DNA of 46,591 nt from an uncultured Verrucomicrobia subdivision 3 bacterium. GTDB lineage: Bacteria > Verrucomicrobiota > Verrucomicrobiia > Limisphaerales > UBA8199. The position numbers and the translations under genes are program-made. The stretch covers positions 1-46,591 of the forward strand of contig CAIWMU010000059.1 of assembly GCA_903913865.1 (NCBI GenBank). Reading direction: 5' to 3'. Of this stretch, positions 1-46,591 are shown piece after piece. Every line of letters starts with the position of its first letter. The first letter of the stretch is position 1. The notes under the pieces are model-generated. The model saw only the letters and a program-made list of their open reading frames with translations. It did no database searches and had not been told where the DNA came from.

Positions 1-75
1 ATGAATCGGCCCTGGGGTGGGGGGAGGCCTTGCTTGATGCTCTCAGGAGAGGGGGGGCGGGAGGGGTTGGAATTT

Positions 76-95
76 CTGTGCGTGCAGACGCACAG
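76..95. terminator. Perfect hairpin, possible terminator of an upstream gene
   Basis: An 8-bp perfect stem (CTGTGCGT / ACGCACAG) with a 4-nt loop lies at 76-95. It is followed by TTCCC rather than a long T run, so it is only a weak intrinsic-terminator candidate. Nothing convincing as a gene is visible in 1-203. Confidence 0.35.
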
Positions 96-203
96 TTCCC
101 GATTGGGGGGAATTCAGGCAGGTTGTGCCCCACATCCCCAGAAATTATGGGTTTGCTTTGGTGGGAGACACTCCTACTATGTTAGACTCGTCTGCTTTGA
201 ACG

Positions 204-1166
204 ATGCGACAGTTTTTGACCATCGGCGCTAACGCGTTTATGGAATTGGTCCGGCAGCCCGTGTTTCTGCTGCTGATGACCAGTTCCGCGATTTTTACGG
301 TGTTTTTGGCGACACCGTATTATTTCGCGTTTGGCGATGAGCCGAAGCTTGTGAAGAACAGCACCCTCGCGGTGATGCTTCTCACGGGCATGTTCGGTGC
401 TGTCCTGGGGGCTTCAGCCAGTCTGGCGCGGGAAATCCGGGCAGGGACCGCCCTGGCCGTGTTGTCCAAGCCGGTGGGTCGGGCGCAGTTTCTTCTGGCC
501 AAATTTGCCGGGGTGGCGGCGGCGATCGCCGTGATGGCCTATGTGAATCTGGCGGCGTGCCTCCTCTCCAGCCGCATGGCGTTCGATGCCTACGGATCCA
601 CGGACAAGTTTGCCCTGGGCCTTTTCATCCTGGGAATCCTCATCGCCTATGGCATGGGGGGCTTCAGCAACTTCTTTCTGCGTCGCCCGTTCGTTTCCGA
701 CACCCTGTTTTGCCTGGTGATCACCGTGACCGTGGCCTTCATCGGGATCAATTTCTTCGACAAGGATGCCCAGAGCCATGCGTTTGGCACCGGGGTGGAC
801 TGGAGAATGATTCCGGCCGGTATTCTGATCCTTTTTGCCATGTGGATAGTGGCAGGGTTGGCCCTTGCCTGTTCGACGCGTCTGGACATGATTCCGACGC
901 TGGCCGTCTGTTCCGCCTTTTTCCTGGTGGGGACGATGTCCGATTACCTTTTTGGGCGGCCTGCGGCGGGTGGCTCCTGGTGGGCCTCGGTTCTTTATGC
1001 GATGACGCCGAACTGGCAGCTGTTCTGGCTGGCGGATGCGTTGGAATCGGGCAAGTCCACTTTTCATTGGGATTATGTGGCCAAGGCGCTTGGTTACATG
1101 GTGGCCTACGTGGGGGCGGCACTGGCGGTGGCGGTGGCACTTTTCGAAGAGCGGGAGTTGAGTTAA
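204..1166 (+). CDS. ABC-2 type transporter permease (NosY/NatB-like)
   Basis: 320-residue integral membrane protein with about six hydrophobic segments (roughly residues 17-40, 55-75, 100-120, 145-165, 175-195, 210-250, 285-312). Residues around 78-95 contain the pattern AREIRAGTALAVLSKPVGR, which is the cytoplasmic coupling motif typical of ABC-2 permeases of the NosY/NatB kind. It probably works with the ATPase at 7187-8386 and the second permease at 8394-9779, although five genes lie between. The substrate is unknown. The ATG at 204 has no clear Shine-Dalgarno sequence. First gene of a long codirectional operon, with a 13-bp gap to the next gene. Homology class is fairly sure, specific function is not. 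Confidence 0.82.
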   Translation: MRQFLTIGANAFMELVRQPVFLLLMTSSAIFTVFLATPYYFAFGDEPKLVKNSTLAVMLLTGMFGAVLGASASLAREIRAGTALAVLSKPVGRAQFLLAKFAGVAAAIAVMAYVNLAACLLSSRMAFDAYGSTDKFALGLFILGILIAYGMGGFSNFFLRRPFVSDTLFCLVITVTVAFIGINFFDKDAQSHAFGTGVDWRMIPAGILILFAMWIVAGLALACSTRLDMIPTLAVCSAFFLVGTMSDYLFGRPAAGGSWWASVLYAMTPNWQLFWLADALESGKSTFHWDYVAKALGYMVAYVGAALAVAVALFEERELS

Positions 1167-1179
1167 ACCGGAACTTTTC

Positions 1180-3063
1180 ATGGAACGAAATCTACAGAAA
1201 AACGGGCTGATCAACCTGCTGACCCTTCTGGCGGCGGGGGTGACAGCCTTCGCAGTGGCCCGTTTTGGCAATTCAATGGCGGGTCAGGTGAGCGTGCTGT
1301 TTCTCGGCATCAGCCTGCTGGTGGCGGCGGTGAGCTGGTTCCAGATGCGGCTTGAGGAGAGCGAGCGCCTTGAGAAGCTGGAATTTGACGAAATGTCCCG
1401 GAGCCGGGGCGGTTCGGGCCTGTTCGAGAACAAGGAGTCGGGGTTGTTTCCGGCCCAGAGGTCCCGGGAGCAGTTTGAACGGTTTTTCGTGCCGGTCTTC
1501 ACGGTGGTGCTGGGTCTGCTGCAGGCGGGTGGTGCGTGGTTGCTCTTGCGCTGGATATCGGACCTGACCGTCCAATCCAAACCGCTCGGTCAACCGACGA
1601 TGACGTTGGCGATGTTTGCCCTGTTTTCCCTGATCCTGTTCATGATGGGGCGGTTCTCGAGTGCGGTTGCACGGTTGGAGAATCAGCGCCTGCTGCGCCC
1701 CGGGGCGAGCTACCTGCTTCTGGCAGCCTATGTCTGCTTTGGTGTGACGATGGGAATCGCGGGGGTGCAGGCCGGTTTTGCCAGGGCGGACCTGTATGTC
1801 GCCTATGTGTTTTGCGGACTTCTGGCCCTGGTCTCGGCTGAGACCGTCATCCAGCTCGTTCTCGAGATTTACCGCCCGCGCATGAAGGGGAAGGTGACGC
1901 GGCCCCTGTATGAAAGCCGCCTCGTCGGGCTGCTGGGTCAGCCGGAGGGTCTGGTCACCACGGCTGCTCAGGCACTGGATTACCAGTTCGGATTCAAGGT
2001 TTCGGAGACCTGGTTCTACAAATTCTTTGAGCGGGCGCTGGGCTGGCTGCTGCTCATGCAACTTGGCGCGCTGCTGCTCTCGACCTGCGTCGTGTTTATC
2101 GATGCCGGAGAGCAGGGGTTGCTGGAGCATTTTGGCAAGCGGGCCGAAGGCCGGTCGCTGCTGGGACCCGGGGCGCATCTGAAATGGCCCTATCCCATTG
2201 ACATTGTCTATCGCTACCGCACGGAACAGATTCAGAGCTTCAACGTCGGCTTCAGTCCTGATCCGGAAAAGGAGAAGGAAAAGGTGGTTCTCTGGACGGT
2301 GGCCCATACCAAGGAGGAGAATTTCCTTGTGGCCAACCGCGATGTGGCTTCATTGAACGCCTCCTCGGCGGATGGCAACAAGCGGACGCCGCCCGTGAGT
2401 CTTTTGACGGTGAGCATCCCGGTGCAATACCAGATCACCAACCTGACTGCCTGGGCTTACAAGAATGAGGATGCCCCCTCGCTTTTGCAGCACATGGCAT
2501 GCCGCGAGGTGGTCCGGTTCCTTGCCGGGGCTGACATGAACCATCTGATGTCCGTTGGTCGGCTGGAAGCCTCCACCCAGCTCAGGGAGCAGATCCAGCA
2601 GGCTGCCAACGACCTAGGGATGGGCGCCAGAATTGTCTCGGTGGGACTGCAGGACCTGCACCCGCCAGTCAAGGTGGCACCGGATTACCAGAAGGTGATC
2701 AGTGCCGAGCAGACCCGGCGGGCCCGGGTGCTGGCAGCGGAGGCTGACGCCATCCGCACCAACGCGCTGGCCGGGGCTCAGGCAGTGGCCGTCATCAACC
2801 GCGCCACCTCCGACAGTGTCTCTGCGAAGATCGCCGCAGTCTCACGTGCCGCCCTCTTCACCAACCAGATTCCTGCGTTTCAGGCCGCCCCCTCCGTTTA
2901 TGCGCAACGTGAATATCTCCGCACTTTTGCCCGCTCCACTGCCGGTGCGCGGAAGTATATTCTGCTCACCAGCAACACGCAGGATGTCGTCACTTTCGAT
3001 CTGCAAGACAAGATCCGAGAGGATCTGCTGAACACCCTCGCCGTTCCCACCCCCAAGAAATAA
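1180..3063 (+). CDS. Large SPFH/Band-7 membrane protein with multi-spanning N-terminus
   Basis: 627 residues. The first ~230 residues hold several hydrophobic helices (about 15-50, 105-130, 145-165, 180-230). Another membrane anchor at about 285-308 is followed by the SPFH start pattern (GEQGLLEHFGKR, then GPGAHLKWPYPID), which is the typical HflK-like entry to a Band-7 domain. A helical Ala/Glu-rich stretch (about 505-560) follows. SPFH proteins form large membrane cages or microdomains; HflK/HflC cap the FtsH protease. It is much longer than ordinary HflK (about 420) because of the extra N-terminal membrane region. It is the first of three SPFH genes in a row; no ftsH is adjacent. Confidence 0.8.
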   Translation: MERNLQKNGLINLLTLLAAGVTAFAVARFGNSMAGQVSVLFLGISLLVAAVSWFQMRLEESERLEKLEFDEMSRSRGGSGLFENKESGLFPAQRSREQFERFFVPVFTVVLGLLQAGGAWLLLRWISDLTVQSKPLGQPTMTLAMFALFSLILFMMGRFSSAVARLENQRLLRPGASYLLLAAYVCFGVTMGIAGVQAGFARADLYVAYVFCGLLALVSAETVIQLVLEIYRPRMKGKVTRPLYESRLVGLLGQPEGLVTTAAQALDYQFGFKVSETWFYKFFERALGWLLLMQLGALLLSTCVVFIDAGEQGLLEHFGKRAEGRSLLGPGAHLKWPYPIDIVYRYRTEQIQSFNVGFSPDPEKEKEKVVLWTVAHTKEENFLVANRDVASLNASSADGNKRTPPVSLLTVSIPVQYQITNLTAWAYKNEDAPSLLQHMACREVVRFLAGADMNHLMSVGRLEASTQLREQIQQAANDLGMGARIVSVGLQDLHPPVKVAPDYQKVISAEQTRRARVLAAEADAIRTNALAGAQAVAVINRATSDSVSAKIAAVSRAALFTNQIPAFQAAPSVYAQREYLRTFARSTAGARKYILLTSNTQDVVTFDLQDKIREDLLNTLAVPTPKK

Positions 3064-3076
3064 CTGATTTTACCCA

Positions 3077-3985
3077 ATGAAACAAAATCCATTGACCCTC
3101 ATCATCGGCCTGTTGCTGATCCTCATCTTCGGATTGCTCCTGTTTGTTTTTCAGGTGCGTCAGACGGAAGTTGTGGTGGTGACAACTTTTGGCAATCCCA
3201 CCCGCGACATCAAGGACCCCACCTGGTATGTGAAGTGGCCGTGGCCGATTCAAAAGGTGCACCGGTTCGACCAGCGGGTGCAGAATTTCGAGGACAAATT
3301 CACGGAAGGTCTCACCAGGGACAGCTTCAACCTGCTGACCTCCGTCTATGTTGGCTGGAAGATCACCGAGCCGAAGGCCTTTTTCCCGAAGTTCGCCGGG
3401 ACATCCGACCCCATCAATGAGGCTGAGCGGGTTCTGGAGCGGTTGCTCGGCAACGCCAAGAGTGCCGTCATCGGCAAGCATCCGCTGGCCGATTTCCTGA
3501 GCACCAGCGGCGAGAACAAGTTCGTCGCCATCGAAAAGGAAATCCTCGACACCATCCAATCCCAGGTCCGCGAGAACAATTACGGGCTTGAGGTTGAATT
3601 CCTTGGAATCAAGAAGCTGGGCCTTCCTGAGAGCGTCACCCAATCGGTTTTTGAACGGATGACCTCCGAGCGTCAGGTGTTGATCAGCAAGTCCCAATTC
3701 GAGGGAGAGGCTGAGGCCCAGAAGATCCGTTCCGAAGCCGACCGCAAGGCTGCCGAGCTGATGGCAAATGCCGAAGGTCAGGCCACCCAGATCCGTGGCA
3801 AGGGAGAGGCCGAGGCAGCCCGTTCCCTGGCAGTCTTCCAGCAGAATCCGGAATTGGCGAACTTCATCTTCCGGCTCACCGCACTGGAGGGATCGCTGAA
3901 GGAGCGCACCATTTTGATCTTCGACCAGCACACCCCTCCGTTCGACCTGTTCCGTGGAGTGTCCACCAGCCTGCTGAACAAATAG
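3077..3985 (+). CDS. HflC-like SPFH/Band-7 protein
   Basis: 302 residues with one N-terminal membrane anchor (about 7-27), then VRQTEVVVVTTFGNP and WYVKWPWPIQKVHRFDQR, the hallmark of HflC-type SPFH domains. A charged Ala/Glu-rich coiled region follows (about 205-260, with SEADRKAAELMANAEGQA). HflC of E. coli is 334 residues, so length fits. HflC family members normally pair with HflK to build a periplasmic-facing ring around FtsH; here the likely partners are the SPFH genes on each side. Gap to the next gene is 4 bp, implying one transcript. I leave the symbol blank because the triple arrangement makes orthology uncertain. Confidence 0.82.
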   Translation: MKQNPLTLIIGLLLILIFGLLLFVFQVRQTEVVVVTTFGNPTRDIKDPTWYVKWPWPIQKVHRFDQRVQNFEDKFTEGLTRDSFNLLTSVYVGWKITEPKAFFPKFAGTSDPINEAERVLERLLGNAKSAVIGKHPLADFLSTSGENKFVAIEKEILDTIQSQVRENNYGLEVEFLGIKKLGLPESVTQSVFERMTSERQVLISKSQFEGEAEAQKIRSEADRKAAELMANAEGQATQIRGKGEAEAARSLAVFQQNPELANFIFRLTALEGSLKERTILIFDQHTPPFDLFRGVSTSLLNK

Positions 3986-3989
3986 CATC

Positions 3990-5090
3990 ATGAGCGATCC
4001 ACATCCTCATCACCACCATCATGACGAGCCGGACGCACCGCACGGTGCGGAGCAGTCGATTGATGCCGGGTCCCAGGCGCTCGCAGAGACGCTGCGCAGC
4101 AGCTTTGTCATCGTCAAGATCGTCACCGGGATTCTCGTCTGTGTTTTTCTGGGGTCCGGAATTTTCACGGTTGGACCACAGGAGCGGGCCATTATTCTGC
4201 GCCTTGGCAAGCCGGTTGGGGATGGGGAGAAGGCTCTTCTCGGGCCCGGCTTCCACTGGTCGATGCCCTATCCCATTGATGAATATGTGAAGGTCTCCAT
4301 CAGTGGCATCCAGAAGGTCACCTCAACCGTGGGCTGGTATGCCACCACGCCGGAGATGGAACTGGCCGGAACGGAGATGGGGGCGGGTCCATCCCTCAGT
4401 CCGATGGTTGATGGTTATCTGCTGACGGCTGATGGGAACATCGCCCATGCCCGTGCAACGCTGACCTATCACATCCACGATCCGGTGCGCTACGTTTTCG
4501 GCTTCCTGAATGCATCCAACGCCATTCAGAGCGCTGTGGATAATTCCCTGATCTGGGCCGCCGCCCGGTATCCGGTGGATGACATCATCACACGGGATGT
4601 GATCGGCTTCAACGAGGCGGTCCGCCGCCGCGCCACGGAACTCATCACCCAGCAGAATCTTGGCGTGACCGTGGAGCAGTGCTCGGTTCAGAGCATACCG
4701 CCGCGCCAGCTCAAGGAGGCGTTTGCGAACGTCCTCAAGGCTGAAGTGAACCGCAGCCGGGTCTTGAACGAGTCCCGCAGTTACGAGAATCAGGTTTTGA
4801 GCAAGGCCAGTGCCGACTCCCAATCCCGCAAGGACACGGCTGAATCGGACCGCTCCCGTCTTGTCAACGACATGGCAGGGCAGGCTGAGCGTTTCCGCGA
4901 CATCCTTCCCCAATACCAGCAGAACCCAACACTCTTTGTCCAACAGCGGCTCAGCGAAACGCTCGGCCGTTCACTCACGAACGTGCAGGACAAGATTTTC
5001 CTGACTGAGAGTGGTGATGGCAGGCCAAAGGAATTGCGCCTTCTGTTGAACCGTGAACCTCCAAAAGTCCGCTCTGAAGAAAACAAATAA
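3990..5090 (+). CDS. HflK-like SPFH/Band-7 protein with His-rich N-terminus
   Basis: 366 residues. The N-terminus is rich in histidine (HPHHHHHDEPD at residues 4-14), which suggests metal binding or mere low complexity. One membrane helix (about 42-62) is followed by the Band-7 opening (VGPQERAIILRLGKP, GPGFHWSMPYPIDEYVK) and a helical tail rich in charged residues. The length and layout match HflK. The His-rich tail is shared with the P1B metal ATPase encoded next, hinting at a common metal-related role; that is inference. 32 bp separate it from the ATPase gene. Confidence 0.8.
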   Translation: MSDPHPHHHHHDEPDAPHGAEQSIDAGSQALAETLRSSFVIVKIVTGILVCVFLGSGIFTVGPQERAIILRLGKPVGDGEKALLGPGFHWSMPYPIDEYVKVSISGIQKVTSTVGWYATTPEMELAGTEMGAGPSLSPMVDGYLLTADGNIAHARATLTYHIHDPVRYVFGFLNASNAIQSAVDNSLIWAAARYPVDDIITRDVIGFNEAVRRRATELITQQNLGVTVEQCSVQSIPPRQLKEAFANVLKAEVNRSRVLNESRSYENQVLSKASADSQSRKDTAESDRSRLVNDMAGQAERFRDILPQYQQNPTLFVQQRLSETLGRSLTNVQDKIFLTESGDGRPKELRLLLNREPPKVRSEENK

Positions 5091-5122
5091 TCCGGCCATC
5101 CCGGTCCCCGGACAAAAATATC

Positions 5123-7162
5123 ATGCAAGTCACCTCCCTCCTAAGCCACGAAGCCAAGGATCATGACCACGGTCACGATCATGGACATGACCATGGGCCC
5201 TCCTGTTCCTGCGGTCACGACCATGAACATGCGCCGGTCAAACTCTGGCAGACCCTCGTTGGCGTTGTGTTCGTGTTCAACGCCTTTGTGGTGGACTGGC
5301 TGTTCGACTACGGCCAGACGGTCGCCAGTGCCAGTGCCATGATCGGCTCGATCGTCCTCGGCTACCCCATTGTTTACACTGCGGTCAAGGACATCCGGAA
5401 GGGCATCCTGAGCATCAACGAACTTGTGGCGATCGCTGTTCTGGCCGCCTTTGCAACGGGTGATTACAAAACCGCTGGAGTGGTTGCCTTTTTCATGCTG
5501 ATCGGTGAGATCATCGAGGCACGCACGGCAGAGGGGGCCCGCGCCTCCATCGAGTCCCTCATCAAGTTGACCCCCACCAAGGCCCGCCGCATCATCGCCG
5601 GTGGCCGGGAGGAAGAGGTTGCAGCGAAGGATCTGGCCATCGGGGACCTCATCCGGGTGCGTCCCGGGGACAACGTTGCTGCTGATGGTCTCATCACCAG
5701 CGGTCAGGGGTCCTTCAATCAGGCCACCATCACCGGTGAATCACTGCCTGTGGACAAGAAGCCCGGGGATGAGGTCTTTGCCGGAACGCAGAATCTGACG
5801 GGAGTGCTTGAGATCAAGGTGAGTCGGGCCGGGCAGGACACGACCCTTGGCCGTGTGCGGGAGCTGATCCTCGCCGCTGAGAAGACCAAGCTGCCGATCA
5901 TGAAGATTGTGGACCAATACATGGGCTTCTACACCCCGCTCGTGCTGGTCATTGCGGCGCTGGTGTGGGCGTTCACCCGCCGGCTTGAGAACGTGATTTC
6001 AGTGGTCATTTTCAGCTGCCCTTGCGCTTTCATTCTCGCGACGCCCACCGCCATGGTGGCTGCGCTTTCCGCTGCCGCTCGGCTTGGGATCCTGATCAAA
6101 AACGTGGCTGACATTGAGGCCGCATCCAAGATCAACGCATTTGTCTTCGACAAAACCGGCACCCTCACCACCGGTGAACTTGCCGTGAGCCGTCTCTTCC
6201 CGATTGGGCAGACGAAACCGGCTGAACTCCTGGGAGTGGCCGCCTCGGCTGAGAAATACAGCAACCATCCGACGGCGAAGGCACTGGCCCAATGTTCCCG
6301 CGAATACGGTGTGCCGATGGTGGAGCCGAAGGACTTCTCGGAAGCAGCCGGGCGGGGCATCAAGGCGAGCGTGGATGGTCAGGCCATCCTCGTAGGCCGT
6401 GCCCAGTGGCTCAAGGACAACGGAGTGGCTGATGATTTCACCAAATCGGTTGATTTGAATGAGACCGAGGGATGGAGCCTGATCTTTGTTGCCCGAAACG
6501 GCAGTTGCATTGGCTGGGTGGGGCTGCAGGACAAGACCCGCACCGAGGCGAAAGTTGCGCTGGCGGAACTCAAGGATTCAGGAGTCAGGCGGATCGCCAT
6601 GGTCTCAGGTGACCGCCAACCAGTGGCGACACGCGTCGCACGGGAGATTGGTTGTGAGGAAGCCCAGGGGGATTGCCTTCCCCAGAACAAGGTGGAGTTT
6701 GTCCGTGCCGTTCGCGCCAAGGGATACAAGGTCGCCGTCGTGGGCGACGGTGTGAACGACGCTCCGGCTCTGGCTGCCGGCGATATCGGCATCGCGATGG
6801 GGGCAGCCGGGAGCGAGGTTGCCATCCATAGCGCAACCATCGCGTTGATGAACAACGACCTTCGCCGCCTGCCGTTCCTGATCCAGCTCTCCCGCAGCAC
6901 CCGCACCGTCATCAACCAGAACTTCCTTTTTGGTCTCGCCTTCATCATCGGGGGAATGACCTTCTCAGCCCTGGGTTATGTCAACCCGGTGCTGGCCGCA
7001 GCGATGCACACAGGGGGGTCCCTGATCGTCGTTTTCAACAGTGCGCGACTGGTCCGCAAGGGTGAGGATCTGGAGCATTATGCCCCGGCCCAGCCCGCGC
7101 AGGAGACCGGCCATTCCGCATCCCATGCAGCCCATAGCCATGCTCCCGCTCCCGCAGCCTGA
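5123..7162 (+). CDS. P1B-type heavy-metal transporting ATPase, His-rich termini
   Basis: 679 residues. The N-terminus is a His/Asp run (DHDHGHDHGHDHG) followed by CSCGHDHEH instead of a folded HMA domain, and the C-terminus is His-rich again (HSASHAAHSH). Core P-type motifs are complete: TGES (about 206), SCPCAF in the metal-path helix (about 298), DKTGT with phosphorylated Asp343, HPTAKALA (the P1B HP motif) and GDGVNDAPAL. Such pumps export Zn/Cd/Pb, Cu or Co at the inner membrane. The last helix reads AAMHTGGSLIVVFNSARL; His629 sits where Zn/Cd pumps usually have Asp (ADTGA), so metal preference is unclear. Sits between the SPFH genes and the ABC ATPase gene, 24 bp upstream of the latter. 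Confidence 0.92.
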   Translation: MQVTSLLSHEAKDHDHGHDHGHDHGPSCSCGHDHEHAPVKLWQTLVGVVFVFNAFVVDWLFDYGQTVASASAMIGSIVLGYPIVYTAVKDIRKGILSINELVAIAVLAAFATGDYKTAGVVAFFMLIGEIIEARTAEGARASIESLIKLTPTKARRIIAGGREEEVAAKDLAIGDLIRVRPGDNVAADGLITSGQGSFNQATITGESLPVDKKPGDEVFAGTQNLTGVLEIKVSRAGQDTTLGRVRELILAAEKTKLPIMKIVDQYMGFYTPLVLVIAALVWAFTRRLENVISVVIFSCPCAFILATPTAMVAALSAAARLGILIKNVADIEAASKINAFVFDKTGTLTTGELAVSRLFPIGQTKPAELLGVAASAEKYSNHPTAKALAQCSREYGVPMVEPKDFSEAAGRGIKASVDGQAILVGRAQWLKDNGVADDFTKSVDLNETEGWSLIFVARNGSCIGWVGLQDKTRTEAKVALAELKDSGVRRIAMVSGDRQPVATRVAREIGCEEAQGDCLPQNKVEFVRAVRAKGYKVAVVGDGVNDAPALAAGDIGIAMGAAGSEVAIHSATIALMNNDLRRLPFLIQLSRSTRTVINQNFLFGLAFIIGGMTFSALGYVNPVLAAAMHTGGSLIVVFNSARLVRKGEDLEHYAPAQPAQETGHSASHAAHSHAPAPAA

Positions 7163-7186
7163 GCAAACCCCGACCTGCCATCGACT

Positions 7187-8386
7187 ATGAACGCCTCTGA
7201 ACAGGTAGCACCGCAGACCGCTTCCGCCGCATCATCCGCCGAGGCGATCGTCACCGTCCGCGGCCTGACGAAGGTCTTCAAGGACTTCTGGGGCCGGCCC
7301 AAAGCCCGCGCGGTGGACAATGTGGATTTTGAAGTCAGGCGGGGCGAGGTCTTCGGCCTGCTCGGGCCGAACGGATCCGGCAAGTCCACCACCGTGAAGC
7401 TTCTGCTGGGGTTGCTTTATCCCACCAAGGGAAACATTGAGGTGTTCGGGCATTCCCCGAGGCATGTTGCCACCAAGGCCCGGATTGGCTACCTGCCTGA
7501 AGAATCCTATCTCTACCGCTACCTCAACTCGCGGGAGACCCTCCACTTCTTCGGAAATCTGTTCGAACTGGACAAGGCGGACCGTCAGAACCGGGCAGAG
7601 CAGCTGCTGGAGATGGTGGGGCTGAGCCAGGCCCATCTGCGGGCCGTTGGCGAGTTTTCGAAAGGCATGCAGCGCCGGATCGGGCTGGCGCAGGCGCTTA
7701 TCAATGATCCGGACCTCGTGATTCTGGACGAGCCCACCTCCGGACTCGACCCCATCGGTTGCCGGGAGGTCAAGGATCTGATTCTGGCCCTGGCCCGCCG
7801 CGGGAAGACCGTTATTTTGAGCAGCCACCTGCTGTCGGATGTTCAGGATGTCTGTGATCGTGTTGTGATTTATTACGGTGGACGGATCCAGGCGATGGGC
7901 CCATTGAAGGACCTGCTCGCAAGGCCGGACGCCATCCAGATCACCACACCGGTTCTCAAGCGTGAGACGATGGAGAAGGTTCTGGAAATTCTGAGGCGCG
8001 ATGTGGCCGAGGACAAGGTTCGGGTCGATGCGCCCTCCCAGAATCTGGAAAGCTACTTTTTGGAGGTGGTGCAGAAGGCCCGGAAGGCCTCTGCTGAAAC
8101 CTCGGGCGCCACATCGGGTTCCCAGGTTGCGGCATACCTCAGGGGTTCGGAATCGTCCGCCCCGTCGGCCGACAAACTGCTGGAGCGGCTCACGGGGGCG
8201 ACTCCGTCCGTTGCCGTTACTGAGGCTCCGGCCCCCGCTGCTCCGGCGGTTGATCAGGCAAGACTCGCAGCCCTGACACAGGCACAGACCCAGACCCCGG
8301 CTCCGGCCCCCACCCCAGCGAAAGCGGCGGATCTGGACAAGGCCAATGAGCGGTTGTCCTCGCTCATGGGCAATCAGGAAAAGTAA
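7187..8386 (+). CDS. ABC transporter ATP-binding protein (NatA/NosF-like) with Pro/Ala-rich tail
   Basis: 399 residues. Walker A GPNGSGKSTT (about 64-73), signature FSKGMQRRIGLAQAL (about 157-171), Walker B LVILDEPTSGLDP (about 178-190) and H-loop SSHLL (about 214-218) are intact, as in ABC-2 drug/Cu/Na exporters. After about residue 300 a low-complexity Ala/Pro/Gln tail extends the protein by some 80 residues beyond the usual 300-310. It should energise the permeases at 204-1166 and 8394-9779. The stop codon is 7 bp before the next start. Substrate unknown; the metal ATPase next door makes metal handling a possibility only. Confidence 0.93.
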   Translation: MNASEQVAPQTASAASSAEAIVTVRGLTKVFKDFWGRPKARAVDNVDFEVRRGEVFGLLGPNGSGKSTTVKLLLGLLYPTKGNIEVFGHSPRHVATKARIGYLPEESYLYRYLNSRETLHFFGNLFELDKADRQNRAEQLLEMVGLSQAHLRAVGEFSKGMQRRIGLAQALINDPDLVILDEPTSGLDPIGCREVKDLILALARRGKTVILSSHLLSDVQDVCDRVVIYYGGRIQAMGPLKDLLARPDAIQITTPVLKRETMEKVLEILRRDVAEDKVRVDAPSQNLESYFLEVVQKARKASAETSGATSGSQVAAYLRGSESSAPSADKLLERLTGATPSVAVTEAPAPAAPAVDQARLAALTQAQTQTPAPAPTPAKAADLDKANERLSSLMGNQEK

Positions 8387-8393
8387 CCGCCTC

Positions 8394-9779
8394 ATGCAAC
8401 GTGTCTTAGCTATAGCATTGCTGACGTGGAAGGCCGCCCTGCGGTTCCGCCTGTTCCTCGTCATCTCCAGCCTGCTCCTTGCGACGGTTGTCCTGTTGCC
8501 GATGCTGATCAAGGATGACGGCACAGCGCGGGGCTTCACGCAGATCCTGCTGACCTACACCCTGGGCATCATCGCCACGCTGCTGGGACTTTCCACCCTC
8601 TGGCTGGCTTGCGGAACCCTCGCGCGGGATATTGAGGAGTGCCAGATTCAGATGATCGCCACAAAGCCGGTTGCCCGCTGGCAGATATGGGTTGGCAAAT
8701 GGGTCGGCCTGATGACCCTCAACGCGGCTCTTCTGGTCATCTCCGGTTCCAGTGTTTACCTCCTGCTCCAATGGCGGGCCACCCGGCTTCCAGCCGCGGA
8801 GCAGGCCATCCTTCGCAACGAGGTTCTCGTTTCCCGTGGCTCCGCCCGGGAGCGCAGCTTCGACAAGGAGATCAACGAGCAAACCGAGAAGCTTCTCATT
8901 GAACGGGTTCAGAAATATCCGGCCGACCGTGTTGACATGGTCGAGGTTCGCAAACAGATCCGGGAACAGGTGAAGGCTGAACTGCAGGTCGTTCCCCCTG
9001 GAGCGTTTCGTCCCTGGGAGATCAACCTCGGTGCCGCCGCCGCCCATCTGAAGGACCAGCCGCTCTACGTCCGGGTCAAGTTCAACTCGGCCCAAAAAAG
9101 CGTATCCGGCACCTTCGACGCCCTCTGGCAGTTTGGACTTCCCCAGAAAACCCAGATGTATCGTGCCGGTCCCATGAGCCTGGCGCCCGATACCTTCCAT
9201 GAATTCCAGATTCCCCCGAATCTGATTGATGAAAACGGGGTGCTCACCTTCGCATTCATCAACTCGAACGATGCCACACTCCTGTTCCCGCTGGAGGATG
9301 GCATGGAGATTCTCTACCGGGAGGGCGGTTTCCTGATGAATTATGTCCGGGGCCTCGGAATCATCTTCTGCTGGATGGCCCTCCTGTGTGCGATTGGACT
9401 GGCCTCCGCCAGCCTCCTTTCCTTCCCGGTGGCTGCGTTTTTCTCGCTCAGCCTTCTGGCGATCAGTCTTTCGACCGGCACCATCTCAAATGCCGTGACC
9501 CAGGGAACCATCGCGGATTACGACTCGGAGAAGGGGACGAGTGGATCCTCCCCGGCCGATGTCATCGTCATCCCGATGTTCAAGGCCACGCTCAAGCTGG
9601 TGAACATGGTGAAGGAATTCTCCCCTGTGGAGGCGCTCAGCACGGGCCGCAGCATCACATGGGGAGATCTGGGCCGGGCATTCGCACAGATCGTTCTAGG
9701 GATGGGAGGGACATTTGCCCTGGGAGGGATCCTGATTTTGAACCGGCGTGAACTTGCCACTGCCCAAGGAAACCAGTGA
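8394..9779 (+). CDS. ABC-2 type permease with large extracytoplasmic domain
   Basis: 461 residues if started at the ATG at 8394, 7 bp after the upstream stop; an upstream start at 8346 would overlap the ATPase gene and adds a non-hydrophobic leader, so it was not chosen. Two or three helices (about 10-35, 45-75, 105-130) precede a soluble domain of about 180 residues, then four more helices (about 318-345, 348-370, 425-450). The motif ARDIEECQIQMIATKPVARW (about 67-86) matches the ABC-2 permease coupling region. Likely second membrane subunit of the transporter. Its TGA overlaps the GTG start of the next gene. Confidence 0.82.
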   Translation: MQRVLAIALLTWKAALRFRLFLVISSLLLATVVLLPMLIKDDGTARGFTQILLTYTLGIIATLLGLSTLWLACGTLARDIEECQIQMIATKPVARWQIWVGKWVGLMTLNAALLVISGSSVYLLLQWRATRLPAAEQAILRNEVLVSRGSARERSFDKEINEQTEKLLIERVQKYPADRVDMVEVRKQIREQVKAELQVVPPGAFRPWEINLGAAAAHLKDQPLYVRVKFNSAQKSVSGTFDALWQFGLPQKTQMYRAGPMSLAPDTFHEFQIPPNLIDENGVLTFAFINSNDATLLFPLEDGMEILYREGGFLMNYVRGLGIIFCWMALLCAIGLASASLLSFPVAAFFSLSLLAISLSTGTISNAVTQGTIADYDSEKGTSGSSPADVIVIPMFKATLKLVNMVKEFSPVEALSTGRSITWGDLGRAFAQIVLGMGGTFALGGILILNRRELATAQGNQ

Positions 9780-11305
9780 GCTCGAACCTCAAAAAAGGAT
9801 TGTTGCTGCTGCTGGCCGCGTGCCTGCTTGTTGGATCATCGCGTGTGCAACTCTCGCTCAATGCCGATCGCGACAAGTTGGGCCTCACCCGGCTGCAGCC
9901 GCTTGAGAACGCACCCCCGGTGCTTGCCTTTACCACCGTGGCCCTCGGTGGCTTCCGGGGGCTCATTTCCAATGCCCTTTGGATCCGTGCCAACGATCTT
10001 CAGGAAGAGGACAAGTTCTTCGAGATGGTGCAGCTCGCTGACTGGATCACGAAGCTCGAACCGCACTTCGTGCAGGTCTGGCTCGTTCAGGCATGGAACA
10101 TGGCCTACAACATCTCCGTCAAATTCAAGGATTATCCGGACCGCTGGCGCTGGGTGGAGCGGGGGATCATGCTCCTGCGGGATGATGGCCTCCGCTGGAA
10201 TCCCAATGAGATGCTGATCTACCGGGAGCTTGGCTGGTTCTTCCAGCACAAGATGGGGCAGAATCTCGATGACGGTAACATGTATTACAAACAGCAGTGG
10301 GCCAACGAGATGGCCGTGGTGTTTGACAAAAAGAATCCGAATCTGGACGACCTCATCCATCCCACCACCGCCGACCAGACCAACCGGTCGAAAATCCTCC
10401 GGGAAAAGTACAAGATGAAGCCGGAGGTCATGAAGGAGGTTGATCAAAAATACGGGCCGCTGGAGTGGAGGCTGCCTGAGGCCCACGCGATTTATTGGGC
10501 ATGGCTGGGTCTGGAACAGGCACAGAAAAATCCTGCCAAGATCAAGCAGGACGACCTGATCACCCTCCACCGCGTGGTCTATCAATCGATGCAGATGGCT
10601 TTTCAGCGTGGCAAACTCGTCTCGAACCCGTTCGCAAAGCGCTTTGAGTTCGGTCCCAACCTGGCGATTATTCCAAAGGTCAGCTCCGCCTATGAGGATG
10701 CCTCAGAGGAGGATGCCAACAACCGGGAGCACATCCTTCGCGCCCATCGTAATTTCCTTCGGGATGCCGTCTATTTTCTCTACAACCACAACCGGGCGGC
10801 GGATGCAAAGTTCTGGTGGAATTACATGGCCAAAAAGTATCCTGAGAAGAATGTTCTCGATGGTATTCCCACCTCCCTTCCTGCAACCCTAACCGTTGAA
10901 CAGTATGCCGTGGCCCGGGTCCAGGAGGATGTGTCCGAGACCATGTCTCGTGACCGTGTGAAATCAGTGATCGAGGGTCTCATCGTGAATGCCTACGGCA
11001 GTGAGGCCATTGGCGAGGATGAGCGGGCCGCCGGTTACAAACTCCTTGCACGCCAGGTTCTTGCCACCTACGAGAGCAAGACCAAATCCCGTGGTGAGGC
11101 GATCGCCATGTCCACTTTTGAGGAGATGGACCGCGAGGTGTTCACGCGCTTGATGGACACTGAACAGGGAGTTCCCATTGAGATGCGCGCCGTGTTGAGA
11201 ACCATCCACGGGCTGCCCGCAGAAGCCCCCACTGCTGCCCCATCCACCAACGCGCCTCCGGCTGCCGCCGGCACAAACGCCCCTGCAGCTGCGGCAGCCA
11301 AATAG
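9776..11305 (+). CDS. Conserved-looking membrane-anchored protein of unknown function
   Basis: 509 residues beginning with GTG that overlaps the previous TGA (GTGA), so translation is probably coupled. A hydrophobic stretch at residues 6-22 is a signal anchor or signal peptide. The remainder is soluble, aromatic-rich and mostly helical (for example WITKLEPHFVQVWLVQAWNMAYN, residues about 90-112, resembling TPR-like helical packing); the last 35 residues are Ala/Pro/Thr low complexity. I do not recognise a named family. Its position as last gene of the ABC/SPFH operon suggests a periplasmic accessory of that system. A hairpin follows directly after the stop. Confidence 0.75.
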   Translation: MSSNLKKGLLLLLAACLLVGSSRVQLSLNADRDKLGLTRLQPLENAPPVLAFTTVALGGFRGLISNALWIRANDLQEEDKFFEMVQLADWITKLEPHFVQVWLVQAWNMAYNISVKFKDYPDRWRWVERGIMLLRDDGLRWNPNEMLIYRELGWFFQHKMGQNLDDGNMYYKQQWANEMAVVFDKKNPNLDDLIHPTTADQTNRSKILREKYKMKPEVMKEVDQKYGPLEWRLPEAHAIYWAWLGLEQAQKNPAKIKQDDLITLHRVVYQSMQMAFQRGKLVSNPFAKRFEFGPNLAIIPKVSSAYEDASEEDANNREHILRAHRNFLRDAVYFLYNHNRAADAKFWWNYMAKKYPEKNVLDGIPTSLPATLTVEQYAVARVQEDVSETMSRDRVKSVIEGLIVNAYGSEAIGEDERAAGYKLLARQVLATYESKTKSRGEAIAMSTFEEMDREVFTRLMDTEQGVPIEMRAVLRTIHGLPAEAPTAAPSTNAPPAAAGTNAPAAAAAK

Positions 11306-11325
11306 CCTGCCCGGGCGGCAGGTTT
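11306..11325 (+). terminator. Hairpin directly after the ABC/SPFH operon
   Basis: CCTGCC (11306-11311) pairs with GGCAGG (11317-11322) across a 5-nt loop, immediately after the TAG at 11303-11305, and TTT follows. Short U tract, so a modest intrinsic terminator candidate. Confidence 0.4.
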
Positions 11326-11530
11326 CGGGTGTCCCGGGGTGTAAGGGTGGAATGTCAAGGCTTCAAAATCTTCGTTCCATAAGAAAAGACCACTGGCGCG
11401 ATGTGTCCACATGTGTAATGTTAACTCTGAAACTTGTGGAGGTTGAGTCAAGGAGTTGTCGGGCGACGCCCGGATTTTCCGGTGGGTTTGGAAACGCTGA
11501 ACAGCCATCTGCATGTACAGGAGGATGCCC

Positions 11531-12127
11531 ATGACAGCAACTGTAAGACAGGATACCGCTCCGGTGGAAACCGAAGTTTCCCGGAAGATGATCGTCACCG
11601 TGTTTTATCCGGATGCGCAGGCCGGGGCGTATCTGGTCAAATCGGTGCAGAGAGCACTACAGGCGGCTGGTGAAAAGGACACACTCGATCCCAGACCCTG
11701 GAGGCTGGACATCCTGAGCTGGCCGGAGATGCAGGTCCAAGCCATGCGGGATATAGCCACTTCGGAGATGATCCTTGTCCCGGTGGACTACTCCTATGCC
11801 TGCTCCCCGTTCTTCAGGTTCTGGGCTGAGACATGGCCCGACCCCACCTGCGGCCCGTGCCTCCTTCTGGCTCTTCGTGGCGGAGTGTCGGAAAGCGCAC
11901 CTTCCATTCAAGCGTTTCTGGCATGGCTGAAGCGGCTTGCAGAACGAAAGGGAATGGACTTTGCCCTCGGCGAGGTTCCATTCATCGAGTCCAACGGTGG
12001 CGGGGCGCAGGGAGGAGCATCCCGGGCGACAGCGGGCTCCGGAGTGGAGAACCAATCCCAACACCGGAGCCTCGCAAACACCTGGCAGGGACCTCCGGAA
12101 CTTCGTTTCTGGGGTCTCAACGAATAA
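11531..12127 (+). CDS. Uncharacterised 198-residue protein
   Basis: The ATG at 11531 is chosen because an ideal AGGAGG lies at 11519-11524 with 6-nt spacing; the earlier in-frame ATG at 11513 sits inside or before that site. No signal peptide or membrane helix. The pattern is alpha/beta-like: a strand (IVTVFYPD), a helix, WRLDILSWPEM, then MILVPVDYSYACS, and a later LLLALRGG followed by a helix ending GMDFALGEVPF. Short proteins with a similar WRxDxL...A...ADLI plan are, in my memory, common in Verrucomicrobiota genomes, but I know no function. The C-terminal 50 residues are low complexity. Preceded by 225 bp of non-coding DNA. Confidence 0.65.
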   Translation: MTATVRQDTAPVETEVSRKMIVTVFYPDAQAGAYLVKSVQRALQAAGEKDTLDPRPWRLDILSWPEMQVQAMRDIATSEMILVPVDYSYACSPFFRFWAETWPDPTCGPCLLLALRGGVSESAPSIQAFLAWLKRLAERKGMDFALGEVPFIESNGGGAQGGASRATAGSGVENQSQHRSLANTWQGPPELRFWGLNE

Positions 12128-12138
12128 TCGCCGGTCGA

Positions 12139-12573
12139 TCAGGCCCAGACTTTGCCCTCGAGCAGCCGGTTCACCTGCGTTTTGGCCCGAGCCTTGTCCT
12201 TCCTGAGGATCGCGACCTTCAGGAAATGGCGGACCACCAGATCGTCCTCGACAGCCTCGGTGAACAGTTTGTGATAACGCGCAACCACCCTGATGATGTG
12301 GGTGAGGGGGTCCTTGAGGGAGTTGAGAATTTCGCCGTCCTCAACGTCGAAGTGTTCACTCGTGTCCACCCCGCGCTCGATGAGCAACTGTTGCCAGACC
12401 CTGAAAACGTGCTGGATGCAGCCGAGCAGGCTCCCATCTGCGTTTTCCAACTGGCGGGTCAGGACTTTGCTGAACATCACCTGCACCACACGTATCTGTT
12501 TCGCGATGATGACTGTTTCCTCCGGGGACGGTTCGACTGACTTCTTCTGTTTGACGGGTTGTTTTGATTTCAT
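12139..12573 (-). CDS. Uncharacterised small helical protein
   Basis: 144 residues from the ATG at 12573; a TTG 30 nt upstream is possible but less likely. The N-terminus is Lys/Pro/Ser-rich (MKSKQPVKQKKSVEPSPEE), followed by an all-helical acidic/basic domain (QIRVVQVMFSKVLTRQLENAD ... VDTSEHFDVEDGEILNSL ... RYHKLFTEAVEDDLVVRHFL). No membrane helix or catalytic motif. It converges with the gene ending at 12127. I do not recognise the family. Coding status rests on length, codon pattern and absence of a better frame. Confidence 0.55.
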   Translation of the reverse strand: MKSKQPVKQKKSVEPSPEETVIIAKQIRVVQVMFSKVLTRQLENADGSLLGCIQHVFRVWQQLLIERGVDTSEHFDVEDGEILNSLKDPLTHIIRVVARYHKLFTEAVEDDLVVRHFLKVAILRKDKARAKTQVNRLLEGKVWA

Positions 12574-12672
12574 GCGCGTGATTATACGGATGGGGTGTGA
12601 CAAATGCGGTCACTCCCGGCAGGAACCTTTGCTGAACTTTCGCAGGGGTATCGTGGACGTGTTTGGCATTCA

Positions 12673-12704
12673 GGACGGACCTGTCTCTTGAAACAGACCC
12701 GTCC
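12673..12704. other. Inverted repeat downstream of the large secreted-protein gene
   Basis: GGACGG (12673-12678) and CTGT pair with ACAG and CCGTCC (12699-12704); a 2x2 AC/AC internal loop separates the two stems and the loop is 8 nt. It lies 31 bp beyond the stop of the 12735-16136 gene. There is no T run on the minus strand, so termination is only a guess. Confidence 0.3.
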
Positions 12705-12734
12705 ATGGAATGACCTTACGGTCCAGGACATTGA

Positions 12735-15700
12735 TCACGGGTAAATGAGCCGGTAGAACACGGTCGGATTCGCCTGATCGATGGTGAAGGTCATCGTGTT
12801 TGTAGCAGTCGAACCGGTCACGTCTTTCCAAGTGCCGGTGATACCTGTCGCGAGGCTGTTGGTCTGCGATTGCAATTTCCACCCGGTGTGATCGGCCGGC
12901 CATGAGAGCGTGAGCCGGTTGCCCGACACGCCCGGGACAAGGGTTGTGGGAGTCGTGTTGACTCCGTTCCCCACCACGAGGGTGGTTGTGCTCGGGAGGT
13001 AGGTGACGTCGCCTGAGTAGATGGCGGTGAGCGTGTAGTTGGCCGGGACGATGGTCGAGGTGCTCTCTGCCGATCCGAACGTTACGGTCCCGGTGCTCAG
13101 AACCACATTGTTGGTCTTGAAAGTGACCTTGCCCGTCGCCTCGGTCGCCGTCACTCCGTTGGTCCTGATGATCGCGGTGAAAACCGCACCCTGGTTGACC
13201 GTGGACGGGATGACAGCCGGAGTTCCTGTAGGCGAGGTGGTGGTCAGCGACACGTCATCAATCAAATCTCCGCCAAAATCAGCCACATCCGCGCCAGTGG
13301 CGACGAAGAACTGAACCAGAACGCTGGTGGCGTCGGCGGGAGCCACCGATGGGCTGACGCTGAATTGGGTCCAACTGGTCCCCGGGTTGAAGTGAACCCA
13401 GTCCGAGGCTCCGCCCAGAACACCGAGGATGTTCCCGACTTGATCCAGCCATACTGCTTTATACTGTTGAAAGTGGACACCGTTCTCGGGGAGCTTTTTT
13501 GCCCAGAAGGAGAAGTTGTAGGTATTTCCGGGGATAATGGCCGCGCTGCCCTGATTGGCCACATTTTGTTCGAGTATGGAGGTCTGGGCCATGGCGGTGG
13601 CGTTGGTCACATAGAGAGACTCGCAGGCGGTTCCACTGTGGAAATCGGTGGTGATCCGGGTCGGGGGTTGAGTCCCGAGGAGTGGCGGTCCCCAATTGGA
13701 GCTCTCAGATGTGGTGCCATTGTCTGTCTCGAAGTCGCCATTCTGGACTTCTTCGACAATAACGGGGGGGATTTCGAGAACCTGATAGAAATCCGCCCCC
13801 GGCATGGGGTCAAAGGCCGAGGACACTGCTGAGCCGCTCAGGAGGCCGCCCAGGTCGGTCCAATTGCTGTTGTCAGGGGAACTCTGGGGTTGATAGGAAT
13901 TCGTGGCAAGAGCACTCCAGCTCAGCACGTTGCCTCGCAGGACGGAGAGTTCAAGGGTTGAGGGAACCGTGGCGCCGGTGGTGGATCCGACCACCTGGCC
14001 GTAGGAGGAGCCAATCCGGAATTCGTCCGCTAGATCAGCCGCACCCCCACCCTGGAAATTGAGCCCCATTCCGGAGATTGTTCCGACATCGAAGGAGTTG
14101 TAGGTCATATCGGCGGGGGTGCCTGGCGCGTCCGTGCCGGCCGGGGGGTCAATCCAAAGACTGAGCGTATCGTTGGCGCCCGAAGTGTTGAAATCAATTT
14201 TCAATACGGCGAGATGCACTTGATTATAATTCACGCCGCCGCTCTTGCTGGCAAAGTTGGATCCTCCCGAAGCACCACCCGTGGTGGGAACCGAACCCAG
14301 ACCAAACTTTCCGGCGGTGGCAGTAAAGCCGCCGAACACACCAAAGCCGCAGAAGAGGCTGCTGGCACCATTGCCGGGGAAGTAAACGCCGTTAAAGTTT
14401 CCACCATTATCACCGAGTTGATTGAATAGAAAGCTCACATACACCGTTCCAATGGAGAGCGGGTTTAAGAGAGAAACTTGAGACCGGTTTACCGGGGCCT
14501 GGCGGAACGCCTTATTGGCCGTTGGCAGGTTAAAATAGGTCATCCCACTGTCCAGAGTCACGGTGCCCCCGATGGTCCAATTGCCGGTGAATCCGCTGGC
14601 CGTGGTGGCATCACCGTTGGCAAGCGCCGCATAATTGAACGGCTCGTAAGCAGCGATGGGACGGGGTGCGGCGGGGGTGGCGGTTACTTCGGAGGAGTTG
14701 GCACTGGCGCCAATCGCATTGACGGCCCGCACGACATAAAAATAGGAGGTTCCATTGGCCGCAGTGGGATCGATATAACTGGTTGAGGCGGTGGAATTGG
14801 TAACGGTATAAGCACCCGGGACTGTCCCGCGCAGGACTTTGTAACTGGTCGGACTGCCGACCGTTGGAGCGGTCCAGGACAAAGCGACCTGATTGTTTCC
14901 CGGCGTTGCCGACAAGCCGGTGGGGGCGGAGGGCACTCCGAGGGTGGGAGTGGCGGAGACAAACGAACTGTTGGCGCTCTCGCCACCCGCATTCACCGCC
15001 GACACCTCATAGAAGTAGGTCGCGCCACCGGTCACTGAATCGGTGAAAGTCACCGTGGGGGCAGTGCTGGTGCCAATGGTTGCGTATGTCCCGCCGCTGG
15101 TGGTTGCCCGCTTCACGTTGTAGCTGGCCGGACTGCCGGTGCTGGGGTTCCAGATCAAGGTGACGGAATTTGCTCCAGAGGAAGCCACCCGCAAACCTGT
15201 CGGAGTCGCGGGCGGGGTGGCACCGGATGCCGGCGTCACATCGGCCCAAGTGGTGCCGAAACGAATCTCATCGGTTATCACAGTGGATCCACCCAACGCT
15301 GTAAGGAAGTCGGCAATTTTATTCATATCTGTGTAAGTCCCGGTAAATGTTCCACTGGCCGCTGGCTGCGAACCGCCCGGTGCCGGATTGATCCAGATAC
15401 TCCCGCTCTTGTAATATGTTCCCCCGGAATCTTTATCGAATTTTACAACGATGAAATAAGTCGTGCCAAAGCTGATGGTGCCCGCAGCAGTTCCCAGAAC
15501 TGTCCCGCTGCCGTTGACGACCGTGGCCACACCAAAAGTCCCGGGGGCGGTCATGCCCATGTAATAACCTTTGTTTTGACCGGCACCGTTATCCACGGCG
15601 AAACCAGTTTTGTTGGCCGTGTAGGAGGGGGCGTTGTATAGAAAACTTACATAAACCGTGGGAGTGGTGGCGGGGAGGATGGCGGTGGCCAGATTTTCTC

Positions 15701-16136
15701 CCTGGTAAGGAACGGACGTGCTCCACTGCAAGGCACTATTGTCCGTCTGCAGGCCGGGATAGGTCAGTCCGCCGACAACAGTTGTTCCCGCTCCACCCGC
15801 AAACCATGTGCCTGAGAACCCACCGCCGGTGGTCGCGGTGGGGGTGCCTGTGGCCGTGCTGACGGCACCATTATTTATGGCTCCCAACGGGTAGTTAAAA
15901 GGCTCGTAAGCGAGGATCGCGGCGTTTGAAATACCCGTCAGCGCCAGACTGGCCATGAGTGTCAGCAGTGCGTGAGCGCCAGTCACCGAAGTCACGAAGT
16001 GTGTTCCCCTGGCCAGCCAGGAGCGGATCACGAGATGGATACGGCTTGGAATTATTGTTTCACAGGAACCTCCGAAAACTGCATTCCGGAGTCGGGTTAA
16101 TGGTGATGGTTCAGTTTTTGGTGCTGTGGTTTTCAT
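12735..16136 (-). CDS. Large secreted modular protein: two LamG-like modules, two fibronectin-III repeats, Ig-like repeat
   Basis: 1133 residues. The ATG at 16136 has GAGG 7 nt upstream. About 50 polar residues precede a hydrophobic signal segment (about 54-72, ending ISNA), so the export signal is unusually far from the N-terminus; the start could be later. A module opening with LAYEPFNYP (about 75) recurs as AAYEPFNYA (about 493); both look like concanavalin/LamG-type folds. Between them are two FN3 repeats (about 305-395, APTGLS... about 400-490). A jelly-roll-like region (NGDFETDNG..., about 795-960), an Ig-like repeat (about 965-1060) and a C-terminal domain ending VFYRLIYP follow. No catalytic domain is visible; probably a surface or carbohydrate-binding protein. 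Typical of Verrucomicrobiota secretomes. Confidence 0.85.
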   Translation of the reverse strand: MKTTAPKTEPSPLTRLRNAVFGGSCETIIPSRIHLVIRSWLARGTHFVTSVTGAHALLTLMASLALTGISNAAILAYEPFNYPLGAINNGAVSTATGTPTATTGGGFSGTWFAGGAGTTVVGGLTYPGLQTDNSALQWSTSVPYQGENLATAILPATTPTVYVSFLYNAPSYTANKTGFAVDNGAGQNKGYYMGMTAPGTFGVATVVNGSGTVLGTAAGTISFGTTYFIVVKFDKDSGGTYYKSGSIWINPAPGGSQPAASGTFTGTYTDMNKIADFLTALGGSTVITDEIRFGTTWADVTPASGATPPATPTGLRVASSGANSVTLIWNPSTGSPASYNVKRATTSGGTYATIGTSTAPTVTFTDSVTGGATYFYEVSAVNAGGESANSSFVSATPTLGVPSAPTGLSATPGNNQVALSWTAPTVGSPTSYKVLRGTVPGAYTVTNSTASTSYIDPTAANGTSYFYVVRAVNAIGASANSSEVTATPAAPRPIAAYEPFNYAALANGDATTASGFTGNWTIGGTVTLDSGMTYFNLPTANKAFRQAPVNRSQVSLLNPLSIGTVYVSFLFNQLGDNGGNFNGVYFPGNGASSLFCGFGVFGGFTATAGKFGLGSVPTTGGASGGSNFASKSGGVNYNQVHLAVLKIDFNTSGANDTLSLWIDPPAGTDAPGTPADMTYNSFDVGTISGMGLNFQGGGAADLADEFRIGSSYGQVVGSTTGATVPSTLELSVLRGNVLSWSALATNSYQPQSSPDNSNWTDLGGLLSGSAVSSAFDPMPGADFYQVLEIPPVIVEEVQNGDFETDNGTTSESSNWGPPLLGTQPPTRITTDFHSGTACESLYVTNATAMAQTSILEQNVANQGSAAIIPGNTYNFSFWAKKLPENGVHFQQYKAVWLDQVGNILGVLGGASDWVHFNPGTSWTQFSVSPSVAPADATSVLVQFFVATGADVADFGGDLIDDVSLTTTSPTGTPAVIPSTVNQGAVFTAIIRTNGVTATEATGKVTFKTNNVVLSTGTVTFGSAESTSTIVPANYTLTAIYSGDVTYLPSTTTLVVGNGVNTTPTTLVPGVSGNRLTLSWPADHTGWKLQSQTNSLATGITGTWKDVTGSTATNTMTFTIDQANPTVFYRLIYP

Positions 16137-16222
16137 GGCGGATCCTCTTGCTGGTGTTTGATTGACTATTAATTGCTCGAGATTGTTTGGATTTCGGTCG
16201 TTTCTGAATTCAACTTTGCTTT

Positions 16223-16453
16223 TCAGGCGGTGTTCCGTGGCAACAACTCCAACTGAACGATCTGTTCCTGACGGGCCATGTTGTAAATCAGGTTGATCAG
16301 GCGAATCGCCGCCGCATTCCGCCGCCGCCCGATTTGGCTCTCGTAAAATCCTTTCATGGACGGGCCCATATAACTGAAGTCATGTTCGCCCCCCCGAAAT
16401 CCTCCATTTCTGCCGGTTTTTAGTCGCTGATAGTTAACCAGATATAAACGCAT
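16223..16453 (-). pseudogene. Transposase-like C-terminal remnant
   Basis: 76 residues. The C-terminal half (AIRLINLIYNMARQEQIVQLE) resembles the last helix of IS5-like transposases (NL.YN..R.EQI..L). The first half has no catalytic DDE pattern, and no terminal inverted repeats were seen, so this would be a decayed fragment. Lies upstream of the large secreted-protein gene. The call rests on a short similarity from memory and is uncertain. Confidence 0.4.
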
Positions 16454-16858
16454 GGGAACCTGCTATCCGGCTTCCGCGCGCTTTGGGGAGAATCGCTTTT
16501 GTTTCAGGTGTATTTTGTTCCAAGTGTCCACTTCGGAAGCCGCCCGGCAAGTTCTTTCAACGAAGGAAGGGAGACAAAACTTGCGGTTACCCCCGATACA
16601 TCCTGAAAATTCGATTTTGAGCTGTGGGATAAGCTGGTTGAGCGTCCTAACAAGCAAAGCGTCGGAGAAGCTGTTACACCCACCCGGCAGGGGCATCCCT
16701 ATCGGGCACGATCGCAGCGTGGTGATACGCGGCCGCCCGGGGTGTTTGAAAGTTTGCATTTCGCAGTCAGGATGGCATGGTTGAATCATGCACGGGAATT
16801 TTGACCGGAAAAGGGGACCCGTCGGCAGGGTGCCTGCCTGGCGGCCCTACCCTGCTGC
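16454..16858. other. Intergenic stretch of 405 bp, no gene seen
   Basis: Open frames here are short and lack ribosome binding sites or recognisable proteins. The stretch may include more eroded insertion-sequence DNA next to the remnant at 16223-16453. The only clear structure is the hairpin at 16825-16855 before pcm. Confidence 0.5.
16825..16855 (+). promoter_or_regulatory. Hairpin ending 3 nt before the pcm start codon
   Basis: GCAGGGT (16825-16831) pairs with ACCCTGC (16849-16855), and an inner GCC/GGC adds 3 bp with a 3-nt bulge. No Shine-Dalgarno sequence is visible before the ATG at 16859, so the hairpin may gate translation or mark a different transcript start. Confidence 0.35.
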
Positions 16859-17506
16859 ATGATTCCCACACCAGATACTCCCCAGCGGATTCCCATCGAG
16901 CAATTGACTGGTTCAGGGCGTCGTATTTCCGATCCACGGGTGCTCACGGCGATGAGAGAGGTGCCCCGGCACGAGTTTGTGCCTGAGGCGTGCCGGTTGC
17001 ACGCCTACGAGGATCGTGCCCTGCCGATCGGGCACGGGCAGACGATATCCCAGCCCTACATTGTGGCGCTGATGACGGAGCTGATCCAACCCCGTCCGAC
17101 GGACCGTGTGCTTGAGATCGGCTGTGGATGCGGTTACCAGGCAGCAGTTCTTTCGCGGCTCGTGGAGCAGGTTTACTCTGTCGAAATCGTGGAAGCGCTG
17201 GCCATTGGTGCTGTGCGCGATCTGATCCGTCTCGGCTGCAGAAATGTCCATGTGCGGGTGGGGGATGGGTCTTTCGGGTGGCCTGAGATGGCACCATTTG
17301 ATGCCGTGATCGTAGCCTGTGCACCCGAGCGGATTCCCGCAGCACTGGTGGAGCAACTCAGGGAAGGGGGGCGGATGGTTATTCCGGTTGGTCCGGACGG
17401 TCATCAGGAGTTGCTGCTCCTTACAAAGCAAGGGGGAGCCCTTCTTCAAAAGTCAGTTCTTCCGGTTCGCTTTGTGCCCATGACCGGCGCGGCGCAAAAC
17501 CGATAG
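16859..17506 (+). CDS. pcm: Protein-L-isoaspartate O-methyltransferase
   Basis: 215 residues, the usual length for this SAM-dependent enzyme, which methylates L-isoaspartyl residues so that aged proteins can be repaired. Family landmarks are all present: VPRHEFVPEA (about 39-48), LPIGHGQTISQPYIVA (about 59-74), motif I VLEIGCGCGYQAAVLS (about 87-102), GDGSFGW (about 139-145), APFDAVIVACAPERIP (about 149-164) and the closing VRFVPMTG. Motif I normally reads EIGTGSGYQ; here Thr and Ser are both Cys. The enzyme is cytosolic. Followed after 97 bp by mfd on the same strand. Confidence 0.95.
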   Translation: MIPTPDTPQRIPIEQLTGSGRRISDPRVLTAMREVPRHEFVPEACRLHAYEDRALPIGHGQTISQPYIVALMTELIQPRPTDRVLEIGCGCGYQAAVLSRLVEQVYSVEIVEALAIGAVRDLIRLGCRNVHVRVGDGSFGWPEMAPFDAVIVACAPERIPAALVEQLREGGRMVIPVGPDGHQELLLLTKQGGALLQKSVLPVRFVPMTGAAQNR

Positions 17507-17603
17507 CTCGCCCTAACTTTCGGCCGAATCGCGTCCCGCATGGGAATACTTGCGCGAACTCTATCATTGACGCACCGGCCTTTTCGATTGAGGTTCATGC
17601 AGC

Positions 17604-20600
17604 TTGGCGCAAACCACAGAGCCCGACGCGGCAGGCAATTTGTTTGCTCGTATGTGTAATGCTCCCGCCGCGCAGGATCTGGTGCGGCGTCTGGGGCAGG
17701 GCAGTGCTTTGCCTTCCTCCTGCATGGGGGTTGCCGCCGGGGCACAGCCGTTTCTCGTGGCCTGGCTGCGTGGGACCTTCCCCGACCGGCCAATCTTGGT
17801 GGTTTCGGAAAATCTCAAGGCCCAGGAGACCGTGCATCAGGACATCAGCACGTGGATGAGCCTGGATGGCGGGTCAGCTGCGGCTTCGATGCCGCCGCAG
17901 CGCCCGATGTTCTATCCCTCCTGGGAGATCGTTCCGCATGATTCGCGCCTGCCGCATCTGGACGTCATCAGTGAGCGATTGGAGACCCTCGTAAAACTTG
18001 GATTGGCTTTGTCGTCCGGGGAACTTCAGCCTGGGGCGGGAGGTCTCGCGCCGGTGGTGACGACCAGTGTTGTGGCGTTGCTGGAGTTGACCTATCCCCC
18101 CTCGGAAATTCGTGCCCGGACCCGCCACCTCACGCAGGGGCTCCGGGTGGATCCCCTGGACCTTGTCGAATGGCTGGAGGAGCAGGGCTACGAACCTGAG
18201 GCTCAGGTGACCCAAAAAGGGGAGTTGTCCCTGAGGGGCGGAATTCTGGATGTCTTCCCGCTCACCAGTCCTTGGCCGGTGCGGCTGGAGTTTTTCGGTG
18301 ATGAGCTGGAATCCCTGCGCCAGTTCGATCCACTCACCCAGATTTCCCGTGAGCAGATCGAATCGATTGCCCTGCCACCCGCCGGAGAATTGGGGGTGCT
18401 GAAAAAGAAGTTCGCTGCTGCCGAGTCCCTCCCTGCGGAGCAAAAGCCGCAACTGGCCACGCTGCTGGATCACCTGCCGACTTCGGCAATCCTCCTGCTG
18501 TGCGAGCCGGACCACCTGGAATTGAAGGCTGCCGAATACGCTTCCCAGATTCCTGCCGGGGCCCCCTTCTTTATTCCGTGGCATGCATTTTTGGACCACG
18601 CTGCAGCCCGGGGCATCGCCGTTGTCCGGCTGGCGGAGGCGGAGTCACTGGCCGATGGGGTCCCCCCGCTGGTTGAGGTCGGATCTCAGGAGCCGAACCC
18701 CTCCTTCATCCAACTGGATATCCAGAGTCTTGATGCCTTCCGGCCGGTGGCGGAGCGCGCACCCGATCCGCAGGTTGCGGAAACACAGCGGCGCGGTTTC
18801 TTCGAGCAGATGCACCGGTGGCTGCGGCAGCAGTATGCCGTCCACGTGTTCTGCAACAACGATGGGGAGCGGCAGCGGTTTGCGGAGATCTGGGCCGAGT
18901 ACATTCCAGATGATGGGGTGGCATCCATCAGCCCGGCGACCCACCTTGGTGCATTGAGCCGGGGGTTTCTGCATGCCGGAACGAGGACTGTGGTCATCAC
19001 GGATGCGGAAATTTTCGGCCGCTACCGTGTGCAGCGACCGCGCCGTCTCAAATCGCCCCACGCACAGACCACTCGCTCGGCGTTGGACATTGATTTCACG
19101 GAATTGGAGGAGGGGGATTATGTGGTGCATCTGCAGCATGGGATTGGCAGGTACCTGGGTTTGCAGGCGCTTCCGGCGGGTATGGGGGTGAGGGCGGTCG
19201 GAGGGGCCTCCGGCGCGGCGCAGACCGGCGAGGAATGCCTGGCCATCGAATATGCCCCGACGGAGGCGGGCCAGCCCGCGCCCCGGCTCTATGTTCCGGT
19301 GACCGAGGCCCACCTGGTTGGCAAATATGTCGGCACCGGGAAGGCGCGTCCGCCCCTGAACACGCTCGGCGGCACCCGCTGGTCGAAGGCCAAGGCCCAG
19401 GCGGAGCGGGCGGTGCGGGATGTGGCCAGTGAGCTTCTTTCCATACAAGCGGCACGGGAATCACAGCCGGGGCACCCTTTCAAGACGGACACGCCGTGGC
19501 AGCGGGAGTTTGAGGGCTCCTTCATCTATGAGGAGACGCCCGATCAAATGCAGGCGATACTTGATGCCAAGTCGGACATGGAGCGTCCGAAGCCCATGGA
19601 CCGGCTGGTCTGCGGGGATGTGGGCTTCGGAAAAACCGAGGTTGGCATTCGCGCCGCGTTCAAGGCCGTCATGGAAGGCAAGCAGGTCGCCATCCTTGTG
19701 CCTACCACGGTGCTGGCGCAGCAGCACTTCAACACCTTCCGCGAGCGCATGTCCGACTACCCGGTGCGCGTTGAACTGCTCTCGCGATACCGGACGCGGG
19801 GGGAGCAGCAGGCGGTGGTGCGGGATCTGGCCGCAGGCTCGGTGGACATCGTCATTGGCACACACCGCCTGGTGCAGCCGGATGTTGCCTTCAAGGATCT
19901 CGGCCTTGTGGTCATTGATGAGGAACAGCGCTTCGGAGTCCTGCACAAGGAGAAGTTCAAGATGCTCCGGCAGATGGTGGATGTGCTCACCCTCAGCGCC
20001 ACCCCGATTCCCCGGACGCTTTACCTCGCCCTCACCGGGGCAAGGGATATGAGCACCATCCAGACTCCGCCGCACGACCGGCTGCCGGTGGAGACCATCG
20101 TCGTGCAATATGATGAGCGGGTGATCCGTGATGCGATCAAGCGGGAGTTGAACCGGGGCGGGCAGGTGTTCTTCCTGCACAACCGGGTGATGACGATCGA
20201 GACGATGGGCGCCAAGCTGCGGGACCTCGTCCCGGAGGCCCGCATTGCCGTTGGCCACGGCCAGATGAACCCGGACGATCTGGAGGAGGTCATGACCCGG
20301 TTTATCAACGGGGAGGCGGATGTCCTCCTCTCCACGACCATCATCGAGAGCGGGCTCGACATCCCCAATGCGAACACGATCATCATCGACCGTGCGGACC
20401 GGTTCGGGCTGAGCGACCTTTACCAGTTGCGCGGGCGGGTGGGACGTTACAAGCATCAAGCCTACGCCTACCTGCTGCTTCCCCGGCATGCGGGTCTGCT
20501 TGCCGATGTGCGCAAGCGTCTTTCCGCCATCAAGCAGTATTCCACCCTCGGTAGCGGTTTCAAAATTGCGATGCGTGACCTCGAAATTCGTGGCGCGGGC

Positions 20601-21248
20601 AACCTGCTTGGCTCGGAGCAGAGCGGGCACATCACCGCCGTTGGTTTTGAACTCTACTGCCAGCTGCTCAAGCAGAGCGTGAGCGCTTTGAAGGGGGAGA
20701 AAGTCCAGCAGAGGATCGACGTTCAGGTGCGCCTGGATTTTCTTTCCCAAAGCCCTCTCGACATCATCCCGCAGCAGCCATCGCGGACGAAAACCCCACC
20801 TGAAGCGGGGGAGGAGGAGCCGCAACCCCGGGGGCGGAAGCAGGAGTCCCGGTCCCACGCCGGAGCACCCGCAGGGCATCCCGCCTCCGCCTACATCCCT
20901 TTGAAATACATCCCGGATCCCCGGCAACGGATTGATATTTATCGAAAAATTGCCCAGACCACGGACAAGGATTCGATCCAGTCGCTGCAGAAGGAGTTGA
21001 GGGATCGTTTTGGGGTCTGCCCGACTCCTGTGGATTTGCTTCTGCAGGTGGCGGAGCTGAAGGCGCTGGCCGGTCCGCGCCGGATTCACACTATCGAGGT
21101 CAAAGAGGACAAGCTCATGCTGGGCAGCGGGGACGATTTCATCATGGTGGGCGGCCGATTCCCACGGCTCACAAAAAAGGAGCCGGGCGCGCGGATCCGG
21201 GAGATCAAGCGGCTGCTGACCAGCCTCCCCGTTCACTCTCACGCGTAG
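17604..21248 (+). CDS. mfd: Transcription-repair coupling factor
   Basis: 1214 residues (E. coli 1148). It displaces RNA polymerase stalled at DNA damage and recruits UvrA. In order: UvrB-like N-terminal region ([16 protein letters not shown], about 115-130; [23 protein letters not shown], about 196-218), the polymerase-interaction module starting [13 protein letters not shown] (about 506-518), a RecG-like motor with Walker [10 protein letters not shown] (about 671-679), [26 protein letters not shown] (about 772-779), [18 protein letters not shown] (about 942), and the C-terminal TRCF domain (about 1095-1210). Start taken as TTG at 17604 with GAGG 10 nt before it; an ATG at 17652 is the alternative. 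Ends 34 bp from a convergent gene. Confidence 0.97.
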
Positions 21249-21282
21249 ACGGGAGGTGCTATCCGATTTCCCGCGAAGGGGA

Positions 21283-22104
21283 TCAGGGCGTTGTCTTCCA
21301 GGGATCGTCGGTGGGGATGTAGTCCTGGTGCCAGATGACGCTTTTGATCTTCTGCAGGGGGAGCTTTCCGGCGTGACCATCCACGTAGCTGACATCGATG
21401 CCTGCGGGCAGTTTCTGTCCGGTGGTGCCCTTCGCCTTTTTCTGGAGCGGATGGCGGGCGATCGTGCAACGGCCCAGGGCCGAGTTCACATTGCCGAGGA
21501 ACAGGTCGGTGGATGGCAGGTCACTGATCTGCGGCCACGTGTCGGGCCAGATCGCATCGAAGAAGAACGGGGTCAGGGAGGGCTGGCGGACTGCGGTATC
21601 CTTCTGGAAAAACTTGGGCAGACTGGCTGCCGACACCCAGGTGCTGATGCCGCCGTTTTTTGTGTCCCAATAGTAGAGCCAGCCGTTGATGGAAAAACTT
21701 CCCTGCAGGTTCTGATCAGAATTCCAGAGCCAGGGTGCGGAAGCGGTGCCGGCCACGGGATCCGGAGGGGCGGGCACGCGGCTTGCGGCGGCGGGGCAGA
21801 AGCGGTTTTCCTTAACCTTCATGGAATAGGCCACGAGAGTCTTCATCCACAGGTCCCCGGTCACATTATACTCCAGGCTTCGGCCTGTGTCCTGCTGATA
21901 CATGATCGCGGCGGTGGCCAGCTGGCGCGTGTTGTTGATGCACCGGATCTGCTGGGCCTTGTCCTTGGCCGAGGAGAGCGCGGGCAGGAGCATCGCGGCC
22001 AGGATGGCGATGATGGCAATGACCACCAGCAGTTCAATAAGAGTGAAACCTGCCAGGGGGGTGCCCAGTAAGCGGGATCGATGACCTGTCTTGAGGAGCG
22101 TCAT
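21283..22104 (-). CDS. Type IV prepilin-like protein with N-terminal methylation signal (DUF1559/GspG-like type)
   Basis: 273 residues from ATG at 22104; an ATG 12 nt upstream is equally in frame. The N-terminus [19 protein letters not shown] (about 21-39) is a textbook prepilin cleavage site and hydrophobic helix. The body has [22 protein letters not shown], and the C-terminal [11 protein letters not shown] belongs to the class of prepilin-like proteins expanded in Verrucomicrobiota, Planctomycetes and Lentisphaerae. Cleaved by PilD-type peptidase; role probably surface or pseudopilus structure, sometimes linked to polysaccharide use, here next to a GH38-type enzyme. Divergent from it by 221 bp. 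Confidence 0.88.
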
Positions 22105-22325
22105 GCACCAGATCATAGGCAAGGGCCCCACTCTTGAAAAGCCCCGACTGCAAACCACCCCGCAGTTCCATGGGATGGTCTCCCGGCAGGCTTGCCTGTG
22201 GGGGTGGAATGTGGGCAACATGGTCCCGGAACCAGTTGCGTTCCCGCGAGGTCCATGCGCCGGGTTCAGGGGCAGGGCACGCAGGACTTCCGGCTCCAAC
22301 CAGAATTTGAAACACTGAGTTCGCC

Positions 22326-25022
22326 ATGCAAAGACAATCCCCCCTCTCGCTCCTTTTGGCATTTCTTGGATGCACGTTGTGCCTCGCCGGGCACGCCATG
22401 GCGGAACCGTCATCCCCGCCCGCACCGGTGGTGCAGGATGTGATTATTGTCTATAAAACCCACTTCGACATCGGCTACACCGACCTTGCGACCAACGTCC
22501 TCGAGCGCTACCGGACCACGATGATCGACCAGGCCCTCAAGGTGGCCGATGAAAGCCGCACACTGCCCCCGGAACAACAGTTCGTCTGGACTCTGCCGGG
22601 CTGGCCCATGAAGAAGATCCTCGATGACTGGCCCGGTCAGACCCCTGAGCGCCGGGGAAGCATCATGCGGGCTTTCGGTGAGGGGCGTTTCGCCCTGCAT
22701 GCCCTGCCATTCACCACCCATACGGAGCTTCTTGAAGCGGAGGACCTTGTCCGGGGTCTGGGCTTTTCCTCAGCCATCTCCCGGGCGAATAAAAAACCGC
22801 TTCCGCGCGATGCCAAGATGACCGATGTTCCGAGCCATTCCTGGATTCTCCCCACCCTGCTCAAACACGCGGGTGTCGATTTTCTTCATCTGGGTTGCAA
22901 CCCCGCCAGCCGATCCCCAGAAGTCCCCCGGCTGTTCTGGTGGGAGGGGCCGGATGGTTCGCGCGTTCTGACCTTCTATTCCGCCGGGGATTATGGCACC
23001 GGCATCCTCCCTCCCCCGGGGTGGCCCCACAAGACGTGGCTCGCCATGATGATGACGGGGGACAACCACGGTCCGCCGACTCCCGAGGAGGTCCGGGCCA
23101 TCCTGCAGCAGGCGAAGGATAAGCTGCCGGGCGCGAAAGCCCGGGTCGGGCATCTTTCCGATTTTTACGACGCCATCGTTGCAGAAAAACCGGAGCTGCC
23201 CGTGGTTCGCGGGGACATGCCGGACACGTGGATCCACGGCCCGATGTCCGACCCCGCAGGGGCAAAGCTCGCCCGCAACATCAGGCCCTCGATTGCCGCC
23301 ACCGAACTGCTGGGGACGGAGCTCCGTGTCTGGGGCGTGATGGCACCCGATCCCCGGGCTCCTGTTGCGGATGCCTACGAACAGAGCCTCCTCTACGGGG
23401 AGCACACCTGGGGCGGGGCTTTCTGGTGGATTTACGGGAAGTATGTCCTCAAGTATGGGGATGAATGGGTTCAGGAACGGGCAAAGGGCCAGTTCAAACG
23501 GATCGAATCCTCATGGGAGGAGCACTCCGCCTACATCAGCAGGGCGGCCGGCATCATTGAGCCTGTGCAGCAGGCCGATCTGGCCATGCTTGCCCGCGGG
23601 GTCAGTGTGACCGGCCCGAGGATTGTTGTCTTCAACCCCCTGCCGTGGAGCCGCTCCGGGATCGCCACCGCACGGGTCCCGCTCAAACAGGCCGCAGTCG
23701 TGGATCCATCCACAGGAAAGGAAATCCCGTGCGAGACTTCCTCGGATGGCACCGTGCGCTTTCTTGCTGCGGATGTCCCGCCCTCTGGCTACCGCACCTA
23801 CACACTGCGCGAGGGAACGGTGCCTGCACCCGCTCCCGCCCCCCAATCCAATCTGCTCGAAAATGCCTTCTTCAAAATCACCCTGGATCCGGAGCATGGC
23901 ACCATCCGCTCCCTGATCGAAAAGCGTTCCGGCCGGGAATGGGTGGACCCTGCGGCGCCGCAGGCACCGGGCCAATACCTGCACGAAACCTTTGATACCA
24001 GCCAGGTGCAGTCGTTCGTGAAGGCCTACGTTAAAATCAACGCCGAATGGGGAACAAACGAACTTGGCAAACCGACCATGCCCTCCCTCTCAAATGCCCC
24101 CTACCGGGCAGCCTCCCCCTCCGGCTTCCAACTGCATTGGGAGCGCACTCCCGTATCGCTCAGTGCCGTCATGTCGGCCCCGGGCGGGTCGGCGGTTCCG
24201 TATCCTGTCACCACCCGGATCACCCTGCATGAGGGTGCCCCGTGGATTGATCTTGAGATGACCCTGCAGGGCAAGCCGTTCACATCCCTGCCCGAGGCCG
24301 GTTGGATCTGTCTCCCGTTCAAGATCAGCCAGCCCACGTTCCACCTGGCGCGGCTTGGCGGGATCGTTGATCCCTCGAAGGATATTGTGCCCGGATGCAA
24401 CTTCCACACGTTCGCACTGAATGGTGGAATGACGGTCACCGATTCTGCCGGTGCCGGGATCGGCCTCTGCGGGTTGGATTCCCCCCTTGTCAGCCTGGGG
24501 GAGCCGGGGTGCTGGAAGTATTCCCGGGCCTTCGCCCCGCGCGCATCCCGTGTTTATGTGAACCTGTTCAACAACCAGTGGAGCACCAATTTCCGGCTCT
24601 GGAACTCCGGCACCTGGTCCGCCCGGGTCCGGCTGTGGGCGGTGGAGGGTCGGGAGGATGAGAAGTCCCTGATCACTCCGGCGGAGGAGGCCAGGACCCC
24701 CATGCTTGCCAGTTATGCGGATGGTGCTGCAGGCCAGATGACTCCAACAAAGACGGGACTCCAACTCTCCACGCGGGGTGTCAAAGTCACCGCATTCGGC
24801 CCAAACCCGGATGGCGAGGGGCTGGTGCTCCGTCTGTGGGAACTGGCCGGGCATGCGGGCGTTTGTGATGTGCGCCTCCCGACCGGGATGATCCCGCGCA
24901 CCATCCAGCCCGCCGATCTTCGGGGTCGCCCCATAGGCAAGCCCATACCTGTGGACAACGGGAAGTTCAGGGCACCGATCCACCGCTACGCCCCCGCCAG
25001 TTTTCTGTTGAAGGGGCCGTAG
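22326..25022 (+). CDS. Secreted GH38-type glycosidase (alpha-mannosidase-like)
   Basis: 898 residues with a signal peptide (about 1-26, cleavage near HAMA-EP). [14 protein letters not shown] (about 41-54) carries the paired His/Asp expected to bind the catalytic Zn of GH38 enzymes. [11 protein letters not shown] (about 166-176) lies where the nucleophile Asp is found. A second His region occurs at [14 protein letters not shown] (about 354-367), and C-terminal beta domains follow (about 510-895). GH38 enzymes hydrolyse alpha-mannosides; the diverged motifs leave substrate open, and some such sequences carry a DUF5054 label. Likely exported. No SusC/D or other sugar genes adjoin; the prepilin-like gene is divergent. 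Confidence 0.78.
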
Positions 25023-25054
25023 GCTTGTTTTTGTAGATCCAAAGCGGAAATAAA

Positions 25055-25113
25055 ACAGAAGCAAACGAAGAGAACGAAGAACAAAGGATCTTCCGGACTT
25101 CGTTGGCTTCTGT
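25055..25113. repeat. Inverted repeat between convergent genes, related to a copy at 43461
   Basis: ACAGAAGCAAACGAAG (25055-25070) pairs with CTTCGTTGGCTTCTGT (25098-25113), 15 of 16 bases, around a 27-nt loop that contains further GAACGAAGA. A one-armed relative occurs at 43461-43486, also between convergent genes. It may serve as a bidirectional terminator or be a short mobile palindrome. Confidence 0.7.
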
Positions 25114-25156
25114 GAAGAAACGGACCCCCTTTTCGCATGGGGCTGCTGCGCTGGCT

Positions 25157-27127
25157 TTACTCGTTCGACTCGACGGGAGCCTGCTGAACGGTTTTTTGCA
25201 GCTCCGACAAAAGATTTTTGTAGGTGGGCAGAGACCGGGAAAATGCCGTGCCGATGGCATTGGCGCAGAAGAGGCCGTTCGCCGGGAAGGTCTCCTGGCA
25301 GGCCTTTTCGAGGTATCGTGCCATGGTGGCGCAGCGGATCGCTCCGAATGTGCCGCAGGAGCCTTTGATGGTGTGGGCTGCCATGCGGGTGGCGTGGGCA
25401 TCCTTTTTCCCCGCGACCTCCAGGAGTTGTGTCATGCGGGAAGGGGTCTCCTCGAGGAAGGTGGCGAGGATGCGGATGGCTGCTTCGGGACTGATAAACT
25501 GAACCATCTCATCAATGCTGGAGCGGATCGCGGCATCCTCCCGGAGTGCGAACCCCGGGGAATCCTTCACTCCGGTCAGAACGTGTCGCATGGCCTCCAG
25601 ACGGATTGGCTTGATCAGGAAATCATCAATCCCCGCCTCCTGACATGCCTCAGCCTGATCCGGCCGGGCGGTGGCTGTGACGGCAATGATCCTAAGGCTG
25701 CCGACCATGCGGTGTTTGCTCTCGATCTTCCGGATTTCCCTGGCGGCGGTGTAGCCATCCATTTCGGGCATCTGGCAATCCATCAGGAGCACATCGAAGT
25801 GGTTTTTTGTGACGCATTCCAGGGCGACACGGCCGTTGGGGGCGATTTCGCAGATACATCCAAGCTTTTGCAGAAGCGCCTGCATCAGGGTCTGGTTCAC
25901 GACATCATCCTCGGCGACAAGAACACTGAGGCTGAGCGGGGTGCCGACCGGGGTGCTGAGCGGGGTGGCATGGGTTGTCGGGACGGGGGCAGGAGGTGTC
26001 GGGACGGGGGCAGGGGGTGCAGGTTTGGGCTTTGCTGTGAGGGCCTGTGCCAGGGCGGATCGCTTGAAAGTCGGGTCCCAACTCAAGGCCTCGGTGTGCG
26101 GTGCGGGGTGGGGTCCTGCCGTCAGGATGCGGATCCTGGGTGAGGATTCGAGGGACGGGGCGATGAGGGCCTCAAGGCGTGGGGTCAACAGGGTGGGCTC
26201 GATGACGACCAATGTTGACCCTGGGGAGTTGGTGTTCGCTTTTATCGCAGCCACCAGTGCATCTGGCGTTTCCGCCCGTTCGGTCGCCAGATTCCAAAGG
26301 GCAAACGTTTCCGTAAGAGATTCCAGAATGGAAGGGGACTGCAAATGAAGGATGGCCCTGGGCCAGACCGATCTGACGTTGGCGTGCGGTGCATCCCCGA
26401 CGATCCCAAGGGGAATGGTGAACCAGAAATTGGATCCGCCGGAATTGGGGTTTGAAACGCCGATTCTGCCGCCCAGAACCCGGACAAGATCCTGAGTCGC
26501 GACGAGGCTCGTGGCCGAATCTGATTTGGTGGGGTGGGGCGGGGAGGGCAGTCTGGAATGGTGTGGAAAACAACGGGTGGCGGCCTCCGGGGGCATGCCG
26601 ATCCCGGTGTCGCAAACCTCGAAGCGCAACTGCCGGGATGTGACGCCCCCCTCGGCGGAGACGCGGAGCAGGATTCCCCCCTTGCGGGTGAATTTGACGG
26701 CGTTGTCGAGCAGGTTGGAAAGGATCTGCCGGAGCAGGTTGGAATCGAGGACCATGCGTCCGGGCACGCGGCGCCCCAGGACGACATTGAATTCGAGGCC
26801 GTTTTTTTGGGCGGTCCGGGCGAACGGTTCCACCACCGCATCAATCAACCCCTCGAGATCACATTGGATAGCCGGTCCTTTGACATCGGCTACTTTCTGA
26901 TGGATGGAAACTTCACCCGGATTTTGAATCATCCGCCGCATGTGCTCTGCGACGCTGTCGAGCAGGTTGCGCTGAAAACTATCGAGCTTTGTGAGCAGCA
27001 GCAAATCGACCAATCCGAGAACGGTGGACGCCGTTGGAGTGGACTGGGTGCCACCCAAGGGCGGGGTGGTTGGGGTTCCCTTGCTGCCATCTGGCGTCAT
27101 CTGCGAAGGAAATTGGAACGTAGTCAT
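25157..27127 (-). CDS. Hybrid sensor protein: degenerate kinase core, receiver, HPt domain
   Basis: 656 residues. The ATG at 27127 is chosen because GAGGGG lies 7 nt upstream. A short helical region (about 36-66) stands where the HisKA dimerisation domain should be, but no H-box with a phospho-accepting His is present. The ATPase domain keeps an N-box (LSNLLDNAVKF, about 136-146) and a G1 box (DTGIGMP, about 173-179), whereas the F-box and G2 region (about 185-215) is replaced by PHHSRLPSPPHP and SATSLVATQ. A linker rich in Pro precedes a complete receiver (AEDDVVN, Asp450 in LLMDCQMPEMDG, LIKPI) and an HPt domain with His585 in AAHTIKGSCG. Soluble. Possibly a phosphorelay intermediate rather than a working kinase. 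Confidence 0.82.
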   Translation of the reverse strand: MTTFQFPSQMTPDGSKGTPTTPPLGGTQSTPTASTVLGLVDLLLLTKLDSFQRNLLDSVAEHMRRMIQNPGEVSIHQKVADVKGPAIQCDLEGLIDAVVEPFARTAQKNGLEFNVVLGRRVPGRMVLDSNLLRQILSNLLDNAVKFTRKGGILLRVSAEGGVTSRQLRFEVCDTGIGMPPEAATRCFPHHSRLPSPPHPTKSDSATSLVATQDLVRVLGGRIGVSNPNSGGSNFWFTIPLGIVGDAPHANVRSVWPRAILHLQSPSILESLTETFALWNLATERAETPDALVAAIKANTNSPGSTLVVIEPTLLTPRLEALIAPSLESSPRIRILTAGPHPAPHTEALSWDPTFKRSALAQALTAKPKPAPPAPVPTPPAPVPTTHATPLSTPVGTPLSLSVLVAEDDVVNQTLMQALLQKLGCICEIAPNGRVALECVTKNHFDVLLMDCQMPEMDGYTAAREIRKIESKHRMVGSLRIIAVTATARPDQAEACQEAGIDDFLIKPIRLEAMRHVLTGVKDSPGFALREDAAIRSSIDEMVQFISPEAAIRILATFLEETPSRMTQLLEVAGKKDAHATRMAAHTIKGSCGTFGAIRCATMARYLEKACQETFPANGLFCANAIGTAFSRSLPTYKNLLSELQKTVQQAPVESNE

Positions 27128-27405
27128 GTTCGAGCCCCTCGAAAATTCTCCATTTTCAGGCATCATTCTCGTCTGAGGTTTGTCTTTTCTCGACCATATA
27201 CGTTGATATCTTTCACGAACAGCATCGGTTCGTCCACATCTAAAACGGGTCAATTTTCATAGTCTTTAGATTTTTTTCGGTGTAAAGCTCACACACTGTT
27301 GGCTTTAGGGGCGGAGGCTCCCCGTGGGGGGCGGGTTGTTTGGAAATCGAGTCGTGAGATGGGTGTGGGTGCCCCCCGGGGCCTCCAACCTGCCGGTGAT
27401 CAGCC
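27128..27405. promoter_or_regulatory. AT-rich upstream region of the hybrid sensor gene
   Basis: 278 bp between the sensor start and the end of rtcA. 27170-27300 is clearly AT-richer than its surroundings, on the minus strand containing TTTACA and runs of A, so the promoter of the sensor gene is expected here. No element stands out clearly enough to name. Confidence 0.3.
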
Positions 27406-28428
27406 TTATCGGCTGGCTACGACAACCTGCCAGGCCAATGGAGATTCCTGTTCAACGCGGATGTCCACCGGCAGGAACTGCCGGATGATGTCGGCATTGG
27501 TCAGGGTGTGTGAGGATGGCCTGACCGTGCGGAAAGAACCACCGCCCGCCAACGCCATCGGGAGCAGGAGTTGATCGGCCAGATGCTCATCCACCGGAAC
27601 ACCGGCACGCAGCCAGGCCATTGCGGCATCCGTCGCCTCCTGTGCCACCTGTTCGGCGGACCGCCGGCGCTCGCCAAACCCGGTGAAAACCCCGGTGACC
27701 TGTTCCGTCTCCACTTTCAACAGCAGCACGTTTCCCAGGCCGGTCGGGTGGGTTACAGACTCCACGCGGCATTCCTCCTCACTCCATCCGAGGTGCTGTT
27801 GGACACAGGCGAGTTCACGGTCGGCCACCTGTCGGGGAATGATTGAGATGAGTGCGCGGGCCAGACGCCGTTGTATGGGGCCGCGATCCAACAGGTCGAG
27901 GCGGGACAACTGCCCGACGGGGTGGATCACGACCTGGAGTTTGCCCCCGCCTGCGGGATAAAATCCGGGCCGGTGCAATTCCAGTTCAATGGATGGCCCC
28001 ATGCGGCGGATCAGCGGGGCGAAGGAATCGGCCACGAAATCGAACGGGGGCGCGAACGGGTTGTGGGTGCCTCCCTCGAGGGTGAGGGTCGAAACTCCAC
28101 TGGCAGTGAGAAGGGGCGGCAGGATTGTTTGGAGAACCAGCATTGCGCTGCCGGCTGTTCCCACGGCAAAGTGGTAATCGCCGGGAGTGACCGTCCCGGG
28201 GTGCATCTCCAGTGTGGTGGAGCCAAGGGCGGCCCCGGCGACCTCAGCCCTGCCGACCGCCGCCGCCGCCTGCACGGCGGTCAGGTGCTGGCGCAGCAGG
28301 CCGGGCTTCTGCCGCCCGGCGCGGATCTGTTCGAGCCGGAAAGGCTTTCCGGTCTGCAGCGAAAGCGCGAGCGCTGTCCGGAGGATTTGCCCCCCGCCTT
28401 CCCCCTGTGATCCATCAATGACAAGCAT
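27406..28428 (-). CDS. rtcA: RNA 3'-terminal phosphate cyclase
   Basis: 340 residues, standard length. The enzyme converts an RNA 3'-phosphate end to a 2',3'-cyclic phosphate with ATP. The N-terminal signature DGSQGEGGGQILRTALALS (about 5-23) is nearly invariant in the family. GTAGSAMLVLQTILPPLL, HRPGFYPAGGG and LADQLLLPMALAGGGSF follow, and the conserved His that is adenylated in the family is visible in SSHTLTN (about 311-317). Second gene of rtcBA; 51 bp after rtcB, with a strong hairpin in the gap. Expected to be induced with rtcB by RtcR. Confidence 0.96.
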   Translation of the reverse strand: MLVIDGSQGEGGGQILRTALALSLQTGKPFRLEQIRAGRQKPGLLRQHLTAVQAAAAVGRAEVAGAALGSTTLEMHPGTVTPGDYHFAVGTAGSAMLVLQTILPPLLTASGVSTLTLEGGTHNPFAPPFDFVADSFAPLIRRMGPSIELELHRPGFYPAGGGKLQVVIHPVGQLSRLDLLDRGPIQRRLARALISIIPRQVADRELACVQQHLGWSEEECRVESVTHPTGLGNVLLLKVETEQVTGVFTGFGERRRSAEQVAQEATDAAMAWLRAGVPVDEHLADQLLLPMALAGGGSFRTVRPSSHTLTNADIIRQFLPVDIRVEQESPLAWQVVVASR

Positions 28429-28447
28429 GTGTTTGTTTCTTTGTTGT

Positions 28448-28473
28448 CGGGGGTGGAGATGAATCCACCCCCG
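28448..28473 (-). other. Strong hairpin in the rtcB-rtcA gap
   Basis: CGGGGGTGGA (28448-28457) and TCCACCCCCG (28464-28473) pair perfectly over 10 bp with a 6-nt loop. It lies between rtcB stop and rtcA start. No T run follows on the minus strand, so it is better read as an mRNA processing or stability element or a partial attenuator than as a full terminator. Confidence 0.6.
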
Positions 28474-28479
28474 GTTGCC

Positions 28480-29874
28480 TCAATCTTCCGGGCGCTCCCC
28501 GTGCGGGGCCATCTTGACCAGTTTCGGATCGAACCTCCCGAGCACATCGACCAGGTCCGCCTGGGCGGCCATCACCTGGTGGATGTCCTTGTAAACGCCT
28601 GGGACCTCATCCAAACCGGCGGAGATGAGCTTCACCCCCCGGTCCTTGAGCAGGCGGTTCACCTTTTCCCACTCGAACGTTGCCATCGCCTTCGTCCGGC
28701 TCATCACGCGGCCTGCGCCGTGGGATGCCGATTTGAGCGACACGGCGTTTCCCTTTCCGCGCACAAGGAATCCGGGCGTGGCCATCGACCCGGGAATGAT
28801 CCCGAGCACGCCATCTCCGGCCGGGGTGGCCCCCTTGCGGTGCACCACCACCTCCCGCTCCACGCCATCAATCACGTGGCGCTCTTTCCAGGCGAAATTG
28901 TGGTGGTTCTCCACGTCCAGAAGCACATTCACCCGGAGATGCCGGGCCATGTGCCGGTGGATCAGGGCGTGGTTTGCCGCCGCATAGCGGCCCATCAATT
29001 CCATCGCATTCCAGTATTCCTGGCCGTCCTCGGAATCGAGCGAGAGCCATGCGAGGTGTTTGTGCTCCTTGGGGAGGTTCGGGTGCTGGGCCATCGCCAG
29101 CTTGCTGTAGTGGTCGCACACGGCCGCACCGGTTCCACGGCTTCCGCTGTGGCTCAACAGGGCCACATATTCACCGGGCGGCAGATCGCCAACTGCCTGC
29201 TCATTGGTGAACACTCCGAACTCGATGAAGTGGTTTCCGCTTCCGCTGGTTCCGAGCTGGGACCATGCGCGGTCCCGGTTCTGCCGCGTCACGGGGCTTG
29301 CGGACCAGTCGGCATCCATCACCTCGTGCTCGCGCCGGTTCTTGAACTTCGCACCGATTCCAAAGCGGGTCTCCACATCAATGGCGTTGGTCAGGAATTC
29401 ACGCTGCCGGTCCAGGTCCCGCAGCGGCAGGTCCAGCACGGTGAGCTTCATCCGGCATGCGATATCCACACCCACGGCATACGGGATAACCACATTGTCC
29501 GTGGCGAGCACGCCGCCGATCGGCAGTCCGTAACCCACGTGGGCGTCCGGCATGAGGGCACCCATGACAGCCACGGGCAACTGGCAGGCGCGGCTGATCT
29601 GGTTTACGGCCTCCGCCTCCAACCCCTCACCCCACTGCTGCCAGGGAGCGGGGTTCGTGCGGGTGGTGAGGGGGTAGCGGGTGAGCACCCTGGCAAACTC
29701 TCCACGCAACTCGTCATCCAGAAACGCTGCGGGTTCGCCGACCACCGATTCCACATCACCCCGCAGGGCAGCCTTGTCGAGGCCCTTGAGAATGTATTTG
29801 GCGATATACTCCATCCCGCGCCGCATCGGCTCGCCGGGCGGCACGCCCAACTGTGTCAGATCTCTCGTATTCAT
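28480..29874 (-). CDS. rtcB: RNA-splicing ligase RtcB
   Basis: 464 residues from ATG at 29874, which has AGGA 5 nt upstream. RtcB joins RNA ends bearing 2',3'-cyclic or 3'-phosphate to 5'-OH using GTP and Mn2+. Signature parts: MPDAHVGYGLPIGGV (about 110-124), GVDIACRM (metal Asp and Cys), SGSGNHFIE, LLSHSGSRG, DVENHHNF and KSASHGAGR with the guanylated His. Length and motifs match the longer RtcB class in rtcBA operons. Its start codon overlaps the stop of a possible 71-codon upstream frame (ATGA). Probably expressed from a sigma-54 promoter far upstream near 30235-30252. Confidence 0.97.
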   Translation of the reverse strand: MNTRDLTQLGVPPGEPMRRGMEYIAKYILKGLDKAALRGDVESVVGEPAAFLDDELRGEFARVLTRYPLTTRTNPAPWQQWGEGLEAEAVNQISRACQLPVAVMGALMPDAHVGYGLPIGGVLATDNVVIPYAVGVDIACRMKLTVLDLPLRDLDRQREFLTNAIDVETRFGIGAKFKNRREHEVMDADWSASPVTRQNRDRAWSQLGTSGSGNHFIEFGVFTNEQAVGDLPPGEYVALLSHSGSRGTGAAVCDHYSKLAMAQHPNLPKEHKHLAWLSLDSEDGQEYWNAMELMGRYAAANHALIHRHMARHLRVNVLLDVENHHNFAWKERHVIDGVEREVVVHRKGATPAGDGVLGIIPGSMATPGFLVRGKGNAVSLKSASHGAGRVMSRTKAMATFEWEKVNRLLKDRGVKLISAGLDEVPGVYKDIHQVMAAQADLVDVLGRFDPKLVKMAPHGERPED

Positions 29875-30086
29875 ACTGTTCCTTTCCATCCTGCATCCTG
29901 AAACAATCCGTCCGGGGCGGTTTTGCGCCCCCCGGCTCCGAACCTGACCAGCAGCCTGCCGGGGCAGCACCGCAACGCCCAGCGAAATCTTGCGGCTCCA
30001 GACCGGTGCTGCCGGCCTTGCGGATTGACGGACCCGGTCCCATCCAGCGACCAGACTGCCGGAACATTGTTCCCATTCGCATTCAT
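29871..30086 (-). CDS. Possible 71-residue leader peptide upstream of rtcB
   Basis: An ATG at 30086 with AAGGA 6 nt upstream opens a frame that ends in a TGA overlapping the rtcB ATG (ATGA), the same junction type used by real coupled genes. The product (begins MNANGNNVPAVW, Arg/Gly-rich, two Cys) matches nothing I know, and the same DNA folds into strong hairpins, so this may simply be open frame inside a structured leader RNA. Alternative frames overlap rtcB deeply and were not preferred. Confidence 0.3.
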   Translation of the reverse strand: MNANGNNVPAVWSLDGTGSVNPQGRQHRSGAARFRWALRCCPGRLLVRFGAGGRKTAPDGLFQDAGWKGTV

Positions 30087-30234
30087 TCGACTTCCTTCCC
30101 GTTCACAACCGCTGTTGACCGTGACCGAACCTGCTGCAGGGTCGGTCCGCCTGCTTTTGGAATCAGAAGGTCCGGAACCCGGCCGGGAGAACCCGGTCCG
30201 GGCCACCGGCTGATCCAGCGGGCGAGTCTTCCTA
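29875..30234 (-). ncRNA. Long structured 5' leader of rtcBA (candidate RNA element)
   Basis: If transcription starts at the candidate sigma-54 promoter, about 350 nt precede rtcB. Two stable stems stand out: 30124-30146 (ACCGA + CCTG paired to CAGG + TCGGT, one mismatch, 3-nt loop) and a long one pairing 29958-29972 with 30004-30016 (about 12 bp: GCCGG and AGCACCG arms). In other bacteria rtc operons are known to be linked to structured RNAs such as Y RNAs with tRNA-like parts; I could not find a clear T-loop or Ro-binding motif here, and no Ro60 gene is in the window. Confidence 0.35.
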
Positions 30235-30252
30235 TATCAGGAACCGTGCCAA
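30235..30252 (-). promoter_or_regulatory. Candidate sigma-54 promoter of rtcBA
   Basis: On the minus strand, TTGGCACG (-24 element, matching the consensus TGGCACG) is followed after 4 nt by CTGAT in place of TTGCW. The -12 GC is thus GA, one departure at a normally conserved base. It faces rtcB and lies between rtcB and the sigma-54 activator gene rtcR, which is the arrangement known from E. coli. It is about 360 bp from the rtcB start. Confidence 0.45.
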
Positions 30253-30337
30253 CCCCTTGACGGTGCGGGTGGGGCGCTGGAAAACCTTCGAAACATTGGG
30301 GATTCTGCGTGTTTGTGGGATTTTGCAGGGCGGGTGA

Positions 30338-30375
30338 TGGCAGGGCTTGCCAGTGGGGTGTGTAGCTTATAAGAT
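30338..30375 (+). promoter_or_regulatory. Candidate sigma-70 type promoter of rtcR with inverted repeat
   Basis: TTGCCA (30347-30352), a 17-bp spacer and TAAGAT (30370-30375) form a plausible -35/-10 pair 20 bp before the rtcR ATG. TGGCA...TGCCA (30338-30352) forms a small inverted repeat over the -35 box, a possible autoregulatory site. No Shine-Dalgarno sequence precedes the ATG. Confidence 0.45.
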
Positions 30376-30395
30376 AAAGCCGACGCTTTTAAGCT

Positions 30396-31997
30396 ATGCC
30401 TGCGCGACAAACAGTTCTGATCGGTCTTCTGGGGAGTGTGCTGGATTCCGGATTTCACGGGGAGCGCTGGAACCGGTGGCGGCCCACCGTCTCCCTCTGC
30501 ATGCACAAGGAACTGCCGGTGGCCCGGTTCGAGTTGATCCATTCGAAGGCGCACGAGCACACCGCCCGCTGTGTGGCAGCCGACATCCAGCGGACATCCC
30601 CCGGCACGACGGTTGTGCTCCGGGAGCAGGAATTCGGGAATCCGTGGGATTTCGAGGAGGTGTATGGTTCCCTGCATGATTTTGCCCGGGGCTACCCCTT
30701 CCGCCCCGAGGAGGAGGATTATCTCGTCCACATCACCACCGGCACGCATGTGCAGCAGATCTGCCTCTTCCTGCTGGCCGAATCGCGGCACCTGCCGGCC
30801 CGGCTGGTCCAGAGCGCGCCGGCCGAACCGAAGCGCCGGGGGCCGGATGGCAAATACAGTATCATCGATCTGGACCTCTCGAAATACGACCGGATCGCCG
30901 CCCGGTTCCAGCGGGAGGCGCGGGACGCCGCATCGTTCCTGAAATCCGGCATCGAGACCCGGAACCCCCGGTTCAACCAGCTCATTGAGCAGATTGAGCA
31001 TGTGGCCATCCATTCGAGGGAACCGGTTCTGCTGATGGGCCCCACCGGTGCCGGAAAATCGCAACTGGCACGGCGCATTTTCGAGCTCAAGAAAAGCAGG
31101 CACCAGGTGGCCGGGGTCTTCGTGGAGGTGAACTGCGCCACCCTGCGGGGGGAGTCTGCCATGTCCACCCTGTTCGGCCACACGAAGGGGGCTTTCACTG
31201 GGGCTGTGAAGGACCGTCCCGGGCTGCTCCGCGCCGCCGATGGGGGGTTGCTCTTTTTGGATGAGGTCGGCGAGCTGGGGCTGGACGAGCAGGCCATGCT
31301 CCTGCGGGCCCTGGAGGAGAAACGGTTCCTTCCCCTCGGGAGTGATCGTGAGTCGAGCAGCGATTTTCAACTCATCGCCGGGACCAATCGCGATCTCGCT
31401 GTCGCCGTCCGGTCGGGCAGGTTCCGGGAGGATCTGCTTGCGCGGATGAACCTTTGGACGTTCCACCTTCCGGGTCTCGCCGAGCGTCCGGAGGACATTG
31501 AGCCGAACCTGGATTACGAACTGGACCGCGTCGCCCGAGGCAGCGGGACGCGCCCCGTGCTCGGAAGGGATGTCCGGGAGGAGTTCCTGGCCTTCGCACG
31601 GTCCCCCGCAGCCCGGTGGAGCGCCAACTTCAGGGATCTGAACGCCTGCGTGACCCGCATGGCCACCCTCTCCGCAGGGGGCCGGATCACGCGGGAAGTG
31701 ATGCAGGGGGAGATCGCGCGCCTGCGCTCCAGTTGGGCTCCCGCGTCGGATGCGCCGTACCGGGAGTCGATCCCCGCCGGGGTGCTCGATCCCGCCACGT
31801 TCCAGCAATTGGACCTGTTCGACCGTGTGCAACTGGCCGCCGTCATCGCCGTCTGCCGCGAATCCGCGACATTATCCGAGGCGGGCCGGAAACTGTTCTC
31901 CTCCACCCGTGAGAAACGCAAGGTGCAGAACGATGCCGACCGCCTGCGGAAATACCTGGCGCGGTTTGGCCTCGATTGGCAGGGCTGCAAAGGGTGA
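30396..31997 (+). CDS. rtcR: Sigma-54 dependent transcriptional activator of RNA repair genes, RtcR
   Basis: 533 residues, as in E. coli RtcR (532). Residues 1 to about 180 form the CARF-type sensor (VLIGLLGSVLDSG at the start, LVHITTGTHVQQICLFLLAE around 109-128), which is thought to sense RNA ends or cyclic nucleotide-like ligands. The AAA+ core has Walker A GPTGAGKS (215-222), the sigma-54 contact loop GAFTGA (265-270), Walker B LLFLDEVGE and an arginine-containing sensor region; a short C-terminal DNA-binding part follows (about 475-533). It is divergent from rtcBA and should turn it on when released by ligand. Confidence 0.95.
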   Translation: MPARQTVLIGLLGSVLDSGFHGERWNRWRPTVSLCMHKELPVARFELIHSKAHEHTARCVAADIQRTSPGTTVVLREQEFGNPWDFEEVYGSLHDFARGYPFRPEEEDYLVHITTGTHVQQICLFLLAESRHLPARLVQSAPAEPKRRGPDGKYSIIDLDLSKYDRIAARFQREARDAASFLKSGIETRNPRFNQLIEQIEHVAIHSREPVLLMGPTGAGKSQLARRIFELKKSRHQVAGVFVEVNCATLRGESAMSTLFGHTKGAFTGAVKDRPGLLRAADGGLLFLDEVGELGLDEQAMLLRALEEKRFLPLGSDRESSSDFQLIAGTNRDLAVAVRSGRFREDLLARMNLWTFHLPGLAERPEDIEPNLDYELDRVARGSGTRPVLGRDVREEFLAFARSPAARWSANFRDLNACVTRMATLSAGGRITREVMQGEIARLRSSWAPASDAPYRESIPAGVLDPATFQQLDLFDRVQLAAVIAVCRESATLSEAGRKLFSSTREKRKVQNDADRLRKYLARFGLDWQGCKG

Positions 31998-32018
31998 GGG
32001 GGCGGTCCCCATCCGAGC

Positions 32019-32441
32019 TTATCGCTTACGCTCGCGCGAGGGTGTCACACTCGGCCCCCACTCGTTGAGAAGGCGCACCTGTGCGAGGCGATCATCGCCG
32101 GCGAACGAGAGTTCCAGAACGTAACTGCGCTCCAGTTCACCGCTTGCGGATGACGAGCCGCCTATGACGAGCCAGAGGGCTTTGACTTTCGTCCAAGCAT
32201 ACCCCAGCCGCTGGCCATCATCCGACACAAAATCCGGCTCCCCCAGGCTCAGAAAAACCTCATCCTTGGTGGTCGTGCCGGGAAGCATCGATCTGCTGGT
32301 GCCGGGGTTGATATTTTGGCGGGACCCCGCTGCATGATAATCCACAGGGATGATCAGGCACCCGGTCAGCCAGACCACTCCAGATACGATGAGAAGGAGG
32401 GACAGGCGGACGGCTGGGGGACGGTGTGCCTGCGGTGTCAT
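32019..32441 (-). CDS. Small lipoprotein, BamE/SmpA-like
   Basis: 140 residues. Signal peptide with lipobox VWLTGC (Cys about 28). After the Cys a short linker leads to SMLPGTTTKDEVFLSLGEPDF, the helix-turn of SmpA/OmlA (BamE)-like domains that begin with a G.T...V...LG.P pattern. Such small domains bind peptides or help outer-membrane assembly; this copy is not clearly BamE itself. Its ATG overlaps the TGA of the upstream lipoprotein gene, so the two are co-translated. Outer-membrane or periplasmic location expected. Confidence 0.7.
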   Translation of the reverse strand: MTPQAHRPPAVRLSLLLIVSGVVWLTGCLIIPVDYHAAGSRQNINPGTSRSMLPGTTTKDEVFLSLGEPDFVSDDGQRLGYAWTKVKALWLVIGGSSSASGELERSYVLELSFAGDDRLAQVRLLNEWGPSVTPSRERKR

Positions 32442-32785
32442 CAGTTCACCGTGATGAGATTCTGCTTTGCGAGGCGGCCCTGGTCGTCAAACACCAGCAC
32501 AAGGCTGTAATGGATATGCTGCCAGGGCATCATTGCGCGCGGCGTCAGGATATAGCGCCCCTGTCTTGGATCCTCGCCAACCCGGTAGGTGAGAATCCGT
32601 TCATGTTCGAAGATGGCGGAAGGTTGGCCCAATTTGAGCAAAACCGTTTCGCGTGTGGTCTCGCCAATTTTGAGGAACGAGATCAGATCGTGGCTGGCAC
32701 CGGGAATGGGGGTGGTGCAACCTGTCAGCCAGCATGCAACCAACGATGCACACAGATTCACTATCCACTTCGACGTTTTCCTCAT
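32441..32785 (-). CDS. Small lipoprotein, BamE/SmpA-like (paralogue of downstream gene)
   Basis: 114 residues. Lipobox CWLTGC (Cys about 23), then FLKIGETTRETVLLKLGQPSAIFEHERILTYR, the same G.T...V...LG.P layout as the downstream gene at 32019-32441, which suggests tandem paralogues. AGGAGGATGAG-like sequence (read on the minus strand, 32791-32801) gives a good ribosome site. The stop overlaps the next ATG. Precise role unknown; both are probably sorted to the outer membrane. Confidence 0.7.
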   Translation of the reverse strand: MRKTSKWIVNLCASLVACWLTGCTTPIPGASHDLISFLKIGETTRETVLLKLGQPSAIFEHERILTYRVGEDPRQGRYILTPRAMMPWQHIHYSLVLVFDDQGRLAKQNLITVN

Positions 32786-32999
32786 GACTCATCCTCCTCC
32801 TGTTGGATGGATGAGGCTCAACAGAGTTCGGGACCATGTCCCTGCCGCCCACGTGGTGCCAGAAGAGACAACCCCTTTTCAGCCCCCCAAAAGACCGATG
32901 CACCGGCTGCGGAAACTGAACACCCTCCGCCTGCCAGTTGGGTGCCCGGGGAGTTCGTCTCAAACTACAGCCTCACCCACTCTGTTTCGACATTCCCAG

Positions 33000-33013
33000 A
33001 GCAGGTCCCTGCT
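33000..33013. promoter_or_regulatory. Palindrome beside a TTGACA box, possible operator
   Basis: AGCAGG-TC-CCTGCT is a perfect 6-bp inverted repeat. On the minus strand it directly follows TTGACA (33013-33018) and would lie in the spacer of a promoter for the lipoprotein pair; the matching -10 (GAATGT) is poor. Confidence 0.25.
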
Positions 33014-33056
33014 GTCAAGTATAAAGACATCCCGGGGCTTGAAACGAGCGGCTGGC

Positions 33057-33314
33057 CTACCGGCGGGGGATGGCCTGGGCGAGGGTGGTGATGGTTTGGA
33101 GGACCTTGCGGGCGGTATCCGGGTCGGGGATTTTCAGGCCGTAGTTTTTGTCGAGGGCGACAACGATTTGGAGGGCATCGACAGAATCGAGTCCAAGGCT
33201 TTCAGGGCCAAAGAGGGGCTGGTCATCCCCGATATCCTCAGGGGCGACCTGGAGCATGAGGTTTTCCACCAGCATGCGTTTCAGCTCCGATTTCAGGGCA
33301 GCATCGTTTTCCAT
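33057..33314 (-). CDS. Acyl carrier protein
   Basis: 85 residues, normal for an ACP. The phosphopantetheine site is the Ser in LGLDSVDALQIV (about Ser43), with the usual acidic helix II behind it. It carries growing acyl chains for the ketosynthase, reductase and possibly the ligase of this cluster. Only 3 bp separate it from the ketoreductase stop, so it is the last gene of the seven-gene minus-strand operon. It is a dedicated, not a housekeeping, ACP judging by context. Confidence 0.92.
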   Translation of the reverse strand: MENDAALKSELKRMLVENLMLQVAPEDIGDDQPLFGPESLGLDSVDALQIVVALDKNYGLKIPDPDTARKVLQTITTLAQAIPRR

Positions 33315-33317
33315 GAG

Positions 33318-34049
33318 TTAAAGCACTCCGCCATCAATTTTGATCGTGGAACCTGTAACATAGGAGGCCTCTTCACAAGCCAAAAAGCGTATGACAGCGG
33401 CAATTTCGGCCGGTTTGCCGAAGCGGCGCATGGGGATGCGGGCCTGGGCGGCCTTTCGCTCGGGTTCGGACCAGTGGGCGAGGGAATCGGTGTCCACATA
33501 GCCGGGGCAGACGGCGTTGACGGTGATGCCGATCCGGGCGACCTCCTTGGCCAGGGACTGGGTGAGGGCCACGATGCCGGCCTTGGCAGCGGCGTAATGG
33601 GTTTGACCGGCCGGGGCGAGGAGGGCGCTAAGGCTTGAGACGTTGACGATCCGGCCCCAGCGCTGCGAGATCATGGAGGGAAGGACGGCCTGGCATCCGT
33701 GAAACGTGCTGTCGAGGTTCGCGGCGAGGATCTCCGACCAGGTGGCTGCGGGCATGGTGCCGAGCAGCATGTCCTTGTGGGATCCGGCATTGTTGACGAG
33801 GACATCGACGCGGCCTTCGGCTGCGAGGATGGCATGCACTGTGGTGCGCCAATCCGCGGGGGAGGTGACGTCCAGAGGGAGGCAGCGGCAGCGATCCGGG
33901 GTGGTGAGGGCGAGGGCATCGGCCTGATCGCGGCGGTTGTGGATGCCGAGCCAGACACTGTTTTCAGGCCGTTCATCGAGAAAGGCCCGGGCTGTGGAGA
34001 TGCCGATGCCTCCGTTTCCGCCGGTGATCAGGATGACACGTTTGCTCAT
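33318..34049 (-). CDS. 3-oxoacyl-ACP reductase (SDR family, FabG-like)
   Basis: 243 residues from ATG at 34049, which overlaps the preceding stop (ATGA). Cofactor motif TGGNGGIGISTA (about 9-20), NNAG (about 86-89), catalytic Ser in NVSSLSALLA and YAAAKAG (Tyr and Lys, about 151-157), and C-terminal GSTIKIDGG. Classic NADPH-dependent SDR of FabG type: reduces 3-ketoacyl-ACP to 3-hydroxyacyl-ACP. No dehydratase or enoyl reductase gene is in the cluster, so these steps may be shared with primary metabolism or absent. Confidence 0.92.
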   Translation of the reverse strand: MSKRVILITGGNGGIGISTARAFLDERPENSVWLGIHNRRDQADALALTTPDRCRCLPLDVTSPADWRTTVHAILAAEGRVDVLVNNAGSHKDMLLGTMPAATWSEILAANLDSTFHGCQAVLPSMISQRWGRIVNVSSLSALLAPAGQTHYAAAKAGIVALTQSLAKEVARIGITVNAVCPGYVDTDSLAHWSEPERKAAQARIPMRRFGKPAEIAAVIRFLACEEASYVTGSTIKIDGGVL

Positions 34050-35101
34050 GGGTGCTGGGGTGTGGAGTCGGGTTGCGGAAAATCGTGCCTGGCGAACCGG
34101 GCGCCGATGGCCTGCTGATTGGTTCCGGCCACACTGACATTGGCCCCCGTGTGGGTGCCCCGGTTGAGGAGGTCCACGGCGGCGGCACATTGCCAGCCGG
34201 TGGCGGCGACCAGACCCTCCCCGAGGATGCGGCGCGGGCTCAGGCGCGGCCCGGTCCAATCACTCCAGGCATCCAGTTCGGCCCGGTTCGTGCGGGAGTT
34301 GTCCCCGAGGCTGTCGCAAAGCAGGTCCCCGGGGCCAGGGGCGGGCAGTTGCTGGCGCATCCGGCTGGCGGCGGTGTGCCGGGAGACACGGGATGTGTAA
34401 GTGTGGGAACTGGTGATGGCCTTCAATTCCGTGCCCGAGGAGAGGGACTCATCGCATACGAGCGCGATGGCCCCGGCGCCTGCGGTGAGAACGGCACTGT
34501 GGTCGAGGTGCCACAGGGCATCTGCGAGGAGCCAGTTCAATTCCCCGGTGCCGATGACGAGGCATGCGTCCACACGCGAATCGACGAGCCAGTCCGCCGC
34601 GAGAGCCAGACCCTGGAGGAAGGTGGCGGAATCCCCTATGAGAGTGTGGAGCGAGGGGGGCTGTTCCAGCAGGGAGGAGACGTTGCTGGCGATCGCGGAA
34701 AAAACCGTTTCCGGGAAGAGCAGCGGGCTGGCGGTTGCGGGGTCCTTGAGCGTCTCCTCAAAGAACCTGCAGGAGTATTGGACGCAGCCGGCATCAAGGC
34801 AGGCCACAATTCCTACGCGCCGGATCCCTGCCGGTCTGGCCAGGAGCGGGGCCATCGCCTCAAGGGCGGCTGCCGCCGCGTAGTGGGTGATGGGGCTGGC
34901 CCTGCGAAGGCGCGGGTGGGCCAGAAACGCGGGGCGTGTGGCCGGGGCGGGCACAGGCCGACCACGAAGCGGGGAGGAACCGGGACGATCCAGCGGCTGG
35001 ATGGGCAGGGGAGTCCCGGTCTGCAGGGCATTTCGCAGCGGGCCCATGCCCCATCCTGCGGGAGAAACGGCACCGGTGCCGGCCACAAAGATCCTACTCA
35101 T
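34046..35101 (-). CDS. Ketosynthase-like protein without catalytic residues (chain-length-factor-like)
   Basis: 351 residues. ATG at 35101 is fixed by an AGGAGG (35107-35112) 5 nt upstream. The fold pattern follows KAS I/II (RIFVAGTGAVSPAGWG at the start, THYAAAAALEAM, FSAIASNVSSLL, CLVIGTGELNW), but where the partner has NACASG this protein has GDSATF (Cys to Ser), the NAHGTGT block is SLGDNSRTN, and the last His block reads ILGEGLVAATGW. All three catalytic residues are therefore lost. In type II polyketide and aryl polyene systems such a partner forms a heterodimer with an active ketosynthase and sets chain length; that role is inferred. ATGA overlaps at both ends. Confidence 0.8.
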   Translation of the reverse strand: MSRIFVAGTGAVSPAGWGMGPLRNALQTGTPLPIQPLDRPGSSPLRGRPVPAPATRPAFLAHPRLRRASPITHYAAAAALEAMAPLLARPAGIRRVGIVACLDAGCVQYSCRFFEETLKDPATASPLLFPETVFSAIASNVSSLLEQPPSLHTLIGDSATFLQGLALAADWLVDSRVDACLVIGTGELNWLLADALWHLDHSAVLTAGAGAIALVCDESLSSGTELKAITSSHTYTSRVSRHTAASRMRQQLPAPGPGDLLCDSLGDNSRTNRAELDAWSDWTGPRLSPRRILGEGLVAATGWQCAAAVDLLNRGTHTGANVSVAGTNQQAIGARFARHDFPQPDSTPQHP

Positions 35102-36345
35102 GCCCACCTCCTGAGAACGAGGGATGCGTTCACGCCGCCGAACCCAAATGAATTCGAGATCACGGTATCGACGCGGGCTGACTGGGGTTTCGACACCACC
35201 GGGAAGGTGCAGGTCGCATCGGGACGTTCAAAGTTGGGCTGGGGCGGCAGCCACTGGCCCTTGAGGGCCATGAGGCAGATCACCGCCTCCACGGCACCCG
35301 CCGCCCCGAGCAGGTGGCCGATGCAGGCCTTGGAGGAGCTGACCGGCAGGGTCGCCGCACGGGGTCCGGCCCAGCGGCCGATCGCGATGGCTTCGGATGA
35401 ATCGTTGAGCAGGGTGCCTGTCCCGTGGGCATTGACGTAGTCAATATCCGCGCTCGTCACCCGTGCGGAGTCGCAGGCCCCGCACATTGCGGCGAGGGCG
35501 GCATCCCCCTGCGGGTGCGGCTGGGTGAGGTGGTGGCGGTCTATGGCGGTGCCATAGCCGAGGATCTCCCCCAGAATGGTGGCGTTGCGTCTCCGGGCGG
35601 AATCGAGCGATTCCAGGGCCAGCACAGCGGCCCCCTCGCCGAGCATCAGCCCGTCCCGCGAGGCGTCAAAGGGTCGGCAGGTGGTCGTGGACATCAGTTG
35701 GAGCGAGCCAAAGCCGGTGAACACCATCTCACTGAGGGCATCGTAGCCGCCGGTCAGCACCCTCTCCCCATGGCCCCGGCGGATCCACTCCCAGGCATTG
35801 CCGATGGCATCTGTTCCGGAGGCGCAGGCGTTGGAGATGATGCGGACCGCGCCATCCGTCCCGAGGGCATCCGAAACCATCCTGACCTGGTTATGGGCCT
35901 GGTATTGCAGTGCGCGGGTCGCCTGCAGGGCGTGGTGGTCCGGGGTGGTGACCGCCTGGCGGAAGTAGCTTTCCCCGAGCGCCATGCCGCCCGCTGTGGT
36001 TCCAAGGATCACAGGGACCGATGTGTCACCCGCCCATCCGGCCTGTGTCCACGCCTCATGGGCTGTGAGCAGGAGCATGCTTGTGGCGCGGTCCACTCTG
36101 GAGGACTGGCGTGGGGTTAACAGACCCGTCGGTATGGAGGGCGGCAGGGAGACCTGCGCCGCGAGCTTCACCTTCTGGCGGCTGACATCGAAGCTGGACA
36201 CCGGCAGAAATTCACTTTTCCCGGATTGGAATCCCTCCGCGTTCCGGTCCCAGCCGAGCCCCAGCGAGGTGATGATTCCCGCGCCGGTGACGACCACGCG
36301 TGGCGGTTGTTGTGGATGTCTGTGGGGGAAAAGCATCGGGATCAT
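35098..36345 (-). CDS. Beta-ketoacyl-ACP synthase II (FabF-like), active
   Basis: 415 residues from ATG at 36345, which overlaps the upstream TGA. Opens with VVVTGAGIITSLG; catalytic Cys in SNACASGTDAIG, His in YVNAHGTGTLLND and His in SSKACIGHLLGAAGAVE, closing SNSFGFGGVNASL. All expected KAS I/II residues are there, so it should condense malonyl-ACP with an acyl chain. It is paired by a 4-bp overlap with the catalytically dead homologue at 34046-35101, an arrangement typical of KS/CLF pairs. Confidence 0.93.
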   Translation of the reverse strand: MIPMLFPHRHPQQPPRVVVTGAGIITSLGLGWDRNAEGFQSGKSEFLPVSSFDVSRQKVKLAAQVSLPPSIPTGLLTPRQSSRVDRATSMLLLTAHEAWTQAGWAGDTSVPVILGTTAGGMALGESYFRQAVTTPDHHALQATRALQYQAHNQVRMVSDALGTDGAVRIISNACASGTDAIGNAWEWIRRGHGERVLTGGYDALSEMVFTGFGSLQLMSTTTCRPFDASRDGLMLGEGAAVLALESLDSARRRNATILGEILGYGTAIDRHHLTQPHPQGDAALAAMCGACDSARVTSADIDYVNAHGTGTLLNDSSEAIAIGRWAGPRAATLPVSSSKACIGHLLGAAGAVEAVICLMALKGQWLPPQPNFERPDATCTFPVVSKPQSARVDTVISNSFGFGGVNASLVLRRWA

Positions 36346-37697
36346 GCCTGCCGGAGGGGTTCCACCGGGACGACCGGTTTGCCGGTTCGCAGGCTCTGCG
36401 CAAGTTTGCCCACACTTTGCCGGAAGCCGATGTTCATTGGGTAGAAGAAATTCTTCCACGAAGTCGTCCCCCGAAGCCGCGTGAAAATGGATGGGATGGA
36501 ATAGGCCTTCTCGAAGGTGTTGGCGTAGCCCTCCAGGAGTTCATCCGGGGTGAAGTTTTTCGGGCGATAGACGACATGGTTGGCATCGTAGATGGACCAG
36601 TCACTTGAAAGGATGCGCCCCTCGGCGGCCAGGCGCTTGTGGAGGCGGGTGCCTGGGTATGGTGTGAGTATTGAAAAATAGACCACCTCGATTTTGGCCT
36701 GGAGCACGAACTCCAGGGTCCGTTCGAAGACGCTTTTGTCATCCGTATCAAACCCGAAGACGAACGATCCATCAATGCCGATGCCGTGGTCGTGGATGCG
36801 CCGGACGGCCTCCATGTATTCGGAGGGGTGGTTCACCCGTTTGCCCACTGCCTTCAGGGTTTCCGGGGAGAGGGATTCAAATCCCAGGAACAGCCCCTTG
36901 CAACCACTCTGCTGGCACAGCTTGAGGATTTCGGGATCCTTGGCGATGTTCAGGGAGGTCTGGCCGAACCAGTTCAGTCCGAGATCGCGAATTTTGCCGA
37001 GGAGTTCGCGGGCATAGGTGCGGTTGCTGATTATGTTGTCATCCACGAAAAAGACGCAGTTTTTCAGGGTCAGCAACCCCTTGAACGGGGGCAGGGCCCG
37101 CAATTCGGAAAGCACCTCGGTGTGGGGCCGGTTGCGGTAGCGGCCGCCAAAGGCACTGGTGACGGCGCAGAACTCGCAGTTGATCGGGCATCCCCGGGTT
37201 GTTTCAACGAAATGCACCGGCAGGTATTTCTTGGTCTTGTAGAGGCTCCAGTCGGCATTCGGCAATTCAGCGAGGGGCGGGAGCTTCCCCTCGTGCCGGT
37301 AGATTTGCTGCAGGTTGCCCTGCTCGAAATCGTGCAGCAGCCGGGGCCAGAGGACCTCGGCTTCGGCGATCACCACACTGTCACAATGCTGGAGGGCCTC
37401 CTCCGGCAGGCACGAGACATGCATGCCGCCCATGGCCACGGTGATGCCGCGCTTGCGGTAGTGGTCGGCGATCTCATAGGCGCGCCCCACGGTGGTGGTC
37501 ATCGCCGAGATGCCGACCAGATCAGCATCCAGGTTGAGGTCGAGCTTCTCGACCTTTTCATCGATAAGGGTGACCTCCCAGCCGGGCGGGGTGAGGGCGG
37601 CGACCTTGAGCAGGCCGAGCGCGGGCATCCGGAAAAAGAAACCTCCGCCCATGAGGCTGTTCTGAGACAGGGGCGATATGAGCAGAAGCCGTTTCAT
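36342..37697 (-). CDS. B12-binding-type radical SAM protein
   Basis: 451 residues. The N-terminal ~130 residues form a Rossmann-like B12-binding domain (LLLISPLSQNS..., VGISAMTTTVGRAYEIAD, VAMGGMHVSCLPEEAL); the His of a canonical DxHxxG motif is not obvious. The 4Fe-4S motif is CPINCEFC (about 174-181) inside VETTRGCPINCEFC, followed by a TIM-barrel pattern (VFFVDDNIISN, GLFLGFESLSPETLKAVGK). Members act on fatty chains, hopanoids, tetrapyrroles and polyketides. It is one of three radical SAM genes here; ATGA overlaps join it to both neighbours. Confidence 0.9.
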   Translation of the reverse strand: MKRLLLISPLSQNSLMGGGFFFRMPALGLLKVAALTPPGWEVTLIDEKVEKLDLNLDADLVGISAMTTTVGRAYEIADHYRKRGITVAMGGMHVSCLPEEALQHCDSVVIAEAEVLWPRLLHDFEQGNLQQIYRHEGKLPPLAELPNADWSLYKTKKYLPVHFVETTRGCPINCEFCAVTSAFGGRYRNRPHTEVLSELRALPPFKGLLTLKNCVFFVDDNIISNRTYARELLGKIRDLGLNWFGQTSLNIAKDPEILKLCQQSGCKGLFLGFESLSPETLKAVGKRVNHPSEYMEAVRRIHDHGIGIDGSFVFGFDTDDKSVFERTLEFVLQAKIEVVYFSILTPYPGTRLHKRLAAEGRILSSDWSIYDANHVVYRPKNFTPDELLEGYANTFEKAYSIPSIFTRLRGTTSWKNFFYPMNIGFRQSVGKLAQSLRTGKPVVPVEPLRQA

Positions 37698-39106
37698 GGG
37701 GTTGCAGTTCCGGTGGAGCCCTGGGGCCAGAGCCGTTGGATGGCGGCGAAGTAACTCCAGAGCGGGCCGACGACGCCCCGGCTTCTGAGCCGCGTCACGA
37801 GTTTGAAATATTCAGGGACGGGATCCCCGACGACCCAGTTCGGTGATTTCGACGCGAACCGGCGCAGTTGCTGGAAGATGGACTCACTCTCCAGCCCCGG
37901 GGCGATGTAATATCTGGGGTTGAGCAGGTCGCAATCCGCCGGGATGATCTCCTCCTTGATCGCCCGCAAATAGAGCGGTGTTCCCGGGTAGATGCGCATG
38001 CCGATGGCGGCCATGATGGTGGGGTGGTCCAGCCTGAGAGAATTGGCATAAGTCTGCTCCAGGGTTTCCTCCGTTTCCCCCGGACCGCCCGCGATCAGAA
38101 AATGGCAGCAATCGATGTTCTGCCCCTTTGCCAGTTCCGTGGAGAGGAGAATGTCTTCGAAGGTGAGGTGCTTGTTGTAGTGGCGTAGGACCTCGTCGCA
38201 GAAGCTGTCCGAACCGAACTCGACATGGGTCAGTCCGGCCCGCGCCATCAGGCTCATCAATTCCGGAGTGAGCCCCTGGGGCCGGAGGAAACACCCCCAG
38301 GAAATACCAGCTCCGGCGCGGATGATGGCCTCGCAGGTTTCGCCCACGTGGCGCGGGGATGAATTGAAAACAGAATCGACGATGAACGCGTATTTTGCCC
38401 CGAGCTGCTTCAATTGCTGGAACTCCCGGGCAACGGACTCCGGGGGGCGGTGGCGGTGGCGTTTTCCCTCGATCACCGGATAGGTGCAATAACAGCAGCC
38501 ATGGGCGCAGCCCCGCTGCGTCTGGATGTTCATCACACCTGTCTGGGAGAGGTAGTGGGAGGTGATCGCCTGCGGACGGTCCTCCACCTCCACCTCGAAA
38601 TCCTCAAGAATGCCGGCGGGTTCGACGGTTATGATGGATGTTCCGCGACGGAATACGATGCCCGGGATGGTGTCGTATGAAGTCCGGTTCTCGAGGGCCG
38701 TGATCAGGGCGGGGAGTGAAACCTCTCCTTCGCCAGCGATTCCAAAATCAGCACCGGCCAGCTCCAGCAATTGCTGCGGAAAGAGGCTGAATCCGCTGCC
38801 CCCGATGATGACCGGGCAGGAGGTCTGGCTCTTCAAATTCCTGCAGAGGGTGGCAAAATCGGGGAAGTAGGTCTCCCGTTTGAGCACGGCGACATCATCG
38901 ATATTCCGGAGGGAGACACAGATGAAGTCCGGCTGGAAGGCTGAGACGGCCTCCTCGATCGTGCCGGTGAGGCTCAGGACATCCAGCATCCCGCAGGTAT
39001 GCCCGTGGCGGCGGAGGGCCCCGTGCAGCAGCGTGAGACCGAGGGGATAGACCTGCTCGGGAACCGTGCACCGGTTGGCGCTGATTAAGAGGATGCGGCT
39101 GGCCAT
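37694..39106 (-). CDS. B12-binding-type radical SAM protein (lipid-biosynthesis type)
   Basis: 470 residues. A B12-binding-like N-terminal half (ISANRCTVPEQVYPLGLTLLHGALRR, then FICVSLRNIDD and CPVIIGGSGFSLFP, AGADFGIAGEGE) precedes the radical SAM motif CAHGCCYC (about 198-205) in TQRGCAHGCCYCTYPVIEGK. Later GLTHVEFGSDSFCDEVL and FLIAGGPGETEETL match the barrel. Proteins of this outline, in my memory, carry the label lipid biosynthesis B12-binding/radical SAM protein and sit with ketosynthase and ACP genes. Substrate unknown. Confidence 0.9.
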   Translation of the reverse strand: MASRILLISANRCTVPEQVYPLGLTLLHGALRRHGHTCGMLDVLSLTGTIEEAVSAFQPDFICVSLRNIDDVAVLKRETYFPDFATLCRNLKSQTSCPVIIGGSGFSLFPQQLLELAGADFGIAGEGEVSLPALITALENRTSYDTIPGIVFRRGTSIITVEPAGILEDFEVEVEDRPQAITSHYLSQTGVMNIQTQRGCAHGCCYCTYPVIEGKRHRHRPPESVAREFQQLKQLGAKYAFIVDSVFNSSPRHVGETCEAIIRAGAGISWGCFLRPQGLTPELMSLMARAGLTHVEFGSDSFCDEVLRHYNKHLTFEDILLSTELAKGQNIDCCHFLIAGGPGETEETLEQTYANSLRLDHPTIMAAIGMRIYPGTPLYLRAIKEEIIPADCDLLNPRYYIAPGLESESIFQQLRRFASKSPNWVVGDPVPEYFKLVTRLRSRGVVGPLWSYFAAIQRLWPQGSTGTATP

Positions 39107-39109
39107 GGT

Positions 39110-40138
39110 CTAGGTTGTCAGGGTGGTCTGGCAGCGGTGGTGAGAACCTGCGCCAACCACCGCGTAATGTTCCTCCATGCTGGTGGTTGAGGGCTGGAGC
39201 CCGGCTGCGGAAATGGCGTCGAGCACCCGTTGTTCGGTCATGATCATCCGGTCCCGCCGGTAGAGGACATAGTCCCGTTGGAGTGGCCCGGGAGTGATGT
39301 TGATCGTTGCGAGGTTTGCTCCCGCAAGCAGCCCACGGACATAGGCATCCTTGCGGTCGGTCAGCCCGAGTGCACTGACGGCGGGGATTGCCCAATCCGG
39401 GTTCATCAACCTGAGCAGTGCCATGCAGTTGAGTGTTTGATCCGCATTCCCGGCAGGGGCTGCAGCTAGAGGTGTTTGGTCGCCCGGGATGAACGGGCTG
39501 ACGCTTGCGCCGCGCAGTGGCAGACGGGAGGCGAGTTGGAGCGCATCAACGAGCTGCGAGGCGGTTTGTCCGGGCAATCCAGCGATGAATCCGGAACTGA
39601 CCCTCCAGTTGCTGGAGGCAAGCTGGTGGATGTGTGCCAGCCGCTCCTGGAGGGTGCCGGGGGATTGAAAGCTTGCGTAGGCACCGGCATGGGCCGTCTC
39701 AAATTTCAGGATGTAACCCGCAGCCCCGGCCTCCCGCAGTTCGGAGTAAACCTCGTGCGGCAGGGTGCCGAGGCAGACGCTGATTCCCAAAGTTGTTTCC
39801 CTGCGCAGGGCCCGGATGAGGGGGATTACAATTTCACTCACGGCCCGGGGATCCTCCCCGGATTGGATGTTCACGTCGGTGACACTTTGGGGCCGGTGGT
39901 GGATGAGCAGCTCTGCAATCTGCTCCCAGGAGGCGCGGAATCGGTCCAGGTCCCGGTTGTCCCGGCGCATCCCGCAATAATGGCAGTTTTCCCGGCAAAA
40001 ATTGGAGACTTCCACCACGGCGCGGACGAAGACATTCCCGCCGAAAATTTCACGGGCCACCGCGGCCGCTCTGCCGTGCAGGATGTCCTGTTCGGCACCC
40101 AGCGCGCAGACCTCCTCGATGGTGGGCTCGTGACACAT
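39110..40138 (-). CDS. Radical SAM protein, BioB/HydE/PylB-like
   Basis: 342 residues from ATG at 40138 (a TTG at 40150 also possible). VEVSNFCRENCHYCGMRRDN (about 42-61) has the CxxxCxxC cluster with the FCRENCHYCGxR context shared by HydE, PylB and BioB. KFETAHAGAY, SSGFIAGLPGQT and the closing ITPGPLQRDYVLYRRDRMIMTEQR fit this family. No extra cysteines for a second cluster are conspicuous. First gene of the minus-strand lipid operon; 3 bp before the next gene. Likely performs a radical rearrangement or C-S/C-C chemistry; the real substrate cannot be read from sequence. Confidence 0.85.
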   Translation of the reverse strand: MCHEPTIEEVCALGAEQDILHGRAAAVAREIFGGNVFVRAVVEVSNFCRENCHYCGMRRDNRDLDRFRASWEQIAELLIHHRPQSVTDVNIQSGEDPRAVSEIVIPLIRALRRETTLGISVCLGTLPHEVYSELREAGAAGYILKFETAHAGAYASFQSPGTLQERLAHIHQLASSNWRVSSGFIAGLPGQTASQLVDALQLASRLPLRGASVSPFIPGDQTPLAAAPAGNADQTLNCMALLRLMNPDWAIPAVSALGLTDRKDAYVRGLLAGANLATINITPGPLQRDYVLYRRDRMIMTEQRVLDAISAAGLQPSTTSMEEHYAVVGAGSHHRCQTTLTT

Positions 40139-40270
40139 CAGTGTGGCCAAAGCACACCAGAAACCGGCCTGATTGGCAATTCGAATCCGGGCGCATGGAT
40201 GGTGTCCGGGGAGGGGAGAGTCATCCGCAGATGGGAAGAAGTCTCTTGGCGGACCCGTGTCATGTCTGAG

Positions 40271-40280
40271 GCAAATTTGC
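40271..40280. promoter_or_regulatory. Palindrome in the divergent lipid-cluster promoter region
   Basis: GCAAATTTGC is a perfect 10-bp palindrome in the 176-bp gap between the radical SAM operon and the glycosyltransferase gene. TAGAAT (40303-40308) just before the GTG at 40315 may be the -10 box of the latter. Operator role is a guess. Confidence 0.25.
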
Positions 40281-40314
40281 TTCAGTTTGGGGACCCGGCA
40301 TCTAGAATGAGGTC

Positions 40315-41019
40315 GTGGATTGGAAGAACCAGTGCGTTGCGGTCATCCCCTGCTTCGATGAGGCGGGCAGGGTGGGGGTGACCGTGTCCGGGGCACTCCT
40401 TCAGGTGGCGTCGGTGATCGTTGTGGATGATGGGTCCAGGGATGGCACTTCTGCGGAGGCTGGGGGAGCCGGGGCGAGGGTGGTGCGGCATGACTGCAAC
40501 CGGGGGAAGGGGGCGGCTGTGAGGACCGGGCTGGTGGAGGCACTGCGGGGCGGGTATTCGTGGGCCGTGCTTCTGGATGGGGATGGGCAGCACCGGCCTG
40601 AGGATATTCCGTCCCTGTTCGCGTCTGCAGGATCGACAGGTGCCGATCTGGTGGTGGGGGACAGGTCGGGCGGCTTTGGGGGCATGAGCTGGCTCCGGCG
40701 GTGGGTCAACCGTTGCATGAGCTGGGAGATTTCGAGGGTCACGGGGCAGACCTTGAGCGACACACAGTGCGGACTGCGGTTGATCCGCCTTGAGGCATGG
40801 CGGCAGGTGCCGCTTGAGAGTGAACATTTTGAGATCGAGTCCGAGATGGTGGTGGGTTTTGTGAGGGGCGGCTACCGGGTGCGGTTCGCGCCAATCCAAA
40901 CGGTTCCGCAGAGCAGGGCCAGCCGGATCCATCCAGTTGTGGACACTGTGCGCTGGCTCCGGTGGAGGCTGGCTCTTGAGTCCCGCCCGGAGAGGGGGCG
41001 CGCATGCCCGCAGACCTGA
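40315..41019 (+). CDS. Family 2 glycosyltransferase
   Basis: 234 residues beginning with GTG. VAVIPCFDEAGRV, VVDDGSRDGT (about 35-44), DGDGQHRPEDIP (about 88-99) and DTQCGLRLI (about 150-158) are the GT2 nucleotide-sugar and acceptor motifs of the DPM1-like group. No C-terminal membrane helices, so it probably acts at the cytosolic face of the membrane. It may glycosylate the lipid product or a polyprenyl phosphate. Divergent from the radical SAM genes; 22 bp before the next gene. Confidence 0.88.
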   Translation: MDWKNQCVAVIPCFDEAGRVGVTVSGALLQVASVIVVDDGSRDGTSAEAGGAGARVVRHDCNRGKGAAVRTGLVEALRGGYSWAVLLDGDGQHRPEDIPSLFASAGSTGADLVVGDRSGGFGGMSWLRRWVNRCMSWEISRVTGQTLSDTQCGLRLIRLEAWRQVPLESEHFEIESEMVVGFVRGGYRVRFAPIQTVPQSRASRIHPVVDTVRWLRWRLALESRPERGRACPQT

Positions 41020-41041
41020 TTTTCGAATTGGAAAAACCGGC

Positions 41042-41401
41042 ATGAACAGCAACCAGACAGGCATGAAAGCATTTTGTCGCAGCAACGGGGCGGCCATTCT
41101 CAAGAAAGTGGCATCCCTGGTGGTTGCCGGGGTGTTGCTGGGCTGGGGCTATGAGTGGGCGGCCGGGCGTTTTTATTCCCAGGCGGAACCTGCCGGGTTC
41201 TGGCACGGCACGCTGCATGGGGCACTGATGCCCGCCGCGATGCCGAGCCTTTTGCTGGGTAAGGATGTTCCAATCTTCTCCGTTTTGAATACCGGCAGGG
41301 GTTACAAGCTTGGGTATATCTGCGGCATCAATCTTTGCGGGCTGTTCTTCTTCGGCATGGCATTCCGCCCGACCCGCAAGCCGCCGCAGGGTCAGCCCTA
41401 A
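41042..41401 (+). CDS. Small membrane protein of the lipid cluster
   Basis: 119 residues; start at the ATG at 41042. Two hydrophobic helices are clear (about 18-38 LKKVASLVVAGVLLGWGY, and about 90-108 YICGINLCGLFFFGMAF), with a weaker one at about 55-75 (ALMPAAMPSLLLG). No known motif. Position after the glycosyltransferase suggests a membrane partner of lipid modification or export. The stop overlaps by 4 bp with the tail of the opposite-strand gene. Confidence 0.65.
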   Translation: MNSNQTGMKAFCRSNGAAILKKVASLVVAGVLLGWGYEWAAGRFYSQAEPAGFWHGTLHGALMPAAMPSLLLGKDVPIFSVLNTGRGYKLGYICGINLCGLFFFGMAFRPTRKPPQGQP

Positions 41402-42132
41402 TAGAGGAGACCCCGGTAAACCTCGATCACATCCAGCGGACCGCCTGCCCAATAGTGGTTGGCCGGGAAGTGGAATGTGCGGTTCGCGCGGTCGTAGATC
41501 AATTCCGTGGGGGCTGCCGGCTGGTTTGGATCGTATGCCGTGAAGCGCACTCCCGAGGATGTCTCCTCCCGCCCGAACAGGGTGATTCCATGATTGATCG
41601 TCAACTGGGGAAAGCGGACTAGATGCACGATGGGGTCGATCCGGTTGGGGGGTGCCAGCGTGAGCTTTTGGGCGGTGCATTCCTGATGCCGCCTGGAGAT
41701 GGGGAACACCATGCGCCAGTGGCTGCGGAGGCAGTAGGACTGCCACGCCCCGCCGCATGCGGCCTTGAGCAGGCCGGGCCGGGTGCCGCTGAACTCCCGC
41801 AGGGAGTGGTGGCCGGGGATCACAATCCGGTCCGGGTCACGGCTCGGGAATCTGGGGGAACGCCGCACCACCCGGCGGATCAACCGGAGGGTTTCCGCAT
41901 CATTCAATCGAGGGAGGGAGGGATCAAAGCGGGTATGATAAAAGAACTGTCTTGCCGAGCGGACCATCACGAAACAGCGGTGTGAATAGGTCGGGGGCGG
42001 GTCGCTGCGGGTCGTGGCCATCCGACCGGTGGCGGGATCCATCCGGTAGTGCCAGACCAGCTCGTTGGCGAAGGCGAATGTGTCCCGCTCGAACAAAAAG
42101 CCCCCGGCGGAATGATTGTCCGAGAAAGTCAT
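41398..42132 (-). CDS. Uncharacterised protein embedded in the lipid cluster
   Basis: 244 residues from ATG at 42132. Soluble, Arg/His/Pro-rich, no membrane helix or signal peptide. Stretches such as HRCFVMVRSARQFFYHTRFD (about 51-70), RIVIPGHHSLREFS (about 104-117) and IDPIVHLVRFPQLTINHGITLF (about 176-197) look like conserved cores with several His and one Cys near the first. I do not recognise a family. It is flanked by the small membrane protein and, divergently, by the acyl ligase only 39 bp away, so shared regulation is likely. Confidence 0.65.
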   Translation of the reverse strand: MTFSDNHSAGGFLFERDTFAFANELVWHYRMDPATGRMATTRSDPPPTYSHRCFVMVRSARQFFYHTRFDPSLPRLNDAETLRLIRRVVRRSPRFPSRDPDRIVIPGHHSLREFSGTRPGLLKAACGGAWQSYCLRSHWRMVFPISRRHQECTAQKLTLAPPNRIDPIVHLVRFPQLTINHGITLFGREETSSGVRFTAYDPNQPAAPTELIYDRANRTFHFPANHYWAGGPLDVIEVYRGLLY

Positions 42133-42171
42133 GCTTGCGGAGTAGTATGTGCATCGTTTACGAAGGAGTAA

Positions 42172-43437
42172 ATGCTTTACGATGCGTGGCTGGCGGTGGT
42201 GCGGGAACGCGGGGTGGAGACCGCCCTGTGGGAGGTGGAATCCGGCCGCCGCTGGAGCTTTGCAGACTTGTGCAGGGTGGCGGAGGCGGAAGCCATCCCG
42301 GGGACCGGCATGGTTCATCCGCAGGGCCATTCCGCCCGGTTTGTGGTGGAGGTGCTGCGCGGGTGGCGTTCCGGCAGGGTGGTCTGCCCCCTGGAACCGG
42401 GTCAACAACCTCCCGCAGTTCCCGGGCCCCCGGGCTCATGCAGGCACATCAAGATGACATCCGCCACGACAGGCAGTCCCAAGGTGATCGCCTTCAGGGA
42501 GAGTCAGCTTGCGGCGGATGCGGAGAATATTGTGGCCACCATGGGGCTGCGGCCCGACTGGCCAAACCTTGGCGCCATCTCGATGGCCCATTCCTACGGC
42601 TTTTCAAACCTGGTCCTCCCGCTGCTGCTGCACGGCATTACATTGATCATCGCCGCATCACCCCTGCCCGAGATGCTCAAAGTCGCCGCAGCCGGACATC
42701 CCCATCTGACACTTGCCGGAGTTCCTGCTCTTTGGCGGGCCTGGCTGGCGGCGGGAGTCATACCCGGGACGGTGCGTTTGGCCATCTCCGCCGGTGCGCC
42801 GCTGGGGATCGGGCTGGAGCGTACCATCCATGAAAAGACCGGGTTGAAGGTTCACAATTTTTATGGATGCTCCGAGTGCGGGGGGATCGCCTACGATGCC
42901 ACGCCAATGCCCCGGGAGCGGGAGGAGCATGTGGGGCAGGCGATGCGGAACGTGCGACTGGAAACCGGCCCGGAAGGGTGTCTTTCAGTCATCAGCCGGG
43001 CGGCCGGGGAATGCTACTGGCCGGACCTCAGTCCCGCTCTTGGCGACGGGCGCTTTGTGAGCGCGGATCTGGCGGAGATCATCGGGGGGGAGGTTCATCT
43101 GCGGGGGCGGCTGGGGGAGCAGATCAATGTGGCGGGGCGGAAGGTTTCGCCCGAGGTGGTTGAGGCGGCCATCAGGTCCCATCCGGAGGTTCGGGAGTGT
43201 GTGGTTTTTGGCGTTCCCAGTGGATCGGAGGACCGGGTGGATCAGATTGTCGCCTGTGTGGCGGGAGTGGCAGGGAGCGGGGTCGCGGATTTGAGGCGGC
43301 ACCTGCTCGACCTCCTTCCGGCCTGGCAGGTGCCAAGGGATTTCTGGATTGTTGACTCTTTGGCCGCAAACGGCCGTGGCAAACTGTCCCGCCCGGAATG
43401 GAGGCGGAACTATCTGAGCCGGAGCGGCGGGGTATGA
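42172..43437 (+). CDS. AMP-dependent acyl/aryl ligase (ANL superfamily)
   Basis: 421 residues; AAGGAG (42163-42168) before the ATG at 42172. Core motif KMTSATTGSPKVIAF (about 98-112, usual TSGTTGxPK), NFYGCSECGGIAYD (about 229-242), an HLRGRLGEQINVAGRKVSPEVVE block (about 310-332) and the catalytic Lys in NGRGKLSRPEW (about 403-413). It activates a carboxylic acid as adenylate and transfers it to CoA or, more likely here, to an ACP as starter unit. It is shorter than common acyl-CoA synthetases (500+), mainly at the N-terminus. Probable priming enzyme of the cluster. Confidence 0.88.
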   Translation: MLYDAWLAVVRERGVETALWEVESGRRWSFADLCRVAEAEAIPGTGMVHPQGHSARFVVEVLRGWRSGRVVCPLEPGQQPPAVPGPPGSCRHIKMTSATTGSPKVIAFRESQLAADAENIVATMGLRPDWPNLGAISMAHSYGFSNLVLPLLLHGITLIIAASPLPEMLKVAAAGHPHLTLAGVPALWRAWLAAGVIPGTVRLAISAGAPLGIGLERTIHEKTGLKVHNFYGCSECGGIAYDATPMPREREEHVGQAMRNVRLETGPEGCLSVISRAAGECYWPDLSPALGDGRFVSADLAEIIGGEVHLRGRLGEQINVAGRKVSPEVVEAAIRSHPEVRECVVFGVPSGSEDRVDQIVACVAGVAGSGVADLRRHLLDLLPAWQVPRDFWIVDSLAANGRGKLSRPEWRRNYLSRSGGV

Positions 43438-43460
43438 AGGCTTGGGAAACGGGGACTTTT

Positions 43461-43486
43461 ACAGAAGCGAACAAAGGGAACGAAGG
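43461..43486. repeat. One-armed copy of the ACAGAAGC...GAACGAAG repeat
   Basis: ACAGAAGCGAACAAAGGGAACGAAGG resembles 25055-25080 (four differences over the first 25 bases) and, like that copy, sits between convergent genes. The second arm is missing here. Confidence 0.55.
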
Positions 43487-43493
43487 ATGGAGC

Positions 43494-43790
43494 CTAGTCG
43501 AACTCAGGAGGGCCGCAGAAAAACACGACAGTGGTGCAAGCCAGGGGAATGAAGCCCAGCACCCTCATTGGCCATGGCAGCTGTCTGAACGTGTTGAAAG
43601 TGATGCGTGCATCTGCGATCGCGGCAATCACTGCGGGGATGAAACAGATCGCAACGAGGAGGATGTGCAGGCCCATGGTTCCGGGGCCGCGCGGCCACCG
43701 GCTCCATACCGCCGCAAGATAGGCCATGAAGAGGATGAGCCAGGCGAAGAACCAGCGTTGGACCAGGTGTTCCGGTGGCGTTTTATTCAT
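43494..43790 (-). CDS. Small three-helix membrane protein
   Basis: 98 residues from ATG at 43790, which has AGGA 5 nt upstream. Three hydrophobic helices (about 12-27, 37-58, 73-92). No motif recognised. Converges with the acyl ligase gene. Longer readings of the frame upstream lose hydrophobic pattern and a ribosome site, so they were not used. Confidence 0.6.
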   Translation of the reverse strand: MNKTPPEHLVQRWFFAWLILFMAYLAAVWSRWPRGPGTMGLHILLVAICFIPAVIAAIADARITFNTFRQLPWPMRVLGFIPLACTTVVFFCGPPEFD

Positions 43791-43980
43791 GGGATTCCTG
43801 TTTCGGGAGAGGGTGTGGGGATCCTTTGGCCGAACTCCCGGAGTTCCATTGCGGATCTCCGGCGCCCTGATGTGTTTGATCCTGCGTTCATGGAGGCACT
43901 TTACCGCATAGGTGAGCTGTTGGTGTAATCGATAAAAAGGGCGGAAGCATTCATGCGGTCGATGATCTCTGAGCGCAGGA

Positions 43981-44454
43981 TCACGCTTCGGGAGGAGAGG
44001 AGGGGCCCACACCTGTCGCAGGAGCCGGTTTTGCATTCGCCGCTTGCGGCGCCCCGGGTAGTGCGAACCACAGGGCACCGTTGATCATCAGATAGACAAG
44101 CGCTGCGATGGAACTGACCAGCAGGGCACCGAACTGATCCTTATGAATTCTGACTGGTGCGGTGATGATCACAGAGATCAGGGCACCCCCGGCGAAAAAA
44201 ATTGAGGGGATGAAGAGGATGGCCCAACCGAGCAGAGTCGGGTAGATAATCTGGATCGCCACAGCGAGGATCGGGATAAGGACCGGCCACAACTCAGTGG
44301 CCCGAACATTGAACGAGAGATTGCCCGCCATCCAGATCAACGGGGGAAGCCAGACCAGCAGCCAGGGGATGTAGGCCCACGACCCGCGCCGGATGCGCCG
44401 TTTGATAGCCCCTCGCGCCCACCGCATTGATGTGCTTAGGAAAGCGTTATTCAT
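43981..44454 (-). CDS. Membrane protein of unknown function
   Basis: 157 residues. A basic N-terminus (MRWARGAIKRRIRRGS) precedes about four hydrophobic helices (about 27-47, 55-75, 76-98, 108-132) and a Pro/Ala-rich tail. No recognisable family. Same orientation as the small membrane protein at 43494-43790 and the hydrolase upstream, but gaps of 190 and 102 bp mean co-transcription is unsure. Confidence 0.6.
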   Translation of the reverse strand: MNNAFLSTSMRWARGAIKRRIRRGSWAYIPWLLVWLPPLIWMAGNLSFNVRATELWPVLIPILAVAIQIIYPTLLGWAILFIPSIFFAGGALISVIITAPVRIHKDQFGALLVSSIAALVYLMINGALWFALPGAPQAANAKPAPATGVGPSSPPEA

Positions 44455-44556
44455 TCGGTTGGTGTTGTTGAATTGCTGGCCTGGAGGGATCGTTTATGAG
44501 TCCATGACAGGTGAAATTCAGGTGGCAGGGTCCTTTGGATGGGAGGATTCCCCACA

Positions 44557-45465
44557 CTATTTGGAGAGCAGTTTGTCCATGAGAAAGTCGTTCGCATCGG
44601 CGTATCTGGCCGATTTGGAAAAACCTGGAACCAGCAGATGGCATTCGTGTCCCGCCTTGTCCGACTTCTCCTTGAGCTTCACCCCGTAGAGCGGGTGGTG
44701 AATGCCGTGGCCGGCGTCCCTGGAGGGGAGATCCATCTCAGCGCTGCAGGTCATGAACAAGGGGGGATCGTGGGCATCCACATGGTTGATCGGGGAAAAC
44801 TCGACGTAGAGCTTCCGATGCTCAGCATAGTTCCTGAGTGCATCCTCGATGGTAGATTCTCCAACCGCCTTGCAAATCATGGGATGCTTCAAGACGTTCG
44901 GGCCGAGCCAGCCTTCTATCGTCTTTGGGTCGATGGATGTCTGGCCCACCATCACTGCCGCGGCGCAGACGCGGGAGGATTGACGCAGGATGGGATCCGC
45001 AGCTCTGGGATCTGCCAGATCGTCGTGCAGCAGGAGCCACATGGATGTGCAGGCACCGGCACTCGGGCCGGTCAAGGCGATGCGCCTCGGGTCGATCTGC
45101 CATTCAGTGGCCTTTGAACGGATGAACTGGATCGCCCGCGCCGCATCGTGGACAGGGGCAGGCAGCGGATGGTCCGGCGCAAGGCGGTAGTTGATCGCCG
45201 CACAGGAAATTCCCCTGTCCAGAAACGGTTGGAACTGTGGCATTTTCAGGCCCTTGTCCCCCGTGATCCAACCGCCTCCGTGGATGTAAACCAGCAACGG
45301 ACGGGGACCCTCTCCGGGTGCCCTCCACAGATCGATGACATTTCGAGGGTGTGGCCCATAGGCAACATTCGAGAAGGTTGGTCTTGGCTGTTCTGCAGCA
45401 TCGATCGCTGAGATCGGTTGGGTCGTGGCGAACGCGAATATCAGAATGAGAATTTGGAACTTCAT
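44557..45465 (-). CDS. Secreted alpha/beta hydrolase (HSL-type carboxylesterase/lipase)
   Basis: 302 residues with a signal peptide (about 1-23). Oxyanion-hole motif YIHGGGWITGDKG (about 60-72), nucleophile elbow GPSAGAC (about 133-139), possible acid in SAEMDLPSRDAGH and His in GHECHLL (about 277-283) give a complete triad set. Such exported esterases, often acting on acetylated sugars or simple esters, are frequent in Verrucomicrobiota and Planctomycetes. No sugar-use genes adjoin. Substrate unknown. Confidence 0.88.
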   Translation of the reverse strand: MKFQILILIFAFATTQPISAIDAAEQPRPTFSNVAYGPHPRNVIDLWRAPGEGPRPLLVYIHGGGWITGDKGLKMPQFQPFLDRGISCAAINYRLAPDHPLPAPVHDAARAIQFIRSKATEWQIDPRRIALTGPSAGACTSMWLLLHDDLADPRAADPILRQSSRVCAAAVMVGQTSIDPKTIEGWLGPNVLKHPMICKAVGESTIEDALRNYAEHRKLYVEFSPINHVDAHDPPLFMTCSAEMDLPSRDAGHGIHHPLYGVKLKEKSDKAGHECHLLVPGFSKSARYADANDFLMDKLLSK

Positions 45466-45610
45466 GTCGGCGATGGCGTGTGGTCGGGCCTGTGAGAATT
45501 TGAGATGTAGTCAAAGGTCGGGGTGGGGCAGTGATGGGATGCACAAGCCGAGCAGGGTATGGCACCGGGTCCGCGATGCAGGCTCAATTTAGGGGTTTTG
45601 TCAGCCAGGA

Positions 45611-46171
45611 TCATTTGCGGAACGAATCCGTTGACCACTCAACCATCTGGTCGCTCCAGTTTCCCTGGGAATCCCGGACGGGAAAGGACCGGATGATGTC
45701 CGCATCCAGGTCCGCGCCACCGGTCCTGCCGTCCCGGCCAAGGCTGATGAACGTCACGAGGCCGTTGGCGTAGGGAACGGCGTGTGCAGGTGGGCTTTGA
45801 CCGATCTCCCGCGAAGGGGTCAGTCCGGTCACTTTTTGTAAACGGCACAAAAAGTGAGGACTGACCCCATTCGCTCGGGGGCTGCGCGATGGACGGGGGG
45901 CGGAGGGCACAACGCCGTTGGTGGTGATTTGAAACGCGATGGGGCGGTTCCAGCCGTCCCGGATGCTGGAATTGTAACCCTCCATGGCGGGCAAAGAGGC
46001 CAACGACGGTGGCAACTCCCCATGAGCCTGGCAGTAGATCATCACGCGCCGCTTGAGTCCGTGCATGCGGCTGGCGGTGAGGGAGCGTGGAGGGATGACA
46101 TCGACCAGGCTGACAGCAACAAACACCATCCCTGCCAGGGCGATCATGATCAAAAGGGCAGGCCGTTTCAT
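45611..46171 (-). CDS. GspG-like pseudopilin-related protein carrying an inserted palindrome
   Basis: 186 residues from ATG at 46171. One N-terminal hydrophobic helix (about 5-26) but no FTLxE prepilin motif. The domain YNSSIRDGWNRPIAFQI (about 66-82) and LVTFISLGRDGRTGGADLDADII (about 139-161) match the C-terminal core of type II secretion major pseudopilins (DPWG...Y...SLGxDG...DI). Between them, about 21 codons (around residues 100-121) derive from a palindromic repeat at 45811-45874 without breaking the frame. Likely membrane-anchored, periplasmic. Confidence 0.7.
   Translation of the reverse strand: MKRPALLIMIALAGMVFVAVSLVDVIPPRSLTASRMHGLKRRVMIYCQAHGELPPSLASLPAMEGYNSSIRDGWNRPIAFQITTNGVVPSAPRPSRSPRANGVSPHFLCRLQKVTGLTPSREIGQSPPAHAVPYANGLVTFISLGRDGRTGGADLDADIIRSFPVRDSQGNWSDQMVEWSTDSFRK
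45811..45874. repeat. Long palindromic repeat inserted in a coding region
   Basis: GGGGTCAGTCC and TCACTTTTTGT (45816-45839, split by GG) pair completely with ACAAAAAGTGA and GGACTGACCCC (45847-45868). Flanking GCGAA and TTCGC extend the pairing with one bulged base. The loop is AAACGGC. It looks like a REP/MITE-type element of the GGGGTCAG kind that is often mobilised by IS200-like (RAYT) transposases; none is in the window. Confidence 0.8.
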
Positions 46172-46591
46172 GCCCCCAGTCTGATTCTCACTGCACCGCA
46201 TGTCAATTCGGGGAAGCCCCCGGTTTTTTATACAACGCGTCATAAACAGTTGCGCATGGCAAGTGCCTGACATGCCCCTTTCGTGGGTATCCAATGGTTT
46301 CGATGCGCAGAACATTGCGGCGCCGCTTATGGTTGATGGTTCAATGGTGGAAACCTTCGGACAATGGTTCCCCTTCCGGGAACCCCGCAGTGGGTTCTGC
46401 CCCAAAGCCCGGGGTTACGCCGTCTGCGGCGTTACCCCGGGTATGGGTGGGAGGTGCACCACAACCCCGAAGGTGGTTGTGCCGGGGGATCGAACAGGTG
46501 CCTTGACCCGCAGCGGCTGTGGCGTGGTGATGCAAATCAATCGGGCGCGGTGCCCGTTCGGCCCCATTGAGCCACCTCCTGCCAACCTCCC
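46172..46591. other. Non-coding end of window with a hairpin array
   Basis: 420 bp without a supported gene. The first part should contain the promoter of the GspG-like gene. From 46366 on it is filled by consecutive hairpins (see repeat entry). Short frames through them translate into Gly/Pro/Arg-rich peptides that look like repeat read-through. Confidence 0.5.
46366..46481. repeat. String of four hairpins, probable dispersed repeat
   Basis: GGTTCCC/GGGAACC (46366-46384); AACCC/GGGTT (46381-46396); CCCGGGGTTACGCCG with CGGCGTTACCCCGGG (46408-46441, 14 of 15 paired, TCTG loop); CACAACC/GGTTGTG (46460-46481). Peptides such as PGYGWEVHHNPEGGC encoded here resemble spurious small proteins I recall from PVC-group genomes, which suggests many copies elsewhere. 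Confidence 0.6.

Follow-up and report, generated by a model that had tools for sequence, protein, structure and literature searches.

The window (the whole 46,591-nucleotide stretch of DNA analysed) carries a minus-strand operon of seven genes, which runs in the order rS1, rS2, rS3, KS, dead KS, KR and ACP (Table 1). The operon is faced by a plus-strand arm consisting of the genes for GT2, the small protein and the ligase (LIG), and the intergenic region between the two arms presumably holds the promoters for both. The first-pass annotation had proposed this seven-gene operon, and its coordinates, strands and family matches all hold. Re-derivation of the junctions from the coordinates likewise returned the four ATGA overlaps (rS2/rS3, rS3/KS, KS/dead KS and dead KS/KR) and the two 3-bp gaps (rS1/rS2 and KR/ACP) that had been described among the six junctions. 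The GT2, small membrane protein and ligase genes listed as divergent are all present, but an additional minus-strand gene, located between those for the small protein and the ligase and encoding what we call the Cys-His-Asp protein, had been missed.

Table 1. Genes and intergenic region of the cluster, in order of position in the window.
Feature	Position	Strand	Length	Description	Basis
ACP	33057–33314	-	85 aa	Phosphopantetheine site	PF00550, 35 bits, over the cut-off of 20.8
KR	33318–34049	-	243 aa	FabG-like 3-oxoacyl-ACP reductase	TIGR01830, 230 bits, cut-off of 297.75 not reached; start at ATGA overlap
Dead KS	34046–35101	-	351 aa	Chain-length-factor-like, without active-site Cys	Weak KS matches, residues
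KS	35098–36345	-	415 aa	FabF-like ketosynthase, intact Cys-His-His	Pfam ketoacyl-synt N and C
rS3	36342–37697	-	451 aa	Second B12-binding/radical SAM, HpnJ/HpnR/BchE-like	Pfam B12-binding, Radical_SAM
rS2	37694–39106	-	470 aa	B12-binding/radical SAM of family TIGR04072	385.8 bits; alignments A3 and A7
rS1	39110–40138	-	342 aa	HydE/PylB/BioB-like radical SAM, CxxxCxxC	NCBIfam, PDB match, alignment A5 (n = 6)
Intergenic region	40139–40314	.	176 bp	Between the starts of divergent rS1 and GT2	
GT2	40315–41019	+	234 aa	Short family-2 glycosyltransferase	PF00535, 73.1 bits
Small protein	41042–41401	+	119 aa	Judged by eye to be a membrane protein	No NCBIfam match
Cys-His-Asp protein	41398–42132	-	244 aa		C53, H181 and D201 invariant in 8/8
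LIG	42172–43437	+	421 aa	Short AMP-forming acyl ligase	PF00501, 77.6 bits; PF13193, 37.8 bits

The score of rS2 against NCBIfam TIGR04072 (rSAM_ladder_B12), a family titled 'lipid biosynthesis B12-binding/radical SAM protein', lies above the curated cut-off of 360 bits, as do the scores of the rS2 proteins from three other loci (L092, L042 and L091). The same family gave weak matches in all 14 control genomes and a match over the cut-off in none of them. The next-best families for rS2, BzaD (202.3 bits) and tryptophan 2-C-methyltransferase (128.2 bits), both remain below their cut-offs. A scan of genome contigs with rS2 returned two distant loci, and no paper found in our literature search names TIGR04072. 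The adjoining rS3 falls below every cut-off, scoring 108.5 bits with HpnJ (cut-off 577.6), 93.4 bits with HpnR (cut-off 650) and 91.5 bits with BchE (cut-off 481.35). Across the taxonomic order, 12 of 13 rS3 homologues adjoin rS2.

The third radical SAM enzyme, rS1, shares its family and the CxxxCxxC motif with the [FeFe]-hydrogenase maturase HydE, and its best match in the PDB is HydE (entry 3ciw, 162 bits). It differs from HydE in sitting in a lipid-type operon and in scoring below the HydE cut-off (TIGR03956, 183.2 bits compared with 254.6); the matches with PylB (104 bits, cut-off 348.2) and BioB (73 bits, cut-off 225) also fall short. A true HydE, over the cut-off, is encoded together with HydF and HydG on contig C52 of the same genome, and rS1 is 33% identical to this HydE. 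Since the genome has a separate true HydE, HydF and HydG, we regard rS1 as a paralogue of HydE, and on account of the same three genes we rejected rS1 as the hydrogenase maturase.

Alignment of the KS homologues indicates that the catalytic residues are retained throughout (Cys in 42 of 42 rows and each His in 41 of 41); KS itself scores below the FabF cut-off (331.8 bits compared with 493.75). In the dead-KS rows the Cys is absent from all 39, a Glu replaces His333 in 36 of 39 and a Gln replaces Glu342 in 38 of 39, these columns being located by a weak profile alignment (probability 36.8%, E = 4e-4) between KS and dead KS together with residue spacing. Dead KS has no Pfam match and reaches only 23.2 bits with PRK07103; a search with its profile, matching over the first half of the protein, retrieves structures of the FabF type at about 5e-8. 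The best PDB match of this profile is entry 9s5h, which the KS profile matches well too; the code appears in no relevant paper found in our literature search. Structure prediction for dead KS gave a poor model, with a mean pLDDT of 47.3, which was set aside. A KS tree of 41 rows was calculated by a quick method and has two long branches, with 13 of its 38 inner branches open.

Among the remaining proteins, ACP has PRK09184 as its best NCBIfam match (53.9 bits, below the cut-off of 70). The Cys-His-Asp protein is possibly papain-like, and we propose it as a chain-release or transfer enzyme. Its model has a mean pLDDT of 71.5, falling below 50 in the region of the Cys (residues 48–55). Fold matches, confined to the second half of the protein, have a best E of 0.017 and Z scores of at most 6.8, and unrelated folds score similarly: the list includes CtaG (Z = 5.2) and AziU2-U3 (Z = 4.9), with ribosomal and WYL-domain proteins scoring about as high. 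The fold search singled out no named acyltransferase.

The gene set is conserved in other genomes, which argues that the cluster is more than a chance arrangement. KS lies directly beside dead KS in all 27 of the loci from the same taxonomic order that were fetched for dead KS alone (L086–L105, L136–L139 and L141–L143), and the order rS1-rS2-rS3-KS-dead KS recurs in L092, L125 and L129, which represent three other taxonomic families. Of 30 rS2 places, 16 have a dead KS on their contig no more than 15 kb away (in each case the distance is 4.2 kb or less), and of 99 rS1 places 51 have one at up to 15 kb. No dead KS occurs within 15 kb at the other 14 and 48 places, respectively; some of these are contig ends (L128, L129 and L130) and others are not (L043, L140 and the rS1 of G120). 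At the level of whole genomes, with related genomes counted as independent, dead KS is present in 83 of 94 genomes with rS1 (Fisher p = 1e-31) and in 25 of 30 with rS2 (Fisher p = 5e-7). No association at this level was seen between rS1 and rS2, which occur together in 11 of 320 genomes (Fisher p = 0.40). The place lists behind these place and genome counts were transcribed by hand, leaving out nine rows that represented further pieces of genes already listed.

We compared 38 loci containing both KS and dead KS, of which 25 were fetched for dead KS alone and 13 because the search found rS2, rS1 or rS3; the loci are of unequal length and the thresholds were chosen by us. Excluded from this set were L041, L043 and L046 (rS2 without KS), L047–L054 (other radical SAM loci), L128, L130 and L140 (rS2 with KS absent or cut) and the distant L142 and L143. 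The radical SAM genes are represented by rS1 in 10 loci, rS2 in 16 and rS3 in 10, and the other parts by GT2 in 18, the small protein in 14, the ligase in 14 and the Cys-His-Asp protein in 12. In the sister clusters the KS/dead KS pair is constant, while rS1, rS2/rS3, a phytoene-desaturase-like gene and a halogenase-like flavoprotein, resembling Trp halogenases, vary. For loci of the KS/dead-KS type, radical SAM genes are optional. The first-pass annotation had offered their co-occurrence with KS and ACP genes in relatives as a check on its reading; radical SAM genes do stand beside KS and dead KS, but only in part of the loci, and the check did not refute the reading.

Membership of the flanking genes was assessed by comparison with the same 38 loci, using a library that left out the open reading frames 43494–44078 and 45611–46405. 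RtcA and RtcR gave no match of at least 60 bits in any locus and were rejected as members, as were the genes at 32019–32441, 43981–44454 and 44557–45465 on the same grounds. The last of these, an esterase, gave a single 53-bit match, in L136.

Outside the window, contig C17 of this genome carries a second locus, which encodes an aryl-polyene-like c15-MMPL/acyltransferase-LolA-FabZ module. In relatives this module adjoins KS/dead KS. The earlier statement that a dehydratase is lacking is thus correct for the cluster in the window, but not for the genome, in which the FabZ-like gene lies on contig C17.

In our view, the cluster is probably, if by a modest margin of confidence, the core of an aryl-polyene-like assembly line for an unusual envelope lipid, a line that also has radical SAM enzymes like those of the ladderane candidates. 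What we observed directly is the gene content, the conserved neighbourhood, the catalytic residues that KS retains and its partner lacks, the separate true HydE and the second locus; the substrate, the product and every chemical step of the pathway are inferred. A starter would be loaded onto ACP by the ligase or by the fatty-acid synthase (FAS) of the host and extended with malonyl units by a heterodimer of KS and dead KS. Reduction by KR and dehydration by the FabZ of contig C17 would give a (poly)ene chain, which rS1, rS2 and rS3 may alter either while it is bound to ACP or once it is finished. The Cys-His-Asp protein and/or an LpxL-type acyltransferase, with GT2, could then place the chain on a lipid or sugar anchor, and MMPL and LolA would transport it to the outer membrane. 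No aromatic ammonia lyase is present among the proteins scanned; an aryl head group is therefore not supported, and an aromatic starter made by such an enzyme was not adopted.

The chemistry of rS2 and rS3 is the step on which the alternatives diverge. Our first choice is C-methylation, to which we give about an even chance; the leading alternative, that they close rings or rearrange the chain, is rather unlikely. One possible product is a polyene pigment bearing methyl branches or other decorations, with rS2 and rS3 as B12-dependent C-methyltransferases, rS1 making or modifying the starter and the remaining proteins forming an aryl-polyene-like pigment line, a proposal that we hold tentatively. 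It is consistent with BzaD and tryptophan 2-C-methyltransferase as the best matches of rS2 after its own model, and with the halogenase-like flavoproteins of the sister loci, halogenation being known for the aryl polyene xanthomonadin (PMC8253772, in part). A 2026 preprint (PMC13142503), in its accessible portion, bears on the proposal in both directions. It states that few Cbl-dependent radical SAM enzymes do not methylate, but it counts among these HpnJ and BchE, which with HpnR are the nearest families to rS3, and it lists a 'ladderane synthase' as non-methylating, which weakens methylation by rS2. The lack of an ammonia lyase among the proteins scanned also speaks against the pigment.

That preprint further proposes that Cbl-dependent radical SAM enzymes form the rings of ladderanes, and a ladderane-type product is the corresponding alternative here: an unsaturated chain bound to ACP would acquire cyclobutane (or cyclopropane/cyclopentane) rings through rS2 and/or rS3, and the outcome would be a membrane fatty acid with strained rings made outside the anammox bacteria. 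The TIGR04072 score of rS2, the resemblance of the rS2-KS-dead KS kernel to kuste2803–2805 and the Glu333/Gln342 signature that dead KS has in common with anammox proteins all point this way. We nevertheless consider such a product distinctly unlikely, as Desulfotalea psychrophila, which has syntenic clusters, gave no ladderanes (PMC2649909, in the part available), the role of the anammox candidate genes is described as unproven, with no ladderanes from their expression in E. coli (PMC4790861, likewise), and no phytoene-desaturase-like amine oxidase is encoded among the cluster genes at 33057–43437. The pigment and the ladderane-type product are special cases of the assembly line favoured above, and their probabilities are not exclusive. 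It is very improbable that a fatty-acid/polyketide operon merely adjoins an unrelated radical SAM operon whose rS1 serves hydrogenase maturation. The best match of rS1 is indeed HydE, many KS/dead KS pairs have no radical SAM genes alongside and rS1 and rS2 are unassociated across genomes, but the ATGA junctions, the same gene order in three other families and the separate HydE with HydF and HydG argue against it. The boldest combination is a long shot: the cluster would be a relative, in Verrucomicrobia, of the ladderane kernel, its two B12 enzymes would close strained rings on the chain from the KS/dead-KS pair, a HydE paralogue would have been recruited to the pathway, and the outer membrane would hold the product as it does aryl polyenes.

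To our knowledge, the mechanism of ladderane ring formation is unsolved. As its core is shared with the ladderane candidate genes, the cluster is another place in which they can be tested, the kernel of B12 radical SAM enzyme, KS and dead KS having been kept in what is probably another phylum than that of the anammox bacteria. With the constant and variable parts of the sister clusters in view, the question of how this radical SAM family acts on a chain bound to ACP could be approached by comparing natural variants. The genome is also a case in which a HydE paralogue belongs to a lipid-type operon and a genuine hydE lies elsewhere.

Comparison with the anammox candidate loci (kuste2802–2805, kuste3335–3352 and kuste3603–3608), as given in the accessible portions of two reports (PMC2649909, PMC4790861), indicates a shared core. 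In the first of these loci, FabF and a non-canonical FabB accompany a SAM radical enzyme that has a B12 domain, and the adjacency of B12 radical SAM, FabF and non-canonical KS genes that marks a ladderane candidate is found in the window. The anammox gene list, which includes FabZ too, has in common with the window further radical SAM genes, ACP, FabG, a ligase and a glycosyltransferase. Glu333 and Gln342 of dead KS are the replacements tabulated for kuste2805 and kuste3606 (Rattray 2009, PMC2649909, in part), the residue signature alone being compared. The window differs from the anammox loci in its leading HydE-like rS1, its Cys-His-Asp protein and its small membrane protein. As of 2009 the anammox bacteria were without a pure culture (PMC2649909, in part). 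Clusters designated 'ladderane' by antiSMASH, a label that the first-pass annotation had anticipated, have already been published for Verrucomicrobia, from soil genomes and from MAGs of the Cariaco Basin (PMC7298704, PMC9902471), by inference from the same phylum; the available parts of these papers give the types of cluster, with no account of this anatomy. We found no description of the present anatomy in the literature, including the accessible portions of PMC2649909, PMC4790861, PMC9902471, PMC7298704, PMC8253772, PMC13142503 and PMC9821293.

The aryl polyene (ape) proteins of E. coli CFT073, with gene roles taken from the available part of PMC8253772, show low-identity BLAST matches to KS (183 bits), KR (131 bits), GT2 (78 bits), ACP (48 bits) and the ligase (38 bits) of the window, and also match the MMPL, LolA and FabZ-like proteins of the sister loci, with which the ape cluster has an acyltransferase in common. 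At E < 0.05, BLAST gave no match between dead KS and the E. coli chain length factor (ApeC), and none in the window for the COG4648-type, DUF3261 and methyltransferase ape proteins. The window is set apart from the ape cluster by its radical SAM enzymes and by having one active KS where E. coli has two. These comparisons agree with the first-pass placement of the cluster between the ladderane-candidate and aryl polyene types, with neither matched fully.

The cluster lies on contig C59 of a draft genome (6.27 Mb, 95% complete), and the window is this contig. The coordinates confirm the seven-gene operon described in the first-pass annotation, which encodes a HydE/PylB/BioB-like radical SAM protein (rS1), two B12-binding radical SAM proteins (rS2 and rS3), a ketosynthase (KS), a chain-length-factor-like partner without the active-site cysteine (dead KS), a ketoreductase (KR) and an ACP. 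The count of four ATGA overlaps and two 3 bp gaps at its junctions was likewise correct. A gap of 176 bp separates the operon from a plus-strand arm, where the family-2 glycosyltransferase (GT2), the small protein and the ligase are present as described; a minus-strand gene there, encoding what we call the Cys-His-Asp protein, had been overlooked. Elsewhere in the window we note an RNA repair pair, RtcA and RtcR, encoded divergently about 2 kb apart, and a large protein of 1133 residues with fibronectin type III domains.

Features of the window discussed in the text
Feature	Position	Strand
Large protein, fibronectin type III domains	12735-16136	
RtcA (RNA 3'-phosphate cyclase) and RtcR (sigma-54 regulator)	27406-31997	RtcA -, RtcR +
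Operon rS1-rS2-rS3-KS-dead KS-KR-ACP	33057-40138	-
GT2	40315-41019	+
Small protein	41042-41401	+
Cys-His-Asp gene	41398-42132	-
AMP-ligase	42172-43437	+

The cluster is real, conserved and functionally coherent. An order-wide search found the dead-KS profile in 127 of 320 genomes (63 of 118 genera); in a phylum-wide sample it was found in 40 of 387 genomes, with scores above 150 bits in the window's class only. KS directly adjoins dead KS in all 27 loci fetched for dead KS alone. At strict E-values rS1, rS2 and rS3 occur in 94, 30 and 13 of the 320 genomes, respectively. Dead KS is present in 83 of the rS1 genomes (Fisher p 1e-31) and 25 of the rS2 genomes (p 5e-7), kinship being ignored in both cases. 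Of 99 rS1 places, 51 have a dead KS on the same contig no more than 15 kb away, as do 16 of the 30 rS2 places. rS2 is adjoined by rS3 at 12 of the 13 rS3 places, and rS1 is found within 15 kb at eight of the 30 rS2 places, with a spacing of about 1.0 to 1.5 kb in all eight. The order rS1-rS2-rS3-KS-dead KS recurs in three other families (loci L092, L125 and L129, of which L129 is truncated by the end of its contig).

At the genome level rS1 and rS2 are not associated among the 320 genomes (11 carry both; p 0.40), which counts against a single fixed pathway. In 38 KS and dead KS loci, the window excluded and many truncated so that absences are uncertain, the operon parts are ACP (27), KR (19), rS2 (16), rS1 (10) and rS3 (10), the radical SAM counts not being a rate since 13 of the loci were picked for such a gene. 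Opposite-arm parts are GT2 (18), the small protein (14), the ligase (14) and the Cys-His-Asp gene (12), and further parts are MMPL (9), LolA (8), FabZ (7) and a phytoene-desaturase-like gene (5). In a 41-row KS tree, built by a quick method with open forks, the labels change seven times for rS1 (11 rows), six for rS2 (17 rows) and seven for rS3 (11 rows), counted without a shuffled control; such frequent changes suggest that parts were gained and lost on one chassis. In six loci (L086, L094, L095, L099, L103 and L104) the KS/dead KS pair has Trp-halogenase-like flavoproteins nearby, accompanied by rS1 in four.

A second cluster type was observed in two families, one of them the window's own (L053:1475-7294; also L047, L048, L050 and L051). 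It comprises an ACP, a condensation/WS-DGAT-like protein (assigned by eye; Pfam gave nothing), a TIGR04072-like radical SAM protein (329 bits in L053, under the cut-off), an FAD oxidoreductase and an AMP ligase, with a phytoene-desaturase-like gene in several loci; in some it adjoins the same ligase, GT2, small-protein and transport genes. As to the host, a probe-target site was detected in 27 of 58 relatives, and all its listed copies read ACACCTACGGGTGGCAGC; none was seen in the own genome. We take this sequence to be the EUB338-III target of Verrucomicrobia, which places the host by inference in the phylum Verrucomicrobiota.

The KS is FabF-like, and the rows collected retain Cys (42/42), His (41/41), the second His (41/41) and Lys (41/41). 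Dead KS matches NCBIfam models weakly and Pfam not at all; its profile matches FabF-type structures at about 5e-8 across its first half and the KS profile weakly (probability 36.8%). The Cys is found in none of the 39 dead-KS rows with a letter at that column, and, in FabB numbering, Glu replaces His333 in 36 of 39 and Gln replaces Glu342 in 38 of 39. Glu333 and Gln342 are also tabulated for the anammox proteins kuste2805 and kuste3606 in a table of Rattray 2009 (PMC2649909); the residue signatures match, which is no test of descent.

The Cys-His-Asp protein is 42 to 64% identical to seven homologues, each adjoining a small-protein gene in another genome, and Cys53, His181 and Asp201 are invariant in all eight sequences. 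Its model (mean pLDDT 71.5) places the Cys at a helix start, with residues 48-55 under 50. Weak fold matches are to a type VI effector domain, IdeS-type enzymes, staphopain and cathepsins (E 0.017 or worse; Z at most 6.8, on a stretch of about 100 residues confined to the second half), and unrelated folds reach comparable values. The protein may serve in thioester release or transfer.

Of the radical SAM proteins, rS2 passes the TIGR04072 model (rSAM_ladder_B12; cut-off 360) with 385.8 bits. This model gave a weak signal in all 14 well-known control genomes and passed its cut-off in none; in a set of 58 relatives that includes the own genome, eight exceed it. rS3 combines a B12-binding with a radical SAM domain and scores under the HpnJ, HpnR and BchE cut-offs. 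rS1 scores best against HydE, though under the cut-off (183.2 bits; cut-off 254.6), with a match of 162 bits to PDB entry 3ciw. A true HydE (303.6 bits, above the cut-off) is encoded on contig C52 of the same genome with HydF (558.1 bits) and HydG (520 bits), and the window's rS1 is 33% identical to this HydE, compared with 57 to 63% to the others in a set of six rS1 homologues that includes it; rS1 is thus classed as a paralogue of the genome's HydE. On C52 (L124:1848-9199) hydE, hydF and hydG adjoin the gene for a hydrogenase-like protein (170 bits, under its cut-off of 450), and an aspartate ammonia-lyase-like gene sits between hydF and hydG.

Most likely the cluster encodes an aryl-polyene-like line for an envelope lipid, equipped with radical SAM enzymes of the ladderane-candidate type. 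In a ladderane-type alternative, rS2 and/or rS3 would close rings on the ACP-bound chain. In the literature consulted (PMC4790861 and PMC9821293) no ladderane gene is proven; a 2026 preprint (PMC13142503) states that Cbl-dependent radical SAM enzymes have been proposed for the rings and places a 'ladderane synthase' in the small group of such enzymes without methylating activity, a listing which favours ring closure.

For the aryl-polyene-like reading, there is a module on contig C17 of the genome that encodes, in a row, c15; a fusion of an MMPL transporter with a lipid-A-type acyltransferase (57% identity with its L092 and L053 counterparts); LolA; and FabZ. The family names are taken from L053 homologues, and in some relatives this module adjoins KS/dead KS. 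For the parts played in releasing and exporting aryl polyenes we follow PMC8253772. In BLAST comparisons with the E. coli CFT073 aryl polyene cluster, the window KS matches the ketosynthase at one end (named ApeR by gene order) at 183 bits and ApeO at 169 bits; KR, GT2, ACP and ligase give 131, 78, 48 and 38 bits, and the MMPL, LolA and FabZ of sister loci give 52, 34 and 35 bits. No match there under E 0.05 was obtained for the window's dead KS, small protein, Cys-His-Asp protein or radical SAM proteins.

No published description of this cluster anatomy was found in the literature searched; the cluster class is already on record. The cluster is not a new kind of system but offers a useful way into an unsolved question. 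It misses at least one tested feature of each of the ladderane-candidate and aryl polyene classes, and we therefore treat it as a variant rather than a full member of either.
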